Shown: positions 1 to 64,000 of the stretch, piece by piece | Layout: each line of letters starts with the position of its first letter | How positions within the stretch are numbered: position 1 is the first letter of the stretch | Assembly (NCBI RefSeq): GCF_001262715.1 | Contig: NZ_CP012328.1 | Coordinates: 868,001-932,000 of the forward strand | Direction of reading: 5' to 3' | Origin: Spiroplasma turonicum | Lineage (GTDB): Bacteria; Bacillota_I; Bacilli_A; Mycoplasmatales; Mycoplasmataceae | DNA length: 64,000 nucleotides | Program-made: the position numbers and the translations under genes | The notes under the pieces: generated by a model | The model's database searches: none | Told to the model about the DNA's origin: nothing | What the model saw: the letters and a program-made list of their open reading frames with translations, nothing else

Positions 1-949
1 GTTCATTTACATCTCCAACTAAAGTTTCAAATCCAGCTTTATCATTAACATCAATTATGTAATCATTTAAAGTTCCTGCTTCAAATAATTCTCTTTTTTT
101 ACTTATACTTCCATCATTAACTAAGTATTGCTTAATTCTATTAATTTTGGTTTGTTCAGCAAAATGATAGTTTGGATTTTTATCATAAACAATTGAATTG
201 TCCATAATATAGTTTTTTGGCAGGAAGGCTCCTGTGTAATAACCTTTTTTAAAGTCATTATCCATTGAAATATCAATTAATGTTTCTTCTTTTGTAGGTA
301 CAAAAACTGAATAAGTCAAGACAGTTTCAAAATAAGGTGCTGGTTTTAATAATTCAAATGTTACTGTTTGTTCACTCTCATTTACTTTAATTCCAAGTTT
401 ACCTTCACTTACAAATTTATTAAATAAATCCTCAAAGTTTGTTTTATTTTCAATAGCTTCATTATACAAATCTCTTGCACCAACAATAAAAAAATCTCAT
501 AAGAAATATGCATCAGCAGTATTTTCTGGATTTAAAACAAACTTAGCAGTATTTAAAAAATCATTAACTGTAACATTTGCTACTTTATTTCCATTATAAT
601 CACTTCAAGTTGCATTATTTCTTAACTTATATGTTCAAATTTTTAAGTCACTATCATGAGCACCAATATAAGGGTCATTATTTGAGTAATTTTTATTTGT
701 GAGTTCAAATAAATCTCCATATTCTCTACCATATTCATCAGTTGCTAATGGGGTTGCATAAATATTTGCTAAAACATAAAAATCACTTTGTTGTAAAGCT
801 TTTGGAGCAAGTCAATGCATTGGATTAGCAGGTGTAACTGTTTTTAACGTATGGGGAGGATCAATATCTTTTGTACCACATCCAATAGTAGCAGTTATTG
901 GTGCACACAACAAATTTAAGTTAAAAAATGTTTTTAATAGTTTTTTCAT
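1..949 (-). CDS. OppA-like ABC transporter substrate-binding lipoprotein (partial, 3' end outside window)
   Basis: The reading frame starts at ATG 947-949 behind an AAGGAA Shine-Dalgarno and runs off the left edge, so only the first ~316 residues are visible. The N-terminus (MKKLLKTFF, then a hydrophobic run ending ATIGC at about residue 24) is a lipoprotein signal peptide with the lipid-bearing Cys. Downstream segments such as WTYKLRNNATWSDYNG, the repeated NDF/NP pattern and LKPAPYFETVLTYSVFVP resemble family 5 extracellular solute-binding proteins (OppA/peptide binding). TGA codons are read as Trp. Family known: captures oligopeptides outside the cell for an Opp-type ABC importer; permease genes would be expected downstream, outside this window. 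It is divergent from the hydrolase at 1091. Substrate is not determinable. Confidence 0.75.
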
Positions 950-1090
950 ATACTTTATTCCTTTTATTATCTAAAAATTATTTAAATTAATTTATTTTTT
1001 AGAGTATTTTCCAATATAATTTATATTAACATATATTTTTACTATATATTTATAATTAACTGAGAAATAAATATTAAAGGAATAAATAGA

Positions 1091-2005
1091 ATGAAAGAAA
1101 TTAAATTAAATACATATGATAATGAACTAATTCATACATACATTTTTGATGAAGTAGTTAATCCAAAAGGTATATTTCAAATAATTCATGGATCTTGTGG
1201 GCATATTTTATTTTATAAAGACTTTATAAAATATCTTAACTCTAATAACTATATTGTGATTGGGTTTGACTTAAGAGGTCATGGCAAAACTTGTAATGAA
1301 AATAATAAAAGGTTCTTTTCAGAAATTGATGGATGAACTAAAATTGTAAATGATGTTAAAACAATAAATGATTACATAAGAATTAATTATAAAGGCTTGA
1401 AAATATTTGTTCTTGGGCATTCCTTAGGTAGTTTTGTTTTAAGAGGATTTATTTCAAAATATAATTCGTTAATCAATGGCTGTATTATGACAGGAACTGG
1501 ATATTATGGCAAATGATTTTTGAAACATAGAAAAAAACTAGCAACTCATAATCAAATTAAATATGGTAATTATCATTTTGATGAACAAGTTTGAAAAATT
1601 AGTTATAAACCTTTAAATAAAAAATTTGAAAAAGAAGGAAATACTGGATTAGAATGATTGAGCATAAATAAACAAAATATTTCTGAAGCAATAAACGATC
1701 CACTTTCAGGTGGAATATTTACTAGTGCTGCTTTCAAAGATTTATTCACTGGATTATTAGAAATACAAAATACTAAAAATATAAAAGCAATTAATAATAA
1801 TTTGCCAATTTTAATTCTGTCTGGTGTTGAAGATAGTGTTGGTGATTTTGGTAAAGGAATTATTAAATTAAATAACTTATATAAAAAATATAATTTAAAT
1901 ACAAGTTATAAACTATATAAAGAAATGAGACATGACATTTTGTTTGAAAATAATAATAAGTTAGTATATAAAGATATATTAAGTTTTATAAATGGAATTA
2001 AGTAA
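1091..2005 (+). CDS. alpha/beta hydrolase (lysophospholipase / monoacylglycerol lipase-like)
   Basis: 304 residues with several TGA-Trp codons (first at codon 82) and an AAGGAA Shine-Dalgarno upstream. The nucleophile elbow GHSLG places the catalytic Ser at residue 111; an oxyanion-type HGSCGH lies near residue 33; the acid is probably the Asp in SGVEDSVG and the His is in MRHDILFEN near the C-terminus, the arrangement of the Hydrolase_4/serine aminopeptidase S33 superfamily. This group includes lysophospholipases and monoacylglycerol lipases, which in Mollicutes may help recycle host-derived lipids. No signal peptide is seen, so it is probably cytosolic. It stands alone, divergent from the OppA-like gene. 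The fold is confident; the exact substrate is inferred. Confidence 0.85.
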
Positions 2006-2959
2006 AAAAATAAAAGCAATTACTTATCTCTTTTAATTAAATTAATCATTTTTAAAAAATTCATTAGTTTTTTATTAAAGACTTATGATTGTAAAATATT
2101 AGTATAATGATTAATTTCTTTAGCTAATTTATTAGATTTTTAAAATTATTAATAGTTTGTAACTTTAAACTGTATTCGTTAAAAAAATAGGATTTTATAA
2201 ATATGATATTTTTTAAAATCTTGAAAAAGTTTTTTATGAATACTAAAATAAATAATTAATCTATTAATTCAATTACGTAATTAATTACAAAATAATAACT
2301 TTGTGAAATTACATAATATTTTAAGTTTTTGTCTTAATTAAAATTTTTTCTTGCTCATTTACAATAATTTCATCAATATTTTGTCATGCAAGAATGAACA
2401 TATTTTCAAATATTTCCTTACTTGTTGATACTAAAATTTTCTTTTTTTATTTAAGTATATATAAATTAACTCTTATTTAAACTTTGGACTCATTATTTTA
2501 AATTCTCTGCAATTATTATATATACTATAAGAATTACAAGTTTCATTTAATTTATAACGAATTATAATTAATTGTACTCCAGCCCTAATAGACAAAACCT
2601 AATCAATTTTTTATTATTTTCTTCATTTTTTTAACTCTTTACAGATAAAGTTTTTGTATTTTATCATAAAATTTAGAGCATTTTTTTCTGTAAAAACAAG
2701 TATTTTTATAATGCTATACTTAAAAAAATATAGATTATGATTATTTGTTAACTATTAAATAGAAATATTTAAAAATAGGATGTGAAGATGAATAAAGTTT
2801 AACTAAAACTACATTTACTTCAACAAATTAATCTCATGCGTTTATATAATTTAATTTTTAATATATTTATTACTATGTTTTTTTAGTATTTTCAAATATA
2901 ATCTCACACTTAATATAAAATTATTTTTTCTTTAAAAATTTATACCATTTTAATTACTT
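2006..2959. other. long AT-rich stretch without a recognisable gene
   Basis: About 950 bases between the hydrolase and the IS element. In both strands, even with TGA read as Trp, stops are frequent and no family motif, terminator or RNA gene is recognised. It looks like decayed sequence and forms one gene-poor block with the IS element and the empty stretch on its other side. Confidence 0.4.
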
Positions 2960-4340
2960 AGAATAAACAACCTTAAAGAGACCTGAAAATTTTATATTAT
3001 TTGGCTTCTTTTTTTATTGTATATGTAAGTTTGTAAAGAGTTTCTTTTAATAATAAATTCATCAAATTTATTTAAAAATTCTTGGATACTAAGAAATATA
3101 TTTCCATATTCTGCAAAAAAACATTCCTTAAATCAACCATTTAATGATTCTGTCGGAGCATTATGTTTAAAACCAGCTTCTGACATTGATAAAACAAAAT
3201 TTGGGTAACATTCAATTATGTTTTTAACTATATTAGAAGTGTTTGCTGTACCTCTATCCATTTGGATAATTGAATAATCAACTTTATAATTACTTACTAC
3301 ATTAATAATATCCATAATTGTTTTACTTACTACTTGCGAATTCTCACTGAAATCAAAATTGTAAGCAATCATATCTCGATTGTATCAATTGTATGCAAAT
3401 TCTCCTAATATTTTTGTTTTTTTCCCATTTATTATAAGATCTAAATAAGAACCATCTAAACCAATTTTATGAAAATTATATTGTGATTTAAAATCTTTTT
3501 TAATAAGGTCTGGGACAACATTGCCCCTTTGACTAGTATATTTTTTTGCAACTCTCTTAATTTTTGGTAATTTTACAAGTTTATTATTTCTTAGTTCGTT
3601 TACTATTTTATAACTAATGTTAACTGCATGATTGTCCGTAATTCAAGAACTTACATTGCGAGCGCCTGAAGCACCATTTAATTTAGTGAACTTATTAATT
3701 AATTCAATCGCACGTTTATTATACTTTCGTTTTAACTTAGTTGTCTACCTCTTGATAAAATATCATTATATTTTATTTTTCACTTAGCATAATTTGAGTA
3801 ATTTACAAAAAGTGCTTTACATTTATCCTTTATACTTAGCTCAATTGAGTTATCATAAAAAATAATATTATAGGCATCATTTTTTCAAGCCTTCTTACTT
3901 GTCTGTATCTTCATCTGTTCTTTCGATAAATTCATGCAAGAAGGCATGCGCTTTTCCAAAAATTCTATTTTAGCCCTATCTTTCGATTTTTCTTTTTTTA
4001 AGTTTTTAATCTCTTTTTCGAGTTTTTGATTTTCTTTTTTAAGTAATTTATTTTCTATATCTTTCTGCATATAAATATTAACCTCACAAGGCGAATAATC
4101 TAATTCGCTTTCTAATTCATTAATATTATATCTTTTTACTCATTGATATATCTGAGCAACGCCACTTTTTAAATTTAAATCTTCTTTTATTGACTTCGGT
4201 TTTTCACCACTTAAAAATTTTTTTATAGCTATTAATTTTATCTTTTTATCTATTATTTTTGGCATAAAAAACAACCTTTCTTTTGAATATATTAGTATTT
4301 AAAGTATCACTAATATGGTCTCTTTAAGGTTGTTTATTCT
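2960..4340 (-). mobile_element. IS3-family-like insertion sequence, copy 1
   Basis: The ends are a perfect 24-base inverted repeat (2960-2983 and 4317-4340; core AACAACCTTAAAGAGACC). Each end is flanked by the trinucleotide CTT (2957-2959 and 4341-4343), a 3-bp target duplication as is usual for IS3-family elements. The single transposase gene lies on the minus strand and carries a frameshift, so this copy is probably not autonomous. It is related in protein sequence to the intact element at 33098-34585, but the terminal repeats differ, so the two are separate types and not recent duplicates. Confidence 0.85.
2992..4265 (-). pseudogene. IS3-like transposase, frameshifted
   Basis: From ATG 4263-4265 (MPKIIDKKIK) the protein has an N-terminal helix-turn-helix (residues about 1-45), a Lys/Glu-rich coiled coil (about 66-105) and then reaches TAA at 3732-3734. 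The conserved continuation (KLKRKYNKRAIELINKF) is in the -1 frame from about 3738 and runs through an rve/DDE-type integrase domain: IGLDGSYLDL (first Asp), QMDRGTANTS (second Asp), HNAPTESLNGWFKE (Glu), to a stop at 2992. The overlap between the frames has no A6G or other recognisable slippery heptamer, and the homologue at 33160 is one uninterrupted frame, so I read this as a mutation and not programmed frameshifting. The latter is the alternative. Confidence 0.75.
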
Positions 4341-4937
4341 CTTTTTTAAAATCATTAAAAAATGTTTTATTATGAAAAATTAACTGATGTAATACTTTTT
4401 TGTAAATAAATTACTTTACAAAAATCTTTATAACAATAGTTTAATTTTGGCTTATCAATCTATATGTATAATTGAATTACATAAATTGTATTTAATTTTT
4501 TATATATAGTAATTTTAAAAACTATTTAATATTTTAAATATTTTTAAAATAAGAAAAATAATTTTTGTTATAACTAAATTTTTCAATAATCGAAGCTTTA
4601 ATAAGAGATTATTTTTTACTATTAAAATAATATATTCACTTACTGTTTTTATTACTTTTATCAAAAAAATTCTTGAATTTCATATAATTTGAAAATATTT
4701 TTCTACCGAACCAAAATATTGATAATATTTTTATGCCCTAATTTTTTGGTGTTTACTATATATTAAGTCGCAATAAATAAATACTAGTTTTAAAAATTTA
4801 AAATTTATATTTAATAAAACCAATATATTTATTTAATATTAATTATATATTTGATAGTTGATTAATTTATTAAAAAATAATTTATTTAATACTATTCAAT
4901 AATCTTTTTACAAATTTTATAATAATTAGAATCAAAT
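4341..4937. other. AT-rich stretch without a recognisable gene
   Basis: About 600 bases between the right end of the IS element and the end of the helicase gene. No sustained reading frame, hairpin with T-tract or RNA gene was recognised. It is probably decayed sequence. Confidence 0.35.
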
Positions 4938-7900
4938 TTATTTACTTAAACTTAAAAGAAGTACGAGTTTTTTGTCTATAGCATTACCATTTTTTTTATA
5001 AATTATCTTACGTTCAATAATATTAGTAACCTTTCCAATGAACTTTCTATTTAGAAATGTTTTTTGTCTAGATATACTTTCATCATTATAAAATAAATAT
5101 GTTTTATTTTTTTCCAAGTTTAAAAATTCTTTTTGTATACCATCAATTAAATTTTCGTCTATTTTTCAACTTGTAGGTGTATCTCAATAAAAAATTTTGT
5201 TCTTTTCATCAAAATAATTTCCACTATCAGAAAAAAGATTTGATTTAGTTCTATTTGCATCAATACAAAACAAATTCAACTCTTTATTATGCATAATACC
5301 TTGAACACCTTTCCCTTTAAAATTATTATCTGTAATATTTAAAGAACATAACGCCTGCATTTGTGAGTGATTTAATTCTACACCTATGAAAGAATCGACT
5401 TCCTCAGACAATTTATTATATAGTAATGTTTCATTTTTTAATTTGAACTTTAAAATAAATAATATTTCTTTTAAATTTATACTATTATTAGTTATAAAAA
5501 TATTATTAATTGCTTGATCCAAATCATAATAGTAACTATCTGATTTTGAAGGTGCGTTATAAAAAGATCAAAGAATTATGTTTTTAATTAATTTATTTTT
5601 TGGAGTTTTTTTAGTTTCAATAAAACTAATTATTTCCATTATTAATTCTTTTATGTTAGGGAATAAGAAAGCTTTTAATATTGATATTTTTTTGTTATTT
5701 TCATCAAAAAAAGTTTTTTTATTTTTTAAATAAAAATCGTATATATCAACATTTTTTTCTATAAAATAATTCTCATATTCTTCAAAAGAGCCGTCTTCTC
5801 TATACTCTTGCAAAATAGATTTAAACAAATTATTTTTTTCGTACCTTTTTAATTTATTTAAAAAATCTTTTTTTTCAAGATTTGATAAATAAAAATTTGA
5901 ATTACCCGGTGAAAAAGAATTGACATTATCAATAACTTTTTCAAGCATATTAATTTTTAAATTATTTGTTAAATTTAAAAATGGCATAAACGGATTAAAC
6001 TTGTTATTTATGTTTAAATCAACATTATTTACAAAATCATAAATTTGAAGTCTTTTGTCTAAACTTTTACGTAAACCCCTACCAAGTTGCTGTAAATAAA
6101 TAATTAATGATGTAGTCGGTCTTAAAAAGAAAATTACATCAACTTCGGGTATATCTACACCTTCGTTTAAAATATTCATTACACATAGATAGTTTATTTC
6201 TGAATTTTTAAATAAATCAATATTCTTATCTCTTTCAAAATTGTTGTGAGTAGTTATATAAGATGACCTTTCCCCTTTAGAAATTAAATAATTTGACAGC
6301 TCCATTGCATTTTGTGTTGATGAACAAAATAAAATTGCACGTACATCAGTTCTTTTTTTACCTAATCTTTTTATAATTGTTTTATATATAAACTCATATC
6401 TTTCAATAGTATTAAATTTTAACTCAAATTTTTTATCATTTATGCTTATATTTTCCAAATTTATAGAATCATCTTTGATAAAATAATAATCAAAATCAGA
6501 TAACATTTCATTTTCAATTGCATCATACAGTCTTAATTCACATGCATGTTCATAATCAAAGTATTTATTTATATTAACACCATCTGTCCTTTCAGGAGTT
6601 GCTGTTAAACCGAATATTTGTTTTGCATTTTTAGTTATAGTTTCAAAAATTATATTAAATGTTTTAGCTTCAATATGATGAGCTTCATCAAAAATAACAA
6701 TGTCAAAACTTTTTTTATCTAAGGTTTCAAGTTTATTTTGCAAAGTATCCTTGGTTATAAAGACATAATTTTCAAACTCTAAATTTTTATCTTTATTTCT
6801 GCTATCATATAAATCAATTCCAAAAGTATCATTCCCTAGTATATTACGAAATGTTTTTAAAGCCTGATCTAATATTTCTTTTGATGGTGCAACATATATA
6901 AAAGAATTTATTTTAATAAAACTTAATAGTTCCTTATATATAAAAGCTATCGTTGCAGTTTTTCCTGTTCCAGTAGCCATAACAAGTAAGTGCTTAATTT
7001 TTTGTAAATTTTTTATTCTATTTATAACTACATTTATAATATTATTTTGATATTCAAAAGGTTTATAATTAACTTCATTAAAAGACTTATTTTCAATATT
7101 ATTATTATTATTATTTATAGTTAATAATTTTTGTTCTTTAATTATAAAGTCTGTTTCTCTTTGTAAATTTAATAATTCATTTATCCTAACTTCATCATTA
7201 ATTTTAATAAAAGAGTTGTCATTTAAAAGTGTATTGAAGTCAAATAAAAACTGTTTTATAAGTTCTGGTTCTTTAAATTCACTAATTTTAACATTATATT
7301 CTTTTCCAGCTATTTGACCAGTTTTTGTAAAATTACTACTTCCAATATATAAACTACTAAACTTGTTACTTCTGTTAAAGTAATAAGCTTTTATATGTAA
7401 CCTAGTGTTTGATTTTGTATATAAATTTTCAATGTAAACTTCAAATTTTGATTTATATTTTTTTTCTAGCTCAACTAACTGTTCAATTGCTAAAAACTTA
7501 GCTTGTCCATCATAAGTAGTTGTTATTATAATAATTTTAAAACGTTCAAATTTAGATTCATTTAAAAAGATTTCTAATCTATAAACCATTTCTGCGCTTA
7601 TAAATGGCGAAATAATATAAACGAATTCCGAGCTTAAAAATTCTTTTTCTAATTCATTTCATATTTTTTTGGATATTAACTTGTTTTTACTTAAATTACT
7701 AATATAATTTTCAAGCTCAATGCCGATAGTTTTTGCTCTCAAGCTTATAAATTGCTCATCTGATACTAATTTTAAAATATTATTCATTAAATTTAATTTA
7801 TCATTTATATTATCGATTGAATCTAGACGTATCTTAATATAATTACTTAACTGAATTGATAATCAATTGTTATCTACATCTTCGATTGAATCTATTTGTT

Positions 7901-7976
7901 TATCATTAAATAAATCTCTATAATTTTCTGTTAATAATATGTCTATTAAACCTCTTTTTCATTCTTTATTACTCAT
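4938..7976 (-). CDS. PLD-like nuclease / superfamily 2 helicase / DUF3427 protein
   Basis: One 1012-residue frame (TGA = Trp at several places). Domains in order: an N-terminal region of unknown fold (1-125); a phospholipase D-like nuclease half with HIK (His194, Lys196) followed by GSSN (212-215); a DEAD/DEAH helicase with Walker A MATGTGKT (333-340), DEAH (430-433), motif III LTATPER and motif VI QQLGRGLRKS; and a C-terminal region resembling DUF3427. Proteins of this architecture are scattered in bacteria and often proposed to act in DNA restriction or repair, but the biochemical role is not established. It stands alone next to IS and empty DNA, divergent from tag, which fits an accessory or horizontally acquired gene. 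Only one PLD motif is visible, so the nuclease would need to dimerise. Confidence 0.85.
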
Positions 7977-8147
7977 ATAATTTAACCTCAATAGAAGTAT
8001 AACAAAAAAATAACTATTATAAGTTAAATCATTTTAAGTATATAATTTAGTTAAAAAAAATATATATATTATTAAAAATTTAAAAGCTAAAATGATAAAT
8101 ATTACAATATAATTATAAAAAAACAGTATTTTTTAGATGGTGTGCAA

Positions 8148-8705
8148 ATGAAAAGATGTAATTGATCAAACATAAGTCAAAAAATGACCAACTATCATGA
8201 TAATGAATGAGGTGTTCTAAAAAATGATGATACTAAATTTTTTGAAATATTTTGTTTAGAAATTATGCAATCAGGATTAAGTTGAGAAATAATATTAAAT
8301 AAAAGAGAATATTTAAAAGAGGCTTTTGATAACTTTGATTTTAATATAATTTCAAATTATAAGGAAAATAAGATATCAACTTTAATGGAAAATAAAAATA
8401 TTATAAGAAATAATTTAAAGATTTTAGCTATTATTAATAATGCTAATAAATTTATTGATTTATTAAAAGAATATAATAATTTTAACAATTTTTTAAATAA
8501 ATATATTGATAACTACCCTATTATTAATAACTATAAATTTGAAAATGAAATACCATCTTATAATGATTTATCTATTAAATTAGTAAAAGTTTTAAAAAAT
8601 AAAGGTTTTAAATTTATAGGTCCAACTATTATGTATTCATTTTTACAAGCATCAGGAATAATAAATGATCATATTAGTAAATGTGATTTTAAATACATTA
8701 ATTAA
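8148..8705 (+). CDS. tag: DNA-3-methyladenine glycosylase I
   Basis: 185 residues, the normal length for Tag. The N-terminus carries RCNW and YHDNEWG, which in this family bind the zinc and form the base-recognition pocket; MQSGLSWEIIL and FKFIGPTIMYSFLQASGIINDH at the C-terminus are also typical, including the two C-terminal metal ligands (His and Cys in NDHISKC). The enzyme excises 3-methyladenine from alkylated DNA in base-excision repair. Three TGA codons encode Trp, including two in the diagnostic motifs, which supports genetic code 4. The start is the first ATG preceding RCNW; the Shine-Dalgarno is weak. It is divergent from the helicase and followed by the J-domain membrane gene with its own GGAGG. 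Confidence 0.92.
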
Positions 8706-8826
8706 TGATGTTTTTTATCTTTTTAATAAAAAAGGTTGTATAATTTTTTTATTACTTTATAATATATTACTAAAATAATTAATTAAATGTGTTATAATAT
8801 TAGTGTATTTATGGAGGATTAATAAA

Positions 8827-10278
8827 TTGTACAAATATAAGTTAGTTAAGGGTATTTTTTTGCTTATACTGTTAAGTTTATGATGAATACTTATTATTGT
8901 TTCATACAGTTACAATCTATTTAGTAATAATTTATTTCATTTAACTGATACGAACTTAAATATCGAAAGTGATAGTCCAGAAAATATAAAATACTACTTA
9001 CATTATTTATTGTTAATGTTATTAATATCAACTGCATTATACGTATTAACTTCAATAATGTATTTTTTTAACTTTATTTTTAAAAAATATTTTAAAAATA
9101 AAACCTATTATTTTTTAAATGCAACTTATACTTTATATTTTATTTTAGCTGCATTAATAATAAGTTACTTTATATATATTTTAGATGATAGTTATAACAT
9201 AACCTTTGAAAATTGAAATGATAATAAATATTATGATATAAGTTTTTTAAAAAAAATATTAAATATTATTAACATTGCATTAATTTGCTTTACAACAACA
9301 TTTTTAATTAGTGTCTTTCTTCTAATAATAGATTTTTTTAGTTACGATAAACAATTAAAATTTTACAAACATTTGTTATTTATTAAAGATAAAAAAGCAA
9401 TAAAATTTAATGAAAAAGAACTATCAAGTATAAGAAAATCTTATAGTTATTATTTAAAACATAAATTTATAACATATGAGAAATTCAACTTGTTAAAAAA
9501 AGTTGAATGAAAAAAAGAGTTTGATAATTTAGTAGTTCTACAAAATACAGAATTAGAAGAAATTATAAGCAATTACACTTATAATGAACACTTTATAGAG
9601 TTAAAAAAATATACTAATACTAATGAATTTATGATTTATATTGGTGATGAAAGACATGAAATTATATTATACCCATTTTATATAAAAGATATAACTCAAT
9701 CATTTTATTATATTAATTTATCTATATATAATAGATTAATATTTAAAGCTGCTTATTATAAACTTGCAAGTAATATATCAATTACAATTGATTACAATTT
9801 GAGAGTTGTTAATAATAAATATAAAATTAACATATTAGAAGACTTTGAAATGTGTAAAATTTTATTGAAATTAACATCAGATTATTTGAATGACTTTTTG
9901 TGCATGTTATATAATAAATTGAGAAAGTTTGAAATTAATAAGTTTAAAGAGTTTTATAATATCTCAAGTTTAATTGATTATGGTGAAAGTTATTACAATG
10001 AATTTTTAAATGCTATATTTGAAAAACTCTACAACAAATATATTAATTACATAAAAGGAAATTCTATAGGAAATATCAATGATAAATCATTATTGGAAGC
10101 TTTTGATTATTTTGGGTTGACATTAGATACAAGCTATGATCAATTTAAAAAAAATTATAGATTATTTGCTAAAAAAAACCACCCTGATATTAATAAAGAA
10201 AAAAAATTAAAAATTGATATGACAGTTGTTAATAAATATAAAAATATAGTAGAAGAGTTTTACAAGCTAAAACATTAA
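8827..10278 (+). CDS. membrane protein with C-terminal J-domain
   Basis: 483 residues. The start is inferred as TTG at 8827, placed behind a strong GGAGG; no ATG fits and the N-terminal membrane segment needs this start. Four predicted membrane helices occupy about residues 5-30, 60-90, 95-120 and 140-170, followed by a long Lys/Tyr/Asn-rich cytosolic part. The last ~65 residues (LEAFDYFGLTLDTSYDQFKK then KKNHPD, HPD at 452-454) are a DnaJ J-domain, which would stimulate the ATPase of DnaK. A J-domain at the C-terminus of a membrane protein suggests recruitment of Hsp70 to the membrane. The middle region is not recognised. It ends at a strong bidirectional terminator. Confidence 0.75.
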
Positions 10279-10285
10279 TTAAATA

Positions 10286-10316
10286 AAAAGACCAGTTTAA
10301 TAAACTGGTCTTTTAT
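10286..10316. terminator. bidirectional intrinsic terminator
   Basis: Stem GACCAGTTT/AAACTGGTC with a 3-nt loop, extended by A4/T4 pairs on either side, between two convergent genes (the J-domain protein and the DUF2130 protein). The A/T flanks provide a T-tract in both directions. Confidence 0.9.
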
Positions 10317-11825
10317 TTAAAAATTTAATTCTTCAATATAAACTCTTATATTATGTAAAGCATTGTTTTGCATTTTTTCTCTAGCTATTCTAATCTCATC
10401 AACTTTTTTAATTATACTTTGCTCGCTATCTTTAATTCTTTCAAAACTATCTTCACATATTTTTAATAATTTTGGTAAATGTACTTCTTTTCAACTATTA
10501 AATCCTTTAATTTTTTCATCATAATCTGTTATATTTTTTTGCATTTCAAATTTATGTTCTAATTTAATTATACTTCTTATAATTTGACCAATAAATATAA
10601 AACTATCTGCATCACAAATATAAATATTTTGGCTTATATCAGATTTTTTAAAAGGTATTCCAGGATATTTTTTATTAAATGAAGTTGCTACAAGTATTCC
10701 GTATTTTGATCCTTGTTTAGCCATGTCTTCAATTAATTTTTTTTCTCAAACATTGCTTCACTCTGCGTTTTTTACTTCATAAACTATTTTACCTATTGTT
10801 TTATTATCTAAAATAACTTCTTGTAAATAATCTGCTTTTTTATCTTGTGAAGTTATTTTGATTACTTTGTCATCTTCAAAAACCTTTAAAAGTTCACCAT
10901 AGACATCATGTTCAAAGTTTTCTCCTTTAATTTTATTTTGTATAACTTTATTGGCCATATTTGCCATTTCAAGTTCTTTAATTTGTTTATTATTAATATT
11001 GATTTCATTTTGATATTTAGCAGTTTCTTCTTGAAGTTTTTTAATAAACTCAGCTTCTTTTTTAGCAATTTCTTTTTCTAATAAATTATTACTATTAGAT
11101 AATTCAGCTTTTAATTCAGTTATTATTTTTTGTAACTCATTTTCTTTTTTTAACACAGTTGAATTAAGTTCAGACTTATTATTCTGAACCAAGATTTCAA
11201 GTTTCTTAATTTCTTCTTTAAGATTGTCTATTTCTTTTTGTTTATTATTAGTTATTTCTAAAACTTTTTTATCAAGAATTGATTGTAAAGTTGATTTACT
11301 ATTACTTAATTCAATTGTTTGTGCAGTTAATTTATTGTTTAATTCATCTAATTCTTTTTGTTTTAATATATTTAGTTCATTAATTTTTTCTGCAACTAAT
11401 TTTTGAGATTCTAATTCATTATTTTTTATTATTGAATTTAAACTTGCTATATTTTCTTTTAAAGCATCTATTTCTTTTTGCTTTTCTTTTGTAATTGATA
11501 TTTGTATTTCATTTTCTAATAATTTTAAGTTATTTTTATTATTGTTTAACTCAATTAATTGATCATTTATTATTTTATTTAATTTGTCTTTTTCTTCTTG
11601 AATTTTTAAATTAAATTCATTTTCTTTGATTGCTAGTTTTTTATCAAACTCAGTAGTTTGTTGTTTATTAATTTCAGCAACTAATTCACTTTTAATATTT
11701 TTAATATATTCATCTTTATGATTATCAAATATTGTTTTTAAACTAGATAGTATTCTTTCATCTTGTTTAAAATCAACATCTGTAATTTTATAATGACAAT
11801 TTGGGCATTCAAAAACGAATGTCAT
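10317..11825 (-). CDS. DUF2130 coiled-coil protein
   Basis: 502 residues. The N-terminus has a CPNCHYKI zinc-ribbon half. Residues about 30-330 are an almost unbroken Glu/Lys/Leu/Asn coiled coil. The C-terminal ~170 residues (KIKGENFEHDVYGELL, ADYLQEVI, KIVYEVKNAE, then GILVATSFNKKYPGIP) form the globular DUF2130 domain. Its D-x(n)-E-x-K pattern (ADYLQ then VYEVKNAEW) resembles a restriction-endonuclease-like core; that is my inference. The function is unknown in the literature I know. TGA at 10755-10757 is Trp and joins the two halves. Start ATG 11825 is behind AAAGGTAG. The stop lies in the T-tract of the convergent terminator. Confidence 0.8.
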
Positions 11826-11970
11826 TTTTATTCACTACCTTTCTATTTTATTTATAGAATTATTATTACAAGTAAGTATTTAAGCAGAAGTAACTTATCC
11901 CCCAAAGTATCTTTTATAATAATTAATTCCACTTATAGTATACTACAAATAAATAATTATAATATATTTA

Positions 11971-12249
11971 TTATTGAGGTTTTTTAGATTTAATTAAATT
12001 TATTATTATATAAACTATTATGATTATACTTGCAGTCATTGCACAAGCATTTGCAATATATAACTGCATACTTTTTGTCAATAAACCAAAAGAAAATCAT
12101 ATTAAAGCGTTTAAAAAAGTTAATATAAACATAAACAAAGATAATGATTTAGTATCTCTTGTTTTTATTACCTTAAAAACTTGTGGTAATAACATTAATA
12201 AACTTGTTGTAAAACCCATTCAACCAATTATTTCTATTGCTAAATTCAT
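11971..12249 (-). CDS. SemiSWEET / PQ-loop family transporter
   Basis: A 92-residue protein visible only when TGA is read as Trp (two such codons). Start ATG 12247-12249 follows GGGAG. It has three membrane helices with the signature proline-glutamine pair in LMLLPQVFKVIKTRDTKSLS, the conserved DTKSLS turn and FLNALIWFSFGLL, as in bacterial SemiSWEETs (three-helix sugar carriers that dimerise to make a pore). Length matches the family (about 85-95). Family role: facilitated diffusion of sugars; the substrate here is unknown. It follows the DUF2130 gene divergently and has no obvious operon partner. The plus-strand frame over the same bases has no homology features. Confidence 0.85.
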
Positions 12250-12342
12250 TGCTACTCTCCCATTATTAAATTATAAATATTAAGTTTTAATTAAATTATT
12301 TAATTCACAAAATCATTTATACTAGATAACTTATAATTTATG

Positions 12343-12348
12343 TATAAT
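12343..12348 (+). promoter_or_regulatory. extended -10 promoter for a leaderless transcript
   Basis: TGTATAAT lies with its last base six positions before ATG 12355. A transcript from this -10 would start at or next to the ATG, with no room for a Shine-Dalgarno, and none is present. The same arrangement recurs at the paralogue (15620-15625). Confidence 0.55.
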
Positions 12349-12354
12349 TATATT

Positions 12355-13083
12355 ATGAATAAAAATAATTTATTTGTCAAAATACAACTTAACAAAAAAG
12401 ACTTTTGTTTAATGGTTGGAATACTAAGTTTTATTGCAAATATTTTTGTTTTAAATTTAAGAAATTTAAGCTATATAAATGCAATAATATATTTTGACAT
12501 ATTCATTATTTTTTTAAGTTTAATTATTACTTTAAAATCATTAAACAAACTATATACAGGCAAAAATTGTTATGATTATCATAATAGAACTTTAATACAA
12601 AAGTTATTATTAGCAAACTTATGTTTTTTATTAATTATATCCCTTACTATTATTTTAATTGCTTCAATAAGCATTAATCAAATGATAGATATGAAAGATA
12701 CAATTTTTAAATTAAATTTAAAAAAAGCTCATTGAAAAAAACTTAAAGAAGTATTTGTTATTAATAAAGTTTTAATTTATTTTGTATGTTTAATATTATC
12801 AATATGTTTATTTACTGGTTATGCAATTACAATAAATGTTTATAACTTGATTAAAATTTTAAATAATAATATTAGAAAATTAGTTAAAAGAATAATTATT
12901 TTAACAAAAAATACATTATTAAAGCTTATTTTACTTGTTTATAAATTAGAAACTTACATTTTAATTGAAATAAAAGATTATTTAATTCAAATATTAAAAT
13001 TGTTTAAAAATATATTTATAGTAAAAGTATTTTATAAGATAAATAGAATATATTCTTTTTATAAATGGAGCGTAATACCTTAA
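12355..13083 (+). CDS. multi-pass membrane protein, array paralogue 1
   Basis: 242 residues starting MNKNNLFVKIQLNKKD, chosen over an ATG 15 bases upstream because the paralogue at 15632 starts the same way and because the -10 box falls on the upstream codons. Four hydrophobic helices lie at about 20-40, 45-65, 90-112 and 140-165; the C-terminal 70 residues are a Lys/Ile/Leu-rich amphipathic stretch ending YSFYKWSVIP. No family recognised. It sits 56 bases before lipoprotein 1, and the same membrane-protein/lipoprotein order is repeated at 15632-18769, so the two products probably act together at the membrane (inference). Confidence 0.7.
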
Positions 13084-13139
13084 GTAAAATATATTTAATT
13101 TTTTTAAATTTTAATTATATATTACGAGGAGGATTTTAA

Positions 13140-15455
13140 ATGAAAAAATTAATAAGAACACTTGTTGCCCTTACTTTTTTATCAACCCCAGTAACATCAG
13201 TTGTTGCTTGTGGTAAAAAAGAAAAAAATACAGGGTCAAACAACGAAAAAACATTAACTGATCTGCAAAATGATATGTTAGATGGAGCAAGTTTTTTATC
13301 AAAAATGATATTATCAGGAAGACATGAAAACCTGAATTATAATGTAAATGAAATTTTATCAATGTACTTAACCCCTATTCCAACTGCATTAATGATGCCA
13401 GTTAACTATAAGTTTAATAATGAAGACATTAATTTCACAACAAAACTAAATAAATATAAAAGCTTATTAGCACCTTCAATAAATAAAATAAATAATGATA
13501 ATTATTCAGGGATATTTACTAGTTATGTAATGGGAATGTATGACAATGATTTCTATAATAACTTTTTAAAAAATGGTTATTTTGAAGATTCTTTTAATCA
13601 AACTGGTGGAAAAGGATTCAATAAAAAATCAGATAATGAGCTTGGAATCCTTGCTGGTTTTGATAAAGACTTAAAACTTTCAGAAGAAGAAAATAGAAAA
13701 AATCTAGCTTGAGCAATTCAAGATACTGGTGCACTAACAAACTATCTACTAGATAAAGGTTATGATGGTTCTTATCCAGGAGATACAAATGGAACAAGTA
13801 GTCCTAAAAGTTCTTCTAATGATAAAAAAGGTGGGACTAATGGTAGTGGTTATTTATATTACAATTCAGTTGTTTCCAAAGGAAAAGGTTCATATAATGC
13901 AAATAAAATTAAAAAAGAATTAAAAGACAAAATAGATGAAACTAATGTTTTTGAAAAAGCTAATATAACAAAAAAAGATTACTCTTCAAAAATTAATGGT
14001 TTATCATTTAATAAAACCGGTTCAATGATTGCAAATACTGCAGGAAACTTAAATGTTCAAGGATATATAAATAATTTCTCATCTATAATTGATGCTGTAA
14101 GTGAAAGTGATTTTGGAGCAGAAGCATTATTAAATGTATCAAATTATATGACTCCACTTTTAATTAAAAAAGGTGATACTTCATACACTATGATGCAATT
14201 AATAGCTACAAGTATGATTCAAAATATTCAAAATGTAATTAAAGATATTCAAGAAAATGAAGACTTTAAATTGTTTTTAAAAAATAAAGGTTTTGATGAA
14301 AATACGCTAAACATAACTTTCTCTAAGTTTGATGAAATTGGAGCAGGTGATTTTGGTATTCCAGGTTTTATAGAACCAAAATATAATAAGGCAAAAATAA
14401 CAAGACTTTACGACAGAGATGAAAACTCTGAAGTAAGTCCATTAGATAATCTTAAAAATGTATCAAAATTTCTTAACGAATTAGCTAAATTACAAAAATC
14501 ATTAACAAATGAAGAAGACATAAATAAACTATTGGTGGAATTATACACTGGAGAAGATTCAATATTTAATGATTCATATGGACTTATTATTAATGGTGCA
14601 TTAACAATTAAAGGTATTGGTCAAGAATCATGAGTAAAATTAGTAGGCAAAAAAGCCGAAGGTGCTACAAATTTATTATCCCTATTATCAAATGTTTATA
14701 ATGATTTATCAAAAAACGAAACTAAAGAATTATTATTAAGTGTTTCAAATAACGAAATATATAATAATAAAGCAATTTCTGATTTAAGTAGAACTGAAAA
14801 AATGAAACTAATTAAAGAATTAGGATATGATTACAATGAAAAAACATATACTGAAAACTCTTTCTTTAAAAACTACTATAATTCATTAAAAGATACTAAC
14901 AAAGAAGGAGTTAAAGAAATAAACGACTTATTTAAGTATTTAAAAGAAGGTTTAAATGATGCGATGAATGAAGTTCACAATAAGGCATTACAATACATAT
15001 ATGATGACAAATATTGAAAAACTTCAAATGTAACTTTAAATGCCACTGATCCATCAGAATTAAATGCTAAAATGGAATTTACATTAGAGTACAATGGTAT
15101 TGGAGATGCAGAATCAAACGCTGACTTACAAACTACTAAAATTGATGTTCCAAATAACTTTAATCCTTATCAAACAAAACTTAGCCATCAAGAAGATTAT
15201 TTAAAAAATGAAGAATTAAATAGCCAAGTAGATAAAAATAAAGTTTCAGGTAAAGTACTTGGTAAAGAAAAACTTAATCTTGATGATAATGGGTTAATTA
15301 ATTATGATGGTAAAGGTGAAAAATACAAAAATGTAAAACATAAATATAATATTGTATGACAAAACATAAGTAATAGTTCCGACAATCCTTATTGAGTTAT
15401 TGTTGATGTTAAATCATATAATGAAAATGGTGAAGAATTCTATAACATATATTAA
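13140..15455 (+). CDS. large paralogous lipoprotein 1 (MOLPALP-like)
   Basis: 771 residues behind GAGGAGG. The signal peptide MKKLIRTLVALTFLSTP ends in VTSVVAC, with the lipidated Cys near residue 24. Shared with its two paralogues: SMYLTPIPTALMMPV, WAIQDTGALTNYLL, GGTNGSGYLYYNS, KTGSMIANTAG, ALQYIYDDKYWK and the C-terminal end EEFYNIY. It has no recognised enzymatic domain. The organisation (long, Asn/Lys/Ser-rich, tandem copies) resembles the paralogous Mollicute lipoproteins annotated as MOLPALP; I recall that family only loosely. All apparent interruptions are TGA-Trp, so the gene is intact. It is exported and anchored on the outer face of the membrane and probably faces the host. Confidence 0.8.
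13603..13900 (+). repeat. near-identical direct repeat within lipoprotein genes (copy at 16923-17220)
   Basis: This ~300-base block of lipoprotein 1 is nearly identical at the nucleotide level to 16923-17220 in lipoprotein 2, at a constant offset of 3320. The adjacent middle parts of the two genes are clearly diverged. This is a mosaic pattern expected from recombination or gene conversion. Confidence 0.75.
15031..15455 (+). repeat. near-identical 3' direct repeat of lipoprotein genes (copy at 18345-18769)
   Basis: The last ~425 bases of lipoproteins 1 and 2 align without gaps at a constant offset of 3314 and differ at few positions. Lipoprotein 3 is similar in protein but clearly diverged in DNA here. 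Confidence 0.8.
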
Positions 15456-15480
15456 AAATAATAATTTTAAATTGATTAAT

Positions 15481-15537
15481 AACATATTCTACATGCTGTC
15501 TTGAATATAATTCATAAAGTAAAGAATATGTTTTTTT
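15481..15537 (+). terminator. probable terminator after lipoprotein 1
   Basis: AACATATTCT (15481-15490) pairs with AGAATATGTT (15523-15532), followed by a T7 tract. The 32-nt loop is long but contains its own small inverted repeat (GAATATAATTC). Confidence 0.55.
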
Positions 15538-15619
15538 ATGTCGATTTTATAAAAGAAATATATAAATTTAAAAATAAAACATAAGTGTTTCAATATTATA
15601 GCAACCCTATAATTTTATG

Positions 15620-15625
15620 TATAAT
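15620..15625 (+). promoter_or_regulatory. extended -10 promoter for a leaderless transcript
   Basis: TGTATAAT with the last base six positions before ATG 15632 and no Shine-Dalgarno, matching the arrangement at 12343-12348. Confidence 0.55.
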
Positions 15626-15631
15626 TAATAT

Positions 15632-16360
15632 ATGAACAAAAGAAACTTAGACACAAATAAAATCTCAATTAAAAAAGATATACTATATATTTTTATGATA
15701 GTTTTGTTTTTAACAAATATATGTGGTTTTGAAAATGGAACATCTAATCTTATAAATGTACTAATATATTTTGATATTTTTATTATGTTTTTATGTTTAG
15801 TTTTTAGAATTAAGTTATTAAAAAATATTTATAAAAATGTTAATACTATTTCAATTAATAACAAAAACATAATTAAAAATATATTCTTTATAAACTTATT
15901 TATAATTATAATAATTTTTTTATTGTCTTTATTGATAATTAATACAAGTGTCGAACAGTTAATTAATATTAGTGAAACTTTGAATAAATTTAAAATAAAT
16001 CATAATTCAAATGAATATTATAAAAATTTATTTAAAATGAATATAATTATACTTTATATATTATGTTTAATATTTATGATAAACATTTTTATAAGTTATG
16101 CTATTGCAATAAATATGTATAACGCATTCAAAATATTCAATAATTATTTGAAAAAATTTATAATTTCTTTAGTTATATTAACTAAAAAGAGACTTTCTAG
16201 ATTAATAGAAATTTTTTTAATTCTCAGTTTTTTATTAATACAAAAAGAAATTGTTTTAGTGATTTTTAAAATTAAACTATTTAAAGAGTATTTTTTATCA
16301 AATATATATTACAAAATAGTTCAAAACAATTCTTATTATAAATGAGTTTCAATACCTTAA
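15632..16360 (+). CDS. multi-pass membrane protein, array paralogue 2
   Basis: 242 residues, paralogous to the protein at 12355: same N-terminal pattern (MNK..., KKD), IYFDIFI in the second helix, SYAIAINMYN in the fourth and the same C-terminal tail ending YKWVSIP, where the Trp is TGA at 16343. Four hydrophobic helices are visible, followed by a basic, isoleucine-rich tail. No known family recognised. It lies 48 bases upstream of lipoprotein 2 and is probably co-transcribed with it. Translation seems to be leaderless. The repeated pairing with a lipoprotein suggests a membrane-embedded partner, possibly for export, anchoring or immunity-like protection; none of these can be shown from sequence. 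Confidence 0.7.
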
Positions 16361-16408
16361 TTTTTATTTAATTATTTTAAAAATAAAAATTAGAGGAGAT
16401 GAAATAAA

Positions 16409-18769
16409 ATGAAAAAATTAATACGAACACTAGCAGTTCTAACTTTTTTTGCTACCCCTATTTCAACAGTAGTTGCATGTGGCAATAAAGACAAATCAAA
16501 AGATTCTGATAAAAATAATGGTAATGGAAATGAAGACCCAAATAACCCAATTGATCCTAACTTACCAAATGATTTAACTGAATTACAAAATCAAATGGTA
16601 GATGGAGCAAGTTTTTTATCAAAAATGATAGTTTCAGGAAGACATGAAAACTTAAATTACAATATAAATGAAATACTTTCAATGTATTTAACCCCTATTC
16701 CAACTGCCATGATGATGCCAGTAACTTACAAATATAAAGACAATGAAATTAATTTTGCTTCAAAACTTGAAAAGTATAGAAGTCTATTAGCTCCATCAAT
16801 AAATAAAATAAATAATGATAATTATTCAGGTGTATTTGCAAGTTATATAATGGGAATGTATAATAATGATTTTTACAATAATTTCTTAAAAGATGAGTAT
16901 TTTGAAGATTCATTTAATAAAACAGGTGGAAAAGGATTTAATAAAAAATCAGATAATGAACTTGGAATTCTTGCTGGTTTTGATAAAGACTTAAAACTTT
17001 CAGAAGAAGAAAATAGAAAGAATCTATCTTGAGCAATTCAAGATACTGGTGCACTTACAAACTATCTACTAAATAAAGGTTATGATGGTTCTTATCCAGG
17101 AGATACAAACGGAACAAGTAGTCCTAAAAGTGCTTCTAATGATAAAAAAGGTGGGACTAATGGTAGTGGTTATTTATATTACAATTCAGTTGTTTCCAAA
17201 GGAAAAGGCTCATATAATGCTATTAGCTCAAAAAAAACAATAATTGATAAATTAAGTATAAATGATACTTTTGAAGCTGCTAATCTTAAAAATAATGAAT
17301 TCTCATCAAAAATTAATAATATGTCATTTAATAAAATTGGTTCAATGATTGCAAATACTGCAGGAAGTTTAAATTTAAAGGGTTATATAAATAACTTTTC
17401 ATCAATGTTAGATAATGTTGATGAATCAGATTTTGGAGCTGAGGCCTTAATAAATGCAACAAATTACTTTACACCATTTTTAGTCAAAAAAGAAGATACT
17501 TCTAATACAAGAATACAATTAGTGGCTTTAAGTTTATTATTAAATGTTCAAGAAGCATTAAAAAATATTTTAAGTAATGACAATTTAAAAACATTTTTAA
17601 TAGAAAATGGTTTTAATGAAACATTATTAAATAGTAGTTACAGTTTTAGTGAAGCAATATCTTCTTCCCAACTTATGTTTCCGAATCCTGAAACAGCAAA
17701 AATTACAAATATTTATAAAGAAAACTTAGAAAAAATAGACCCTATTGAAAACTTAAAAAACATATCAGACTTATTAAAAGAATTTTCTAAATTCCAAGTA
17801 AATCTAAAAAACCAAGAATTAATTGAAAAGTTTAAAAATGATTTTTTTATATATAAAAAATCACCATTTTATAAATCTTATTCGTTAATAATTGATGCAA
17901 ATATTTTTTTTGTGGGAAGTCTTGGAGGTATCGGAGTTGATGGTTGAAAACAACTTGTTGGTGAAAAAGTTGAAGGAGGTTCAAATTTACTTAATTTATT
18001 GTCAACTACTTATAACAAGTTAGCTAATATTGACACTAAGGAAATCTATGAAAATATTTCTAACGATGAAAATTTTAAAAACAAAAACATTAGTGATTTA
18101 ACAAGAAAACAAAAACTAAATTTAATTAAAAGATTAGGTTATGACTCATCAGAAAAAAAATATACAAAGGACTCAATTTTATATAATTCTTATAATCAAT
18201 TAAAAAACTATGATAATGTTGGTGTAAAAGAATTAAATGAATTATTAGTCTATTTAAAAAATAGTACTAATGAATCTATGAAACCTTTACACGAACAAGT
18301 ATTGCAATATATTTATGATGACAAATATTGAAAAACAACTGGTATAACTTTAAATGCCACTGATCCATCAGAATTAAATGCTAAAATGGAATTTACATTA
18401 GAGTACAATGGTATTGGAGATGCAGAATCAAACGCTGACTTACAAACTACTAAAATAGATGTTCCAGATAACTTTAATCCATATCAAACAAAACTTGAAC
18501 ATCAAAAAGAATTTTTAAATAATGAAGAATTAAATAGCCAAGTAGATAAAAATAAGGTTTCAGGTAAAGTACTTGGTAAAGAAAAACTTAATCTTGATGA
18601 TAACGGGTTAATCAATTATGACGGTAAGGGTGAAAAATATAAGAATGTAAAACATAAATATAAATTAGTGTGACAAAACATAAGCAATAGTTCTGACAAT
18701 CCTTATTGAGTTATTGTTGATGTTAAATCATATAATGAAAATGGTGAAGAATTCTATAACATATATTAA
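16409..18769 (+). CDS. large paralogous lipoprotein 2 (MOLPALP-like)
   Basis: 786 residues with an AGGAGATG Shine-Dalgarno. Signal peptide MKKLIRTLAVLTFFATP with lipobox STVVAC. Behind the Cys there is an Asn/Asp/Pro/Gly-rich linker (residues about 27-55) that is longer than in lipoprotein 1. The same conserved blocks are present (SMYLTPIPTAMMMPV, WAIQDTGALTNYLL, ALQYIYDDKYWK, EEFYNIY). Two stretches are almost identical in DNA to lipoprotein 1, while residues about 330-560 are strongly diverged. The gene is intact under code 4. Role inferred: surface-exposed variable lipoprotein; no binding partner can be named. Confidence 0.8.
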
Positions 18770-18857
18770 TAAATGATAAGGTGAATGAAAACTCTTTTTA
18801 TTAATATTTGTTTATAATAATAAGGTAAAAATTAATATCTTTTAGAATGAGGATAAT

Positions 18858-21191
18858 ATGAATAAACTAACTAAAATATTAGCAGCAGTAATTTTTTTTA
18901 CAACGCCAACAATATCAGTTGTTGCATGTGGAAAGAAAAGTAATGACAATGAAAACAATGATGCAAATATAACTACAGATTTACAAAAAGAAATGCTAGA
19001 TGGAGCTGAAATAATGTCAAGGTTTATTTTAGCAAGTAGACATGAAAATCTAAATTATAATTTAAATGAAATACTTTCAATGTATTTAACTCCTATCCCT
19101 ACTGCTTTAATGATGCCAGTAGCTTATAAATATAAGAATCAAAATATAAATTTTAATACAAAAATTAATTCTTTTAAAAACTTATTAGAGCCAAACTTAA
19201 ATAAAATAAATAATGATAATTATTCAGGTGTATTTGCAAGTTATTTAATGGGAATGTATGATGATTCATTTTATGAAAACTTTATTAATAATGGTTATTT
19301 TGAAGATTCATTTGATGAATATGGGCATACTGGTTTTAATAAATCAAGTAACAATGAAATGGGAATACTTGCAGGATTAGATAAAGAATTAAAACTTTCA
19401 GAAAATCAAAGTAGACGAAATTTAGCTTGAGCAATTCAAGATACAGGTGCCTTGACAAATTATCTATTAGATAAAGGCTATGATGGTGCATTTCCTGGTG
19501 ATACAAATGGAACAACAAGTCCTCAATCAAGTTCAATTGATAAAACAGGTGGTACAAATGGTAGTGGTTATTTATATTACAACTCCATTATCTCAAGTGG
19601 TAAAGGAACTAAAAATGGACTTAAAATTGCAAATAATAGTGTTACTGAAAAATTAAGCGAAAGTAATACTTTTGAAGCTGCTAATCTTAAAAATAATGAC
19701 TTCTCATCAAAGATTAATGGTATATTATTTAATAAAACTGGTTCAATGATCGCAAATACTGCAGGTAGTTTAAATATGAAAGGATACATAAATAATATGT
19801 CTTCTCTTTTAGAATCAGTTAATGAATCTGATTTTGGAGCTGAATCACTACTAACTTTATCTAATTACATTACTCCATTATTAATAGATAGTAGTAGAAC
19901 TAGTGATTTAATAATGCAAGCTGTAGCATTTAGTTTATTAATTAATTCTATATCTTCAATAAACACTATACAAAATAAAGATTCAAAAATATATAATTAT
20001 TTGAAATCTAAAAATTTTAATGAAGAAGTTTTAAATACTAAAATTAATCATAGTGACCCAATTGATTCTAAATTATTAACTAGTTTAAAAATTTCATCAA
20101 CAATTGAAAGTAGTATTGAAAAAATTAAAACAATTAGACTATATAGTCAATCTGAAAATGAATCTGAACCATTAAAAAATTTGAAAAATATATCTGATTT
20201 TTTACTTGAGTTAAAAAGTTTTCAATCTCAATTAAGTGATGATGATAAAAAAGAATTTGCAAATTTACTATTTTTAGATGATGATTCACCTTTTAAGACA
20301 AATTATAATTTAATTATTAAAGCTAATATATCTGGGTTTGACTTTGGGGGTGTTGGAGAAGATGGTTGAAAAGCAATGATTAAAGAAGATGCATCAGGTG
20401 CAATAAATCTATTAAATTTAATTGGTAGTGCGTTTGATGGGTTATCAAGTAATGAAAGTATGGAATTAGTTAAGTCCATTGATAAAAATAATGATTATAA
20501 AAATAAATCTGTATCAGATTTAACAAGAAAACAAAAACAAACTTTGATTAAAAACCTGGGTTATGATTATTCAAATAAAAAATATATTGATGATAGTTTC
20601 TTCAAAAATTATAATCAATTATTAACTAATACTGGAATACCTGGTGTCAATGAGTTAAAAGACCTGTTTGAATTCTTTAAAAAAAGCACCAATGATTCAA
20701 TGCAATTAGTTCATGAACAAGCCTTGCAATATATTTATGATGATAAATATTGAAAAATGACTAACAAGAATATATCTTCAACAGATCCAACAGAATTGGG
20801 AGGTAAAATAGAGTTTACTCTAGAATATACAGGAAATGGTGACTCTGATTCTAATGCATCTAATCAATTAACAAAAATTGATGTACCTGAAAATTTTAAC
20901 CCTTATCAAACAAAAGTTGATCATCAACAAAAATTTTTAAAAAATAATAATTTAACTGATAAAATTGATTCTAAAAGAAAATCAGGAATAGTTTTGGGTA
21001 AAAGCCTCTTAGGTTATGAAGATAAAGATCTAATAGAATATGATGGAAAAGGCGAAAATTATAAAAAAGTTAAAAATACTTACAAAATCATTTGAGAAAA
21101 TATTAGTAAAAACTCTGACACACCTCATTGAATTGTCACTGACATTAAATGTACAAATGAAAATGGTGAGGAATTCTATAATATATATTAA
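18858..21191 (+). CDS. large paralogous lipoprotein 3 (MOLPALP-like)
   Basis: 777 residues, start ATG behind GAGGATA. Signal peptide MNKLTKILAAVIFF with lipobox ISVVAC. It keeps all the conserved blocks of the family (SMYLTPIPTALMMPV, WAIQDTGALTNYLL, GGTNGSGYLYYNS, SDFGAESLLTLSNY, ALQYIYDDKYWK) but is the most diverged copy, lacks the near-identical DNA blocks and has no membrane-protein gene in front of it. It follows lipoprotein 2 by 88 bases. It ends at a strong terminator. It probably represents an older duplication than copies 1 and 2. Confidence 0.8.
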
Positions 21192-21216
21192 AAAAACTCT
21201 TAACAGAGTTTTTTTT
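21191..21216. terminator. bidirectional intrinsic terminator
   Basis: AAAAAACTCT (21191-21200) pairs with AGAGTTTTTT (21205-21214) around a 4-nt loop. It separates lipoprotein 3 from the convergent small membrane protein, whose stop codon lies in it. Confidence 0.9.
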
Positions 21217-21679
21217 ATAAATCATAATTTGAACTATTATTAACATTTGAATCATTTTCAAAAATTGGTGTAATTGGTTCATTATTTTTATTTGCCATTT
21301 CATCAATAGTTTTAGTTTCTGCTTTACCTACTAATATTAAAATTCCTCCTACTAAAAGACTAGTGAACAAACCAAAAACACCTGCTCATATTCTAACTTT
21401 TACTTTACCCGATAAAAGCAATGATGATAAAATTATGTTTAATAATGCTAAAATTACAAAAGATATGCAAATTCCAAGTGAAATACGTGCCATCATCCTT
21501 GTATATGTTGCAAATTTTTCAAATTGTTCTTCATTATTTTTATAATCCTCTTTCATTTTTTCTATTGTACTTTCAATTGCCATAGCAGAAATTGCATTTA
21601 AAGAACCATAAAGTATAACTATAGAACTTATTACTATAACTACAATTGCTCCACCCTTACATAATCCATTTATTTTCAT
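21215..21679 (-). CDS. small multi-pass membrane protein, cassette A
   Basis: 154 residues; TGA at 21386-21388 is Trp. Start MKINGLCKGGAIV behind GGAGA. Hydrophobic helices lie at about 8-32, 65-90 and 100-118; the third ends in VGGILILVGKAE. The pattern [VI]GG-x-L-x-L-x-GK at the end of the last helix and a Lys-Gly/Ala-Gly start after a short polar N-terminus are shared with the proteins at 23922 and 31176. The C-terminal 35 residues are polar and Asn-rich, probably cytosolic. Each of the three genes sits next to a DUF3137-like gene. No known family recognised. Confidence 0.75.
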
Positions 21680-21721
21680 ATTATATTCTCCTATATATTA
21701 ATTATAAATTAATTGTATTTA

Positions 21722-22738
21722 TTAATAAATACTTTCAACATACACTAATGAATTAATTATTAAATTTAAATCCCTTTTAAGTTTTTTTGATAATCTCTTT
21801 TTAAACTCTTTATAACTATTTATACTTTTATACTCAATAACACCTAGTGGATAATCATTTATTCTTGTAGACTTTTTTTTATGTACTACATGAAAGTTAT
21901 TATATATACTTAACTTATGAAAGTTATCATCATTTTCTATACTCATTAATTTATCGATCAACTTTGGAGTTAAAAACATTGCTGCTCTAATATCATTTGA
22001 TTTTAGATTTATATCATATTTTCTATTAAATAATTCCGATTCTGTTTGATAGTTTTTATCAAATTTGGTCCCTTTTGATACAACAATATTATTATAACTT
22101 TCATCAAATTTATCATTTTTATAATAAAGTTCATAAATAATAGTATAATCCACACGAGTTGTTTTACCATTTGAACGAACTGTCTTATAAGGATCATTTA
22201 TAAAAAATAATGAATTTTTATTTTTAAAATTAAAAATAATATTATTAACACTATTTTTTTTATCATCAAAACTAGTATTATTAAATTTTCTCTCATTTGA
22301 ATAAAAGCTTATAGTAGAGTTGTTATAAATAAACTTAATATCATTAATCAAATTTGAATAGCTTGAATTGAATAATATTCCGTTATAAAGCCTTGTCATT
22401 CGATCATTTTTAAATTGTAAGTTAGCAATTTTTTTAAATGAATTAAAAAAACCAAAATTATAAAACCTAGACAAACCATAAATTACAATTAATATAAAAC
22501 CTATTCCAATAATCAAAAAAGATATAATCATATTAATTGTTAAATTATTTTTTTGGTTTGTTTTTAAGTCAAATAAAGTATACTTTAAAAGACCACCTAA
22601 TAATAGTAATACTCCAATTATTAATATTAATATTCTAAAAATTATTAATCTATTTATAACTTTTAATAAATTTTCAAATTCTTTATCTTCTTTAAACTCA
22701 CTATCTATTAAATCATCAATTATACTATCTTCCATCAT
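21722..22738 (-). CDS. DUF3137-like membrane protein, cassette A
   Basis: 338 residues, start behind AAGGGA. Two membrane helices at about 32-52 and 65-90, then a soluble domain of ~240 residues. The domain contains the block YQTESELFNRKYDI ... IRAAMFLTPKLIDKL, shared with the proteins at 24395 and 30034; this block resembles DUF3137, where a similar phrase precedes a conserved LTP motif. The function of DUF3137 is unknown. The start of the small membrane gene follows after 42 bases on the same strand. Topology predicted: both termini inside, with the domain cytosolic. Assignment to DUF3137 is by eye and should be treated as likely, not certain. Confidence 0.7.
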   Translation of the reverse strand: MMEDSIIDDLIDSEFKEDKEFENLLKVINRLIIFRILILIIGVLLLLGGLLKYTLFDLKTNQKNNLTINMIISFLIIGIGFILIVIYGLSRFYNFGFFNSFKKIANLQFKNDRMTRLYNGILFNSSYSNLINDIKFIYNNSTISFYSNERKFNNTSFDDKKNSVNNIIFNFKNKNSLFFINDPYKTVRSNGKTTRVDYTIIYELYYKNDKFDESYNNIVVSKGTKFDKNYQTESELFNRKYDINLKSNDIRAAMFLTPKLIDKLMSIENDDNFHKLSIYNNFHVVHKKKSTRINDYPLGVIEYKSINSYKEFKKRLSKKLKRDLNLIINSLVYVESIY

Positions 22739-22878
22739 TAATTCCCTTCATAAGTTTATAATACCAAATATAAATATAAACTTGATATTTATATTAAAAA
22801 ACTATTGCATTAAACCTACTTTAATATTTTAAAATAATATAGAAGAAAAAACTCTTCAAACATAGAATAGAGGTAATT

Positions 22879-23898
22879 ATGAGAGCAATAATCGTTAGTG
22901 ATAATAAAGAAGAAATTGTAAAGTTAGTTGAACAAGAAGAACCAAAAAACTTAAAAAATGGTGAAGTTTTAGTTCAAACAACCTTATGTAGTCTGTGTCA
23001 TAGTGATTTACATATGGCACAAAACCCACTTAATATAGGAGTTTCAATTGGCCATGAATCAATAGGAAAAGTTTTAAAAGTTGGTGAAGGAGTTAATAAA
23101 CTGAAAGTTGGTGATTTAGTTGGTTTTCCAGCTGGTTTACATGGAGCATGCGGTAGTTGTTATTATTGTAAAAATAATGATGAAGTTTTCTGTGAACAAG
23201 CAGAATATACAACTGAAAGAGGTTATGGTACTATGCAAGATCTATCAATTGAAAGAGAGGATTATTGTATAAAACTTCCTGATAATATTGATTTAGGTGC
23301 TGCTTGTATAGCAACATGTGCTGGTATTACTGTTTATAAGGGTTTTAAATCATCGAAAATTAAAGAAGGAAGTATTGTTGCAATATTTGGAATTGGTGGT
23401 CTTGGTAATGTTGCTGTTGAATATGCTAAAAACTTTTATAAAGCAAAAGTTATAGCAATTGGTTCAAATAAAGATAGTTTAGAAATTGCAAAAAATAAAG
23501 GTGCTGATTATGTTATAAATTGAAAAGAAGAAAACTTCAAAGAGAAGTTGTACTCAATTTCACCAAGAGGAGTGGACGTTTCATTAGTTACTAGTTCTAC
23601 TTCAGAACAGTTTAAAATGGCTTATGAAACATTATCACCAACTGGCCAACTAATTGCAATAGGACTTCCACCTGAAAATTTAGAAATAAATATACCTGAT
23701 TTAGTTATAGGTGGAAAACAAATAATAGGATCATTGATTGGTAATAGAAATGATTTAAAAGAGTGCTTTGATCACCTTGTAAAGAAAATTTTTAATCCTG
23801 AATATGAAATCGTTAATATTGAAGAAGCTCCAAAGTACTTTAAATTAATGAAAGATAATAAACTATTTAAAAGAATCGTGTTTAATTTTAATAAATAA
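22879..23898 (+). CDS. zinc-dependent alcohol dehydrogenase
   Basis: 339 residues, normal length, behind an AGAGGTAA Shine-Dalgarno. Catalytic zinc ligands: Cys in SLCHSDLHM, His in GHESIGKV and a later Cys (AACIATCAG region). Structural zinc site: CGSCYYCKNNDEVFC. Rossmann NAD(P) motif IFGIGGLGNVAVEYAKN. The best match is the AdhP/AdhA group of propanol-preferring alcohol dehydrogenases, which interconvert short-chain alcohols and aldehydes with NAD+/NADH. TGA at 23521 encodes Trp. The gene has its own terminator and sits, on the opposite strand, between two cassettes of the DUF3137 cluster, so it looks inserted and not part of it. Confidence 0.92.
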
Positions 23899-23924
23899 AA
23901 AACAGATATAAATCTGTTTTTTTA
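23897..23924. terminator. bidirectional intrinsic terminator
   Basis: AAAAAACAGAT pairs with ATCTGTTTTTT around a 4-nt loop, between the alcohol dehydrogenase and the convergent small membrane protein. Confidence 0.9.
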
Positions 23925-24344
23925 ATCAATAACAATCAATTTTTCTTCCTTTACAATTTTGTTATCAGTTTGCTCTTCATTTTCATGATTTTTGTATTTA
24001 CCACAAAGCATTAATACACCACCAATTATGCCTGCAAAAATTATCGATAAAACTGAAGGTAATATAATTGATTTTAAATTACCTTTTAATGCATATGCAG
24101 TTAATACTATTGTTGGTATACAAAATGTAATTGATATTATATAAAATATAACTTTTAGAATTTTCAATCCTCTATCTATTGACTCAATATTATTTGAATC
24201 ACCAAATATTCTAATCAAATCTTTGTCAATTTTATTAAAATTAATTGCTAATAAAAGAATATTAACAAGATTTAAAAATAAAATAACAGAAGCTAAAGAT
24301 ATTGTCACAATACAACCCGCTTTACATAATTTATCTAGTTTCAT
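23922..24344 (-). CDS. small multi-pass membrane protein, cassette B
   Basis: 140 residues behind AAGGTTGG. Start MKLDKLCKAGCIV parallels MKINGLCKGGAIV of cassette A. Helices at about 10-35, 62-85 and 93-115; the last ends IGGVLMLCGKY, the shared [VI]GG-x-L-x-L-x-GK signature. The C-terminal tail is acidic and polar. It follows the DUF3137-like gene of cassette B by 50 bases on the same strand. Not a recognised family; likely a membrane partner of the DUF3137-like protein. Confidence 0.75.
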   Translation of the reverse strand: MKLDKLCKAGCIVTISLASVILFLNLVNILLLAINFNKIDKDLIRIFGDSNNIESIDRGLKILKVIFYIISITFCIPTIVLTAYALKGNLKSIILPSVLSIIFAGIIGGVLMLCGKYKNHENEEQTDNKIVKEEKLIVID

Positions 24345-24394
24345 AAACCAACCTTCTTTTTTTTATTATATATTAATAAATGATTAAAATATTT

Positions 24395-25423
24395 TTACAA
24401 TGCATCTATTAAAAAATTTATTGAGTATGATAAACGTTCTATATCATACAATAACTTAGTATATAATTTTTCTTTAAAATCGCTGTAATTTTTAATATTT
24501 ATATAATTTAGAATTCCAATTGGTAAAAAACGGTCATCATATTTCCTACTATATGAATCACCAAGAAAGTATAGATAATCATTTACTCCTATTTCTAACA
24601 TATCTTTTGTATTTGCATTAGTTACTCTATCAATAAATTTTGGAGTTAAAAATAAGGGTGCTCTTAGATCATTTGGATTAATGTTAATATCAAACTTTTT
24701 ATTAAACAACTCTGATTCAGTTTGATAAAAAGGATCAAAAGAATTAGCTTTTATTAATCTAAGACCTTTTAATTCATTAGCATATTTATAATTAAAAATC
24801 ATTAATTCAAATCTTGATCCATAAGATTTTAAAATATTTTTACTATATTCTTCAGTTGGTGAAGAATTTGAATTCAAATCAGTATAAAATTTTGCAGGTA
24901 AACCATTTATCATAAAATCAGCATAATTTTCTTCATTTGATGCATATATACTAATAAACTCATATTTACCAGTTACTTGGTTTTGTTTAATGTGTATTTT
25001 TTCGTTAAAGAATATTCTAAAATCTGTTATTTTAACTTTTTTGTAAGTGTTTTTAATGTAAAACTCATAAAGTAATGAAGTTTTATCACCTCTAAATTGT
25101 TGAACTGCTAAATATTTTTTATTAATATTCTTTACAGAGTTTTTATTTATATTTTTAACTAGTCAAACCACAAACAAGACTATTGATGTTATGAAAAAAA
25201 CAGATGAAATCATTCTCAAAACTGTTTCTAAAAGTGAATTTTTAAAGAAGACTATTGAACCAAAGAATCCAACAATAGAAAGCACAAAAAAAACTATTGT
25301 TAAAACAATTAGAATAATTAAAGGTTTCTTTTTTGATTTATTTTCTTGATTAAATAAACTCATAAATTTTTCATCATTTTTAAAAATTTCATCAATTTTA
25401 TTTAAAATATCTATTTTATTCAT
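24395..25423 (-). CDS. DUF3137-like membrane protein, cassette B
   Basis: 342 residues; TGA at 25163 is Trp and joins the N-terminal membrane part to the soluble domain. Start ATG behind AAGGAT. An acidic/basic N-terminal stretch (1-34) is followed by two membrane helices (about 35-57 and 66-90) and a ~245-residue domain with FYQTESELFNKKFDI ... LRAPLFLTPKFIDRV, closely matching the cassette A and C proteins. It lies 12 bases after the multi-pass membrane gene at 25436 and 50 bases before the cassette B small membrane gene, so these three genes probably form one transcript. Confidence 0.72.
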
Positions 25424-25435
25424 AATAATCCTTAT

Positions 25436-26206
25436 CTATTTATTTAATTTAAAATTTCTTTCTTCAAGTTTATTTTTTAATTTATATAATAAATTGTTTA
25501 TAAATACTAATAAATAATGTTGAGCAACAATTCATATTATAAAAATTATAGTTAAAATAAACATATAAACTCCAACATTATTACCAATTCATAGTCTACC
25601 AGTTTCAAATTCCATAAATGGGTATGGTCAAACTGATCTATTATCTTTTAAATACATTAATCCCCTAACATAAATAAATAATAAATAACCAAATGGGTAA
25701 GCAATTGATATATAAATATCTTTTTCAATAAAGACTTTTTTGTAACTAATTTTATTTTTACCTGTTGTAATAACAAAAAGTATCATTAGATAGAGTGGAC
25801 AAATAAAGTGAGTCGCTATTGTGCAAGCTATTTGATTTTTTGTGTACTGAGTTAACGATTGACCTTGATAAAATAAATCAGAAATCACCGCTGCTCAAAA
25901 AATAAAAAATACAATTAAGTTTCAATTCATTAAACTTAATAAGAAACCTGTTCCATTAACTCCTATTGGTTTTTTATTATAATTAAAAATTTTTATTATG
26001 AGTCAAACAATTGTAATTATGTTAACATGAACAGATAAAAAACTCATTAAATAGTCATAATTCATATAACTTGAAGTTGCACTATATCAATATTCATTAA
26101 AACAGCACTCGTATAAACCTCAAATTAACATTGACAAAAAGAAAATCATTAATATCAAATAACTATATCATACTGGACTTTTATAAAAAGCTTTTTTGTC
26201 TAACAT
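25436..26206 (-). CDS. Pr6Pr-like multi-pass membrane protein 1
   Basis: 256 residues with many TGA-Trp codons. Start ATG 26206 lies behind AGGGGG. Six or seven membrane helices are visible. Landmarks SVHVNIITIVW, THFICPLYLMILF, AYPFGYLLFIYVRG and WPYPFME match what I recall of the Pr6Pr family (six-helix proteins of unknown function with a conserved SN, H-x-P and a YPF near the end); this assignment is tentative. Two more copies of the family occur at 35303 and 54466. Here the gene is first in a probable operon with the cassette B genes, downstream of the AAA+ pair on the same strand. Confidence 0.6.
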
Positions 26207-26265
26207 AATTACCCCCTAAATCACTTTTATGATTATAACATATAAGAGTTGGAATTAATTTCAAA

Positions 26266-28071
26266 CTACTCTGATATACCTATTGAATTAATATCATCTA
26301 ATCATCGTAAACTTAAAGACTTTTTAAAATATGTATCTTTAATAAACTCATTGTTATTAAATAAAATTTCAGAGAAAGGTTTTAAAATAAGTTCATCTAA
26401 TTCTAATATTATTGCACGTGCTCCAAACTCAATAATACTTTCTTTGTTATAAACATAATCAATAATCTTATTTAAAACACTTGGTTCAATTTTTAACTCA
26501 ATATTATGTTCTTTATCTAAATTTAATCTAAAGTTATCAAGTTTAGATTTTATAATATTACCAATAATATTTTTATCCTTTAAATGATCAAAAATTATAA
26601 TATTATCAACTGAAATTCTATTTAAAAGTTCTGGTCTATTTAAAGTTTTTATAAAGTATTTTTTAGTCGATTCAAGAATATCATGTCTTAATCTATCTTC
26701 ACTTGATGAAAATGTGATATCATCTGTGCCAACATTTGATGTAAATATTATAAAAGTGTTTTGAAAATCAATATGTTCACCTTTAGGATCTGTTAAAACT
26801 CCATAATCTAATATTTGCAAAAATATATCTAAAACACTATTGTCAGCTTTATCAATTTCATCAAATAATAATAATGAGTTTGGATATTTTTTTACATGTT
26901 CTGTTAATAAACCTTTTTGTAAGTCATACCCACTATATCCAGGTGGAGGACCAACTAATCTTTGATCAGATTCTTTATGTTTATATTCACTCATATCAAA
27001 CCTTTTAAAGTTATTTTCATCATCACTTAACAATTTTGATAGTTCTAAAGCTATTTCTGTTTTTCCCACACCTGTTGGTCCTGTAAAAAACATTACCCCT
27101 TTTGGTTTTTTAGAATTTGATGTTGAAAGAATGTAATTTAAGTCTAAAAAAACCATCCTCATTATTGAATTAATTTTGTTAATAGCATTTTCTTGTCCTT
27201 TAATTTTTTTATTTAACATATTAGTTAAATTACTAAACTTATTAATTTTTTCTTTAGTTAATTGACTGCTGAAATTATGATTATGTAATTTTTGAACTTC
27301 AAAAAACTTATCATAAGGATTTTTAAATAATTCATTTTGTATATTAAAAATAAAATCAAACAATTTTTCAGACTTTTCATTTTGTAGATAATTATTAAGA
27401 TTTAAATTCAAATTATTATAATGGTTTATTAAAGTTTTTTCTTTTATTTTCAAATTTATATTAGGAATATTAAAATTAATTAACTCGATTCCTTCTCTAT
27501 TTAATTTATTAGTTATTGTTTTAACTGAAGGAATAACAAATATAAATGTTATGCTTTTTATCAATTTAATTAAATTAATATCATCACTGCCATATGTATT
27601 TATAATTGAAGATAAGAATTTATCTTCAATATAATTTATATAATTATTAAAATCAATTATGTTAAGAGGAGAAATTATAAATACTTTTTTTGATATTTTA
27701 TTTTCTTTTATAACATTAAAAAAATTATCAAATGAGGTATTTGGTTTAAGACTAAAGTTAGCTTCTTTTTTTAAATATTTATTTATTCAAACATTACAAC
27801 TTTTACCTGTATTATTTTTTATAGTTTCAAATGTTTTTGTTTTGTTTTCTAAAAGACTATGAAAGTAAGAGAAATATAAATTATTATTTTCTAGAACTTC
27901 AATTACTTCAATATCTTGATAATAGTTTTTCAAATTATTTATTGTATATCCAAGTATTTTGTCATAAGGCTGACCTACATCATTAAAATAAATATCATTT
28001 ATATTTCCAGAAATAAATAAAATATTTTTTTTAAAGATAAAATTTTTAATTTCATTTAAATTATAATTCAT
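26266..28071 (-). CDS. ClpB-like AAA+ ATPase B
   Basis: 601 residues; TGA codons join the segments. The start ATG (MNYNLNEIKNF) overlaps the stop of ATPase A by 11 bases, indicating coupled translation. The N-terminal ~270 residues have no P-loop and no Clp N-domain repeat. The C-terminal module is a full class II Clp/Hsp100 AAA+ domain: Walker A GPTGVGKT (331-338), pore loop PPGYSGYD (376-383), Walker B LLLFDEIDKA (DE 404-405), sensor 1 FTSNVG, arginine finger RPELLNRI and sensor 2 FGARAI. No ClpP-binding IGF loop was noticed. Family known: threads proteins through a hexameric pore. That the N-terminal part is an adaptor or degenerate AAA domain is inference. The target is unknown. Confidence 0.85.
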
Positions 28072-29950
28072 ATTCAATAACCTCATTTAATTCAACAATG
28101 TTACAATTATCTTCAACAAATCTTAATAAAATATTATCAACATATTGTTCATCATTAATACATTCAGAATAATAATTTAATAATCATTCAGATAATGGAG
28201 TTATTATTTTTTTATATAAATAATTTACAACACCTCTTCCTCCAACAATAGTCAAATCTTCTTCTTTTTTTAATAGTTCTATTAAATTAGTAATAAAAGG
28301 TTTATCATAAAAAATATTAATATTGTATTTCTTTATAAATCTTGCATTTAATAAATCTAGTTTTGAAATAATAATTTCTTTTAATACATTATCACTAGAA
28401 ATAAAGTTAAATGGTATTATATTATTTATACCAATTCTATTTAACAATTCTGGTCTTTTTAACTCTTCAATAAAATATTTTTTTACTGAATTAATTATCG
28501 ACTCTCTAATTGTAGATTCTTTTTGTGCAATATTTACAGCTTTACTACCAATATTAGAAGTAAATATAATAAAGGTGTTTTCAAAACTAACAACTTCATT
28601 TTTAGACGAAGTTAATATTCCATAATCTAAAATTTGTAAAAATAAATCAAGAATTTTATCATGTGCTTTTTCAACTTCATCAAATAACAATACACAAGAG
28701 GAATTATTTAATAAAACGTTGGTTAACTGCCCTCCTGATTTTGAACCTACATATCCAGGTGGAGATCCAATTAATTTTAAATCAGTATGCTCATGATTAT
28801 ATTCAGACATATCAAACCTAAAAAACTTTGTATTATCTTTAAAGATCAATTTTGCTAATTGTTTTGCTAGTTCAGTTTTACCAGTACCCGTTGGACCAAC
28901 AAAAAATAGAACCCCTCTTGGTTTTTTTGTTTTAGGATAAGAAAAATAATCTTTAAGTCCATAAAATGCAACATTAAGCGAAGACTGTATCTTTTCTATA
29001 GCATGCTTTTGTCCCTTAATTACTTTATTTAATATTACAGATGAGCTATTTATTGTTTCAATATTAGAGTTTTTTCAATCATTAATGTTTTCTTGCTTTT
29101 TAGTGTAGTATTTATTATTAGACTTATAAGGTTTTATATCTCATTTTTTTGCTAAATTTAAGTTTTTTTCATTTATAAAGTCAGTTTTTAAAAGTAAATT
29201 ATCTTCTGTAGTAAAATATTCTATATTATAAATTTCTTTAATATAATTTATGATAAATTGCTTAAAATCAAGATCATTTTTATTAACTTTTGACATTTTA
29301 AAAATACTTTTAATGTTTAAAGAAGAAGTGTTTTTTATTAAAAACCTTAATAAACTTTCGTTATATGGAATATTATTTGCTTCTTTAAAATTAAATATAT
29401 TGTAAAAATTTTTATAAAATATAAAACGTTCATTTTGAGTTGGATATCCTATTGACATAACTTCATAATTAATTGAATAATCAGTGAGTTTCTTCTTAAG
29501 TAAACTATCTTCATAAGTTATAAGTACAACCTTGTTAGCTAAATTAATATTTTGGTTTTTATTTTTTACATTTAATAATAAGTCTTTTAAAATTTGAACA
29601 ATATGATAATCATTAGACAGTTTATTATCAAAATAAACTAAAAAAATACAATTTTCACATTTTTTATTAACTATTTTATTATTGATTTTACTAATATAAT
29701 TTAAAAAACTATTTTTGTACATTCTAAAAAGTTCTGGTTTAGCAAATGAGTAATTTAAATTTCATTCGCTGTCTTTATTTGATAATAATTGGAAAGAATG
29801 AACTGAATTTTTTATTAAATCTTCTAATTCTATAATAATGAAGCTACCATCATTATCATTTATTAAAAAAAAATCATCAACATTACCATTAATTAATAAA
29901 AAATCATTATTTTTTAAGGATTTATTTATATCATAAATATAAGCCCTCAT
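28061..29950 (-). CDS. ClpB-like AAA+ ATPase A
   Basis: 629 residues. The start ATG 29950 (MRAYIYDINKS) is chosen over one 15 bases upstream because GAGGTG lies just ahead of it and because it aligns with ATPase B. The N-terminal ~310 residues resemble a degenerate AAA fold: NCIFLVYFDN looks like a Walker B strand without the acids and KVVLITYEDSLL like sensor 1, but there is no P-loop. The C-terminal module is complete: Walker A GPTGTGKT (352-359), pore loop PPGYVGSK (397-404), Walker B VLLFDEVEKA (DE 424-425), sensor 1 FTSNIG, arginine finger RPELLNRIG and sensor 2 GGRGVV. The shared N-terminal phrase (FLLINGNVDDFF here, LFISGNINDIYF in B) shows the two genes are paralogues. They may form mixed rings. 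Confidence 0.85.
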
Positions 29951-30033
29951 ATAAAAACACCTCATTCATTTTATACTATAAGTTTATAACATAATTAGGT
30001 TGTAAGTAAATAAATGAACTGTTTTTTTAATAA

Positions 30034-31041
30034 TTATATTAAAGCTTCAATGTATTTTAATGCTATAGACATATCATTTAAATCACTCTCTATTTTAGAG
30101 GCTACTTCGTTGATAAAATCATCATGACTTATTATTTTTAATAAATTTATAAAACCAATGGGTAATTCTTTATAATTCTCAGTAACTAATAAACTATTTA
30201 CATAAATTCCATTATCGATTAATATTTCATCAAATATATCGTTTTTAATATTAGATAATTTATCAATAGCTTTTGGAGATAAAACTAATGCAGCATTTAA
30301 GTTGTTATTTTTTGTTATTACAGAGTATTTTTTGTTAAACAAAGTTGACTCAGTCTTGTAATTATTTTTAAATAATGAGTGTTTTATTATTTTGATGTTA
30401 TTAAATGACTCATCATATTTTTTAGTTTCCAATTTTAAAGTATAATTAATTTTATAAATTGTAATAGTTTCTTTTTCATTAATTTTTTTTGTTTCAATTA
30501 TAGGTTTATTAATTATAAATTTACAGATATTATTTTTATACTTAAACATTAAATAATTAGTATTTCTTTCACCTTGTTCAAATATTTTTTTGATATCATT
30601 TTTATAAAAACTAGGTTTTGATTGGTAATTTTTTTTAAAAATAAATTGTACGTCCTTAATGTCATCTTTAAAATCATATTGGTTTAAAAACTCATTGTAT
30701 AAAGTACTCATATCTAATTCTTCAAAAATATATTTTTGCACTTTTTTATACGGTAATTTGAATATGTTTTGATTCTTATTTATTACAGTATATATAATGA
30801 AAAAAGTCAATAAAATTAAAAATATAATAATCAAGAATATTTTAATACCTAAAGTAAAGTCAAGAATTGTAAAAGAAAATATTGTTACAATCAGAACTAT
30901 AAAAGTTAAAAAAAAATATGAGAATGTCCCTAAATATATATAAGGTTTTATTTTATTAAATTTAATTAAGTTATTAATTTGTTGATTAAATTGAATATTG
31001 TTTTTTAGCTCTGATAAAGTTTTTGGATTATGTTTAATCAT
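30034..31041 (-). CDS. DUF3137-like membrane protein, cassette C
   Basis: 335 residues with no internal TGA. Start behind AAGGAG. Two membrane helices at about 35-60 and 66-90, then a soluble domain with NYKTESTLFNKKYSV ... LNAALVLSPKAIDKL, the same block as in cassettes A and B. The gene is 83 bases upstream of ATPase A on the same strand, so it may be the first gene of a transcript continuing through the ATPases and cassette B. It is divergent from the small membrane protein at 31176. Function unknown. Confidence 0.7.
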   Translation of the reverse strand: MIKHNPKTLSELKNNIQFNQQINNLIKFNKIKPYIYLGTFSYFFLTFIVLIVTIFSFTILDFTLGIKIFLIIIFLILLTFFIIYTVINKNQNIFKLPYKKVQKYIFEELDMSTLYNEFLNQYDFKDDIKDVQFIFKKNYQSKPSFYKNDIKKIFEQGERNTNYLMFKYKNNICKFIINKPIIETKKINEKETITIYKINYTLKLETKKYDESFNNIKIIKHSLFKNNYKTESTLFNKKYSVITKNNNLNAALVLSPKAIDKLSNIKNDIFDEILIDNGIYVNSLLVTENYKELPIGFINLLKIISHDDFINEVASKIESDLNDMSIALKYIEALI

Positions 31042-31112
31042 ATTTTTCTCCTTTTTACAATATTTATTTTATATACTTTAATCAACAATTGTATGTTATA
31101 GTTAAATTTTTG

Positions 31113-31143
31113 TTGATTTTATTCGATAATTAGTTATTATAAT
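31113..31143 (+). promoter_or_regulatory. probable promoter for the cassette C small membrane protein
   Basis: TATAAT at 31138-31143 with TTGATT at 31113-31118 (19-base spacer), about 33 bases before ATG 31176. A small inverted repeat (TTGACATTAGTCAA) follows just after the expected start site. Confidence 0.45.
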
Positions 31144-31175
31144 ATTGACATTAGTCAATAGAAAGGTTTATTTAT

Positions 31176-31520
31176 ATGAATGGAGTAGCAAAAGGTGGAA
31201 TTATTACATCATTTATAGGAGCAGGATTTTGTTGTATTATGGGAATCATATTTCTTTTTAGTAGTGCAGCTTTAACAAAAGTTGTATCAAATATTGACAA
31301 AACTGTAATAATTGCTATTGGTGTATTATTGTTGGTTGGTCCTGTTCTTGTTATAGTGTTTGGTTCATTAGCGCTTGCTAAAAAAACAAACGGCTTTAAA
31401 TTAGCTTGCGGAATAATTGCACTATTATGTGTTGTAGTTGCTTGGGCAGCCTATTTTGTACCTTTGATTTTATTTTTAGTTGGTGGTATATTAACACTTT
31501 GTGGAAAAGCTAACAATTAA
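31176..31520 (+). CDS. small multi-pass membrane protein, cassette C
   Basis: 114 residues behind AAAGGTT. Start MNGVAKGGIITSF parallels the Lys-Gly/Ala-Gly start of the other two cassette proteins. Four hydrophobic helices; the last ends VGGILTLCGKA, the shared signature. It uses the rare TGG codon for Trp, unlike most genes here. It is divergent from its DUF3137 neighbour, whereas in cassettes A and B the two are on the same strand. Family unknown. Confidence 0.72.
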   Translation: MNGVAKGGIITSFIGAGFCCIMGIIFLFSSAALTKVVSNIDKTVIIAIGVLLLVGPVLVIVFGSLALAKKTNGFKLACGIIALLCVVVAWAAYFVPLILFLVGGILTLCGKANN

Positions 31521-31630
31521 TTTATAAAATATTATTATATTCATTTTAATTTATGCATTAAATATAGCGTAATTAAAATGTTTTTTTTATGCTATTTTTA
31601 ATTATAAATGAGTTTATTATGGAGGTTTAA

Positions 31631-32410
31631 ATGAAAAATGTACTAATTATTGGAGTTGGTCACATGGGTGAGGCAATTTTATCATCACTAACACAAAATA
31701 AAGATTTAAGTATAACAATTTTAAATAGAAATATAGAAAAATCATTATCATTATCAAAAAAATATAATTGCAATTATATTGAAGATAAATTAGAAATAAA
31801 TGAAAATAAATATGAGTATATATTCTTATGTATAAGACCTAATCAAATAGATCATTTTTTCAATAACTTTATTATAAAAGATTTAAATGATAAACTTATA
31901 ATCTCAGTTCTCAATGCATATAGTATTAATGATTTAAAATTAAAGTTTGGTGATAATTCAAATATTTTAAGAACGATGCCAAATATGAACGCAAAAATAA
32001 ATATGTCAACAACCGCATATGTTAAATATGGTAAAAATAATAGTTTAATTAATCAAGGAATAAATATATTAAAATATTTTGGTAAAGTTTATGAAATAAA
32101 TGAGAATCAATTTTCAAGTTTTGTAGCATTGACTGGATCTGCACCTGCTTTTATTTATTCATTTATTAAAAGTTTTAAGGATTTTGCAAAGTCAAATGAT
32201 TATCAAATAAATCAATCAAATGAATTTATAAAAGAGACAATTATTGCATCAACAACTCAGGCTTTAAGTTCAGAAGAAAATATTGATGATTTGATAAGTA
32301 AAATAACTGTTCCAGGTGGACCTACCGAAGCTGGGATTGAAGAACTATTAAACAATAATTTCAATAATATCTTGATTAAGTGTTTTGAAAAAACAAAAAC
32401 AAAAGCCTAG
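31631..32410 (+). CDS. proC: pyrroline-5-carboxylate reductase
   Basis: 259 residues behind TGGAGG. N-terminal Rossmann motif IGVGHMGEAI (NADPH binding), ILRTMPNMNA, LTGSAPAFIYSF and the ProC signature VPGGPTEAGIEEL are all present, and the length is normal. The enzyme makes proline from pyrroline-5-carboxylate with NAD(P)H in the cytosol. I did not see proA or proB in the window, so the source of its substrate (glutamate semialdehyde or ornithine route) is unknown. Its stop overlaps the convergent membrane gene by 4 bases. Biosynthetic amino-acid genes of this kind are uncommon in Mollicutes. Confidence 0.93.
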   Translation: MKNVLIIGVGHMGEAILSSLTQNKDLSITILNRNIEKSLSLSKKYNCNYIEDKLEINENKYEYIFLCIRPNQIDHFFNNFIIKDLNDKLIISVLNAYSINDLKLKFGDNSNILRTMPNMNAKINMSTTAYVKYGKNNSLINQGINILKYFGKVYEINENQFSSFVALTGSAPAFIYSFIKSFKDFAKSNDYQINQSNEFIKETIIASTTQALSSEENIDDLISKITVPGGPTEAGIEELLNNNFNNILIKCFEKTKTKA

Positions 32411-33021
32411 TTAACTATATCTCTTTTTTCATTATAATAAAAATCATCTTTATTTAAAATTAAAATTATTAAATATATTCAATTAAAACCAATACCTAAT
32501 CAAGAAAGTATTAATAGTACTTTTTTATTGTATAAACTATAAAATAATAATGAGATTGTTCCTAAAAACAATAAAGAAGAATAAGTTATAGATATTATCA
32601 AAAATGTTTTATATTTATTTGTTACAGTATAATTTAAATTTAAAAATATAATTATGATTATTTGCAATACAAAACTAAGCAGCAAATTTAATATTATTAT
32701 ATAGGTGAATAATTTCTTGAGATCAAATTCTTCATAATCATTTTTTTTATGCTTATTTAAATATATAATAAAAGGTAAAGACAATGGTAATAATCAAAAA
32801 GTTAAAAATAAAAATTTCTTATTTATAGTATGGTTTGTTAAATATAATAAACTAGAAATACAAACAATAACCATAAAAACAAAGAAGAATAATATAGATA
32901 TGCTTAAATAATCAAAACCACTTTTAAAGTAATTCAAAGCAAATATAATAGGATTTATAAAAAGAATATATAAATTTATTGTAATAATTGTTGTTAATAA
33001 AATTTTAGAAATCTTGTTCAT
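32407..33021 (-). CDS. five- or six-helix membrane protein of unknown function
   Basis: 204 residues joined over two TGA-Trp codons. Start ATG behind AAGGTGAT. Hydrophobic helices at about 8-30, 38-62, 72-88, 103-128, 138-160 and 165-185; short Lys-rich loops. The C-terminus (KDDFYYNEKRDIVN) is polar. No conserved motif recognised. It is convergent with proC, with a 4-base overlap of the stop codons, and lies next to the IS element. Confidence 0.65.
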
Positions 33022-33118
33022 TTTTTTAATATCACCTTAACAAATATTTATTATATATAATTAAAATAAAAAAAATATTAATATAAATTTTAATTAAAGC
33101 AAAAAGGAAGCTAAGTAG

Positions 33119-33144
33119 ACCAGTATAAAATTACTGGTTTTTTT
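33119..33144 (+). terminator. terminator-like hairpin at the IS left end
   Basis: ACCAGTA (33119-33125) pairs with TACTGGT (33132-33138), followed by a T7 run. It would block transcription entering the transposase from outside, a common self-limiting feature of insertion sequences. Confidence 0.7.
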
Positions 33145-33159
33145 GATAGAAAGGAAATA

Positions 33160-34554
33160 ATGCCAAAAATTTATGATATTAATATAAAAACTGAAGCCGT
33201 AAAAAGGTACAAAAACGGTGAAAATATAGACAAAATAGCTAATGATTTAAATATTAAAGCAGGATCACAATTAATAAGAATCTGATATAAGTCCTCAAAA
33301 TCTTGTTATTCTTATAGTATATATAAGGATTGCAAAGAGGTTAAATTGATGAGTCAAAAGTTAAAAAAAGATTTTATTTCTAAGGAACTTAAAGAAAAAA
33401 ATAAAGAAAATAAATTACTTAAGGACCGAATAAAAAAATTAGAAAAAAACTTAAAGTTTGAGATAGAAGAAAAAATGTTGGCAATAGCGAGTAAAGAAAT
33501 ATTGGAAAAGTCCATTCCTTCTTGCACGGCAACAATATTAATGAATTTATTGAAAATGAGCAAGAAGGAAAAGATAATGATAATGGCAACAAAAGCTTAT
33601 AAATATTATGCATGCTCTCAAATATATTATTTAGTTGCTAATTATGGCATGGGAACCAATAGGTTAATAAATTATTTTAAAGTTCATAAAAATACTTATT
33701 CGAAATTCAAAATGAAATTAAAATTAGAAAACCCTATTTTGTTATACAAATACAAGCTAAAGATTCCAACTATTAATAGCTTTGAAAATGAAAGATTTGA
33801 AAATGCAGTAGACTTAGTAAAAGATTTTAAAGAAGCAAATAATGATTTACAAACAGGTTCTCTTTTAATAAGGAAATGAATTTTTGTTAATAAGAATAAA
33901 AGAGTCTCTGAAAAAATGATTAACCTAATCAAAAGAGAAAAACCTGAGGTATTTAAAAACTCATTTAGTAGGGACAATTGCAAAAAATCAAGTTATTTCA
34001 ATGAATCTAAAAAACATAACTCTTATGTTAGAGATGATTTGATTGAAATGAATTACAATACTCCTAATGTAGTTGGAGTTGATGGTACTAATCTAAAAAT
34101 AGAATTAAATAATTCTTCTTATAAAACAAAATTAAATTGCATGATATCTTATGACTGGGATTTAAAAACTATTGTTGCATATAACTTTGATAAAAACGAA
34201 AATTCAAACAGCTCGTTAAAGGTTTTTAAAAGGATAAATGAGTATTCAGTAAACACTAATTCAAACAAAGTAATACAATCTGACAGAGGTTTAGCTTTCT
34301 CATGTGAAAAAATATTTGAATATGTAAATAAGAAGAATAATATAGTGCATTCTATGTCTAAAAGAGGTTTTAAACATAACGCCTCAACCGAAAGTTTAAA
34401 TAGATGAGTAAAAGAAAAGTTTTTTAAAACTTATGGGTGCAAATTTAAAAATATACAAAATTTTTATGATACTTTTAGAAAATTTGTTTATAACTTTAAT
34501 AAACTACAATTTTTGAAATATAATATATTTGATCAAAAAAACCAACATTTATAA
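33160..34554 (+). CDS. IS3-like transposase (single frame)
   Basis: 464 residues behind AAGGAA. An N-terminal helix-turn-helix (MPKIYDINIKTEAVKRYKNG) is followed by a coiled coil (about 63-115), a linker, and a DDE integrase domain: VVGVDGTNLKIEL (Asp), VIQSDRGLAFSCE (Asp) and HNASTESLNRWVKEKFF (Glu). OrfA and OrfB, separate and frameshifted in most IS3 elements, are fused here in one frame. All TGA codons are Trp. The gene is intact, so the element may be active. It is homologous to the broken transposase at 2992-4265. Confidence 0.88.
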
Positions 34555-34594
34555 AATAATTGGTCTACTTAGGTTACACAATGCTTAATGAAAA

Positions 34595-35173
34595 TTAAGT
34601 TATTATATTAATATTTTTTTTATAAATTTTTTGAAAAGTTGTTTTTCGTATTACTTTATCTTTATCATTTTCACTTGAAAGTATTGTTTTATATATAAAA
34701 ATAGTATAATTTGAAAACCCTTTATAACCTTTTAAAGTTAATATATAAGTTACTCCTGAGTATTCTAAAATACTGAAATCTGATTGTAAGTTATTTGTCT
34801 CAATAAAAATATTATTTATTTCATTTGGAAAAGCATTGCCTTTTTCATTTACATCCATAACAACTTGATTTCCTTCAACACTTGAATAATCATAAATGAA
34901 ATCATTATCAACATACCTTCTTTCATAAATATCAGTATAATCTTTATTAAGCTTATTATTTTCAATATCTAATGGGAAATTAAAATCATTTTCAAAAAAA
35001 CTATTAAATATTGATACATTATCACTTCTTAAAAACGTTGTTAAATTCTTTTCACTGTCAGAATCACAAAAAGTTAATTCATTTGTTACTTCAGTTGCAG
35101 AACAAGAATAAACTGTAAATAATGATGACATTAAAAAGTTTAATGAAAAAAATAATTTTAAAAACTTTTTCAA
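34595..35173 (-). CDS. lipoprotein of unknown function
   Basis: 192 residues. The start is TTG at 35171-35173, supported by GGAGG six bases upstream; no ATG fits. The signal peptide (MKKFLKLFFSLNFLMSS) ends in a lipobox FTVYSC. The mature part is acidic and Asn/Asp/Phe-rich with no recognised domain. It lies beside the IS element and is divergent from the membrane protein at 35303. Probably surface-exposed. Confidence 0.75.
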   Translation of the reverse strand: MKKFLKLFFSLNFLMSSLFTVYSCSATEVTNELTFCDSDSEKNLTTFLRSDNVSIFNSFFENDFNFPLDIENNKLNKDYTDIYERRYVDNDFIYDYSSVEGNQVVMDVNEKGNAFPNEINNIFIETNNLQSDFSILEYSGVTYILTLKGYKGFSNYTIFIYKTILSSENDKDKVIRKTTFQKIYKKNINIIT

Positions 35174-35290
35174 ATTATCCTCCGATAAATTTATTATAAT
35201 TCTTTTTTGTTATATATTCTATAATTTAAGTTTATTAAAAAGAAAACCCAAAATAAATGTTACCATAAAAAATTAATTTTATTAATATGT

Positions 35291-35296
35291 TAAAAT
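35291..35296 (+). promoter_or_regulatory. -10 box for a possible leaderless transcript
   Basis: TAAAAT with its last base six positions before ATG 35303 and no Shine-Dalgarno. The spacing matches the boxes at 12343 and 15620. Confidence 0.4.
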
Positions 35297-35302
35297 AGTT
35301 TT

Positions 35303-36037
35303 ATGAAAGAGTTAAAAAATAAAAAAATAGTATTTTTATTTTATTTATTCGTTACAATTGTACCTATTTTTTGTTTACTTTTAGATTACTTTATGTCAAG
35401 TATACAACCTGTTGAAATGAACGTTGGTGAATATTCTATTGATAAATCTCTTATAAATCAATTAATATATTGATCTGTTTGGTCTTCTATAGATATTTGT
35501 ATTTTTGGTTTACTAAATGCAATTAACAATAAACACAATAATATGCCAAATTGAATTACTGGTAAAAATAATTTTACAAGAATTACAGCAGAATCTTTTA
35601 TTTTGTTTGTAATATGAATCGGTGGTTTAGCAGGTGGTGCAGTTGTAGGTTTTAACTCATGATATAAGATAACTAAGTCAATATTAGAACACGTATTAGT
35701 TCCAATTATTATAATAATATTTTATTTTTTAATAAATAATGAACGTTTTTCTACAAAAATATACTTCAAAAAATACTCTTGGTTTAGTTTAATAGTGGTT
35801 AGTTTATATAGTTTATTTGTTATATCAAGAGCTATTATGATTCAATTTTATGATAATAATGATGAGCCTTTTAGTCAATTTCCTTATGATCAAATGAACC
35901 CTAGTATTGTAGGTTGACCTTTAGTCATAATATTTTTTATTTTATTTTTAAGTTCATTTGTAGCTATTTCAACATTATTTAATTGACTATCAAATATAAA
36001 TTTAAAATATCGTAGTAAGAAGAATAATATTGCTTAA
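35303..36037 (+). CDS. Pr6Pr-like multi-pass membrane protein 2
   Basis: 244 residues visible only with TGA as Trp (at least six such codons). Six membrane helices at about 8-30, 55-75, 95-118, 125-148, 158-180 and 210-232. ILEHVLVPIIIII and FSQFPYDQMNPSIVGWP correspond to the H-x-P and YPF-like landmarks of the copies at 25436 and 54466. Family assignment tentative; function unknown. It is followed by an IS end remnant. Confidence 0.65.
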
Positions 36038-36110
36038 ATAAAATTGATTTTATTATTTTTATAAATATTTTTAAATTATAATTCTAAAATATTTATAGAA
36101 AAATTAACTT

Positions 36111-36174
36111 AGCAAAAAGAAAGCTTAGTATACCAGTATAAAAGTACTGGTTTTTTTCTTAGAAAGGAAATAAT
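36111..36174 (+). repeat. solo left-end remnant of the IS3-like element (copy 2 type)
   Basis: From AGCAAAAAG through the hairpin (ACCAGTA at 36132-36138 with TACTGGT at 36145-36151, then T7) to AGAAAGGAAATAAT it matches 33098-33160 of the intact element with few substitutions. Similarity ends exactly where the transposase ATG would be. The hairpin is still a good terminator and sits upstream of glnA, insulating it from upstream transcription. Confidence 0.8.
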
Positions 36175-36300
36175 TATTTTCGAATATAAAATACATATAA
36201 TATTTAATTTTTGTTATTATATAATCATTTTATATTTGTACAAATTTTAAATGGTATTTTTACTTCATTTATATATAATTATTTTAATGGAGAAATAAAA

Positions 36301-37635
36301 ATGACAAAAGAAGATATTTTAGCAATTATTAAAAAAGAAAATGTTAAATTTATTAAGTTACAATTTACAGATATGCTTGGAATGTTAAAAACAATTGAAA
36401 TTCCATCAACAAATTTAAATAAAGCACTAAATAATGAAGTAATATTTGATGGTTCATCAGTTACTGGCTTTGCAAAAATTGATGATGCAGATATGTATTT
36501 ATATCCAGACATTGATACTTGATTGATACTAGAACTAGAATCAACTGATAATTATAAGGTTGGTAGATTTTTATGTGATGTTTATACTTCAAAGAAAGAA
36601 CAATTTGAAAGTGATCCAAGAAGTATACTAAAAAATTGCATTAACATTATGCGAGAAATGAATATTGGACATAATTTTAATGTAGGTTTAGAACCAGAAT
36701 TCTTTTTATTTCAATTAAATGAAGATAAAATGCCAACTTTAAAGCATACTGATTTTAGTAGTTATTTCGATACTCCATCACTTGACTTTAATTATAAAGT
36801 AAGACGAGAAATAATGTTTGAATTACAAAAACTTGGATTTAAAATGGAAGTATCACATCATGAAGTATCAAAATCACAACACGAAGTTAACTTTGAATAT
36901 TCTAATGCGGTTGATACTTGTGATAAATTACAAACATTTAAAGTATTAGTTAAAACAATTGCAAAAAAATATAATATGTACGCAACATTTATGCCAAAAC
37001 CAATCAAGGATGTAAATGGTAGTGGTATGCATGTAAATTGCTCAATTTCTGACATTAATAATAATAACTTATTTTATGATGAGAGTATGCCTAATGGACT
37101 AAGTCAGTTAGCAATATATTTTATTAATGGAGTATTAAAAAATGCACGTGAAATATCATTGTTGACAAACTCAACTATAAACTCATTCAAAAGATTAGTT
37201 CCTGGTTTTGAAGCACCTTGCTATATTGCTTGAAGTGATTCAAACAGGTCAACAATGATTAGAATTCCTGCAGCAAATAAACAAGCTAAAAGAGTTGAAG
37301 TAAGGTCAGTTGATTCAAGTTGCAATCCTTATCTAGGTTTAAGTGCAATATTAATGGCCGGAATAGATGGTATTAAAAATAAATTAACTGATTTTCAATC
37401 AATTAAAAGAAACTTGTTTAAAATGGATAATATTGAAAGAAAAGCTTTAAACATAGATAACCTTCCTCATGATTTGCAAGAAGCTATAGAATGTTTTAAA
37501 AAATCTGATTTTATCAGAAGTTTTATAGGTAATGACTTACACAGTAAGTTCATTTCAATAAAAGAAAAAGAATGATTAGATTACTCAACAGAAGTTACTG
37601 ATTGAGAAATAAAAAATTACTTAAAAACATATTAG
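36301..37635 (+). CDS. glnA: glutamine synthetase type I
   Basis: 444 residues, the normal length of the GSI-alpha type found in Firmicutes. Start ATG behind GGAGAAAT; an upstream in-frame extension to 36211 is unsupported. Motifs: FDGSSVTGF (beta-grasp), NVGLEPEFFLF (metal-binding Glu), HHEVSKSQHEVNFE, GSGMHVNCS (His at active site) and NSFKRLVPGFEAPCYIAWS with the ATP-binding region, then RIPAAN. It makes glutamine from glutamate, ammonia and ATP. I see no Tyr adenylylation motif (NLY..P), as in GSI-alpha, which is feedback-controlled. Glutamine made here can feed CarA. It is rare in Mollicutes. A terminator follows. Confidence 0.95.
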
Positions 37636-37648
37636 TATAAAATACTTA

Positions 37649-37678
37649 AAAAGTCCATTACATAATGGACTTTATTTT
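37649..37678. terminator. bidirectional intrinsic terminator
   Basis: AAAGTCCAT (37650-37658) pairs with ATGGACTTT (37665-37673), between glnA and the convergent metalloprotease gene. Confidence 0.85.
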
Positions 37679-37679
37679 A

Positions 37680-39356
37680 TTAATTTGTTTTGGAAGGATT
37701 TATAGATTTTGTTTTCTTACTTATTCTAATAAACCAAAAAGTCAACAATCCAGCAATTGCCAATCCAACAACTAAACCTAAAACTACATATAATATATAA
37801 GAAGTAGATGTTGAAGCTTCATCAAAACCAAAGACTGTACCTTGATATAAGGCATTTTCACCTTCTTTTATAGGGTTACTATTAATAACACTTGAAAAAT
37901 TTGATTTTATATAATTATAAAATTCAGATGATTCTCCTAAAAATGAATCAACTGAATGACCCATTTCATGGTTTAATGTAGTAAAAATATTTGGAGAGGT
38001 TCATCAATTTTTAGTATATTGTTCTTTTGCTTCATTAACTGGAGAGTCTAAATTAAATGCAGCACCATTATAAACAATATGAGAGTATGCAATGCCCCTT
38101 GGTCCAAAAGAGTTATTTACTTGACCAGCCATGCTTGTATAACCCATAACACCTTTATTATTTCCTGAACCATCAACGATATCATCATCAGGTGAAAATA
38201 TAATCGCTATTAGGTTATATTTAAATGAATCTTTTTCATTTTCTCCAAGAGAATATCAATTAGTAATATAAAATGTAAAGTTCATTAAATCTAAAATTTG
38301 ATTTTTAAAAAGATTAGTTTTAATAGAACTCCAAGAATAGTAATTTGACATTGCATCAATTGCTTCTTTTAAAAATATGTTTGACCCTGATTTAGTAACA
38401 GAACTTTTTGTATTTGTTTTAAAAAACTCATCCATTTCATCAAATGATTTAAACATTCGGTCATTTGAACCTTTTACAAAATTAAATTTTTCTATAGATG
38501 AAGCAGATGCTTTATTTAAAGTATCATACATAAACTTAGATATATTTTCATAATCAATATCATTAAATCCATTTTGGAATTTTGATTGTAGCAAGTAATT
38601 TCCCAAAATAGGATTGTTGACTGAATTATGATTTAAACCTAGGTTACCTTGAAAAAATGCTGACTCAGTAGCAAAAATTACTGAGTTAGAACTATATAAT
38701 TTATTAGTTGTAGCTAAATATCCAATTTCAGTATAATTGTTATACCCTAAATCATTAGCATTCATATTTGTGTCACTGCTGTTTAAATTTGTTTTATATA
38801 TTAAATTATTACTATTATTATCTTTTAAATCCAATTCTACTTTTGATTTTAATGTAATTCAATCAAATAAACCATTTGTATTATTTTTTAAAACTGGATA
38901 AATATTTAAAAAATAGTAATTAACAATTTCTCATGATTTATTTTTAGCGCTATCTTCAGTTGTAGTTCATTTTGAGTATGCTTCAGCGAAATATTCTCTA
39001 TATGATGTTAAACCATATAGAGAAATGTTAATAATTGGAGCCATTAATCCCATGTAAAAAAAATCTTCAGTTAAATCATTTTTATTGTCAATCATTAACC
39101 TATCATATAAATTCTTTGCAACTTCGTTTTCTTTTATATCACTATGCTTGTAAATAAAATATTGCAATGATAATCCACCTCATAAATATGAATTAATTTC
39201 ATTTTCAGGATTATTTGGTGTTTCAGCTTTATTAATTGTATTATTATTTATAGAATTAAACTTATAATTATTTGTTTCAGCATTAAAATTAAATAAAGAT
39301 AAAATAATTGCAAAAACATAAAAAATAACGATAAAGATGTTAAACTTTTTTTTCAT
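37680..39356 (-). CDS. membrane-anchored zinc metalloprotease (HEMGH)
   Basis: 558 residues across several TGA-Trp codons; start behind AAGGAT. An N-terminal hydrophobic signal/anchor (residues about 4-24) and a C-terminal helix (YVVLGLVVGLAIAGLLTFW, about 510-535) followed by a Lys-rich stop-transfer tail place residues 25-505 outside the cell. HEMGH (463-467) is the zincin motif; the preceding TSPNIFTTLN and following SVDSFLGESSEF fit an active-site helix, with the third zinc ligand perhaps the Glu/Asp downstream. I cannot place it in a named peptidase family. It is likely a surface protease acting on host or own surface proteins. It lies between glnA and the pyr operon, in the operon's direction but separated from pyrE. 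Confidence 0.75.
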
Positions 39357-39397
39357 TTCTAAATCCTTTTTATTAATAATTTATATTATACATAAAA

Positions 39398-40021
39398 TTA
39401 TTTATCAATTTTATTAAAAAAGGAAATTAATTTGTCAACTTGATTTATATCATAAAGATTATTTTCATTTATTAAATTTAATAAGTTATTTATAGATGAT
39501 AAATAACTTAATTTGTAATTACTTTTTTCAAAATTAGTTTTTGATATTTTTAAGTCATAAGAAAAAATAGCACAAACCCCTAGAACATTAAGTTTACTAT
39601 CTCTGAGTAAATCACAAACTTTTAAAGCACTACCCCCAGTTGAAATTAAATCTTCGATTATAATTACATTTTGCTTTTCAAAAAATCTTCCTTCTATTTG
39701 TGAATTTCTACCGTGATCTTTAGGTTCTGGTCTAACATATATCATTGGTAAATTCATTTTTTGACTAATCATTGATGCCCAAGTAATACCAGATGTTGCT
39801 ACACCTGCAATTAAAGTAACACTTTGATAGTTTTGCTTAATTGAGTCAATAAAATAATTAACAATTTTATTTCTATATTCAACATAACTAATTAATACTC
39901 TATTATCACAATATATAGGGCTTTTTATACCACTAGCTCAAGTAAAATAATTTTCAAAATTTAGTTCAATAGCCTTAGTTTCTAATAAAATGTTTGCAAC
40001 ATCATTTTCTTTATTAATCAT
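39398..40021 (-). CDS. pyrE: orotate phosphoribosyltransferase
   Basis: 207 residues, normal length; start behind GGAGTGAG and overlapping the pyrF stop by 8 bases. The PRPP-binding motif NVIIIEDLISTGGSAL and the catalytic-loop region VRPEPKDHGRNSQIEG are diagnostic. It converts orotate and PRPP to orotidine 5'-phosphate, the step after dihydroorotate dehydrogenase. Last gene of the pyr operon. TGA-Trp codons occur near the N-terminus (YFTWASGIKSPIY). Confidence 0.95.
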
Positions 40022-40709
40022 TTTCTCACTCCCTTTTTAGTTCTAAATATTTTTTATAAGGATTATTAGAATTTGTAATTTCTCTACCAACAACTATATA
40101 ATCACTTTTATTATATTTTGCTTCATTAATCGTAGCTACTCTTTTTTGATCTGAATTGTTTTGTATAGATCTTATACCTGGAGTTAATGTTTTAAAATCA
40201 TTAGTAATTACTTCCTTTATAGATATAGATTCTCATACAGAACAAACAACACCATCTATTTTACAATTATATGATAAAGTTGCTAAATCACATATTGATA
40301 ACTTGAGTGGTTTATTTATTTTTAAGTCATTTTTTAAGACATTTTCATCTATTGAAGTCAAATAAGTGACTGCAAATATTTGTGTAGAGCAATTTAACTC
40401 TTTTTTTGCTTTATAAACAGAATCAAGCATTTCTTTTCCACCACCTGCATGAACAGTTATAATGTCAGGATTTAATTTTAACAAATTTAAGGTAGCTTTA
40501 TAAGCAGTATTTGGGATATCATGAATTTTTAAATCAATAAATATTAGATACCCTTTTCTTTTTAAATACTTTATTATTTTAGGACCATACTTATAAAATA
40601 ATTCCATTCCTACTTTTACAAACAACTTCTCATTTTTAAATTTTTTTAAAAAAGATTTTAAAATTTTTAGATTTGAAAAGTCTAATGCGATTATGATATT
40701 ATTTTTCAT
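40014..40709 (-). CDS. pyrF: orotidine-5'-phosphate decarboxylase
   Basis: 231 residues. N-terminal [17 protein letters not shown] and the catalytic [13 protein letters not shown] (Asp/Lys/Asp triad with its Lys), ITVHAGGG and TPGIR near the phosphate site. It decarboxylates OMP to UMP. The start ATG lies one base after the carB stop (TAA-A-ATG), and its own stop overlaps pyrE, so translation is coupled. The apparent break near residue 163 is a TGA-Trp. In Bacillus pyrK and pyrD lie between carB and pyrF; here they are absent. Confidence 0.95.
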
Positions 40710-40710
40710 T

Positions 40711-43700
40711 TTACATCTCACTCATTCTAAAACTTTGATATTCTAATACTTCAAGTATTGCATTAACTGTATCTAATGAAGTAAATAATGGTATTTGAGA
40801 TTCTGTTGCAGATCTTCTTATTATTAAATCATCTTGACTGTATAGTTTATTCTTCTTACTCTTGGTATTTACTATTAAATCAATTTTGTTATTTTTAATG
40901 AAATCAATTATATTATTTTCAAGTTTTTCTTCAATTTTTGATACTTCTAAACTCGTTATATTTTTGTCATTGAAATATCTTCTAGTTCCTTTTGTTGCAT
41001 ATATTTTAAATCCAATTTCTTTGAATCTTTTAGCTAAATGAGAGGCTTCTTCTTTATTTTCACCAATTGTAAATAAAATACTACCTGTTTTAGGTATATA
41101 TTGGTTTGATGCTATAAATGCTTTATAAAGAGCCTTATAATAATTACTATCTCAACCCATAGCTTCACCAGTGGATTTCATTTCTGGACCTAAATCTGTA
41201 TCAACTTGTTTTAATTTCATAAATGAAAAAACAGGTGCTTTTACAAAAATATTTTTAGATTTTTCATTAAATTCTTTATAATTAGAACTTTTATTTAAAT
41301 TAATATCTAACATTGCTTGTGTTGCTTTACCAACTAAATTAATTCCTGTTATCTTACTTAAAAATGGAACGGTTCTACTTGACCTTGGGTTTACTTCAAT
41401 TATATAAAGCTCGTTATCTTTTATAATAAATTGAATATTTATGATGCCAATTATGTTTAAACTGAGTGCAATTTTTTTAGATGTAGTAATAATTTCTTTA
41501 ATTAAAATGTTTGATAATTTTTGAGGAGGATATACTGCCATAGAATCACCTGAGTGGACACCTGATTTTTCTATATGCTCAATTATTCCAGGGATTAAAA
41601 CATTATTTCCATCACAAACTAAATCAACTTCATATTCATCACCTAATATGTATCTATCTACTAATAATGTACTACTTTCACTGTCCTTTATTGCATTATC
41701 TATATATTGTTTTAATTCTTTTTCATTGTAAACAATTTGCATTGATTTACCACCAAGAACATAACTAGGTCTTAGTAAAACAGGATAACCAATTTCAGAT
41801 GCTATTTTTATAGCATCTTGTTTAGTTTTAGTTGTTTTCCCAATTGGTTGATTAATATTTAAACTAGATAATAATTTTTCAAACTTATCTCTATCTTCTG
41901 CTTCATCAATGTTTTCAACTTTAGTACCAAGAATTTTCACACCTCTTTTAACTAATTCATCAGCAAGATTAATTGCTGTTTGCCCACCAAATTGTACAAT
42001 TACACCGTAAGGATTTTCATAATTTATTACATTCATAACATTTTCAATGGTTAGCGGTTCAAAAAATAATTTATCAGATATTGAGAAGTCTGTTGAAACT
42101 GTTTCTGGATTGGAATTAATTACAATTGCTTTATAACCTAATTTTCTTATTTCTTCAACACATTTAACTGTTGCATAATCGAATTCGATACCTTGACCAA
42201 TTCTAATTGGTCCTGACCCTAAAACAATAATGCTTTTTTCTTTGAAAGGTATGCTTTCATTTTCTAATTCGTATGTTGAATAAAAATAAGGTGTAACAGA
42301 TTTAAACTCACCTGAACATGTATCGATCATTTTAAAAACAGGAATAATATTATTTTTTATTCTTTCTTGATATATCTCATTTTCAGTTTTCGAACATAAT
42401 TTAGCTATTATATAATCTGAAAAACCATATTTTTTTAATTTCTTCAAGCTTTCTAAGCTCAAATTTTTATTAACTAACTCATTTTCTAAATCAATAATAT
42501 TCTTTAATTTACTCAAAAAGAACAAATCAATTTTTGTTTTAATATGAATTTCATCTAAACTAATATTGTTTCTGATAGCTTGTGCAATAATAAATACTCT
42601 ATTATGTGTTGGCTTAGACATTTCTTTAATTAAAATATCATTACTTACATTCTTATATTCGTCAGAATCAATATGATATTTATTAATTTCTAATGACCTT
42701 ATTGCTTTTAAAAAAGATTCTTCTATAGTTCTTCCAATTGCCATTACTTCGCCAGTTGATTTCATTTGTGTTGTTAAATTAAAATCCGCATTATTAAATT
42801 TATCGAAGGGTCACCTTGGTATTTTTGTAACAACATAATCAAGTGTTGGTTCAAAAAAAGCCATTGTAGATTTTGTAACAGGATTTAATATTTCATCAAG
42901 AGTTAAACCAACCGCTATCTTTGCAGATACTTTAGCTATTGGATAACCTGTTGCTTTACTTGCAAGAGATGATGAACGACTTACTCTTGGGTTTACTTCA
43001 ATTACATAATATTTAAAAGAATTTGGGTCTAAAGCAAATTGAATATTGCAACCACCTTCTATTTTTAATGCTCTAATTATTTTCAATGAAGAGTCTCTTA
43101 ATAATTGGTTTTCAATATCTGATAATGTTTGACAAGGAGCAAAAACAATAGAGTCACCAGTATGAATACCAACAGGATCAAAGTTTTCCATATTACAAAC
43201 TATTATTGTATTATCATTACTATCTCTTATAACTTCATATTCAATTTCTTTATAACCTGCAATACTTTGTTCTAATAAACATTTGTGAAGGTGAGATTCT
43301 TTTATACCTTGAGAAACAGTTTTTGTAAGTTCTTCTATATTGTTACAGATTCCCCCGCCGCTTCCTCCTAATGTAAAAGCTGGACGAACAATTAATGGGA
43401 AACCAACTTCATTTGCAAAGTTTTTTGCTTGTTCAACATTATAAACTATTGTACTTGCAGGTATGGGTTCTTTAAGTTCATTCATCAAGTTTTTAAATAG
43501 CTCTCTGTCTTCGGCTTTTTTAATTGCTTCTATGCTAGTTCCTAGTAATTTGATATTTAATTCTTTTAAAATATTCTTTTCATTTAAATCTAATATTAAG
43601 TTCAATGCGGTTTGCCCACCCATTGTAGGTAATATTGCATCAGGTTCTTCTTTTCTTAAAACTTTTTCAACGAATTCAATAGAAAGAGGTTCAATATAAA

Positions 43701-43890
43701 TTTTATCTGCAATTCCTTTTTCAGTCATTATTGTTGCGGGGTTAGAATTAATAAGTATAACTTCATAACCTTCTTCTTTTAATGAAATACAAGCTTGTGT
43801 TCCAGCATAATCAAACTCAGCTGCTTGTCCAATAACGATTGGTCCAGAGCCTATTATGACAACTTTTTTAATTTTCAAGTTCTTTGGCAT
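40711..43890 (-). CDS. carB: carbamoyl-phosphate synthase large subunit
   Basis: 1059 residues, full length. Two homologous halves, each with an ATP-grasp domain: [20 protein letters not shown] and [20 protein letters not shown] (biotin-carboxylase-like N-lobes), [13 protein letters not shown] and [25 protein letters not shown] and [14 protein letters not shown]-terminal MGS-like allosteric domain begins after STGEAMGWD. It condenses bicarbonate, ammonia (from CarA) and two ATP to carbamoyl phosphate. TGA-Trp codons bridge the visible segments. Start behind AAAGGAAA, one base after the carA stop. Confidence 0.97.
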
Positions 43891-43891
43891 T

Positions 43892-44968
43892 TTATATTTC
43901 CTTTCCTTGTCTAATTGAATTTATAAAATTATCAAACAAATAATAACTATCGCTTGTACCTGGACAAGAATCAGGATGGAATTGAACTGAGAATGACTTT
44001 GAGTTTTTATAGCTTAATCCTTCTATGCAATTATCATTTAAACTTCTATGAGTAATTTCTACTATATCTTTATTTATTGAATTTTCATCAACAACATAAC
44101 CATGATTTTGAGATGTTATATAACACTTGTTGTTTTCATAATCTTTTACAGGATGATTAATACCTCTATGACCAAATAACATTTTTTTAGTATTTAATCC
44201 ATTTGCTAATGCTAATAACTGATGACCTAAGCATATTCCGAAAATTGGGTATTTCAATTGTAACTCTTTAATCATTTCAATTTGGTCAGGCAAATTTTTA
44301 GGATCTCCCGGTCCGTTACTCAACATAATACCATCAGGGTTTAATTTATTAATTTCATCTGTTGTTATATTATAAGGAACAACAAAAACTCCACAATCTC
44401 TTTTTGATAACTCTTTTGTAATTGAAATTTTTAAACCAAAATCAATTAAAACAGCTTTATATCTGTTACCAGGGATATAATAAATATTTTTAGTAGAAAC
44501 CTCTTCTACATGATTTGTTTTGGGCTTAAAGTTTTTTAACTTTTCTAAGAATAATTGAATTTCACTTTCTTTACAAACTATAGCAGCCGTTAATGTTCCA
44601 TTATCTCTTATTTTGTTAGTAAGCATTCTTGTGTCTATATCTGATATGCCAGTAATTTTTTTATTCTTTAAGAAATTTGAAAGTGACATTTTATTTCTAA
44701 AATTTGACCCAACTTCACAATTTTCTTTAACAACAATTCCAGAACATGTTGGAAAGATAGATTCATTATCTTCATTGTTTATTCCATAATTACCAACTAA
44801 TGGATATGTAAATATTAATATTTGTCCATTGTAACTTTGGTCTGTAATTGATTCTTGATATCCTGTCATTGCAGTTGTGAAAACTATTTCATTTATTACA
44901 GAAACATCATTACCTAATGCTGAACCTTCAAATATTGTTCCATCTGATAATATTAATCATCTTTTCAT
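43892..44968 (-). CDS. carA: carbamoyl-phosphate synthase small (glutaminase) subunit
   Basis: 358 residues. The start ATG 44968 ([15 protein letters not shown], Trp from TGA) is behind GGAAGGAAA and overlaps the pyrC stop by 16 bases. The C-terminal class I amidotransferase has [21 protein letters not shown] (catalytic Cys), GHRGINHPV and [10 protein letters not shown] (catalytic His). It releases ammonia from glutamine and channels it to CarB. Glutamine may come from GlnA encoded nearby. Confidence 0.96.
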
Positions 44969-46221
44969 TTAATATTTCCTTCCACTATTGTATATTTATT
45001 TTTTCCAAATAATTCTTCACCTAGAAATGGAGTGTTTTTAGATTTTGAAACAATTGTGTTTTCATCTAAATAATACTTTTCATTTAAATTTCAAAGCACT
45101 AGATTTGCTATTTGGTTTTCTGCAATTGAATTTTCCTTAAGGTTAAATATTTTGTTGGGGTTGTAATGCATTAACTCAACAAGTTTATTTAGAGTTATTA
45201 TTTTATTTTTAACAAGTTTTGTATATAAAATACTAAAACTAAATTCTATACCAATCATTCCAAAATTTGCTTTTTTAAATTCTATAAACTTTTCATCATT
45301 TTGATGTGGTGCATGATCAGTTGCAATACAATCAATTGTTCCTTCTTTTAATCCTTTCAATAAAGCTTTTTGGTCTTTTAAAGTTCTAATTGGAGGATTT
45401 ATTTTATACAATCCACTATTATCTTGAAAATTATTAACATTTAATAAAAGATGGTTTGGGTTAACTTCACACGTAATATTTAATTTGTTTTTGTATTTCT
45501 TTATCAATCTCAAAGTTTTAGCTGATGTAAGATGGCCGACATGATATTTACAACTGTTTTCTTTTAACAATTTAATATCTCTTTTTAATTGTTTATACTC
45601 AGATTTGTAACTAAAGTGCTTTATATTATTAATTTTTGAGAACTTACTCTTTTGAATCATCCCATCTTTTTTTATGGAGTTTGTTTCAAGGTGTACAGAA
45701 ATTAATAAATCATTTACTTTAACTTCATTAATTATATTTTTCATTGTTATTTTGTTTTGTATTCCATATCCATCATTAGAAATGAATCTAGCACCAGCTT
45801 CTTTTAATGCTTTAAAATCAACTAATTCATCAGATGTTAATTCTTTTGTTGCTGCACACATTTGATGTATTTTAATTTTTGATTTTTCTTTTATTAATTG
45901 ATTTATTTTTAAGAAACTTTCTACATTGTCAGGTACAGGTGATAGATTAGCCATTGAACATATAGTTGTCACTCCACCTTTCAATGCTGCCTTACTAACT
46001 GAACTTATATCTTCTTTATATTCATAACCTGGTTCTCTAGTGTGTACATGTACATCAATTAATCCTGGTGTTAAGAAAAAATTACTTGCATCAATTAAAG
46101 TATAATAATCTAAACTTTCAATTCCCTTCGCAATTTTAATTATTTTTTTTCCATTAATTAATATATCGTTTTTACAAAGTTTATTATCAATGAAATATGA
46201 TGCATTTTTAATTAATATCAT
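44953..46221 (-). CDS. pyrC: dihydroorotase (type I)
   Basis: 422 residues. DVHVHTREPGYEYKED carries the two metal-binding His; the metal-bridging Lys is replaced or lies nearby as in class I enzymes; HVGHLTS and ATDHAPH supply further His and the catalytic Asp. It cyclises carbamoyl-aspartate to dihydroorotate. The start overlaps the pyrB stop by one base (TAATG). The stop is TAA 44953-44955 once TGA at 45091 and 44965 are read as Trp, so the protein runs into the first codons of carA. Confidence 0.95.
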
Positions 46222-47129
46222 TAGAACTCATCCTTAAATAATTCATATAAAATTGCAATTCTCATATAAAGACCATTTGTCATTTGTTCTAAAAGTTTTG
46301 ATTTTTCAGATTCAATTAGGCTTGATTCAATTTCAACATTTCTATTAACAGGACAAGGGTGCATTATGATTGAACCTTCTTTTAATCTGTTATACCTAGA
46401 AATATTTAAACCAAATTCTTCTAAATAATTAATCGAGTTATTTAATCTATCGGTATGTCTCTCATTTTGAACTCTTAATAACATTAAAACGTCTACTTTG
46501 TTAATGATTTCATCAATAGTTTTATATTCACCATAATCATTATAATTATTTTCAAATCATTCTTTAGGTCCTGCAAAATAAACTTTAGCCCCTAACCTTT
46601 TTAAAATTTTCATATTCGAATGTGCTACTCTTGAGTGTTTTAAATCTCCACATATAGCTACTTTAATTTCTTTAAAAGTCTTAAAGTTTTCATATATAGT
46701 CATTAAATCAAGTAAAGATTGTGTGGGGTGTTCTCCTACTCCATCTCCTGCATTTATAATTTTAGATTTAATATTTTTAGATTGTAGTAGTTCTTTATAG
46801 TACTCTTTATCTGGATGTCTTATTACTAAACCTGATATGTTTATACTTCCAAGAGTTAAAACTGTATCATATAAAGTTTCTCCTTTTTGGATAGAACTTG
46901 TTTCAGTTTGAAACTCAATAGATTTAAATCCTAACATTTTTTCTGCAACTTCAAAGCTTTTATGAGTTCTTGTACTATTTTCAAAAAATAAATTTGCAAT
47001 AAATATGTCTTTCTTAAGTTTTGGAATTATAGTTTTATTATTTTTAAAGTAAATAGATTTTTCAATCAAATGATTTATTTGTTCATTTGATAACTCTTCA
47101 ATAGTTAATAAATTTTCAATTTTTTTCAT
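46221..47129 (-). CDS. pyrB: aspartate carbamoyltransferase catalytic chain
   Basis: 302 residues. The start ATG 47129 (MKKIENLL) is chosen because GGAGGA precedes it; a further ATG 12 bases upstream is inside that Shine-Dalgarno. Motifs: [12 protein letters not shown] (carbamoyl-phosphate binding), HPTQSLLDL and the C-terminal [11 protein letters not shown]. It joins carbamoyl phosphate to aspartate. TGA at 46557 is Trp. No pyrI regulatory subunit is present, as in Bacillus. Confidence 0.96.
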
Positions 47130-47149
47130 AAATTCCTCCATAAAAAAAA

Positions 47150-47668
47150 CTAACCATTAAGAATTAAAACAACATCTTCATTATCTACTTCAACTAAATG
47201 AACTTTAATCTTTTCGTTGATAGAAGTTGGTATGTTTTTTCCTACAAAGTCAGCTCTAATTGGTAATTCACGATGTCCTCGATCAACTAGCACAGCAAGC
47301 ATTATTTTACTTGGTCTGTAAAAATCAAGAATACAATCAATTGCAGCTCTAACAGTTCTACCTGTGAACATTACATCGTCTACTAAAATAACTATTTTAT
47401 TTTCAAGATTATAGTTTAATTTAAAATTATTTGATTTTATTTTTTTATCATCTCTGTAATTTGATATGTCAACTTCAACAACATCAAGTTTTATATTTTC
47501 AATTTGTTCAATTTTTTTTGATATTCTTAAAGCCAAAAAATAACCTCTTGTTTTAATACCTGCTAAAACTACATTGGTTACACCTTTATTTCTTTCAAGA
47601 ATTTCATGACAAATTCTAGTTATGGTTCTTAATATTGCTTCATTATTAAAAATTATTTTTGTTGACAT
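47150..47668 (-). CDS. pyrR: PyrR, pyrimidine operon attenuator / uracil phosphoribosyltransferase
   Basis: 172 residues behind AGAGGTAG. The PRPP motif [16 protein letters not shown] and the PyrR-specific block [20 protein letters not shown] are present. Family known: binds a hairpin in the pyr leader RNA when UMP is high and so favours termination; it also has weak uracil phosphoribosyltransferase activity. It is the first gene of the operon, 20 bases before pyrB, and the leader holds a matching binding loop and terminator (47690-47790), so autoregulation is well supported. Confidence 0.95.
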
Positions 47669-47696
47669 AGCTACCTCTTTTATGTGTGAAAGTTAC

Positions 47697-47727
47697 CTAT
47701 AAAAAAAGTCTATCACTTATGATAGAC
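47697..47727 (-). terminator. pyr leader attenuator terminator
   Basis: On the minus strand GTCTATCA pairs with TGATAGAC around a 4-nt loop and is followed by T7, 29 bases before the pyrR start. It is an intrinsic terminator in the pyr leader. Confidence 0.88.
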
Positions 47728-47761
47728 AATTAAATAATGCTAAAAAGAAGTTAGACATTAC

Positions 47762-47787
47762 TTATCTGCCTCTCAGGACAAATTTAA
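47762..47787 (-). promoter_or_regulatory. PyrR-binding hairpin (anti-antiterminator)
   Basis: On the minus strand TTTGTCCTGAGAGGCAGA fits the PyrR-binding consensus (UCC-N-GNGAGG): an upper stem CC/GG closes the UGAGA loop, a bulged U follows and TTTG pairs with CAGA below. It lies about 35 bases upstream of the attenuator terminator. Confidence 0.85.
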
Positions 47788-47804
47788 AGTATTCTTTCAT
47801 AAAA

Positions 47805-47832
47805 ATTATAACTTATTTTATAGTTTTTACAA
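47805..47832 (-). promoter_or_regulatory. pyr operon promoter
   Basis: Minus-strand TTGTAA (47827-47832) and TATAAT (47805-47810) with a 16-base spacer, placed just upstream of the PyrR leader. Confidence 0.7.
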
Positions 47833-47857
47833 TAATTTAAACAAAAACTTTAGATAA

Positions 47858-48385
47858 TTATTTTTTAATTTGAAGTTTGTGTATACACATTGTTCTTTCA
47901 TTTTTTTTCACTTCTTTTTTGAAAAACTTATTGAGTTTAATAAAGTTAGCTTTATCCATAACTCTTTCAGACGCAATATTACTTACTTCATGAATTGCAT
48001 ATAACTCTCTTATATTTAATTTAGAAGAATAAAAACTAATTAGTCCAAGTAAAGCCTCTGAACAATAACCCTTATTTCTATAATTTTTATTAATAACTCA
48101 ACCTAAATTACTATATTCATTATTATTTAATCTAATATCAATTGTACCAATCATTTTATCATTATCTTTTATAAAAATTCCATATTTACCGAAAGGACTA
48201 AGCATAAAATAGCTCTTAATTGAATTTATTGTATCATTTAAGGTTAAATGTCTATCAAAATCAAGATAAAATACAGTTTCTTCATCGTTGCAATATTCAA
48301 ACATATCTTGTGCATTATCAATATTTACATACTTTAAATATAATCTACTTGTTTCAATGTAACTATAATTATCAATATCAATCAT
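47858..48385 (-). CDS. GNAT-family N-acetyltransferase
   Basis: 175 residues. The start ATG 48385 (MIDIDNYSYIETSRLYLK) is behind AAAAGGAAA. ETSRLYLKYVN at the N-terminus, FGKYGIFIKDNDKMIGTIDIR and the acetyl-CoA loop WVINKNYRNKGYCSEAL, then IASERVMDKANF, are typical of the RimJ/RimL type (Acetyltransf_3). Substrate unknown: N-terminal ribosomal protein, small molecule or antibiotic are all possible. TGA at 48098 is Trp. It is upstream of the pyr promoter with the same direction. Confidence 0.87.
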
Positions 48386-48432
48386 GATTAGTTTCCTTTT
48401 CAAGTTAAAATAATTATACTACAATTAATAAT

Positions 48433-48451
48433 TTGTCTAATTAATAGACAA
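48433..48451. promoter_or_regulatory. inverted repeat upstream of mtlA (possible operator)
   Basis: TTGTCTA (48433-48439) and TAGACAA (48445-48451) form a perfect 7-bp palindrome with a 5-base centre, 70 bases before mtlA. There is no T-tract in the mtlA direction, so a regulator site (for example MtlR) is more likely than a terminator. This is inference. Confidence 0.4.
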
Positions 48452-48520
48452 AAAAGATTTACCCTAACATTTAAATATACTTATAAATATTAAATAATAA
48501 AAATGAAAGGAGTTGATTTT

Positions 48521-50080
48521 ATGGATGAAATTATTAAAGAAATCAACAACAGAGAAACTAATAATAAGTTTGCTTTGTTTATGAAGAATAATTTTAATAA
48601 AAGAATTGCAATGCGAAGAGTCCAAAAGTTTGGTGGATGATTAAGTTCCATGATAATGCCAATTATCGGTCTTATGATAGCATGAGGACTATTAACTGCA
48701 TTCTTTATTGAAAAAGGTTGAACACCTGTTGAAGCAATTGAAAAATATATTGTTGGAAATATAATAACTTATTTAATTCCAGTACTAATTGGATTTAATG
48801 CAGGAAGATTGGTTCATAAAGATAGAGGTGGATTTATAGCCACATTTGTAGTATTTGCAGTTATAATGGGTAACCAATATAACCCTGGGTTTGCTGAAGG
48901 GTCATCTGCATCACCGCAGTTACTTTCAGCAATGATTGTTGGACCAGCATCAGCTGGAATATTAAAAGGTGTAGATAAATTACTTGAAGGTAGAGTAAAA
49001 CAAGGATTTGAAATGCTTGTAAATAACTTTGTAATGGGATTTTTAGCATTTGGATTAGGTGTTGGAGCATTTTATGGAATGCCTTATATATTTAACTCAA
49101 TAACTTGAGCACTTGCAGAAATGGTAAGAGTTCTAATTACAAATAAACTTATATTTTTAGCAGCGTTAATAGTAGAACCTGCAAAAATTTTCTTTTTAAA
49201 CAATGCAATTAATCATGGTGTATTTACCCCACTATCATTAGAATTAACAAGAACTTATGGAAAATCAATATTATATTTACTTGAAGCTAATCCAGGGCCA
49301 GGTCTTGGTGCATTAATAACATTTATGATTTTTGATAAAAAACAAAGAGGTAATGCTGCAGGTGCATCAATTATACATTTCTTTGGTGGAATACATGAAG
49401 TATACTTCCCATTTATACTAATGAAAATAGAAATGATATTCGCTCTAATAGCTGGTGGTCTAGTTGGAGATGCAATATTCCAAATATTTGATGCAGGTTT
49501 AATAGCACCAGCATCACCAGGATCTATTATTGCAATATCAATATTTATTGCACCAGGTGCCATGAATTATGCAGGGGTATTTTTAGGAATAGCAGCTTCT
49601 TGTGGTACAACTGCATTGGTAGGATTCTTGATTCATTTTATAATGAGAAAAAAATACAAAAAAATGAGCACTTCATATGAAGAAGCAGCAGCAAAAATGC
49701 AAGACTTAAAAGGTAAAGAAAGTAAATATGTTAAAACTAATAAATTAACAGATTTACCAAAATTACAAGACGTTAAAAAAATTATATTTGCATGTGAAGC
49801 TGGTATGGGTTCTAGTGCAATGGGAGCTTCTGTTTTAAGAAAAAAACTTAAAGAGAATAATATTAATATTGAAGTTGTAAACTATCCAGTAAAGGAATTA
49901 CCAAATGATGCAATGTTTGTAATAACTCAAGAACAACTATCTGATTATGCAAAACAAAAAGCACCTAATGCAATTCATAAAAGTATCTCTAACTTTTTAG
50001 ATAAATCGTTTTATGATAAAATAATTTTAGAATTTAAAGAAAACTTAGAGATAAAAAATGAAGAAAGAACGACAACTTAG
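48521..50080 (+). CDS. mtlA: mannitol PTS permease, EIICB component
   Basis: 519 residues behind AAAGGAG. The IIC domain (about residues 30-400) has the multiple helices of the mannitol type, with NNAINHGVFTPL, GPGLG and GGIHEVYFPF (GIHE active motif). The IIB domain (from about 415) has IFACEAGMGSSAMGA with the phosphorylated Cys. There is no IIA domain; it is encoded in the next gene. The protein imports mannitol and phosphorylates it to mannitol 1-phosphate. It overlaps the next gene by 23 bases. Confidence 0.95.
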
Positions 50081-51920
50081 AATATTAAATACAATAATTA
50101 ATTATAGAAAAGTTGATATTAACGTTTTAATAAAATATTTCGATATTAGTGAAAAAACATTGACTAGAGATATTGATGATATAAATAATTTTATAAAAGA
50201 ATATGGTAATTTTAAACTTACTAATAATGAGTATGAAATCAAATTTGAAGGAATAACAGAAAATATTTTGTCTAAGATCCAATTAGATGAAAGCTTATTA
50301 TTAAAAGAAGAAAGATTATTATATATATTTTTAACATTATTAAAAGATAAATTAGTAACTAAATCAGATCTTGAAGATGATTTAGATGTATCTCTAAATC
50401 AAATAGATGAAGACTTAAATGACTTAGACATTATTTTAAAAAAATATAATCTATCAATAAATATAACGAAACAAGGAATCAAACTTGAAGATATTTTAAT
50501 TGATCAAGAAATAAAAATAATAATTGATATAATTACAAAATATGTATTATTTAAAAAAGTTTACTCAATTTTGAAATTAAATAAGATTGAAAAACTTTTT
50601 TCTAATTATGTTTATAGATCATTAAAGTTAAAATATAAGATTGATATATATAATAAAATATTTTACTGGTTATTAGAGTTTACCTCTAATCAAGTTAATA
50701 TTTCAAATTTAAACTTGATAATAATGTCTATAAAGCTTACATTCTGAATGAACCATCCAAAAAATAGCATTTTATTAAATAACATAGATAATATTGAATA
50801 TTATAATGAATTTATTAATTTAATAAAAGATATTTATTCAGATGAAAGTTATGAAAAGTTTTTTTATAAATGTTTAAGTTCGCAAAAAGAAGAAATTTTA
50901 ACTGATTATATAAATTTATTAGATGTTAAAATTTCTAATCTATTTAATAAAAAATTGAAATTAAGCTTAGATACTTTAGAGAGAATTAAAAACCATATTA
51001 GTTCAAATATTATAATTGATAACACTGATGATTTTATAATTGAAGAATATATAAGAAACCTAACACACTATAAAACTATTTATAAAGAAATATGAGATAT
51101 TAATAACGATTTACTGATTGAAAAATTTGGAGAATATAAAAATATAGAATTATTAAAGTATGAAATTTTTATTCATATACTAGTTTGATTTGATTCATAC
51201 ATATATGAAAAAAAACTAAAGATCTTAACAATATGCATTGGTGGAATGGGCCAAAGTGCAATGATAAAGAATCATTTAAACTCATTGTATAGAAATTCTA
51301 TAGTAGAAAATATTCCTTATTCATTAGTTTCAAAAGATTATCTTAAGAATTTTGATCTAGTAATTTCATCAATAGACTTAAATGAGTTTGACTTAAATAA
51401 TTTTATTGTAATGCCTATTATATTATTACTGAGTAAAAAAAATGATATTCATAAGATAATAACAGAAAAAATATATAAAAAACTTATAGGAGAAAATATG
51501 AAAAGTGAAATATTAAAAAAAGAAAATATAAAAATAAACCAGTTTGCAAAAGATAAAGTAGAAGCAATTAAACAATGTGGTAAACTTTTAAAAGAACTAG
51601 GTTATATTGAAGAATCATATATAAGTTCAATGTTAGAAAGAGAGAAAAAGTTTTCAGTCTACATAGGAAATTATTTAGCGATACCTCATGGAATGAATGA
51701 TACTGGTGTATTAAAGGATGGTATTGTTGTAATACATTATAAAGACCCTATTAATTATGATTCAAATTTAGTTCATTTCTTTATTGGAATAGCTGCTAAA
51801 TCTGATAATCATATTGAAATACTTTCTAATATTGCAGAAAAAATGATGGATATTGATTTTGTTAACGATTTAATAAAAAATCCATCTGCAGATAGAATCT
51901 TAAAGGAGTTTAATTTATAA
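50058..51920 (+). CDS. mtlR: mannitol operon regulator fused in frame to EIIA(Mtl)
   Basis: 620 residues as one frame under code 4. Two N-terminal helix-turn-helix regions (KVDINVLIKYFDISEKTLTR, LVTKSDLEDDLDVSLNQI) are followed by PRD-like regulation domains (about 150-385), an EIIB-like domain with the Cys in ICIGGMGQSAM (Cys393) and a C-terminal EIIA(Mtl) domain (481-620) with the active-site His in YLAIPHG (about 544). Bacillus-type MtlR ends in an EIIA-like domain, so this may be ordinary MtlR; but a strong Shine-Dalgarno and ATG lie exactly at the start of the EIIA part, and no other EIIA gene is in the operon. Its stop overlaps mtlD by one base. Confidence 0.85.
51498..51920 (+). CDS. 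mtlF: possible separate EIIA(Mtl) from an internal start
   Basis: ATAGGAGA lies 5 bases before ATG 51498, in frame with the upstream gene. The resulting 140-residue protein (MKSEILKKENI...) has the size and sequence features of free MtlF: IPHG with the phosphorylated His at residue 64, and VHFFIGIAAKSDNHIEILSNIA. MtlA has no IIA domain, so this product or the fused domain must supply the phosphate. Whether both are made is not decidable from sequence. Confidence 0.5.
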   Translation: MKSEILKKENIKINQFAKDKVEAIKQCGKLLKELGYIEESYISSMLEREKKFSVYIGNYLAIPHGMNDTGVLKDGIVVIHYKDPINYDSNLVHFFIGIAAKSDNHIEILSNIAEKMMDIDFVNDLIKNPSADRILKEFNL

Positions 51921-53044
51921 TGAAAATATTACATTATGGTGCAGGAAATATAGGACGTGGTTTTATTGCTCCAATATTATTCAAAACTGGTTTAGTAGAA
52001 GAATTTTATTTCACTGATAGCAATGCAGAATTAATTAACAAATTAAAAAATCAAGAAAGTTATCAAGTTATAGAATTGGATGAAAATGAGATATCGACTC
52101 AAATAACAAATTACAAAGCTGTTTTGGTAAATGAAATAGAGAATGAATTAAATGTTAAAGATATTGATATAATCACAACGTCTATCGGTTCAAATAATTT
52201 AAAATATATAAAAAACCAATTAATATCTTTTATAAAAATAAAAGAAAATGCAAATAAACCTTTAATTATTATGTGCTGTGAAAATGGAGAAAAAGTTTCA
52301 ACATCTTTTGAATATGATTTATTTAATGATTATAATTTTAACAAAAAACTTATTAGCTTTGTTGATGTTATGGTTGATAGAATTGTTCCAAACGACACTT
52401 CCAATGACTTAAATATTAAAGTTGAACCTTACTATTCTTGAATTGCAGATGAAAAAAATTGAAACGATAATATTATTAAGCCAGAAACAATAACATTTAC
52501 AAACAATATTGATGCAGAAATTTGTAAGAAAGTGTGAATGTTAAACGGTAGTCACGCTTCAATATCATGAAAAGAATGGAAATTATCAAATTTTAAACAT
52601 AAATATATTAATAATACACTAAATAATTTAGAAGACCAAACATTATTAAATTTTTTAGAAAGTTATTTATCAGAGCTTTCAAAAGTTATAGAAAAAGAAT
52701 TTAATTATGATTCTGAAAAACTAAAAGAATTTAAATTAAATGTTATAAAAAGATTTAGAAATAAATATATAAAAGATGATTTTGAAAGAGTAGCAAGAAA
52801 TACAATAAAAAAAATTCAATTAGATGAAAGAATATTTAAGCCATTTATTATTGCAAATAAAAATAATATTGATTGCAAACATGTTAAAGAAACAATTATA
52901 AATGCACTATCTTATAATAATGTTAATGATTCAGATGGTTTGTTAATTGCTGAGATGCACAATAAAGGTATGACCCTTGAAGAAATATTAATTAAAACCG
53001 TTGATAATATTGATGATTCATTAATCAAAATAATAACTAATTAA
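51920..53044 (+). CDS. mtlD: mannitol-1-phosphate 5-dehydrogenase
   Basis: 374 residues. N-terminal Rossmann motif YGAGNIGRGFI, then DIITTSIG, CCENGEKVS, FVDVMVDRIVP and the catalytic helix KVWMLNGSHASISW of polyol-specific long-chain dehydrogenases. It oxidises mannitol 1-phosphate to fructose 6-phosphate with NAD+, feeding glycolysis. The start overlaps the preceding stop (TAATG). Several TGA-Trp codons. A terminator follows. Confidence 0.95.
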
Positions 53045-53048
53045 TATA

Positions 53049-53081
53049 AATAAAACACACATTAATTGTGTGTTTTATTTA
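53049..53081. terminator. bidirectional intrinsic terminator
   Basis: AATAAAACACACA pairs with TGTGTGTTTTATT (13 bp) around a short loop, between mtlD and the convergent pepA. Confidence 0.92.
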
Positions 53082-53083
53082 TA

Positions 53084-54466
53084 TTAATAATCATTTTTTA
53101 ATAGTTCAAATAAAGTTTTTAACATAATTGCTTTACCCCTACCTTTGTCTTGAGCAGTGGTTGCTATATCTAAATGTAAATAAGGCTTGTTTTCAGCAAA
53201 TAAGTCTAAAAATGCTGCTGCTGTAGATGATCCAGCTCCGGCATTTGGTTGACCAGTATTTGTTAAATCAGCAATTGGTGTAGATTTCATAATTTCTAAA
53301 TGTTCTCAAATCATTGGTAGCCTTCAAACTAATTCGTTTTGATTAAATGCTGATTTTTCAATTAATTGTCATAATCTATCATATTTAGTAAATACCCCAG
53401 TATGTCAAATTCCAAGTGAGAATCTCATTGCACCTGTTAGTGTTGCAACATCAAATACTTTATCTACTTTTAAATCTTTAACTGCATATGATATACCATC
53501 AGCTAATACAAGTCTACCTTCAGCATCTGTATTATCAATTTGAACTGTTAATCCATTATATGATTTAATAATTGATTCAGTTAATGTACCATGACCACCA
53601 ATTCTGTTATCAGTTAGCATTGAAATCGAAACAACATTAGTTTTTGCTTTACATTTTGCTAAAGCTAATACAGTTGAAGAAACAATAGCGGCACCTGACA
53701 TATCAAACTTCATATTAGCAAGTCCTGCTGCACCTTTTAAGTTATATCCACCTGAATCAAATGTTATTCCTTTTCCAACTAGACCAATTTTTTCTTTTGA
53801 TGAATCGTTATTGTACTCTAAAATAACAACTCTTGGTTCTATTTCTGAAGCTGCGTTTACTGCTAATAATAAATTTAAACCAATTTTTTCAATTTCTTTT
53901 TTTGTTAATATAGTGCATTTAACTCCGTCTACTTCCTTAGCCTTAGTTTCAATTAATTCAGCTATTTTTGGAGCAGTTCCTTCATTTGGAGGTAAATCTT
54001 GTAAATCTCTTGCAAAATTAACAAACTCCATTTTTATAATGCTTTCATTAAATAATGATTCTAAATCTAAATGTTTAGTTGTGATTAAATTGTAAATATA
54101 ATTAGATTCACAACTTGAATTAGATTTTCTACTAATCTTTTTATGATCATTATATAAAATTGAATCAAATATAGTTAAGGCTGCACGCTCTTTTTTATCA
54201 GAATAGAATTCTAAGAAAGTATCTAAATCAATGTTTATATTATAACTATTTGTTGATATAAAATTGTTTAAATACTCTTTTAATTTTCTTAAACAATCAC
54301 AGTTTTTAAATGGCTTACTTTCATTTGAACAAGCTATATACATATATAATGTTTTATCCTCAGAAATTAAAGTTACTGAACCATTTTTTTTATTTATAAA
54401 TGGATTTTTTAATTCATGAACTAATTTTAATGTCAATTCTTGTTTTTCTTTATTAAAAGTTAACAT
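53084..54466 (-). CDS. pepA: cytosolic leucyl aminopeptidase (M17)
   Basis: 460 residues. The M17 signature NTDAEGRLVLADG, the metal-binding LVGKGITFDSGGYNLK and MKFDMSGAA are intact. C-terminal GAGSSTAAAFL and the following HLDIA are typical. The enzyme uses two divalent metals to remove N-terminal residues from peptides in the cytosol, supporting peptide recycling. Start behind GAGAGGAAA; the ATG overlaps the upstream gene stop by one base. TGA-Trp at 53402-53407 region joins the halves. Confidence 0.95.
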
Positions 54467-55332
54467 TATTTTTCCTCTCTTACTTCTTCCTTATTAACTA
54501 TTACTTTACCACTTTTTTTTACTTTAATAGTTTCTAAATTTATTTTATTTTCTCTTTTTCCTTTTTTGCTTAATTTTCAAAATATTAAAACGTAAGTTAT
54601 GTTTACAACCACGAATAATAAATGCACCACAACAAATAGTAACAAAATTGTAAAAAATGTATATACGATACTACCAATAATATCATCAGAATTTGAATTA
54701 CCAAAATCAAATGTTTTATTAGAAACTGGTGCATAAGGGAAAACTATTTCAAATGGTATTGAAGAAAATCTATCATCTGTTAAATATGTAAATATTCTAA
54801 ACAATAAATAAAATGTATAAATTCATGGGTATGCAAAATAACCTCAAAAATATGTTTTAAAATATTTTCTTATATTAAAATTCGTTAAATCAATATTTAA
54901 AAAAGTATATGTTATTGTTGAAACTGGTATTACTACGTGAAGGAATAAAGAATATATTCAATCAATAGTTCTTGTTTCATAACTGTTTTTTAAAGTTGCT
55001 GGAAACAAAACACATGTGTAAGTAATAAATGTTACTGTTATATAGCAAGTAACATAGAGTAAAAGAGTTTTATTTTTACAAAAACGTATTTGATTATCAT
55101 AAAATAAAACCCTTATTAAAAAATAAGCTCCGACTAATGCATTGCTTTGAAATGTAAAAAAACTTGCAAACTGTCCTTGAAATAAAACTGGTGAGAATGG
55201 GTAGTCCACATTTCTTAATCAATGTTTATTAACCATATGTTCAATATAAACAAAAACTAGCATTGAAAATATTGATACACACATAAATAATTCTCAATAA
55301 AAAGTCTTGTTTTTTCACTTGTTAATTAACAT
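54466..55332 (-). CDS. Pr6Pr-like multi-pass membrane protein 3
   Basis: 288 residues with several TGA-Trp codons. Six or seven membrane helices. FFTFQSNALVGAYFL, YSLFLHVVIPVST, FAYPWIYTFYLLFR and VFPYAPVS match the landmarks of the copies at 25436 and 35303 (SN, H-x-P, YP and a final YPF-like motif). The C-terminal ~45 residues are basic and cytosolic. It is translationally coupled to pepA (TAATG), yet a role in peptide handling cannot be claimed. Confidence 0.62.
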
Positions 55333-55348
55333 AGTAACCGCTTTCTAA

Positions 55349-55636
55349 CTATACAAAAGATACACTTACTGTTTTTGGTTGTATACCAATTGTTTTTTTT
55401 ATTAACTCATATGTTGAATTAATAATTTTATTTTGATCTATACTAAAATTATTTCTATCTTCAATATTTATAACAATATTAATAAATAATGTTGTTTCGT
55501 GTTCTCAAACTACTCTAACATCTAAATTTAAGGTCTCATCTATATTAGATTTTATATCTTTATGAATAATTTTCTTTATTAATTGGTCTTCAATTTGAAT
55601 ATCTCCTAAAGAGTTTTTTTCTAAAGTTATGTACAT
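55349..55636 (-). CDS. Asp23/Gls24-like small protein
   Basis: 95 residues behind AGGAAG, 12 bases after the efp stop. LGDIQIEDQLIKKIIHKDIK, VRVVWEHETTLFINIVINI (Trp from TGA) and the amphipathic C-terminus IINSTYELIKKTIGIQPKTVSVSFV match the short Asp23 domain. In Bacillus an Asp23 protein (YqhY) also follows efp, where it affects lipid metabolism; the conserved place supports the call. Role here unknown. Confidence 0.72.
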
Positions 55637-55648
55637 AATTTCTTCTTC

Positions 55649-56206
55649 CTAATTTGCTCTTCCATAATATTTTGCATCATTTGTATTAATAATTACTTTT
55701 TCACCTTCTTTAATAAATAAAGGTACAGTAACTTCTAATCCAGTTTCTAGAACAGCTTTTTTTTGTGCACCACTTGTAGTATCACCTTTAACTGCTGGTT
55801 CTACTTCAGTAACTATTAGTTCCATTTTCTCAGGAATGCTTATTCCTAAAATTTCACCGTTATATTCTGTTAGTTTTACCATAGTTCCGTCTGTCAAGAA
55901 CTTTAACTCTCATTCTAACTTTTCATTTGCAATTTCAACTTGCTCATATGTTTCAGTATCCATTAACATACAAATACTTCCATCATTATATAAATATTGC
56001 ATATCTTTTTTTTCTATAAGGGCTTTGTCAACCTTATCTCCACCAGTAAAAGTTAAATCAACACGTGCACCTGTTCTAAGATTTTTTACTTTTAATGAGA
56101 CTTTACCTTGTTGTCTTCCAGTTTTAGAAAATGAGTTCTCTAAAACTACAAATATATTACCATCATATAAAAATGTATTTCCTGGTCTTAAATCATTAAC
56201 TAACAT
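55649..56206 (-). CDS. efp: translation elongation factor P
   Basis: 185 residues, three beta-barrel domains. Start MLVNDLRPGNTFLYDG behind AAGGAGAA. VKNLRTGARVDLTFTGGDKVDKALIE and YNDGSICMLMDTETYEQVE are typical; C-terminal GLEVTVPLFIKEGEKVIINT is the OB-fold domain III. It rescues ribosomes stalled at proline runs. The tip loop reads FSKTGRQQGKV where most bacteria have VKPGKG; the Lys usually modified is Arg here. TGA at 55907-55909 is Trp. Confidence 0.95.
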
Positions 56207-56257
56207 TTAATATTCTCCTTATTATGTCAACATTTTTATTATAACTAATTTTCTAAA

Positions 56258-57208
56258 TTATTTAAACACCATACCTGGTTTAATAAAACAATTTTGTTGT
56301 TTATAATAAACTGAAGATTCAAGCATTTTTTTACCTTCTCTTTGTAATTCTAATATTCTAATATAACCATTCATAGTTGCTACAATAATACCTTTTTTAT
56401 CAATTAATACTATTTCACCTGGAAAAAAAAGTTTTAAAGGTATAATAAGTGGTTCATCATCTTTTATTAATGCAGTTTTCTTTATTTTTATTCTTTCATT
56501 TTCTAAAAAAGTATATGCAATTGGTGTTGGAGATAATGCTCTTACAAAGTTATGAACTTGAATTGAAGATTGATTTCAATTAATCTTTTCTTCTTCATTT
56601 TTTAAGTTGTATGCAAACGTAACTTTGCTTTCATCTTGAGGTTTTGGTTTAATTTCATTATTAAATATTTGATTTATATTATTTTTTACAATTTGATATG
56701 CTAATGATGATAATTTATCAAATAAAACTCCATTATCATCATTTTCATTTATACAAATTTTACTTTGAACATATACATCCCCAGCATCCATTTTTTTTAT
56801 CATTTTCATTAATGATATTCCAGTTTCTTTATCTCCATTCATTAATGAATACTGGACTGGACTACCTCCCCTATATAAAGGGAGTAGACTTGCATGTACA
56901 TTTATACAATTTTTAAATAAATTTAAAATCTTATCTGGTATAAATTGACCATATGCACAAGTTACTAAGAAATCAGGTTCATAATTTATTATAGTATCTA
57001 ATAATTCTATAACTTTGTTAGGTTGATAAATAGTTATGTTATTTTTTAATGCAAATTCTTTTAATGGAGATACGATGATTTTTTTTTGTCTATTTAATGC
57101 TTTGTCTGGTTGAGTTATTATAAAGCCAATTTCATAACCTAAATCAATTAATGCTTGTAAAGGTTTTACAGATATTGAAGGTGTTCCACAATATATTATT
57201 TTTTTCAT
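56258..57208 (-). CDS. fmt: methionyl-tRNA formyltransferase
   Basis: 316 residues. IIYCGTPSISVKPLQAL, the folate-binding/catalytic INVHASLLPLYRGGSPVQ (Asn, His) and TGISLMKMIKKMDAGDVY (Asp) are intact; the C-terminal anticodon-independent tRNA-binding domain follows. It formylates initiator Met-tRNA. Start ATG behind AAGGGAA, overlapping the end of the DUF2779 gene by 13 bases. TGA at 56576 is Trp. Confidence 0.95.
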
Positions 57209-59256
57209 TTTAATATTCCCTTTTCAAAAATGCAATGTTTATTGATTAACTCAAGAATTGATTGCAATAGTGCAACCATTGCAAGCGTATCTCTATCACA
57301 ATACTTTAACATATACGGTCGTAGCATTGTTTCATACTCATCTTGAGAAATTATATTATCAAGATATTGTCTAAAAATTTTACTAGCTACATCACCTTTA
57401 TTTATAACTAAATCCTTGTAAGACAATTCAGGCGCAAGTGCGGGTTGCGTTTTTTTAATTGAATATGAACCTTTAAAATTTGGGTGATATATTAATCAAT
57501 TGTTTTTAGACTTCTTGAAAAATTCCATTAGATCAATTGTATTTGCATAAATATATTTTAAAGGTTTTGCAAGTGATGGGTATGTCATTATAGCATTTTT
57601 TATAACTGTTTTTTCAAACGCTTTATTATAAGCGACATAAACACCTGGACCAAATTCAAAACAATCTTTAATAAAATTAGTTCAGAATTCTGGTCTTGGA
57701 TCTTTTTGTTTATCTGCAATAAAATTCTTATGTTTTATACCCTTCCCTGTTCTATAATCAAAATCAGATATCAAAAATGAATGCATAGAATATTGAAAAG
57801 GTATTTGTTGATAAGACCAAGAATTATTATACTTAGGTATTGCTCATTTAACTGTTTCAAAGTCATACATATATATTTCATTATATCTATATTCATTTAA
57901 CAATTCAGAAATTTCAAATAACCTATCTCTATCAATAAAACATGATGTATCAGTTTTATTACTTTTAATATATGATTTGATTACATTGATTAGCCTAATT
58001 TGGTCTTGTTTAAAAACTTCTTTGTTATCGATATAATAATAATCACTTGATGGGTCTTTTATATTCATTATATTTACTTCGTCACCAAATTCACTATACA
58101 ATTTAGCAGCCTTAGATTTAAATGTTGAAAAGTCGTATATGGAATAATCATTTTTATCATAATAATCAACAACATGGTGACACACTTTATTAACTCAACT
58201 ACAGCTTAAAGTTTTATAATTTATTTTCGGTGAATAACAATCATTTTTCATTAAGAATGATTCATTAGTAAAATTACGTTTCATCTCTGAAAATATTTTT
58301 TCAAGATTAAAATTAGTTGTATCATTAAAAATATTATTAATTAAAGATTTAAAATCAGGGTGTACTTTTGTATTTTCTAAAAATGATACTATTTTAATTA
58401 ATTTATTATATTCAATATCTGAAGTTTTTTCATCTTGTAATGTAAAACTATCCATAAATGGTTCAATTTCTGATTCATAATCAGGACATTCATCTTTATA
58501 AATATCAAAACTTTCAGATAAATCAGTTTTATTCTCAAAACTTCCTCTTATATAATTTGGATTTATTAAACCAACTCTTACATCATCTACAATATATCCA
58601 TTTTTTTCAAGTACATACTTTTGATATAAAACATCATAAAAATACTCTAATTTAGATTTAGTAGAAGCTTTAAATTCAATAATTACAACATGATTATTAC
58701 CATTGTTTATTAAAACATCACATTTAACTTTATAACTATTATTGTCATATTCAAATGATGGTTCGAAAAGATATTTTATTTTATTATCAGCTAATGTTTC
58801 CTTAGACAATATTACAGACTTTTCAAAACTAAATTCACTAAAATCTTTATATGAAAAATCAGTTTTATTTTTATTATTTTCCTCGATTAGTTTATACTTG
58901 AAATAATCAATTGCTGCTTGCCCTACTAAATAACCATCTTCAACTGAATCATTATTTGGGACTAAGGTTGCAAATTCTGGATCAGATTCAAAATCTTTAA
59001 TTGCTTTTTCTATGTTTATATCGTCTATTGAATTCTTGTCTTTGTAAAACTTATTAAAAACATCTAAAAAACTAAATTTGCTAGTATCTATATCGTCTTC
59101 TAACTCTTCATCAGTAACTCCGTGTATTGTTATTATATTGTTTTCTAATAATTTTTTTGTAGTTTTCATATTATCAAGTGAATGAAATATTCAAGCAATT
59201 TTAGGGCATATATTCATATAAACTTTAAAATCTTCTTTAGATATTTTAAATCCCAT
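57196..59256 (-). CDS. DUF2779 protein with two predicted nuclease folds
   Basis: 686 residues behind AAAGGAG. The N-terminal half resembles a Cas4/RecB-type PD-(D/E)xK nuclease: CDVLI (Asp180) and VVIIEFKAST (Glu194, Lys196), with VGQAAIDYF as the preceding helix. The C-terminal DUF2779 domain starts at YDFETVKWAIPKY (Asp465, Glu467) and continues with YQQIPFQYSMH, VAYNKAFEKTVI and KYCDRDTLAMV, the pattern of a DEDD-type 3'-5' exonuclease. Both nuclease readings are inference from motifs; the family is uncharacterised as far as I know. TGA at 57205 is Trp, so the protein ends LKWKK, 9 bases further than a standard-code reading. Confidence 0.8.
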
Positions 59257-59323
59257 AATTTTAACTCCTTTTATTGACAACTTATTTTGGTGTATTGTTT
59301 AAAGTTTCTTTATATTTAAATGA

Positions 59324-59329
59324 TATAAT
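59324..59329 (+). promoter_or_regulatory. promoter -10 of the Ig-like lipoprotein gene
   Basis: TGATATAAT (extended -10; TATAAT 59324-59329), 58 bases before the ATG, leaving a leader that contains a long hairpin. No convincing -35. Confidence 0.5.
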
Positions 59330-59337
59330 AAAAATGT

Positions 59338-59368
59338 AAGTTTAAATAGTGTTTAACTATTTAAACTT
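59338..59368 (+). promoter_or_regulatory. 13-bp leader hairpin upstream of a lipoprotein
   Basis: AAGTTTAAATAGT (59338-59350) and ACTATTTAAACTT (59356-59368) form a perfect stem with a 5-nt loop, 8 bases before the AAGGAGG. It would sit at the 5' end of the mRNA. It could stabilise the mRNA or be an operator. No T-tract follows, so it is not a terminator. Confidence 0.65.
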
Positions 59369-59386
59369 CAATTATAAGGAGGAATT

Positions 59387-60271
59387 ATGAAAAAATTATT
59401 AGGAATTTTAGCTGCAATTGGAGTTGTTTCTTCAGCTAGTGGTAGTGTTATTTCTTGTGGGAATAAAAATGATAGTGCAAGTAACGAAGTTAAAACACCA
59501 TCTATTAATGCTATTAATGATCAATTTTTAAGCGTGAATGAAAAAATAGAAAACTTAGAAGTTAATATTACAAATCCTGTTAAAGACACAAAATTAACAG
59601 CTACTTCAAACAATGATAATGTAACAGTTGAATCTTCACCTGAAAAAGATGATAATTCTACTGGTAAATTTACATTGGTAATAAATGGTAAAAAAGAAGG
59701 AACTTCTTTAATTACTTTAAAATATGGAGATGTATCTTCAACATTCAATGTAACTGTAGATAAAAAACCAGAAGAATTAACTTTTAATGATGAACAAGAC
59801 GAATCTAAATTAACTACTTACCTAAAATCAACTGTAATATCTGATAATGAAATTAGTGAAATTAATACATACCATGATATAAATATAAATGAAAATAATA
59901 CATTTGGAATGGATTATAAAAAATCATTTTATGATGTTGACGATGTAAAATTAGATTTTGAAGGTTCACATTATAGAGATAAAAACAAACAAGTTGAAGA
60001 AAATGACGATGAAGCAAGTATATATATTTATGGATTAAAAAATATATTTAAAGAATTAAAAGATTTAAAAGGTGAGAAAACTGAAAAAGATGGTAAATTT
60101 ACTATTAACTCATATATAGGTTTTATAAACGCTTCAAAAGATAGTAAAGATTTCTCAGTTTTAATTTATAATGTCACACTTGAAGGTGATACAGCAACTG
60201 AACAAACAGATGCAAAAGCGACAAAAGGTTCTGAAAAATTAGCTTATAAAGGAACTTTCGAACTTAAATAA
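59387..60271 (+). CDS. lipoprotein with Ig-like domain
   Basis: 294 residues behind a perfect AAGGAGG. Signal peptide MKKLLGILAAIGVVSSASG with lipobox SVISC (Cys near 24). Residues about 35-125 look like a bacterial Ig-like (Big) domain: INDQFLSVNEKIENLEVNI ... GTSLITLKYGDVSSTFNVTV. The C-terminal half (about 130-294) is acidic and unrecognised. No TGA codons. Many Spiroplasma surface lipoproteins have this plan. The strong Shine-Dalgarno, leader hairpin and terminator suggest high expression. Confidence 0.82.
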   Translation: MKKLLGILAAIGVVSSASGSVISCGNKNDSASNEVKTPSINAINDQFLSVNEKIENLEVNITNPVKDTKLTATSNNDNVTVESSPEKDDNSTGKFTLVINGKKEGTSLITLKYGDVSSTFNVTVDKKPEELTFNDEQDESKLTTYLKSTVISDNEISEINTYHDININENNTFGMDYKKSFYDVDDVKLDFEGSHYRDKNKQVEENDDEASIYIYGLKNIFKELKDLKGEKTEKDGKFTINSYIGFINASKDSKDFSVLIYNVTLEGDTATEQTDAKATKGSEKLAYKGTFELK

Positions 60272-60275
60272 TAAA

Positions 60276-60316
60276 AAATATTTAGTTTATTATTAATAGA
60301 CTAAATATTTTTTTTA
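60276..60316. terminator. bidirectional intrinsic terminator
   Basis: AAATATTTAGT (60276-60286) pairs with ACTAAATATTT (60300-60310), followed by a T-run; it separates the lipoprotein from the convergent PTS gene. Confidence 0.85.
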
Positions 60317-62257
60317 TTTATTTTCTGATCTTAATTTTGTTAATAATTCTTTCATATGTGGTTTTATAACTTCTTGTTCACCACCATAAACAACTTGTAC
60401 ATTTGTACCTTTTGCAATTATACCAGTGGCACCACCAAGGCTCATTATTCCCTGTTTATCAACAATAGATGCATCAATAACAGTTACTCTTAATCTTGAA
60501 GCACATGAATCAACAGATTTAATATTTGATTCACCTCCTAAATACTCAATTATTTTAGTAGCCTTAATAACTGCTGCTTGTTTGTTGCCGCCATCTTGAT
60601 CTTTATTTTCTTTTTTTGATTTAAAATCAGATTTTGTAAATAATTTTACTTCTCCAGCTCTTCCCGGAACTTGGACTTTACCATATTTAACAGCAAAATA
60701 GAATGCAAAGAAGTATATTGGAGCCATACCTAGACCAATAACAATTGCTCAATGAGCATTTGTTTTTAAATAAAATGGTATTAATCCAAATACAATATAA
60801 TCTATCATTCCACCTGATACAGTCATACTTACATGAACTTTTGCAAAACCTGCTAACATAAAGGCAATCGCAGCTAATGGCATATGCACTCCATAGAATA
60901 GTCAAGGTGCCAAAAATAAGAATGTAAACTCTATAGGTTCAGTAATTCCTGTTAAAAAGCTAGTAAATGCAGCTGAGAAATAAATTCCCATAACTGATTT
61001 TCTATTTTCTTTAGGTACATTTAATCACATTGCAATTCCAGCTGCAGGTAAACCAAATAACATAAAGCCAAATTTACCAGATTGGAATCTACCTAGATTT
61101 AATCCCATTTGTGCTAAATCATCAAAGTTCAATAATGGTTCAGTGCTGTTTTCATAAATTCCTCCAAGTGCAGATAACTTATTTTTTGCACCTAAAACTC
61201 AATACATCATATATTGATCACCAATTAACTGTGATTTATCTTCTAGACCTTTTAAATATCTGATAACATCTTCAATGTTAGCACCATTTGAACCAATTGT
61301 AGTTTGCCCATTTTCATAAGCTTTTTCAAGAGTATCAATTATAGAACCTCCAGCAGATGATCATCATAAAGGTGCATAGAAAACGTGATGTAAACCAAAT
61401 GGTATTAACGAACGTTCAATAACTTCATAAATTAATGAATCAGCACCAATTGGTAATTTTCCTGAATTTGTTCCAAATCATTCAAGACCTTTTCCAACGG
61501 CTGGTCATATAAATATAAAAATAAATGATAACGGTATTACTGCAAAGAAAGTTATAATAGGAACTAATTTAGAACCTGAGAAAAAACTTATAAATGCAGG
61601 TAGTTGTGTTTTATGAAATTTATTATACATTATAGCAGAAATTGCTCCAACAAAAATAGATGCAAAAACTCCAGTATTTAAAGAAGTTATTCCGACATTT
61701 GAAGTTATCAACCCAGCAGGTACACCATTCCATCATAAAATACTATAGGATGAACTTACTAATTGTTTTCAACCTCCATCACCTTCATTATCTCAAACAA
61801 ATCCGCTTTGTCATGCTTCTCCAGCAGTTTTATTATCTTGACCTACTTTTCAAGCTCAATCATAAACATCATTTTGTTTTAATAAAGCTGCTTGTATTCC
61901 ATTCATTACTAAGAAACCAACTATTGCAGTAATAGCCGCGACCCCAGAATCATCTGTGTAAGCAATTGCGACAGATACAGCAAATAATATAGGTAAATTT
62001 CCAAACGCTACATCGCCCATAGTGTTCATAGTTTTACCAATATATCAACCCGCAGTATACTCAGAAGTATTTGCAGCAATTGTAGCTCCAACACCTAAAA
62101 AAACACCTGCGATCGGCAGTAATGCGATCGGCAATAAAAATGCTTTGCTTAATTTAGATAAATTAGAGCCAGTTACAGCTCTAATATTAGACCAAGTTCA
62201 AACTTCTTTTAAACTTCTGCCTTTTTTAGAACTTTTTTTTATTTCTTGCTCTGACAT
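60314..62257 (-). CDS. ptsG: glucose-type PTS permease, EIICB component
   Basis: 647 residues with many TGA-Trp codons. A basic N-terminus is followed by the IIC domain with ten or so helices: [35 protein letters not shown] and [15 protein letters not shown] (GITE active motif). The C-terminal IIB domain carries [13 protein letters not shown] (Cys585), VDKQGIM and GTNVQVVYG. There is no IIA domain, so phosphate must come from a separate EIIA. Sugar is probably glucose; N-acetylglucosamine is the alternative because the IIB motif is CASRLR and not CITRLR. It is a single gene with its own terminator. Confidence 0.88.
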
Positions 62258-62399
62258 AATAATATCCTTTCTATCGAACTAATGTTCATAGAAATAATAC
62301 CATTTAATAAAATAAATTTCAATAAATTTTCCAACTTTATATCTCATTATCCAATATTAAAATTATTTGAAAAAATCAATATATATTAATAAAAGTGTT

Positions 62400-63191
62400 T
62401 TATACTAAAATAACTTTTCTTTTTTTCAAGCTTATAATTTTGATTATAAAACAAGGTATTCAAAAAAAGTAATGACATATGGGGATAAACATTGTTATTT
62501 TACATAAATTATATAATTTAATATCAAAATTAGTAGTATGTTCAACTTTAAAAATATAAATCATTTTAGTTCTAATATAAAATGAACTAAATTCTAACAA
62601 AACTAAAACTATAGCATAAATTATAAATGAATATTTTCCTAAGCTGAATACATTTTGATTAATTATTATAGAATATACAAGTCATATTTCCAAAAGTAAA
62701 AAAGCTAAATAATTAAAGTAAAAAATATTACGAGCTTTTTTAAACTCCCCATTTAGTAAATTTTTTCTTAATGATGTTTTTTCTTCCTGATTGTTTTCAA
62801 TTACATTTTCATTAATATTTGAACCTTTAACTATTTTTTCTTTAAATAAAAATAAAATAGCCAATATAAAAAAGAATGGTAGAAAAACTATAATGACACC
62901 ATCTTTTGTTGTTAAAATTGATAGTACAAACATTATAAAACTAATAATTGAGATCAATTCTACTATTTCTGGGATAATTTTAATTTTCATTAATGTTAAC
63001 ACAAACAAAGTAATAGTTAAAATTAATGTATAACTGATTGTGAATGAATATAAAACTATCGTTTCAGTATAACTTTGAGTAATATTTGGGGCACGATCAT
63101 TAATAATGTTATAAATTATAGAACCTACACCAGTTACTATATAAAGTAAATAAATTGATTGTAAAAGTAACTGATAATTTTTTTCTTTCAT
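62400..63191 (-). CDS. membrane protein of unknown function
   Basis: 263 residues after reading three TGA codons as Trp, the last near the C-terminus (HYFFWIPCF). Helices at about 8-28, 42-68, 72-95, 100-118, 155-172 and 180-200, with an acidic loop (NINENVIENNQEEKTS) in the middle. Shine-Dalgarno is weak (AAGAAG). No family recognised. It stands alone in a loosely packed region. Confidence 0.6.
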
Positions 63192-63832
63192 TTAATTTCA
63201 ACTTCTTTCTAAATTTAACTAATAGTTAAATATACTAATAATTACTTTAAACTCCTTTTGGTAAAATCACAAATATTTTAAGTTATTATAGTTGTTAATA
63301 ATTTGTCTTTAAAATCATTTAATATATTCTATTTAAATATCTTGATATATCTTTATTTTATTATTTATTTATCAAGAGTATTATTATTTAAAAATTGAAC
63401 ATAACTAAAAATAATAACTGTAATAATTAACTTTCCTATTAGACTTACTATTATTCATCTCTTATGATTCCTTTCAATCTTTTAACTACTATTATTATAT
63501 TACAATTTATTTATATAAAAATATTTTATATAAACAAAAAAGTGTTTTATTTTTGTAGATAGTGTTAATAAATCATTATGTTAAAAGTAATTAAATAAAA
63601 TCTAAAGAATTAGTAATTAAATAACCCGGATATAATCATAAACTTTGATTTATTAAATGTTGATTTACTTTTTACTTTCGTTAGCTTATTCCTATGATTA
63701 GCATAAAAATTAAAGCTCTTTCTAGTTTAAATTTATTCTTAAATAATTTAAAGATAGAATTTATTTTTTATTAAAGCACTTAAAACTAAAAATAGCTCAA
63801 ACATTTTAAATTTATTTGTAATGTTTTAAAAT
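63192..63832. other. AT-rich stretch without a supported gene
   Basis: About 640 bases. On the minus strand near 63380-63450 a 34-codon frame (WIIVSLIGKLIITVIIFSYV...) looks like one membrane helix, but it has no ATG start in frame, so I do not call it. Nothing else is recognised. Confidence 0.35.
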
Positions 63833-64000
63833 TTATTTAGCAACTTTATCCTTAAATTCATCGTATTTACCAATAGATATAAGATTATATGTTTCATCAT
63901 TATTCAAATTTATACTTTTTAACTTAAATTGTTTTTGGTTAAATATAATAAAAATTATATAAGATAAAAAACTTACTACTGGAACAAATAACATAAATAA
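63833..64000 (-). CDS. C-terminal part of a membrane protein (partial)
   Basis: Only the last 55 residues are inside the window; the gene starts beyond the right edge. A membrane helix (FMLFVPVVSFLSYIIFIIF) is followed by a polar cytosolic tail ending GKYDEFKDKVAK. No stop interrupts it. Family cannot be judged. Confidence 0.5.
   Translation of the reverse strand, partial: LFMLFVPVVSFLSYIIFIIFNQKQFKLKSINLNNDETYNLISIGKYDEFKDKVAK

Follow-up and report, generated by a model that had tools for sequence, protein, structure and literature searches.

The first AAA+ module (D1) of the Pex1/Pex6 ATPases of eukaryotic peroxisomes is dead. One published account describes Pex1/Pex6 as a heterohexameric threading motor composed of two paralogues (PMC9265785). 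Among bacterial anti-phage systems with ClpB-like ATPases, the labels PDC-M37 and Dodola can denote the same genes (PMC11811056). Closer by ancestry to the genes reported here is an operon that joins an AAA+ ATPase to a helicase, a coiled-coil-like protein and, usually, a radical-SAM protein; searches of the open-access literature returned no description of this helicase/AAA+/radical-SAM operon.

Here we report two overlapping AAA+ genes, P0006 and P0007, that lie among genes for membrane proteins in Spiroplasma turonicum, a table-4 mollicute with a genome of 1.26 Mb. Coordinates below are positions in the window, by which we mean the whole 64,000-nt stretch of DNA that was analysed, read with genetic code 4 (TGA=Trp). 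Our preferred reading, to which we assign a probability of roughly 60%, is that the pair is an orphaned, tandemly duplicated and fast-evolving offshoot of the AAA+ motor of the mollicute form of this operon, and would act as an unfoldase in the manner of Pex1/Pex6.

Gene content and layout of the region

With genetic code 4, every gene named in the original prediction was recovered in place (Table 1). That prediction had the genes mostly on one strand with short gaps, and this agrees with the six-gene, same-strand run from 31041 to 23922 formed by P0008 (its upstream member), P0007, P0006, P0005, P0004 and smB, in which neighbours overlap or are separated by 12-68 bp. The region is broken up by an alcohol dehydrogenase gene that had not been listed before and that is no member of any system here. 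Promoter and terminator scans performed no better than shuffles.

Three further features of the window were observed in passing. A helicase with an NgoFVII-like PLD nuclease domain at 4938-7976(-) matches PADLOC mREase_IV (E 2e-71); an array of three paralogous lipoproteins of 771-786 aa occupies 13140-21191(+), where the syntenic place in the congener G006 has one; and a transposase-like gene lies near proC at 33160-34554(+), with an apparently identical stretch elsewhere in the genome (L085:13132-14034).

Table 1. Genes of the region, with positions in the 64,000-nt window.
Feature	Coordinates	Strand	Remarks
Small membrane protein P0001 (smA)	21215-21679	-	Three hydrophobic segments; kept at syntenic G006 place
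DUF3137-like membrane protein P0002	21722-22738	-	PF11335 sub-threshold, E 5.2e-4; kept at syntenic G006 place
Zinc-type alcohol dehydrogenase	22879-23898	+	PF00107/PF08240
Small membrane protein P0003 (smB)	23922-24344	-	Three hydrophobic segments; kept at syntenic G006 place
DUF3137-like membrane protein P0004	24395-25423	-	PF11335 sub-threshold, E 0.011
Pr6Pr-like multi-pass membrane protein P0005	25436-26206	-	Congener homologues at unrelated loci
AAA+ ATPase P0006, 606 aa	26266-28086	-	AAA_2 E 8e-44; intact D2 motifs
AAA+ ATPase P0007, 634 aa	28061-29965	-	AAA_2 E 1e-44; intact D2 motifs, P-loop-less D1
DUF3137-like membrane protein P0008	30034-31041	-	PF11335 sub-threshold, E 5.7e-4
Small membrane protein P0009 (smC)	31176-31520	+	Three hydrophobic segments; profile-only kinship to smA/smB

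The membrane proteins

P0002, P0004 and P0008 are paralogues with 27-34% identity to each other, and they are the only proteins encoded in the genome that match PF11335 at E<=1. Their scores of 15-20 bits (E 5e-4 to 0.011) fall below the family cut-off of 26.1 bits, which a relative in genome G027 exceeds (33.5 bits). The original description of these proteins as two-helix holds for two of the three, in which hydropathy gives two N-terminal transmembrane segments; the third has one clear segment. A structure predicted for P0002 from three sequences reached a mean pLDDT of 61; its soluble part was not good enough to be compared with known folds.

The small membrane proteins make up one loose family, in which smA and smB are clearly paralogous and smC joins by profile comparison only (hhalign 92%, E 6e-7). 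Of the three paralogous pairs of small membrane and DUF3137-like genes first proposed, the third is divergent, not collinear, and related through smC by profile alone. The proposed Pr6Pr-like gene, P0005, does encode a membrane protein, and the label rests on motif resemblance; no Pfam or NCBIfam match was obtained at E<=1.

In relatives, LemA-DUF3137-like pairs occur at L080 and L082. A LemA-DUF3137 pair also lies directly downstream of an AAA-radical-SAM operon in G027 (L073:8213-10482), the one such arrangement among seven loci of this kind read in the family.

Motifs and predicted fold of the AAA+ pair

The genes for P0006 and P0007 overlap by 26 bp, and the likely start of P0007 is M6, at position 29950. 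Walker A, Walker B, the pore-loop Tyr, the Arg finger and sensor 2 are all intact in the second module (D2) of both proteins. By sequence, a ClpB/ClpC-type D2 (AAA_2) with all five motifs classes them as Hsp100/Clp-type ATPases. Residues 1-290 of either protein hold no P-loop, Clp_N gives no Pfam match at E<=1, and the IGF/IGL loop used for protease docking is absent from both. Together with the AAA_2 matches and the gene overlap, these motif checks bear out the earlier description of two overlapping ClpB-like ATPases that lack a Clp N-domain and a D1 P-loop.

The predicted structure of P0007 (mean pLDDT 79, pTM 0.56) aligns over ~660-690 columns with two-module ClpC/ClpA chains, at TM-scores of only ~0.5-0.6, so that the relative placement of its two modules is uncertain. 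Because the model follows these two-module chains, the N-terminal half is best read as a degenerate D1. Identity between the two proteins is 16% in D1 and 45% in D2. Just 19 and 26 of 106 near-invariant columns are altered in the two ATPases, leaving ~75-82% conserved, and for this reason selection seems to be keeping the motor.

Both ATPases also match the PADLOC models DolB and PDC-M37B, at E 1e-15 to 1e-26, as would be expected if the pair were a minimal Dodola-like system against phages, with DolB-like ATPases and a DolA-like partner nearby. However, the genome's own ordinary ClpB is a better match to the DolB and PDC-M37B models (5e-30 and 4e-42), which makes the label unspecific, and none of the neighbouring proteins matches DolA. 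We consider this reading highly improbable and dropped the Dodola/PDC-M37 label.

Ancestry of the pair and its parent operon

In an AAA+ tree of 52 rows, P0006 and P0007 nest in the mollicute helicase-linked (A-type) AAA+ clade, comprising a 17-row clade supported at 97/98 and, within it, an 8-row clade supported at 99/99; membership of the 17-row clade holds with either protein left out. The genes of other clade members are part of the helicase operon described below. They are each other's nearest row, with support of 98/89, and on this tree they are probably sisters, that is, tandem paralogues. At 2.68 and 1.55, their end branches are 6-10 times as long as the median of 0.25. The sister grouping may thus be an artefact of long-branch attraction, as both end branches are long and an SH-aLRT value of 94 was not starred. 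Both proteins share a derived DYG[IV]LT, where EDGRLT stands elsewhere, and this points to a common origin.

Such long branches, together with a decayed related copy in G005 and a fragment in G006, would also fit genes that are drifting to loss and have no current function. Decay is nevertheless a very poor prospect, given that both frames, of 606 and 634 codons, are intact despite an AT-rich genome, that every D2 motor motif is retained and that the columns are conserved as noted above.

A plasmid or phage origin was considered and rejected: there was no plasmid match at 1e-60, and phage matches were partial, the best reaching ~45-48% coverage. Some of these partial phage matches are annotated as Clp proteins.

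The AAA family profile recovers whole-length relatives across the class, and named genomes with relatives include Mycoplasma, Ureaplasma, Treponema, Microbacterium, Veillonella, Slackia, Bacteroidota, Myxococcota, Planctomycetota and others. The parent operon comprises a Upf1-like superfamily 1 helicase (AAA_11/AAA_12), a ~650-780-aa protein, a ~320-400-aa coiled-coil-like protein, an AAA+ ATPase of ~600 aa with a P-loop-less D1 and, usually, a radical-SAM protein of ~190-205 aa (L029, L129, L132, L134-L137, L140, L143, L146, L157, L159-L164). The mollicute version has the Upf1-like helicase, a ~670-aa protein, a ~330-aa coiled-coil protein and the AAA+ ATPase, without a radical-SAM gene; it is represented by three full operons and two further loci (L024, L025, L026, L126 and L028, the last an AAA fragment only). 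All five adjoin type II restriction-modification, AIPR/AbiU, OLD/AriA-like or viperin-like pVip genes. The mollicute operon is mobile, set in defence islands and probably anti-phage; guilt by association suggests a defence function for the parent operon. In two Bacillota variants (L124 and L125), radical-SAM and AAA+ genes stand beside PP2C-like, FHA-like and possibly vWA-like genes as read by eye, which suggests a signalling-controlled form of the operon.

Beside the pair, the window contains no Upf1-like helicase, no ~700-aa gene (~670-aa in mollicutes) and no coiled-coil or radical-SAM gene of the operon. Searching the rest of the genome for an A-type helicase gave no match, and the same search also missed the genome's own C-type helicase. 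That helicase belongs to a C-type copy of the operon at ~1123-1133 kb (L029, G000:C1:1123000-1139000), which raises the question of whether the pair still serves in defence, with helicase and coiled-coil partners supplied from elsewhere, for example from this copy. The presence of the operon in the same genome and the intact motor motifs of the pair would agree with such an arrangement. We think it unlikely, as an AAA+ ATPase (596 aa) is already part of the C-type operon, the tree places the pair nearer the A-type clade, the A-type helicase search, though insensitive, was empty, and D1, a likely partner contact, is strongly diverged.

Distribution and synteny

The gene types were traced separately through 19 congeners. 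The AAA pair as such was found in none, and the combination of AAA, DUF3137-like and small membrane genes was absent from all 19. DUF3137-like genes are present in every one (E<=0.01), two of them weakly (E 3e-4 and 1e-3). Full-length close (A-type) AAA relatives occur in two (G001 and G004), where the nearest DUF3137-like gene is hundreds of kilobases away. In the nine genomes checked, homologues of the Pr6Pr-like protein have unrelated surroundings, with neither an AAA nor a DUF3137-like neighbour within ~1.5 kb on each side. A small membrane protein gene beside a DUF3137-like gene recurs in G006 and G012; the predicted co-occurrence is borne out for this pairing, and the AAA and Pr6Pr-like genes go separate ways.

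The syntenic site in G006 reads zinc-ribbon-like, SWEET-like, lipoprotein, smA, P0002 homologue, smB, proC and glutamine synthetase. Identities to the G006 copies are 42% for smA, 40% for P0002 and 34% for smB, and the block 24395-31520, with the AAA genes and P0008 included, is missing there. On gene order, the AAA pair seems to have been added to an older cluster of small membrane and DUF3137-like genes in a variable region. Two genomes are compared here, and addition is favoured over loss in G006 because the combination is absent from every other congener.

The original prediction had proposed one undescribed ATP-driven membrane machine. Across the 19 congeners, the gene types largely occur independently, with AAA genes away from DUF3137-like ones, a pattern named beforehand as speaking against that proposal, and in G006 the membrane genes stand without AAA genes. 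Given this distribution, the synteny and the different ancestry of the AAA genes, an integrated machine is not supported, and the region probably does not encode the one new machine of the original prediction. Genes of different history that lie together in a variable block had been taken for one.

A narrower form of the proposal makes P0008, P0007, P0006, P0005, P0004 and smB one operon and a lineage-specific membrane-coupled module, in which the DUF3137-like and small membrane proteins would present proteins for the AAA+ ring to remodel or extract. The tight spacing of the six-gene run suggests co-transcription of the pair with the membrane genes, which counts against our preferred reading; the DUF3137-like/small membrane pairing in G006 and G012 and the LemA-DUF3137 pair directly after the AAA-radical-SAM operon in G027 point the same way. 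Set against these are the absence of the combination from all 19 congeners, the independence of each gene type, the membrane genes of G006 that lack AAA neighbours and the finding that DUF3137 adjoins just one C-type AAA locus among those examined. We regard the module as doubtful. Equally doubtful is a version that accepts the ancestry proposed here, in which dead-D1/active-D2 paralogues from a mobile defence operon would have been rewired into a membrane-coupled unfoldase operon with DUF3137-like receptors in one spiroplasma-like lineage.

Discussion

If the pair is an orphaned offshoot of the mollicute operon motor, it would now stand apart from its operon partners, in a lineage-specific block among genes for DUF3137-like and small membrane proteins. 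Co-produced from their overlapping genes, P0006 and P0007 would assemble into one ring, probably a mixed hexamer; a mixed ring is suggested by the two paralogues with overlapping genes, as in Pex1/Pex6. The D1 tier would be structural, as it has no P-loop, and the D2 tier would hydrolyse ATP and use its GY pore loop to draw polypeptide through the pore. Pulling of this kind could unfold or dismantle protein complexes without the ClpP protease, in keeping with the missing IGF/IGL loop. The setting of the parent operon suggests a role, retained or repurposed, in conflict with mobile elements.

On this account, the motor of a widespread and apparently uncharacterised operon would have left that operon and duplicated in a small wall-less bacterium, and the pair would offer a compact bacterial model for studying paralogous unfoldases whose first ring is dead. 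The orphan pair may merit less attention than its parent operon, which occurs in many phyla and, among mollicutes, sits in defence islands.

The likeness to Pex1/Pex6 lies in the way of working only: two paralogous ATPases, a dead D1 and an active D2 that threads substrate. The pair is no relative at the family level, and the mixed hexamer is our proposal. With the Hsp100/Clp unfoldases ClpB, ClpC and ClpA, the pair shares the ClpB/ClpC-type D2 motifs and two AAA modules in the predicted fold, but differs from them in having no Clp N-domain match, D1 P-loop or IGF/IGL loop and in being encoded by two overlapping paralogous genes. DolB of Dodola (PDC-M37B) is likewise a ClpB-like ATPase in a small gene cluster, whereas the pair matches its models less well than ordinary ClpB does and the DolA partner was not found among the neighbours. 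For the membrane proteins, the closest described counterparts are LemA-DUF3137 two-gene operons, whose DUF3137-like family is that of P0002, P0004 and P0008; in this region, however, the partner is a small membrane protein in place of LemA, and the PF11335 scores are sub-threshold. With the AAA+ ATPase of the helicase/coiled-coil/AAA+/radical-SAM operon, the pair has in common the N-terminal GNxxD motif and whole-length homology at 27-39% identity; it is set apart from that ATPase by its tandem duplication and much longer branches.
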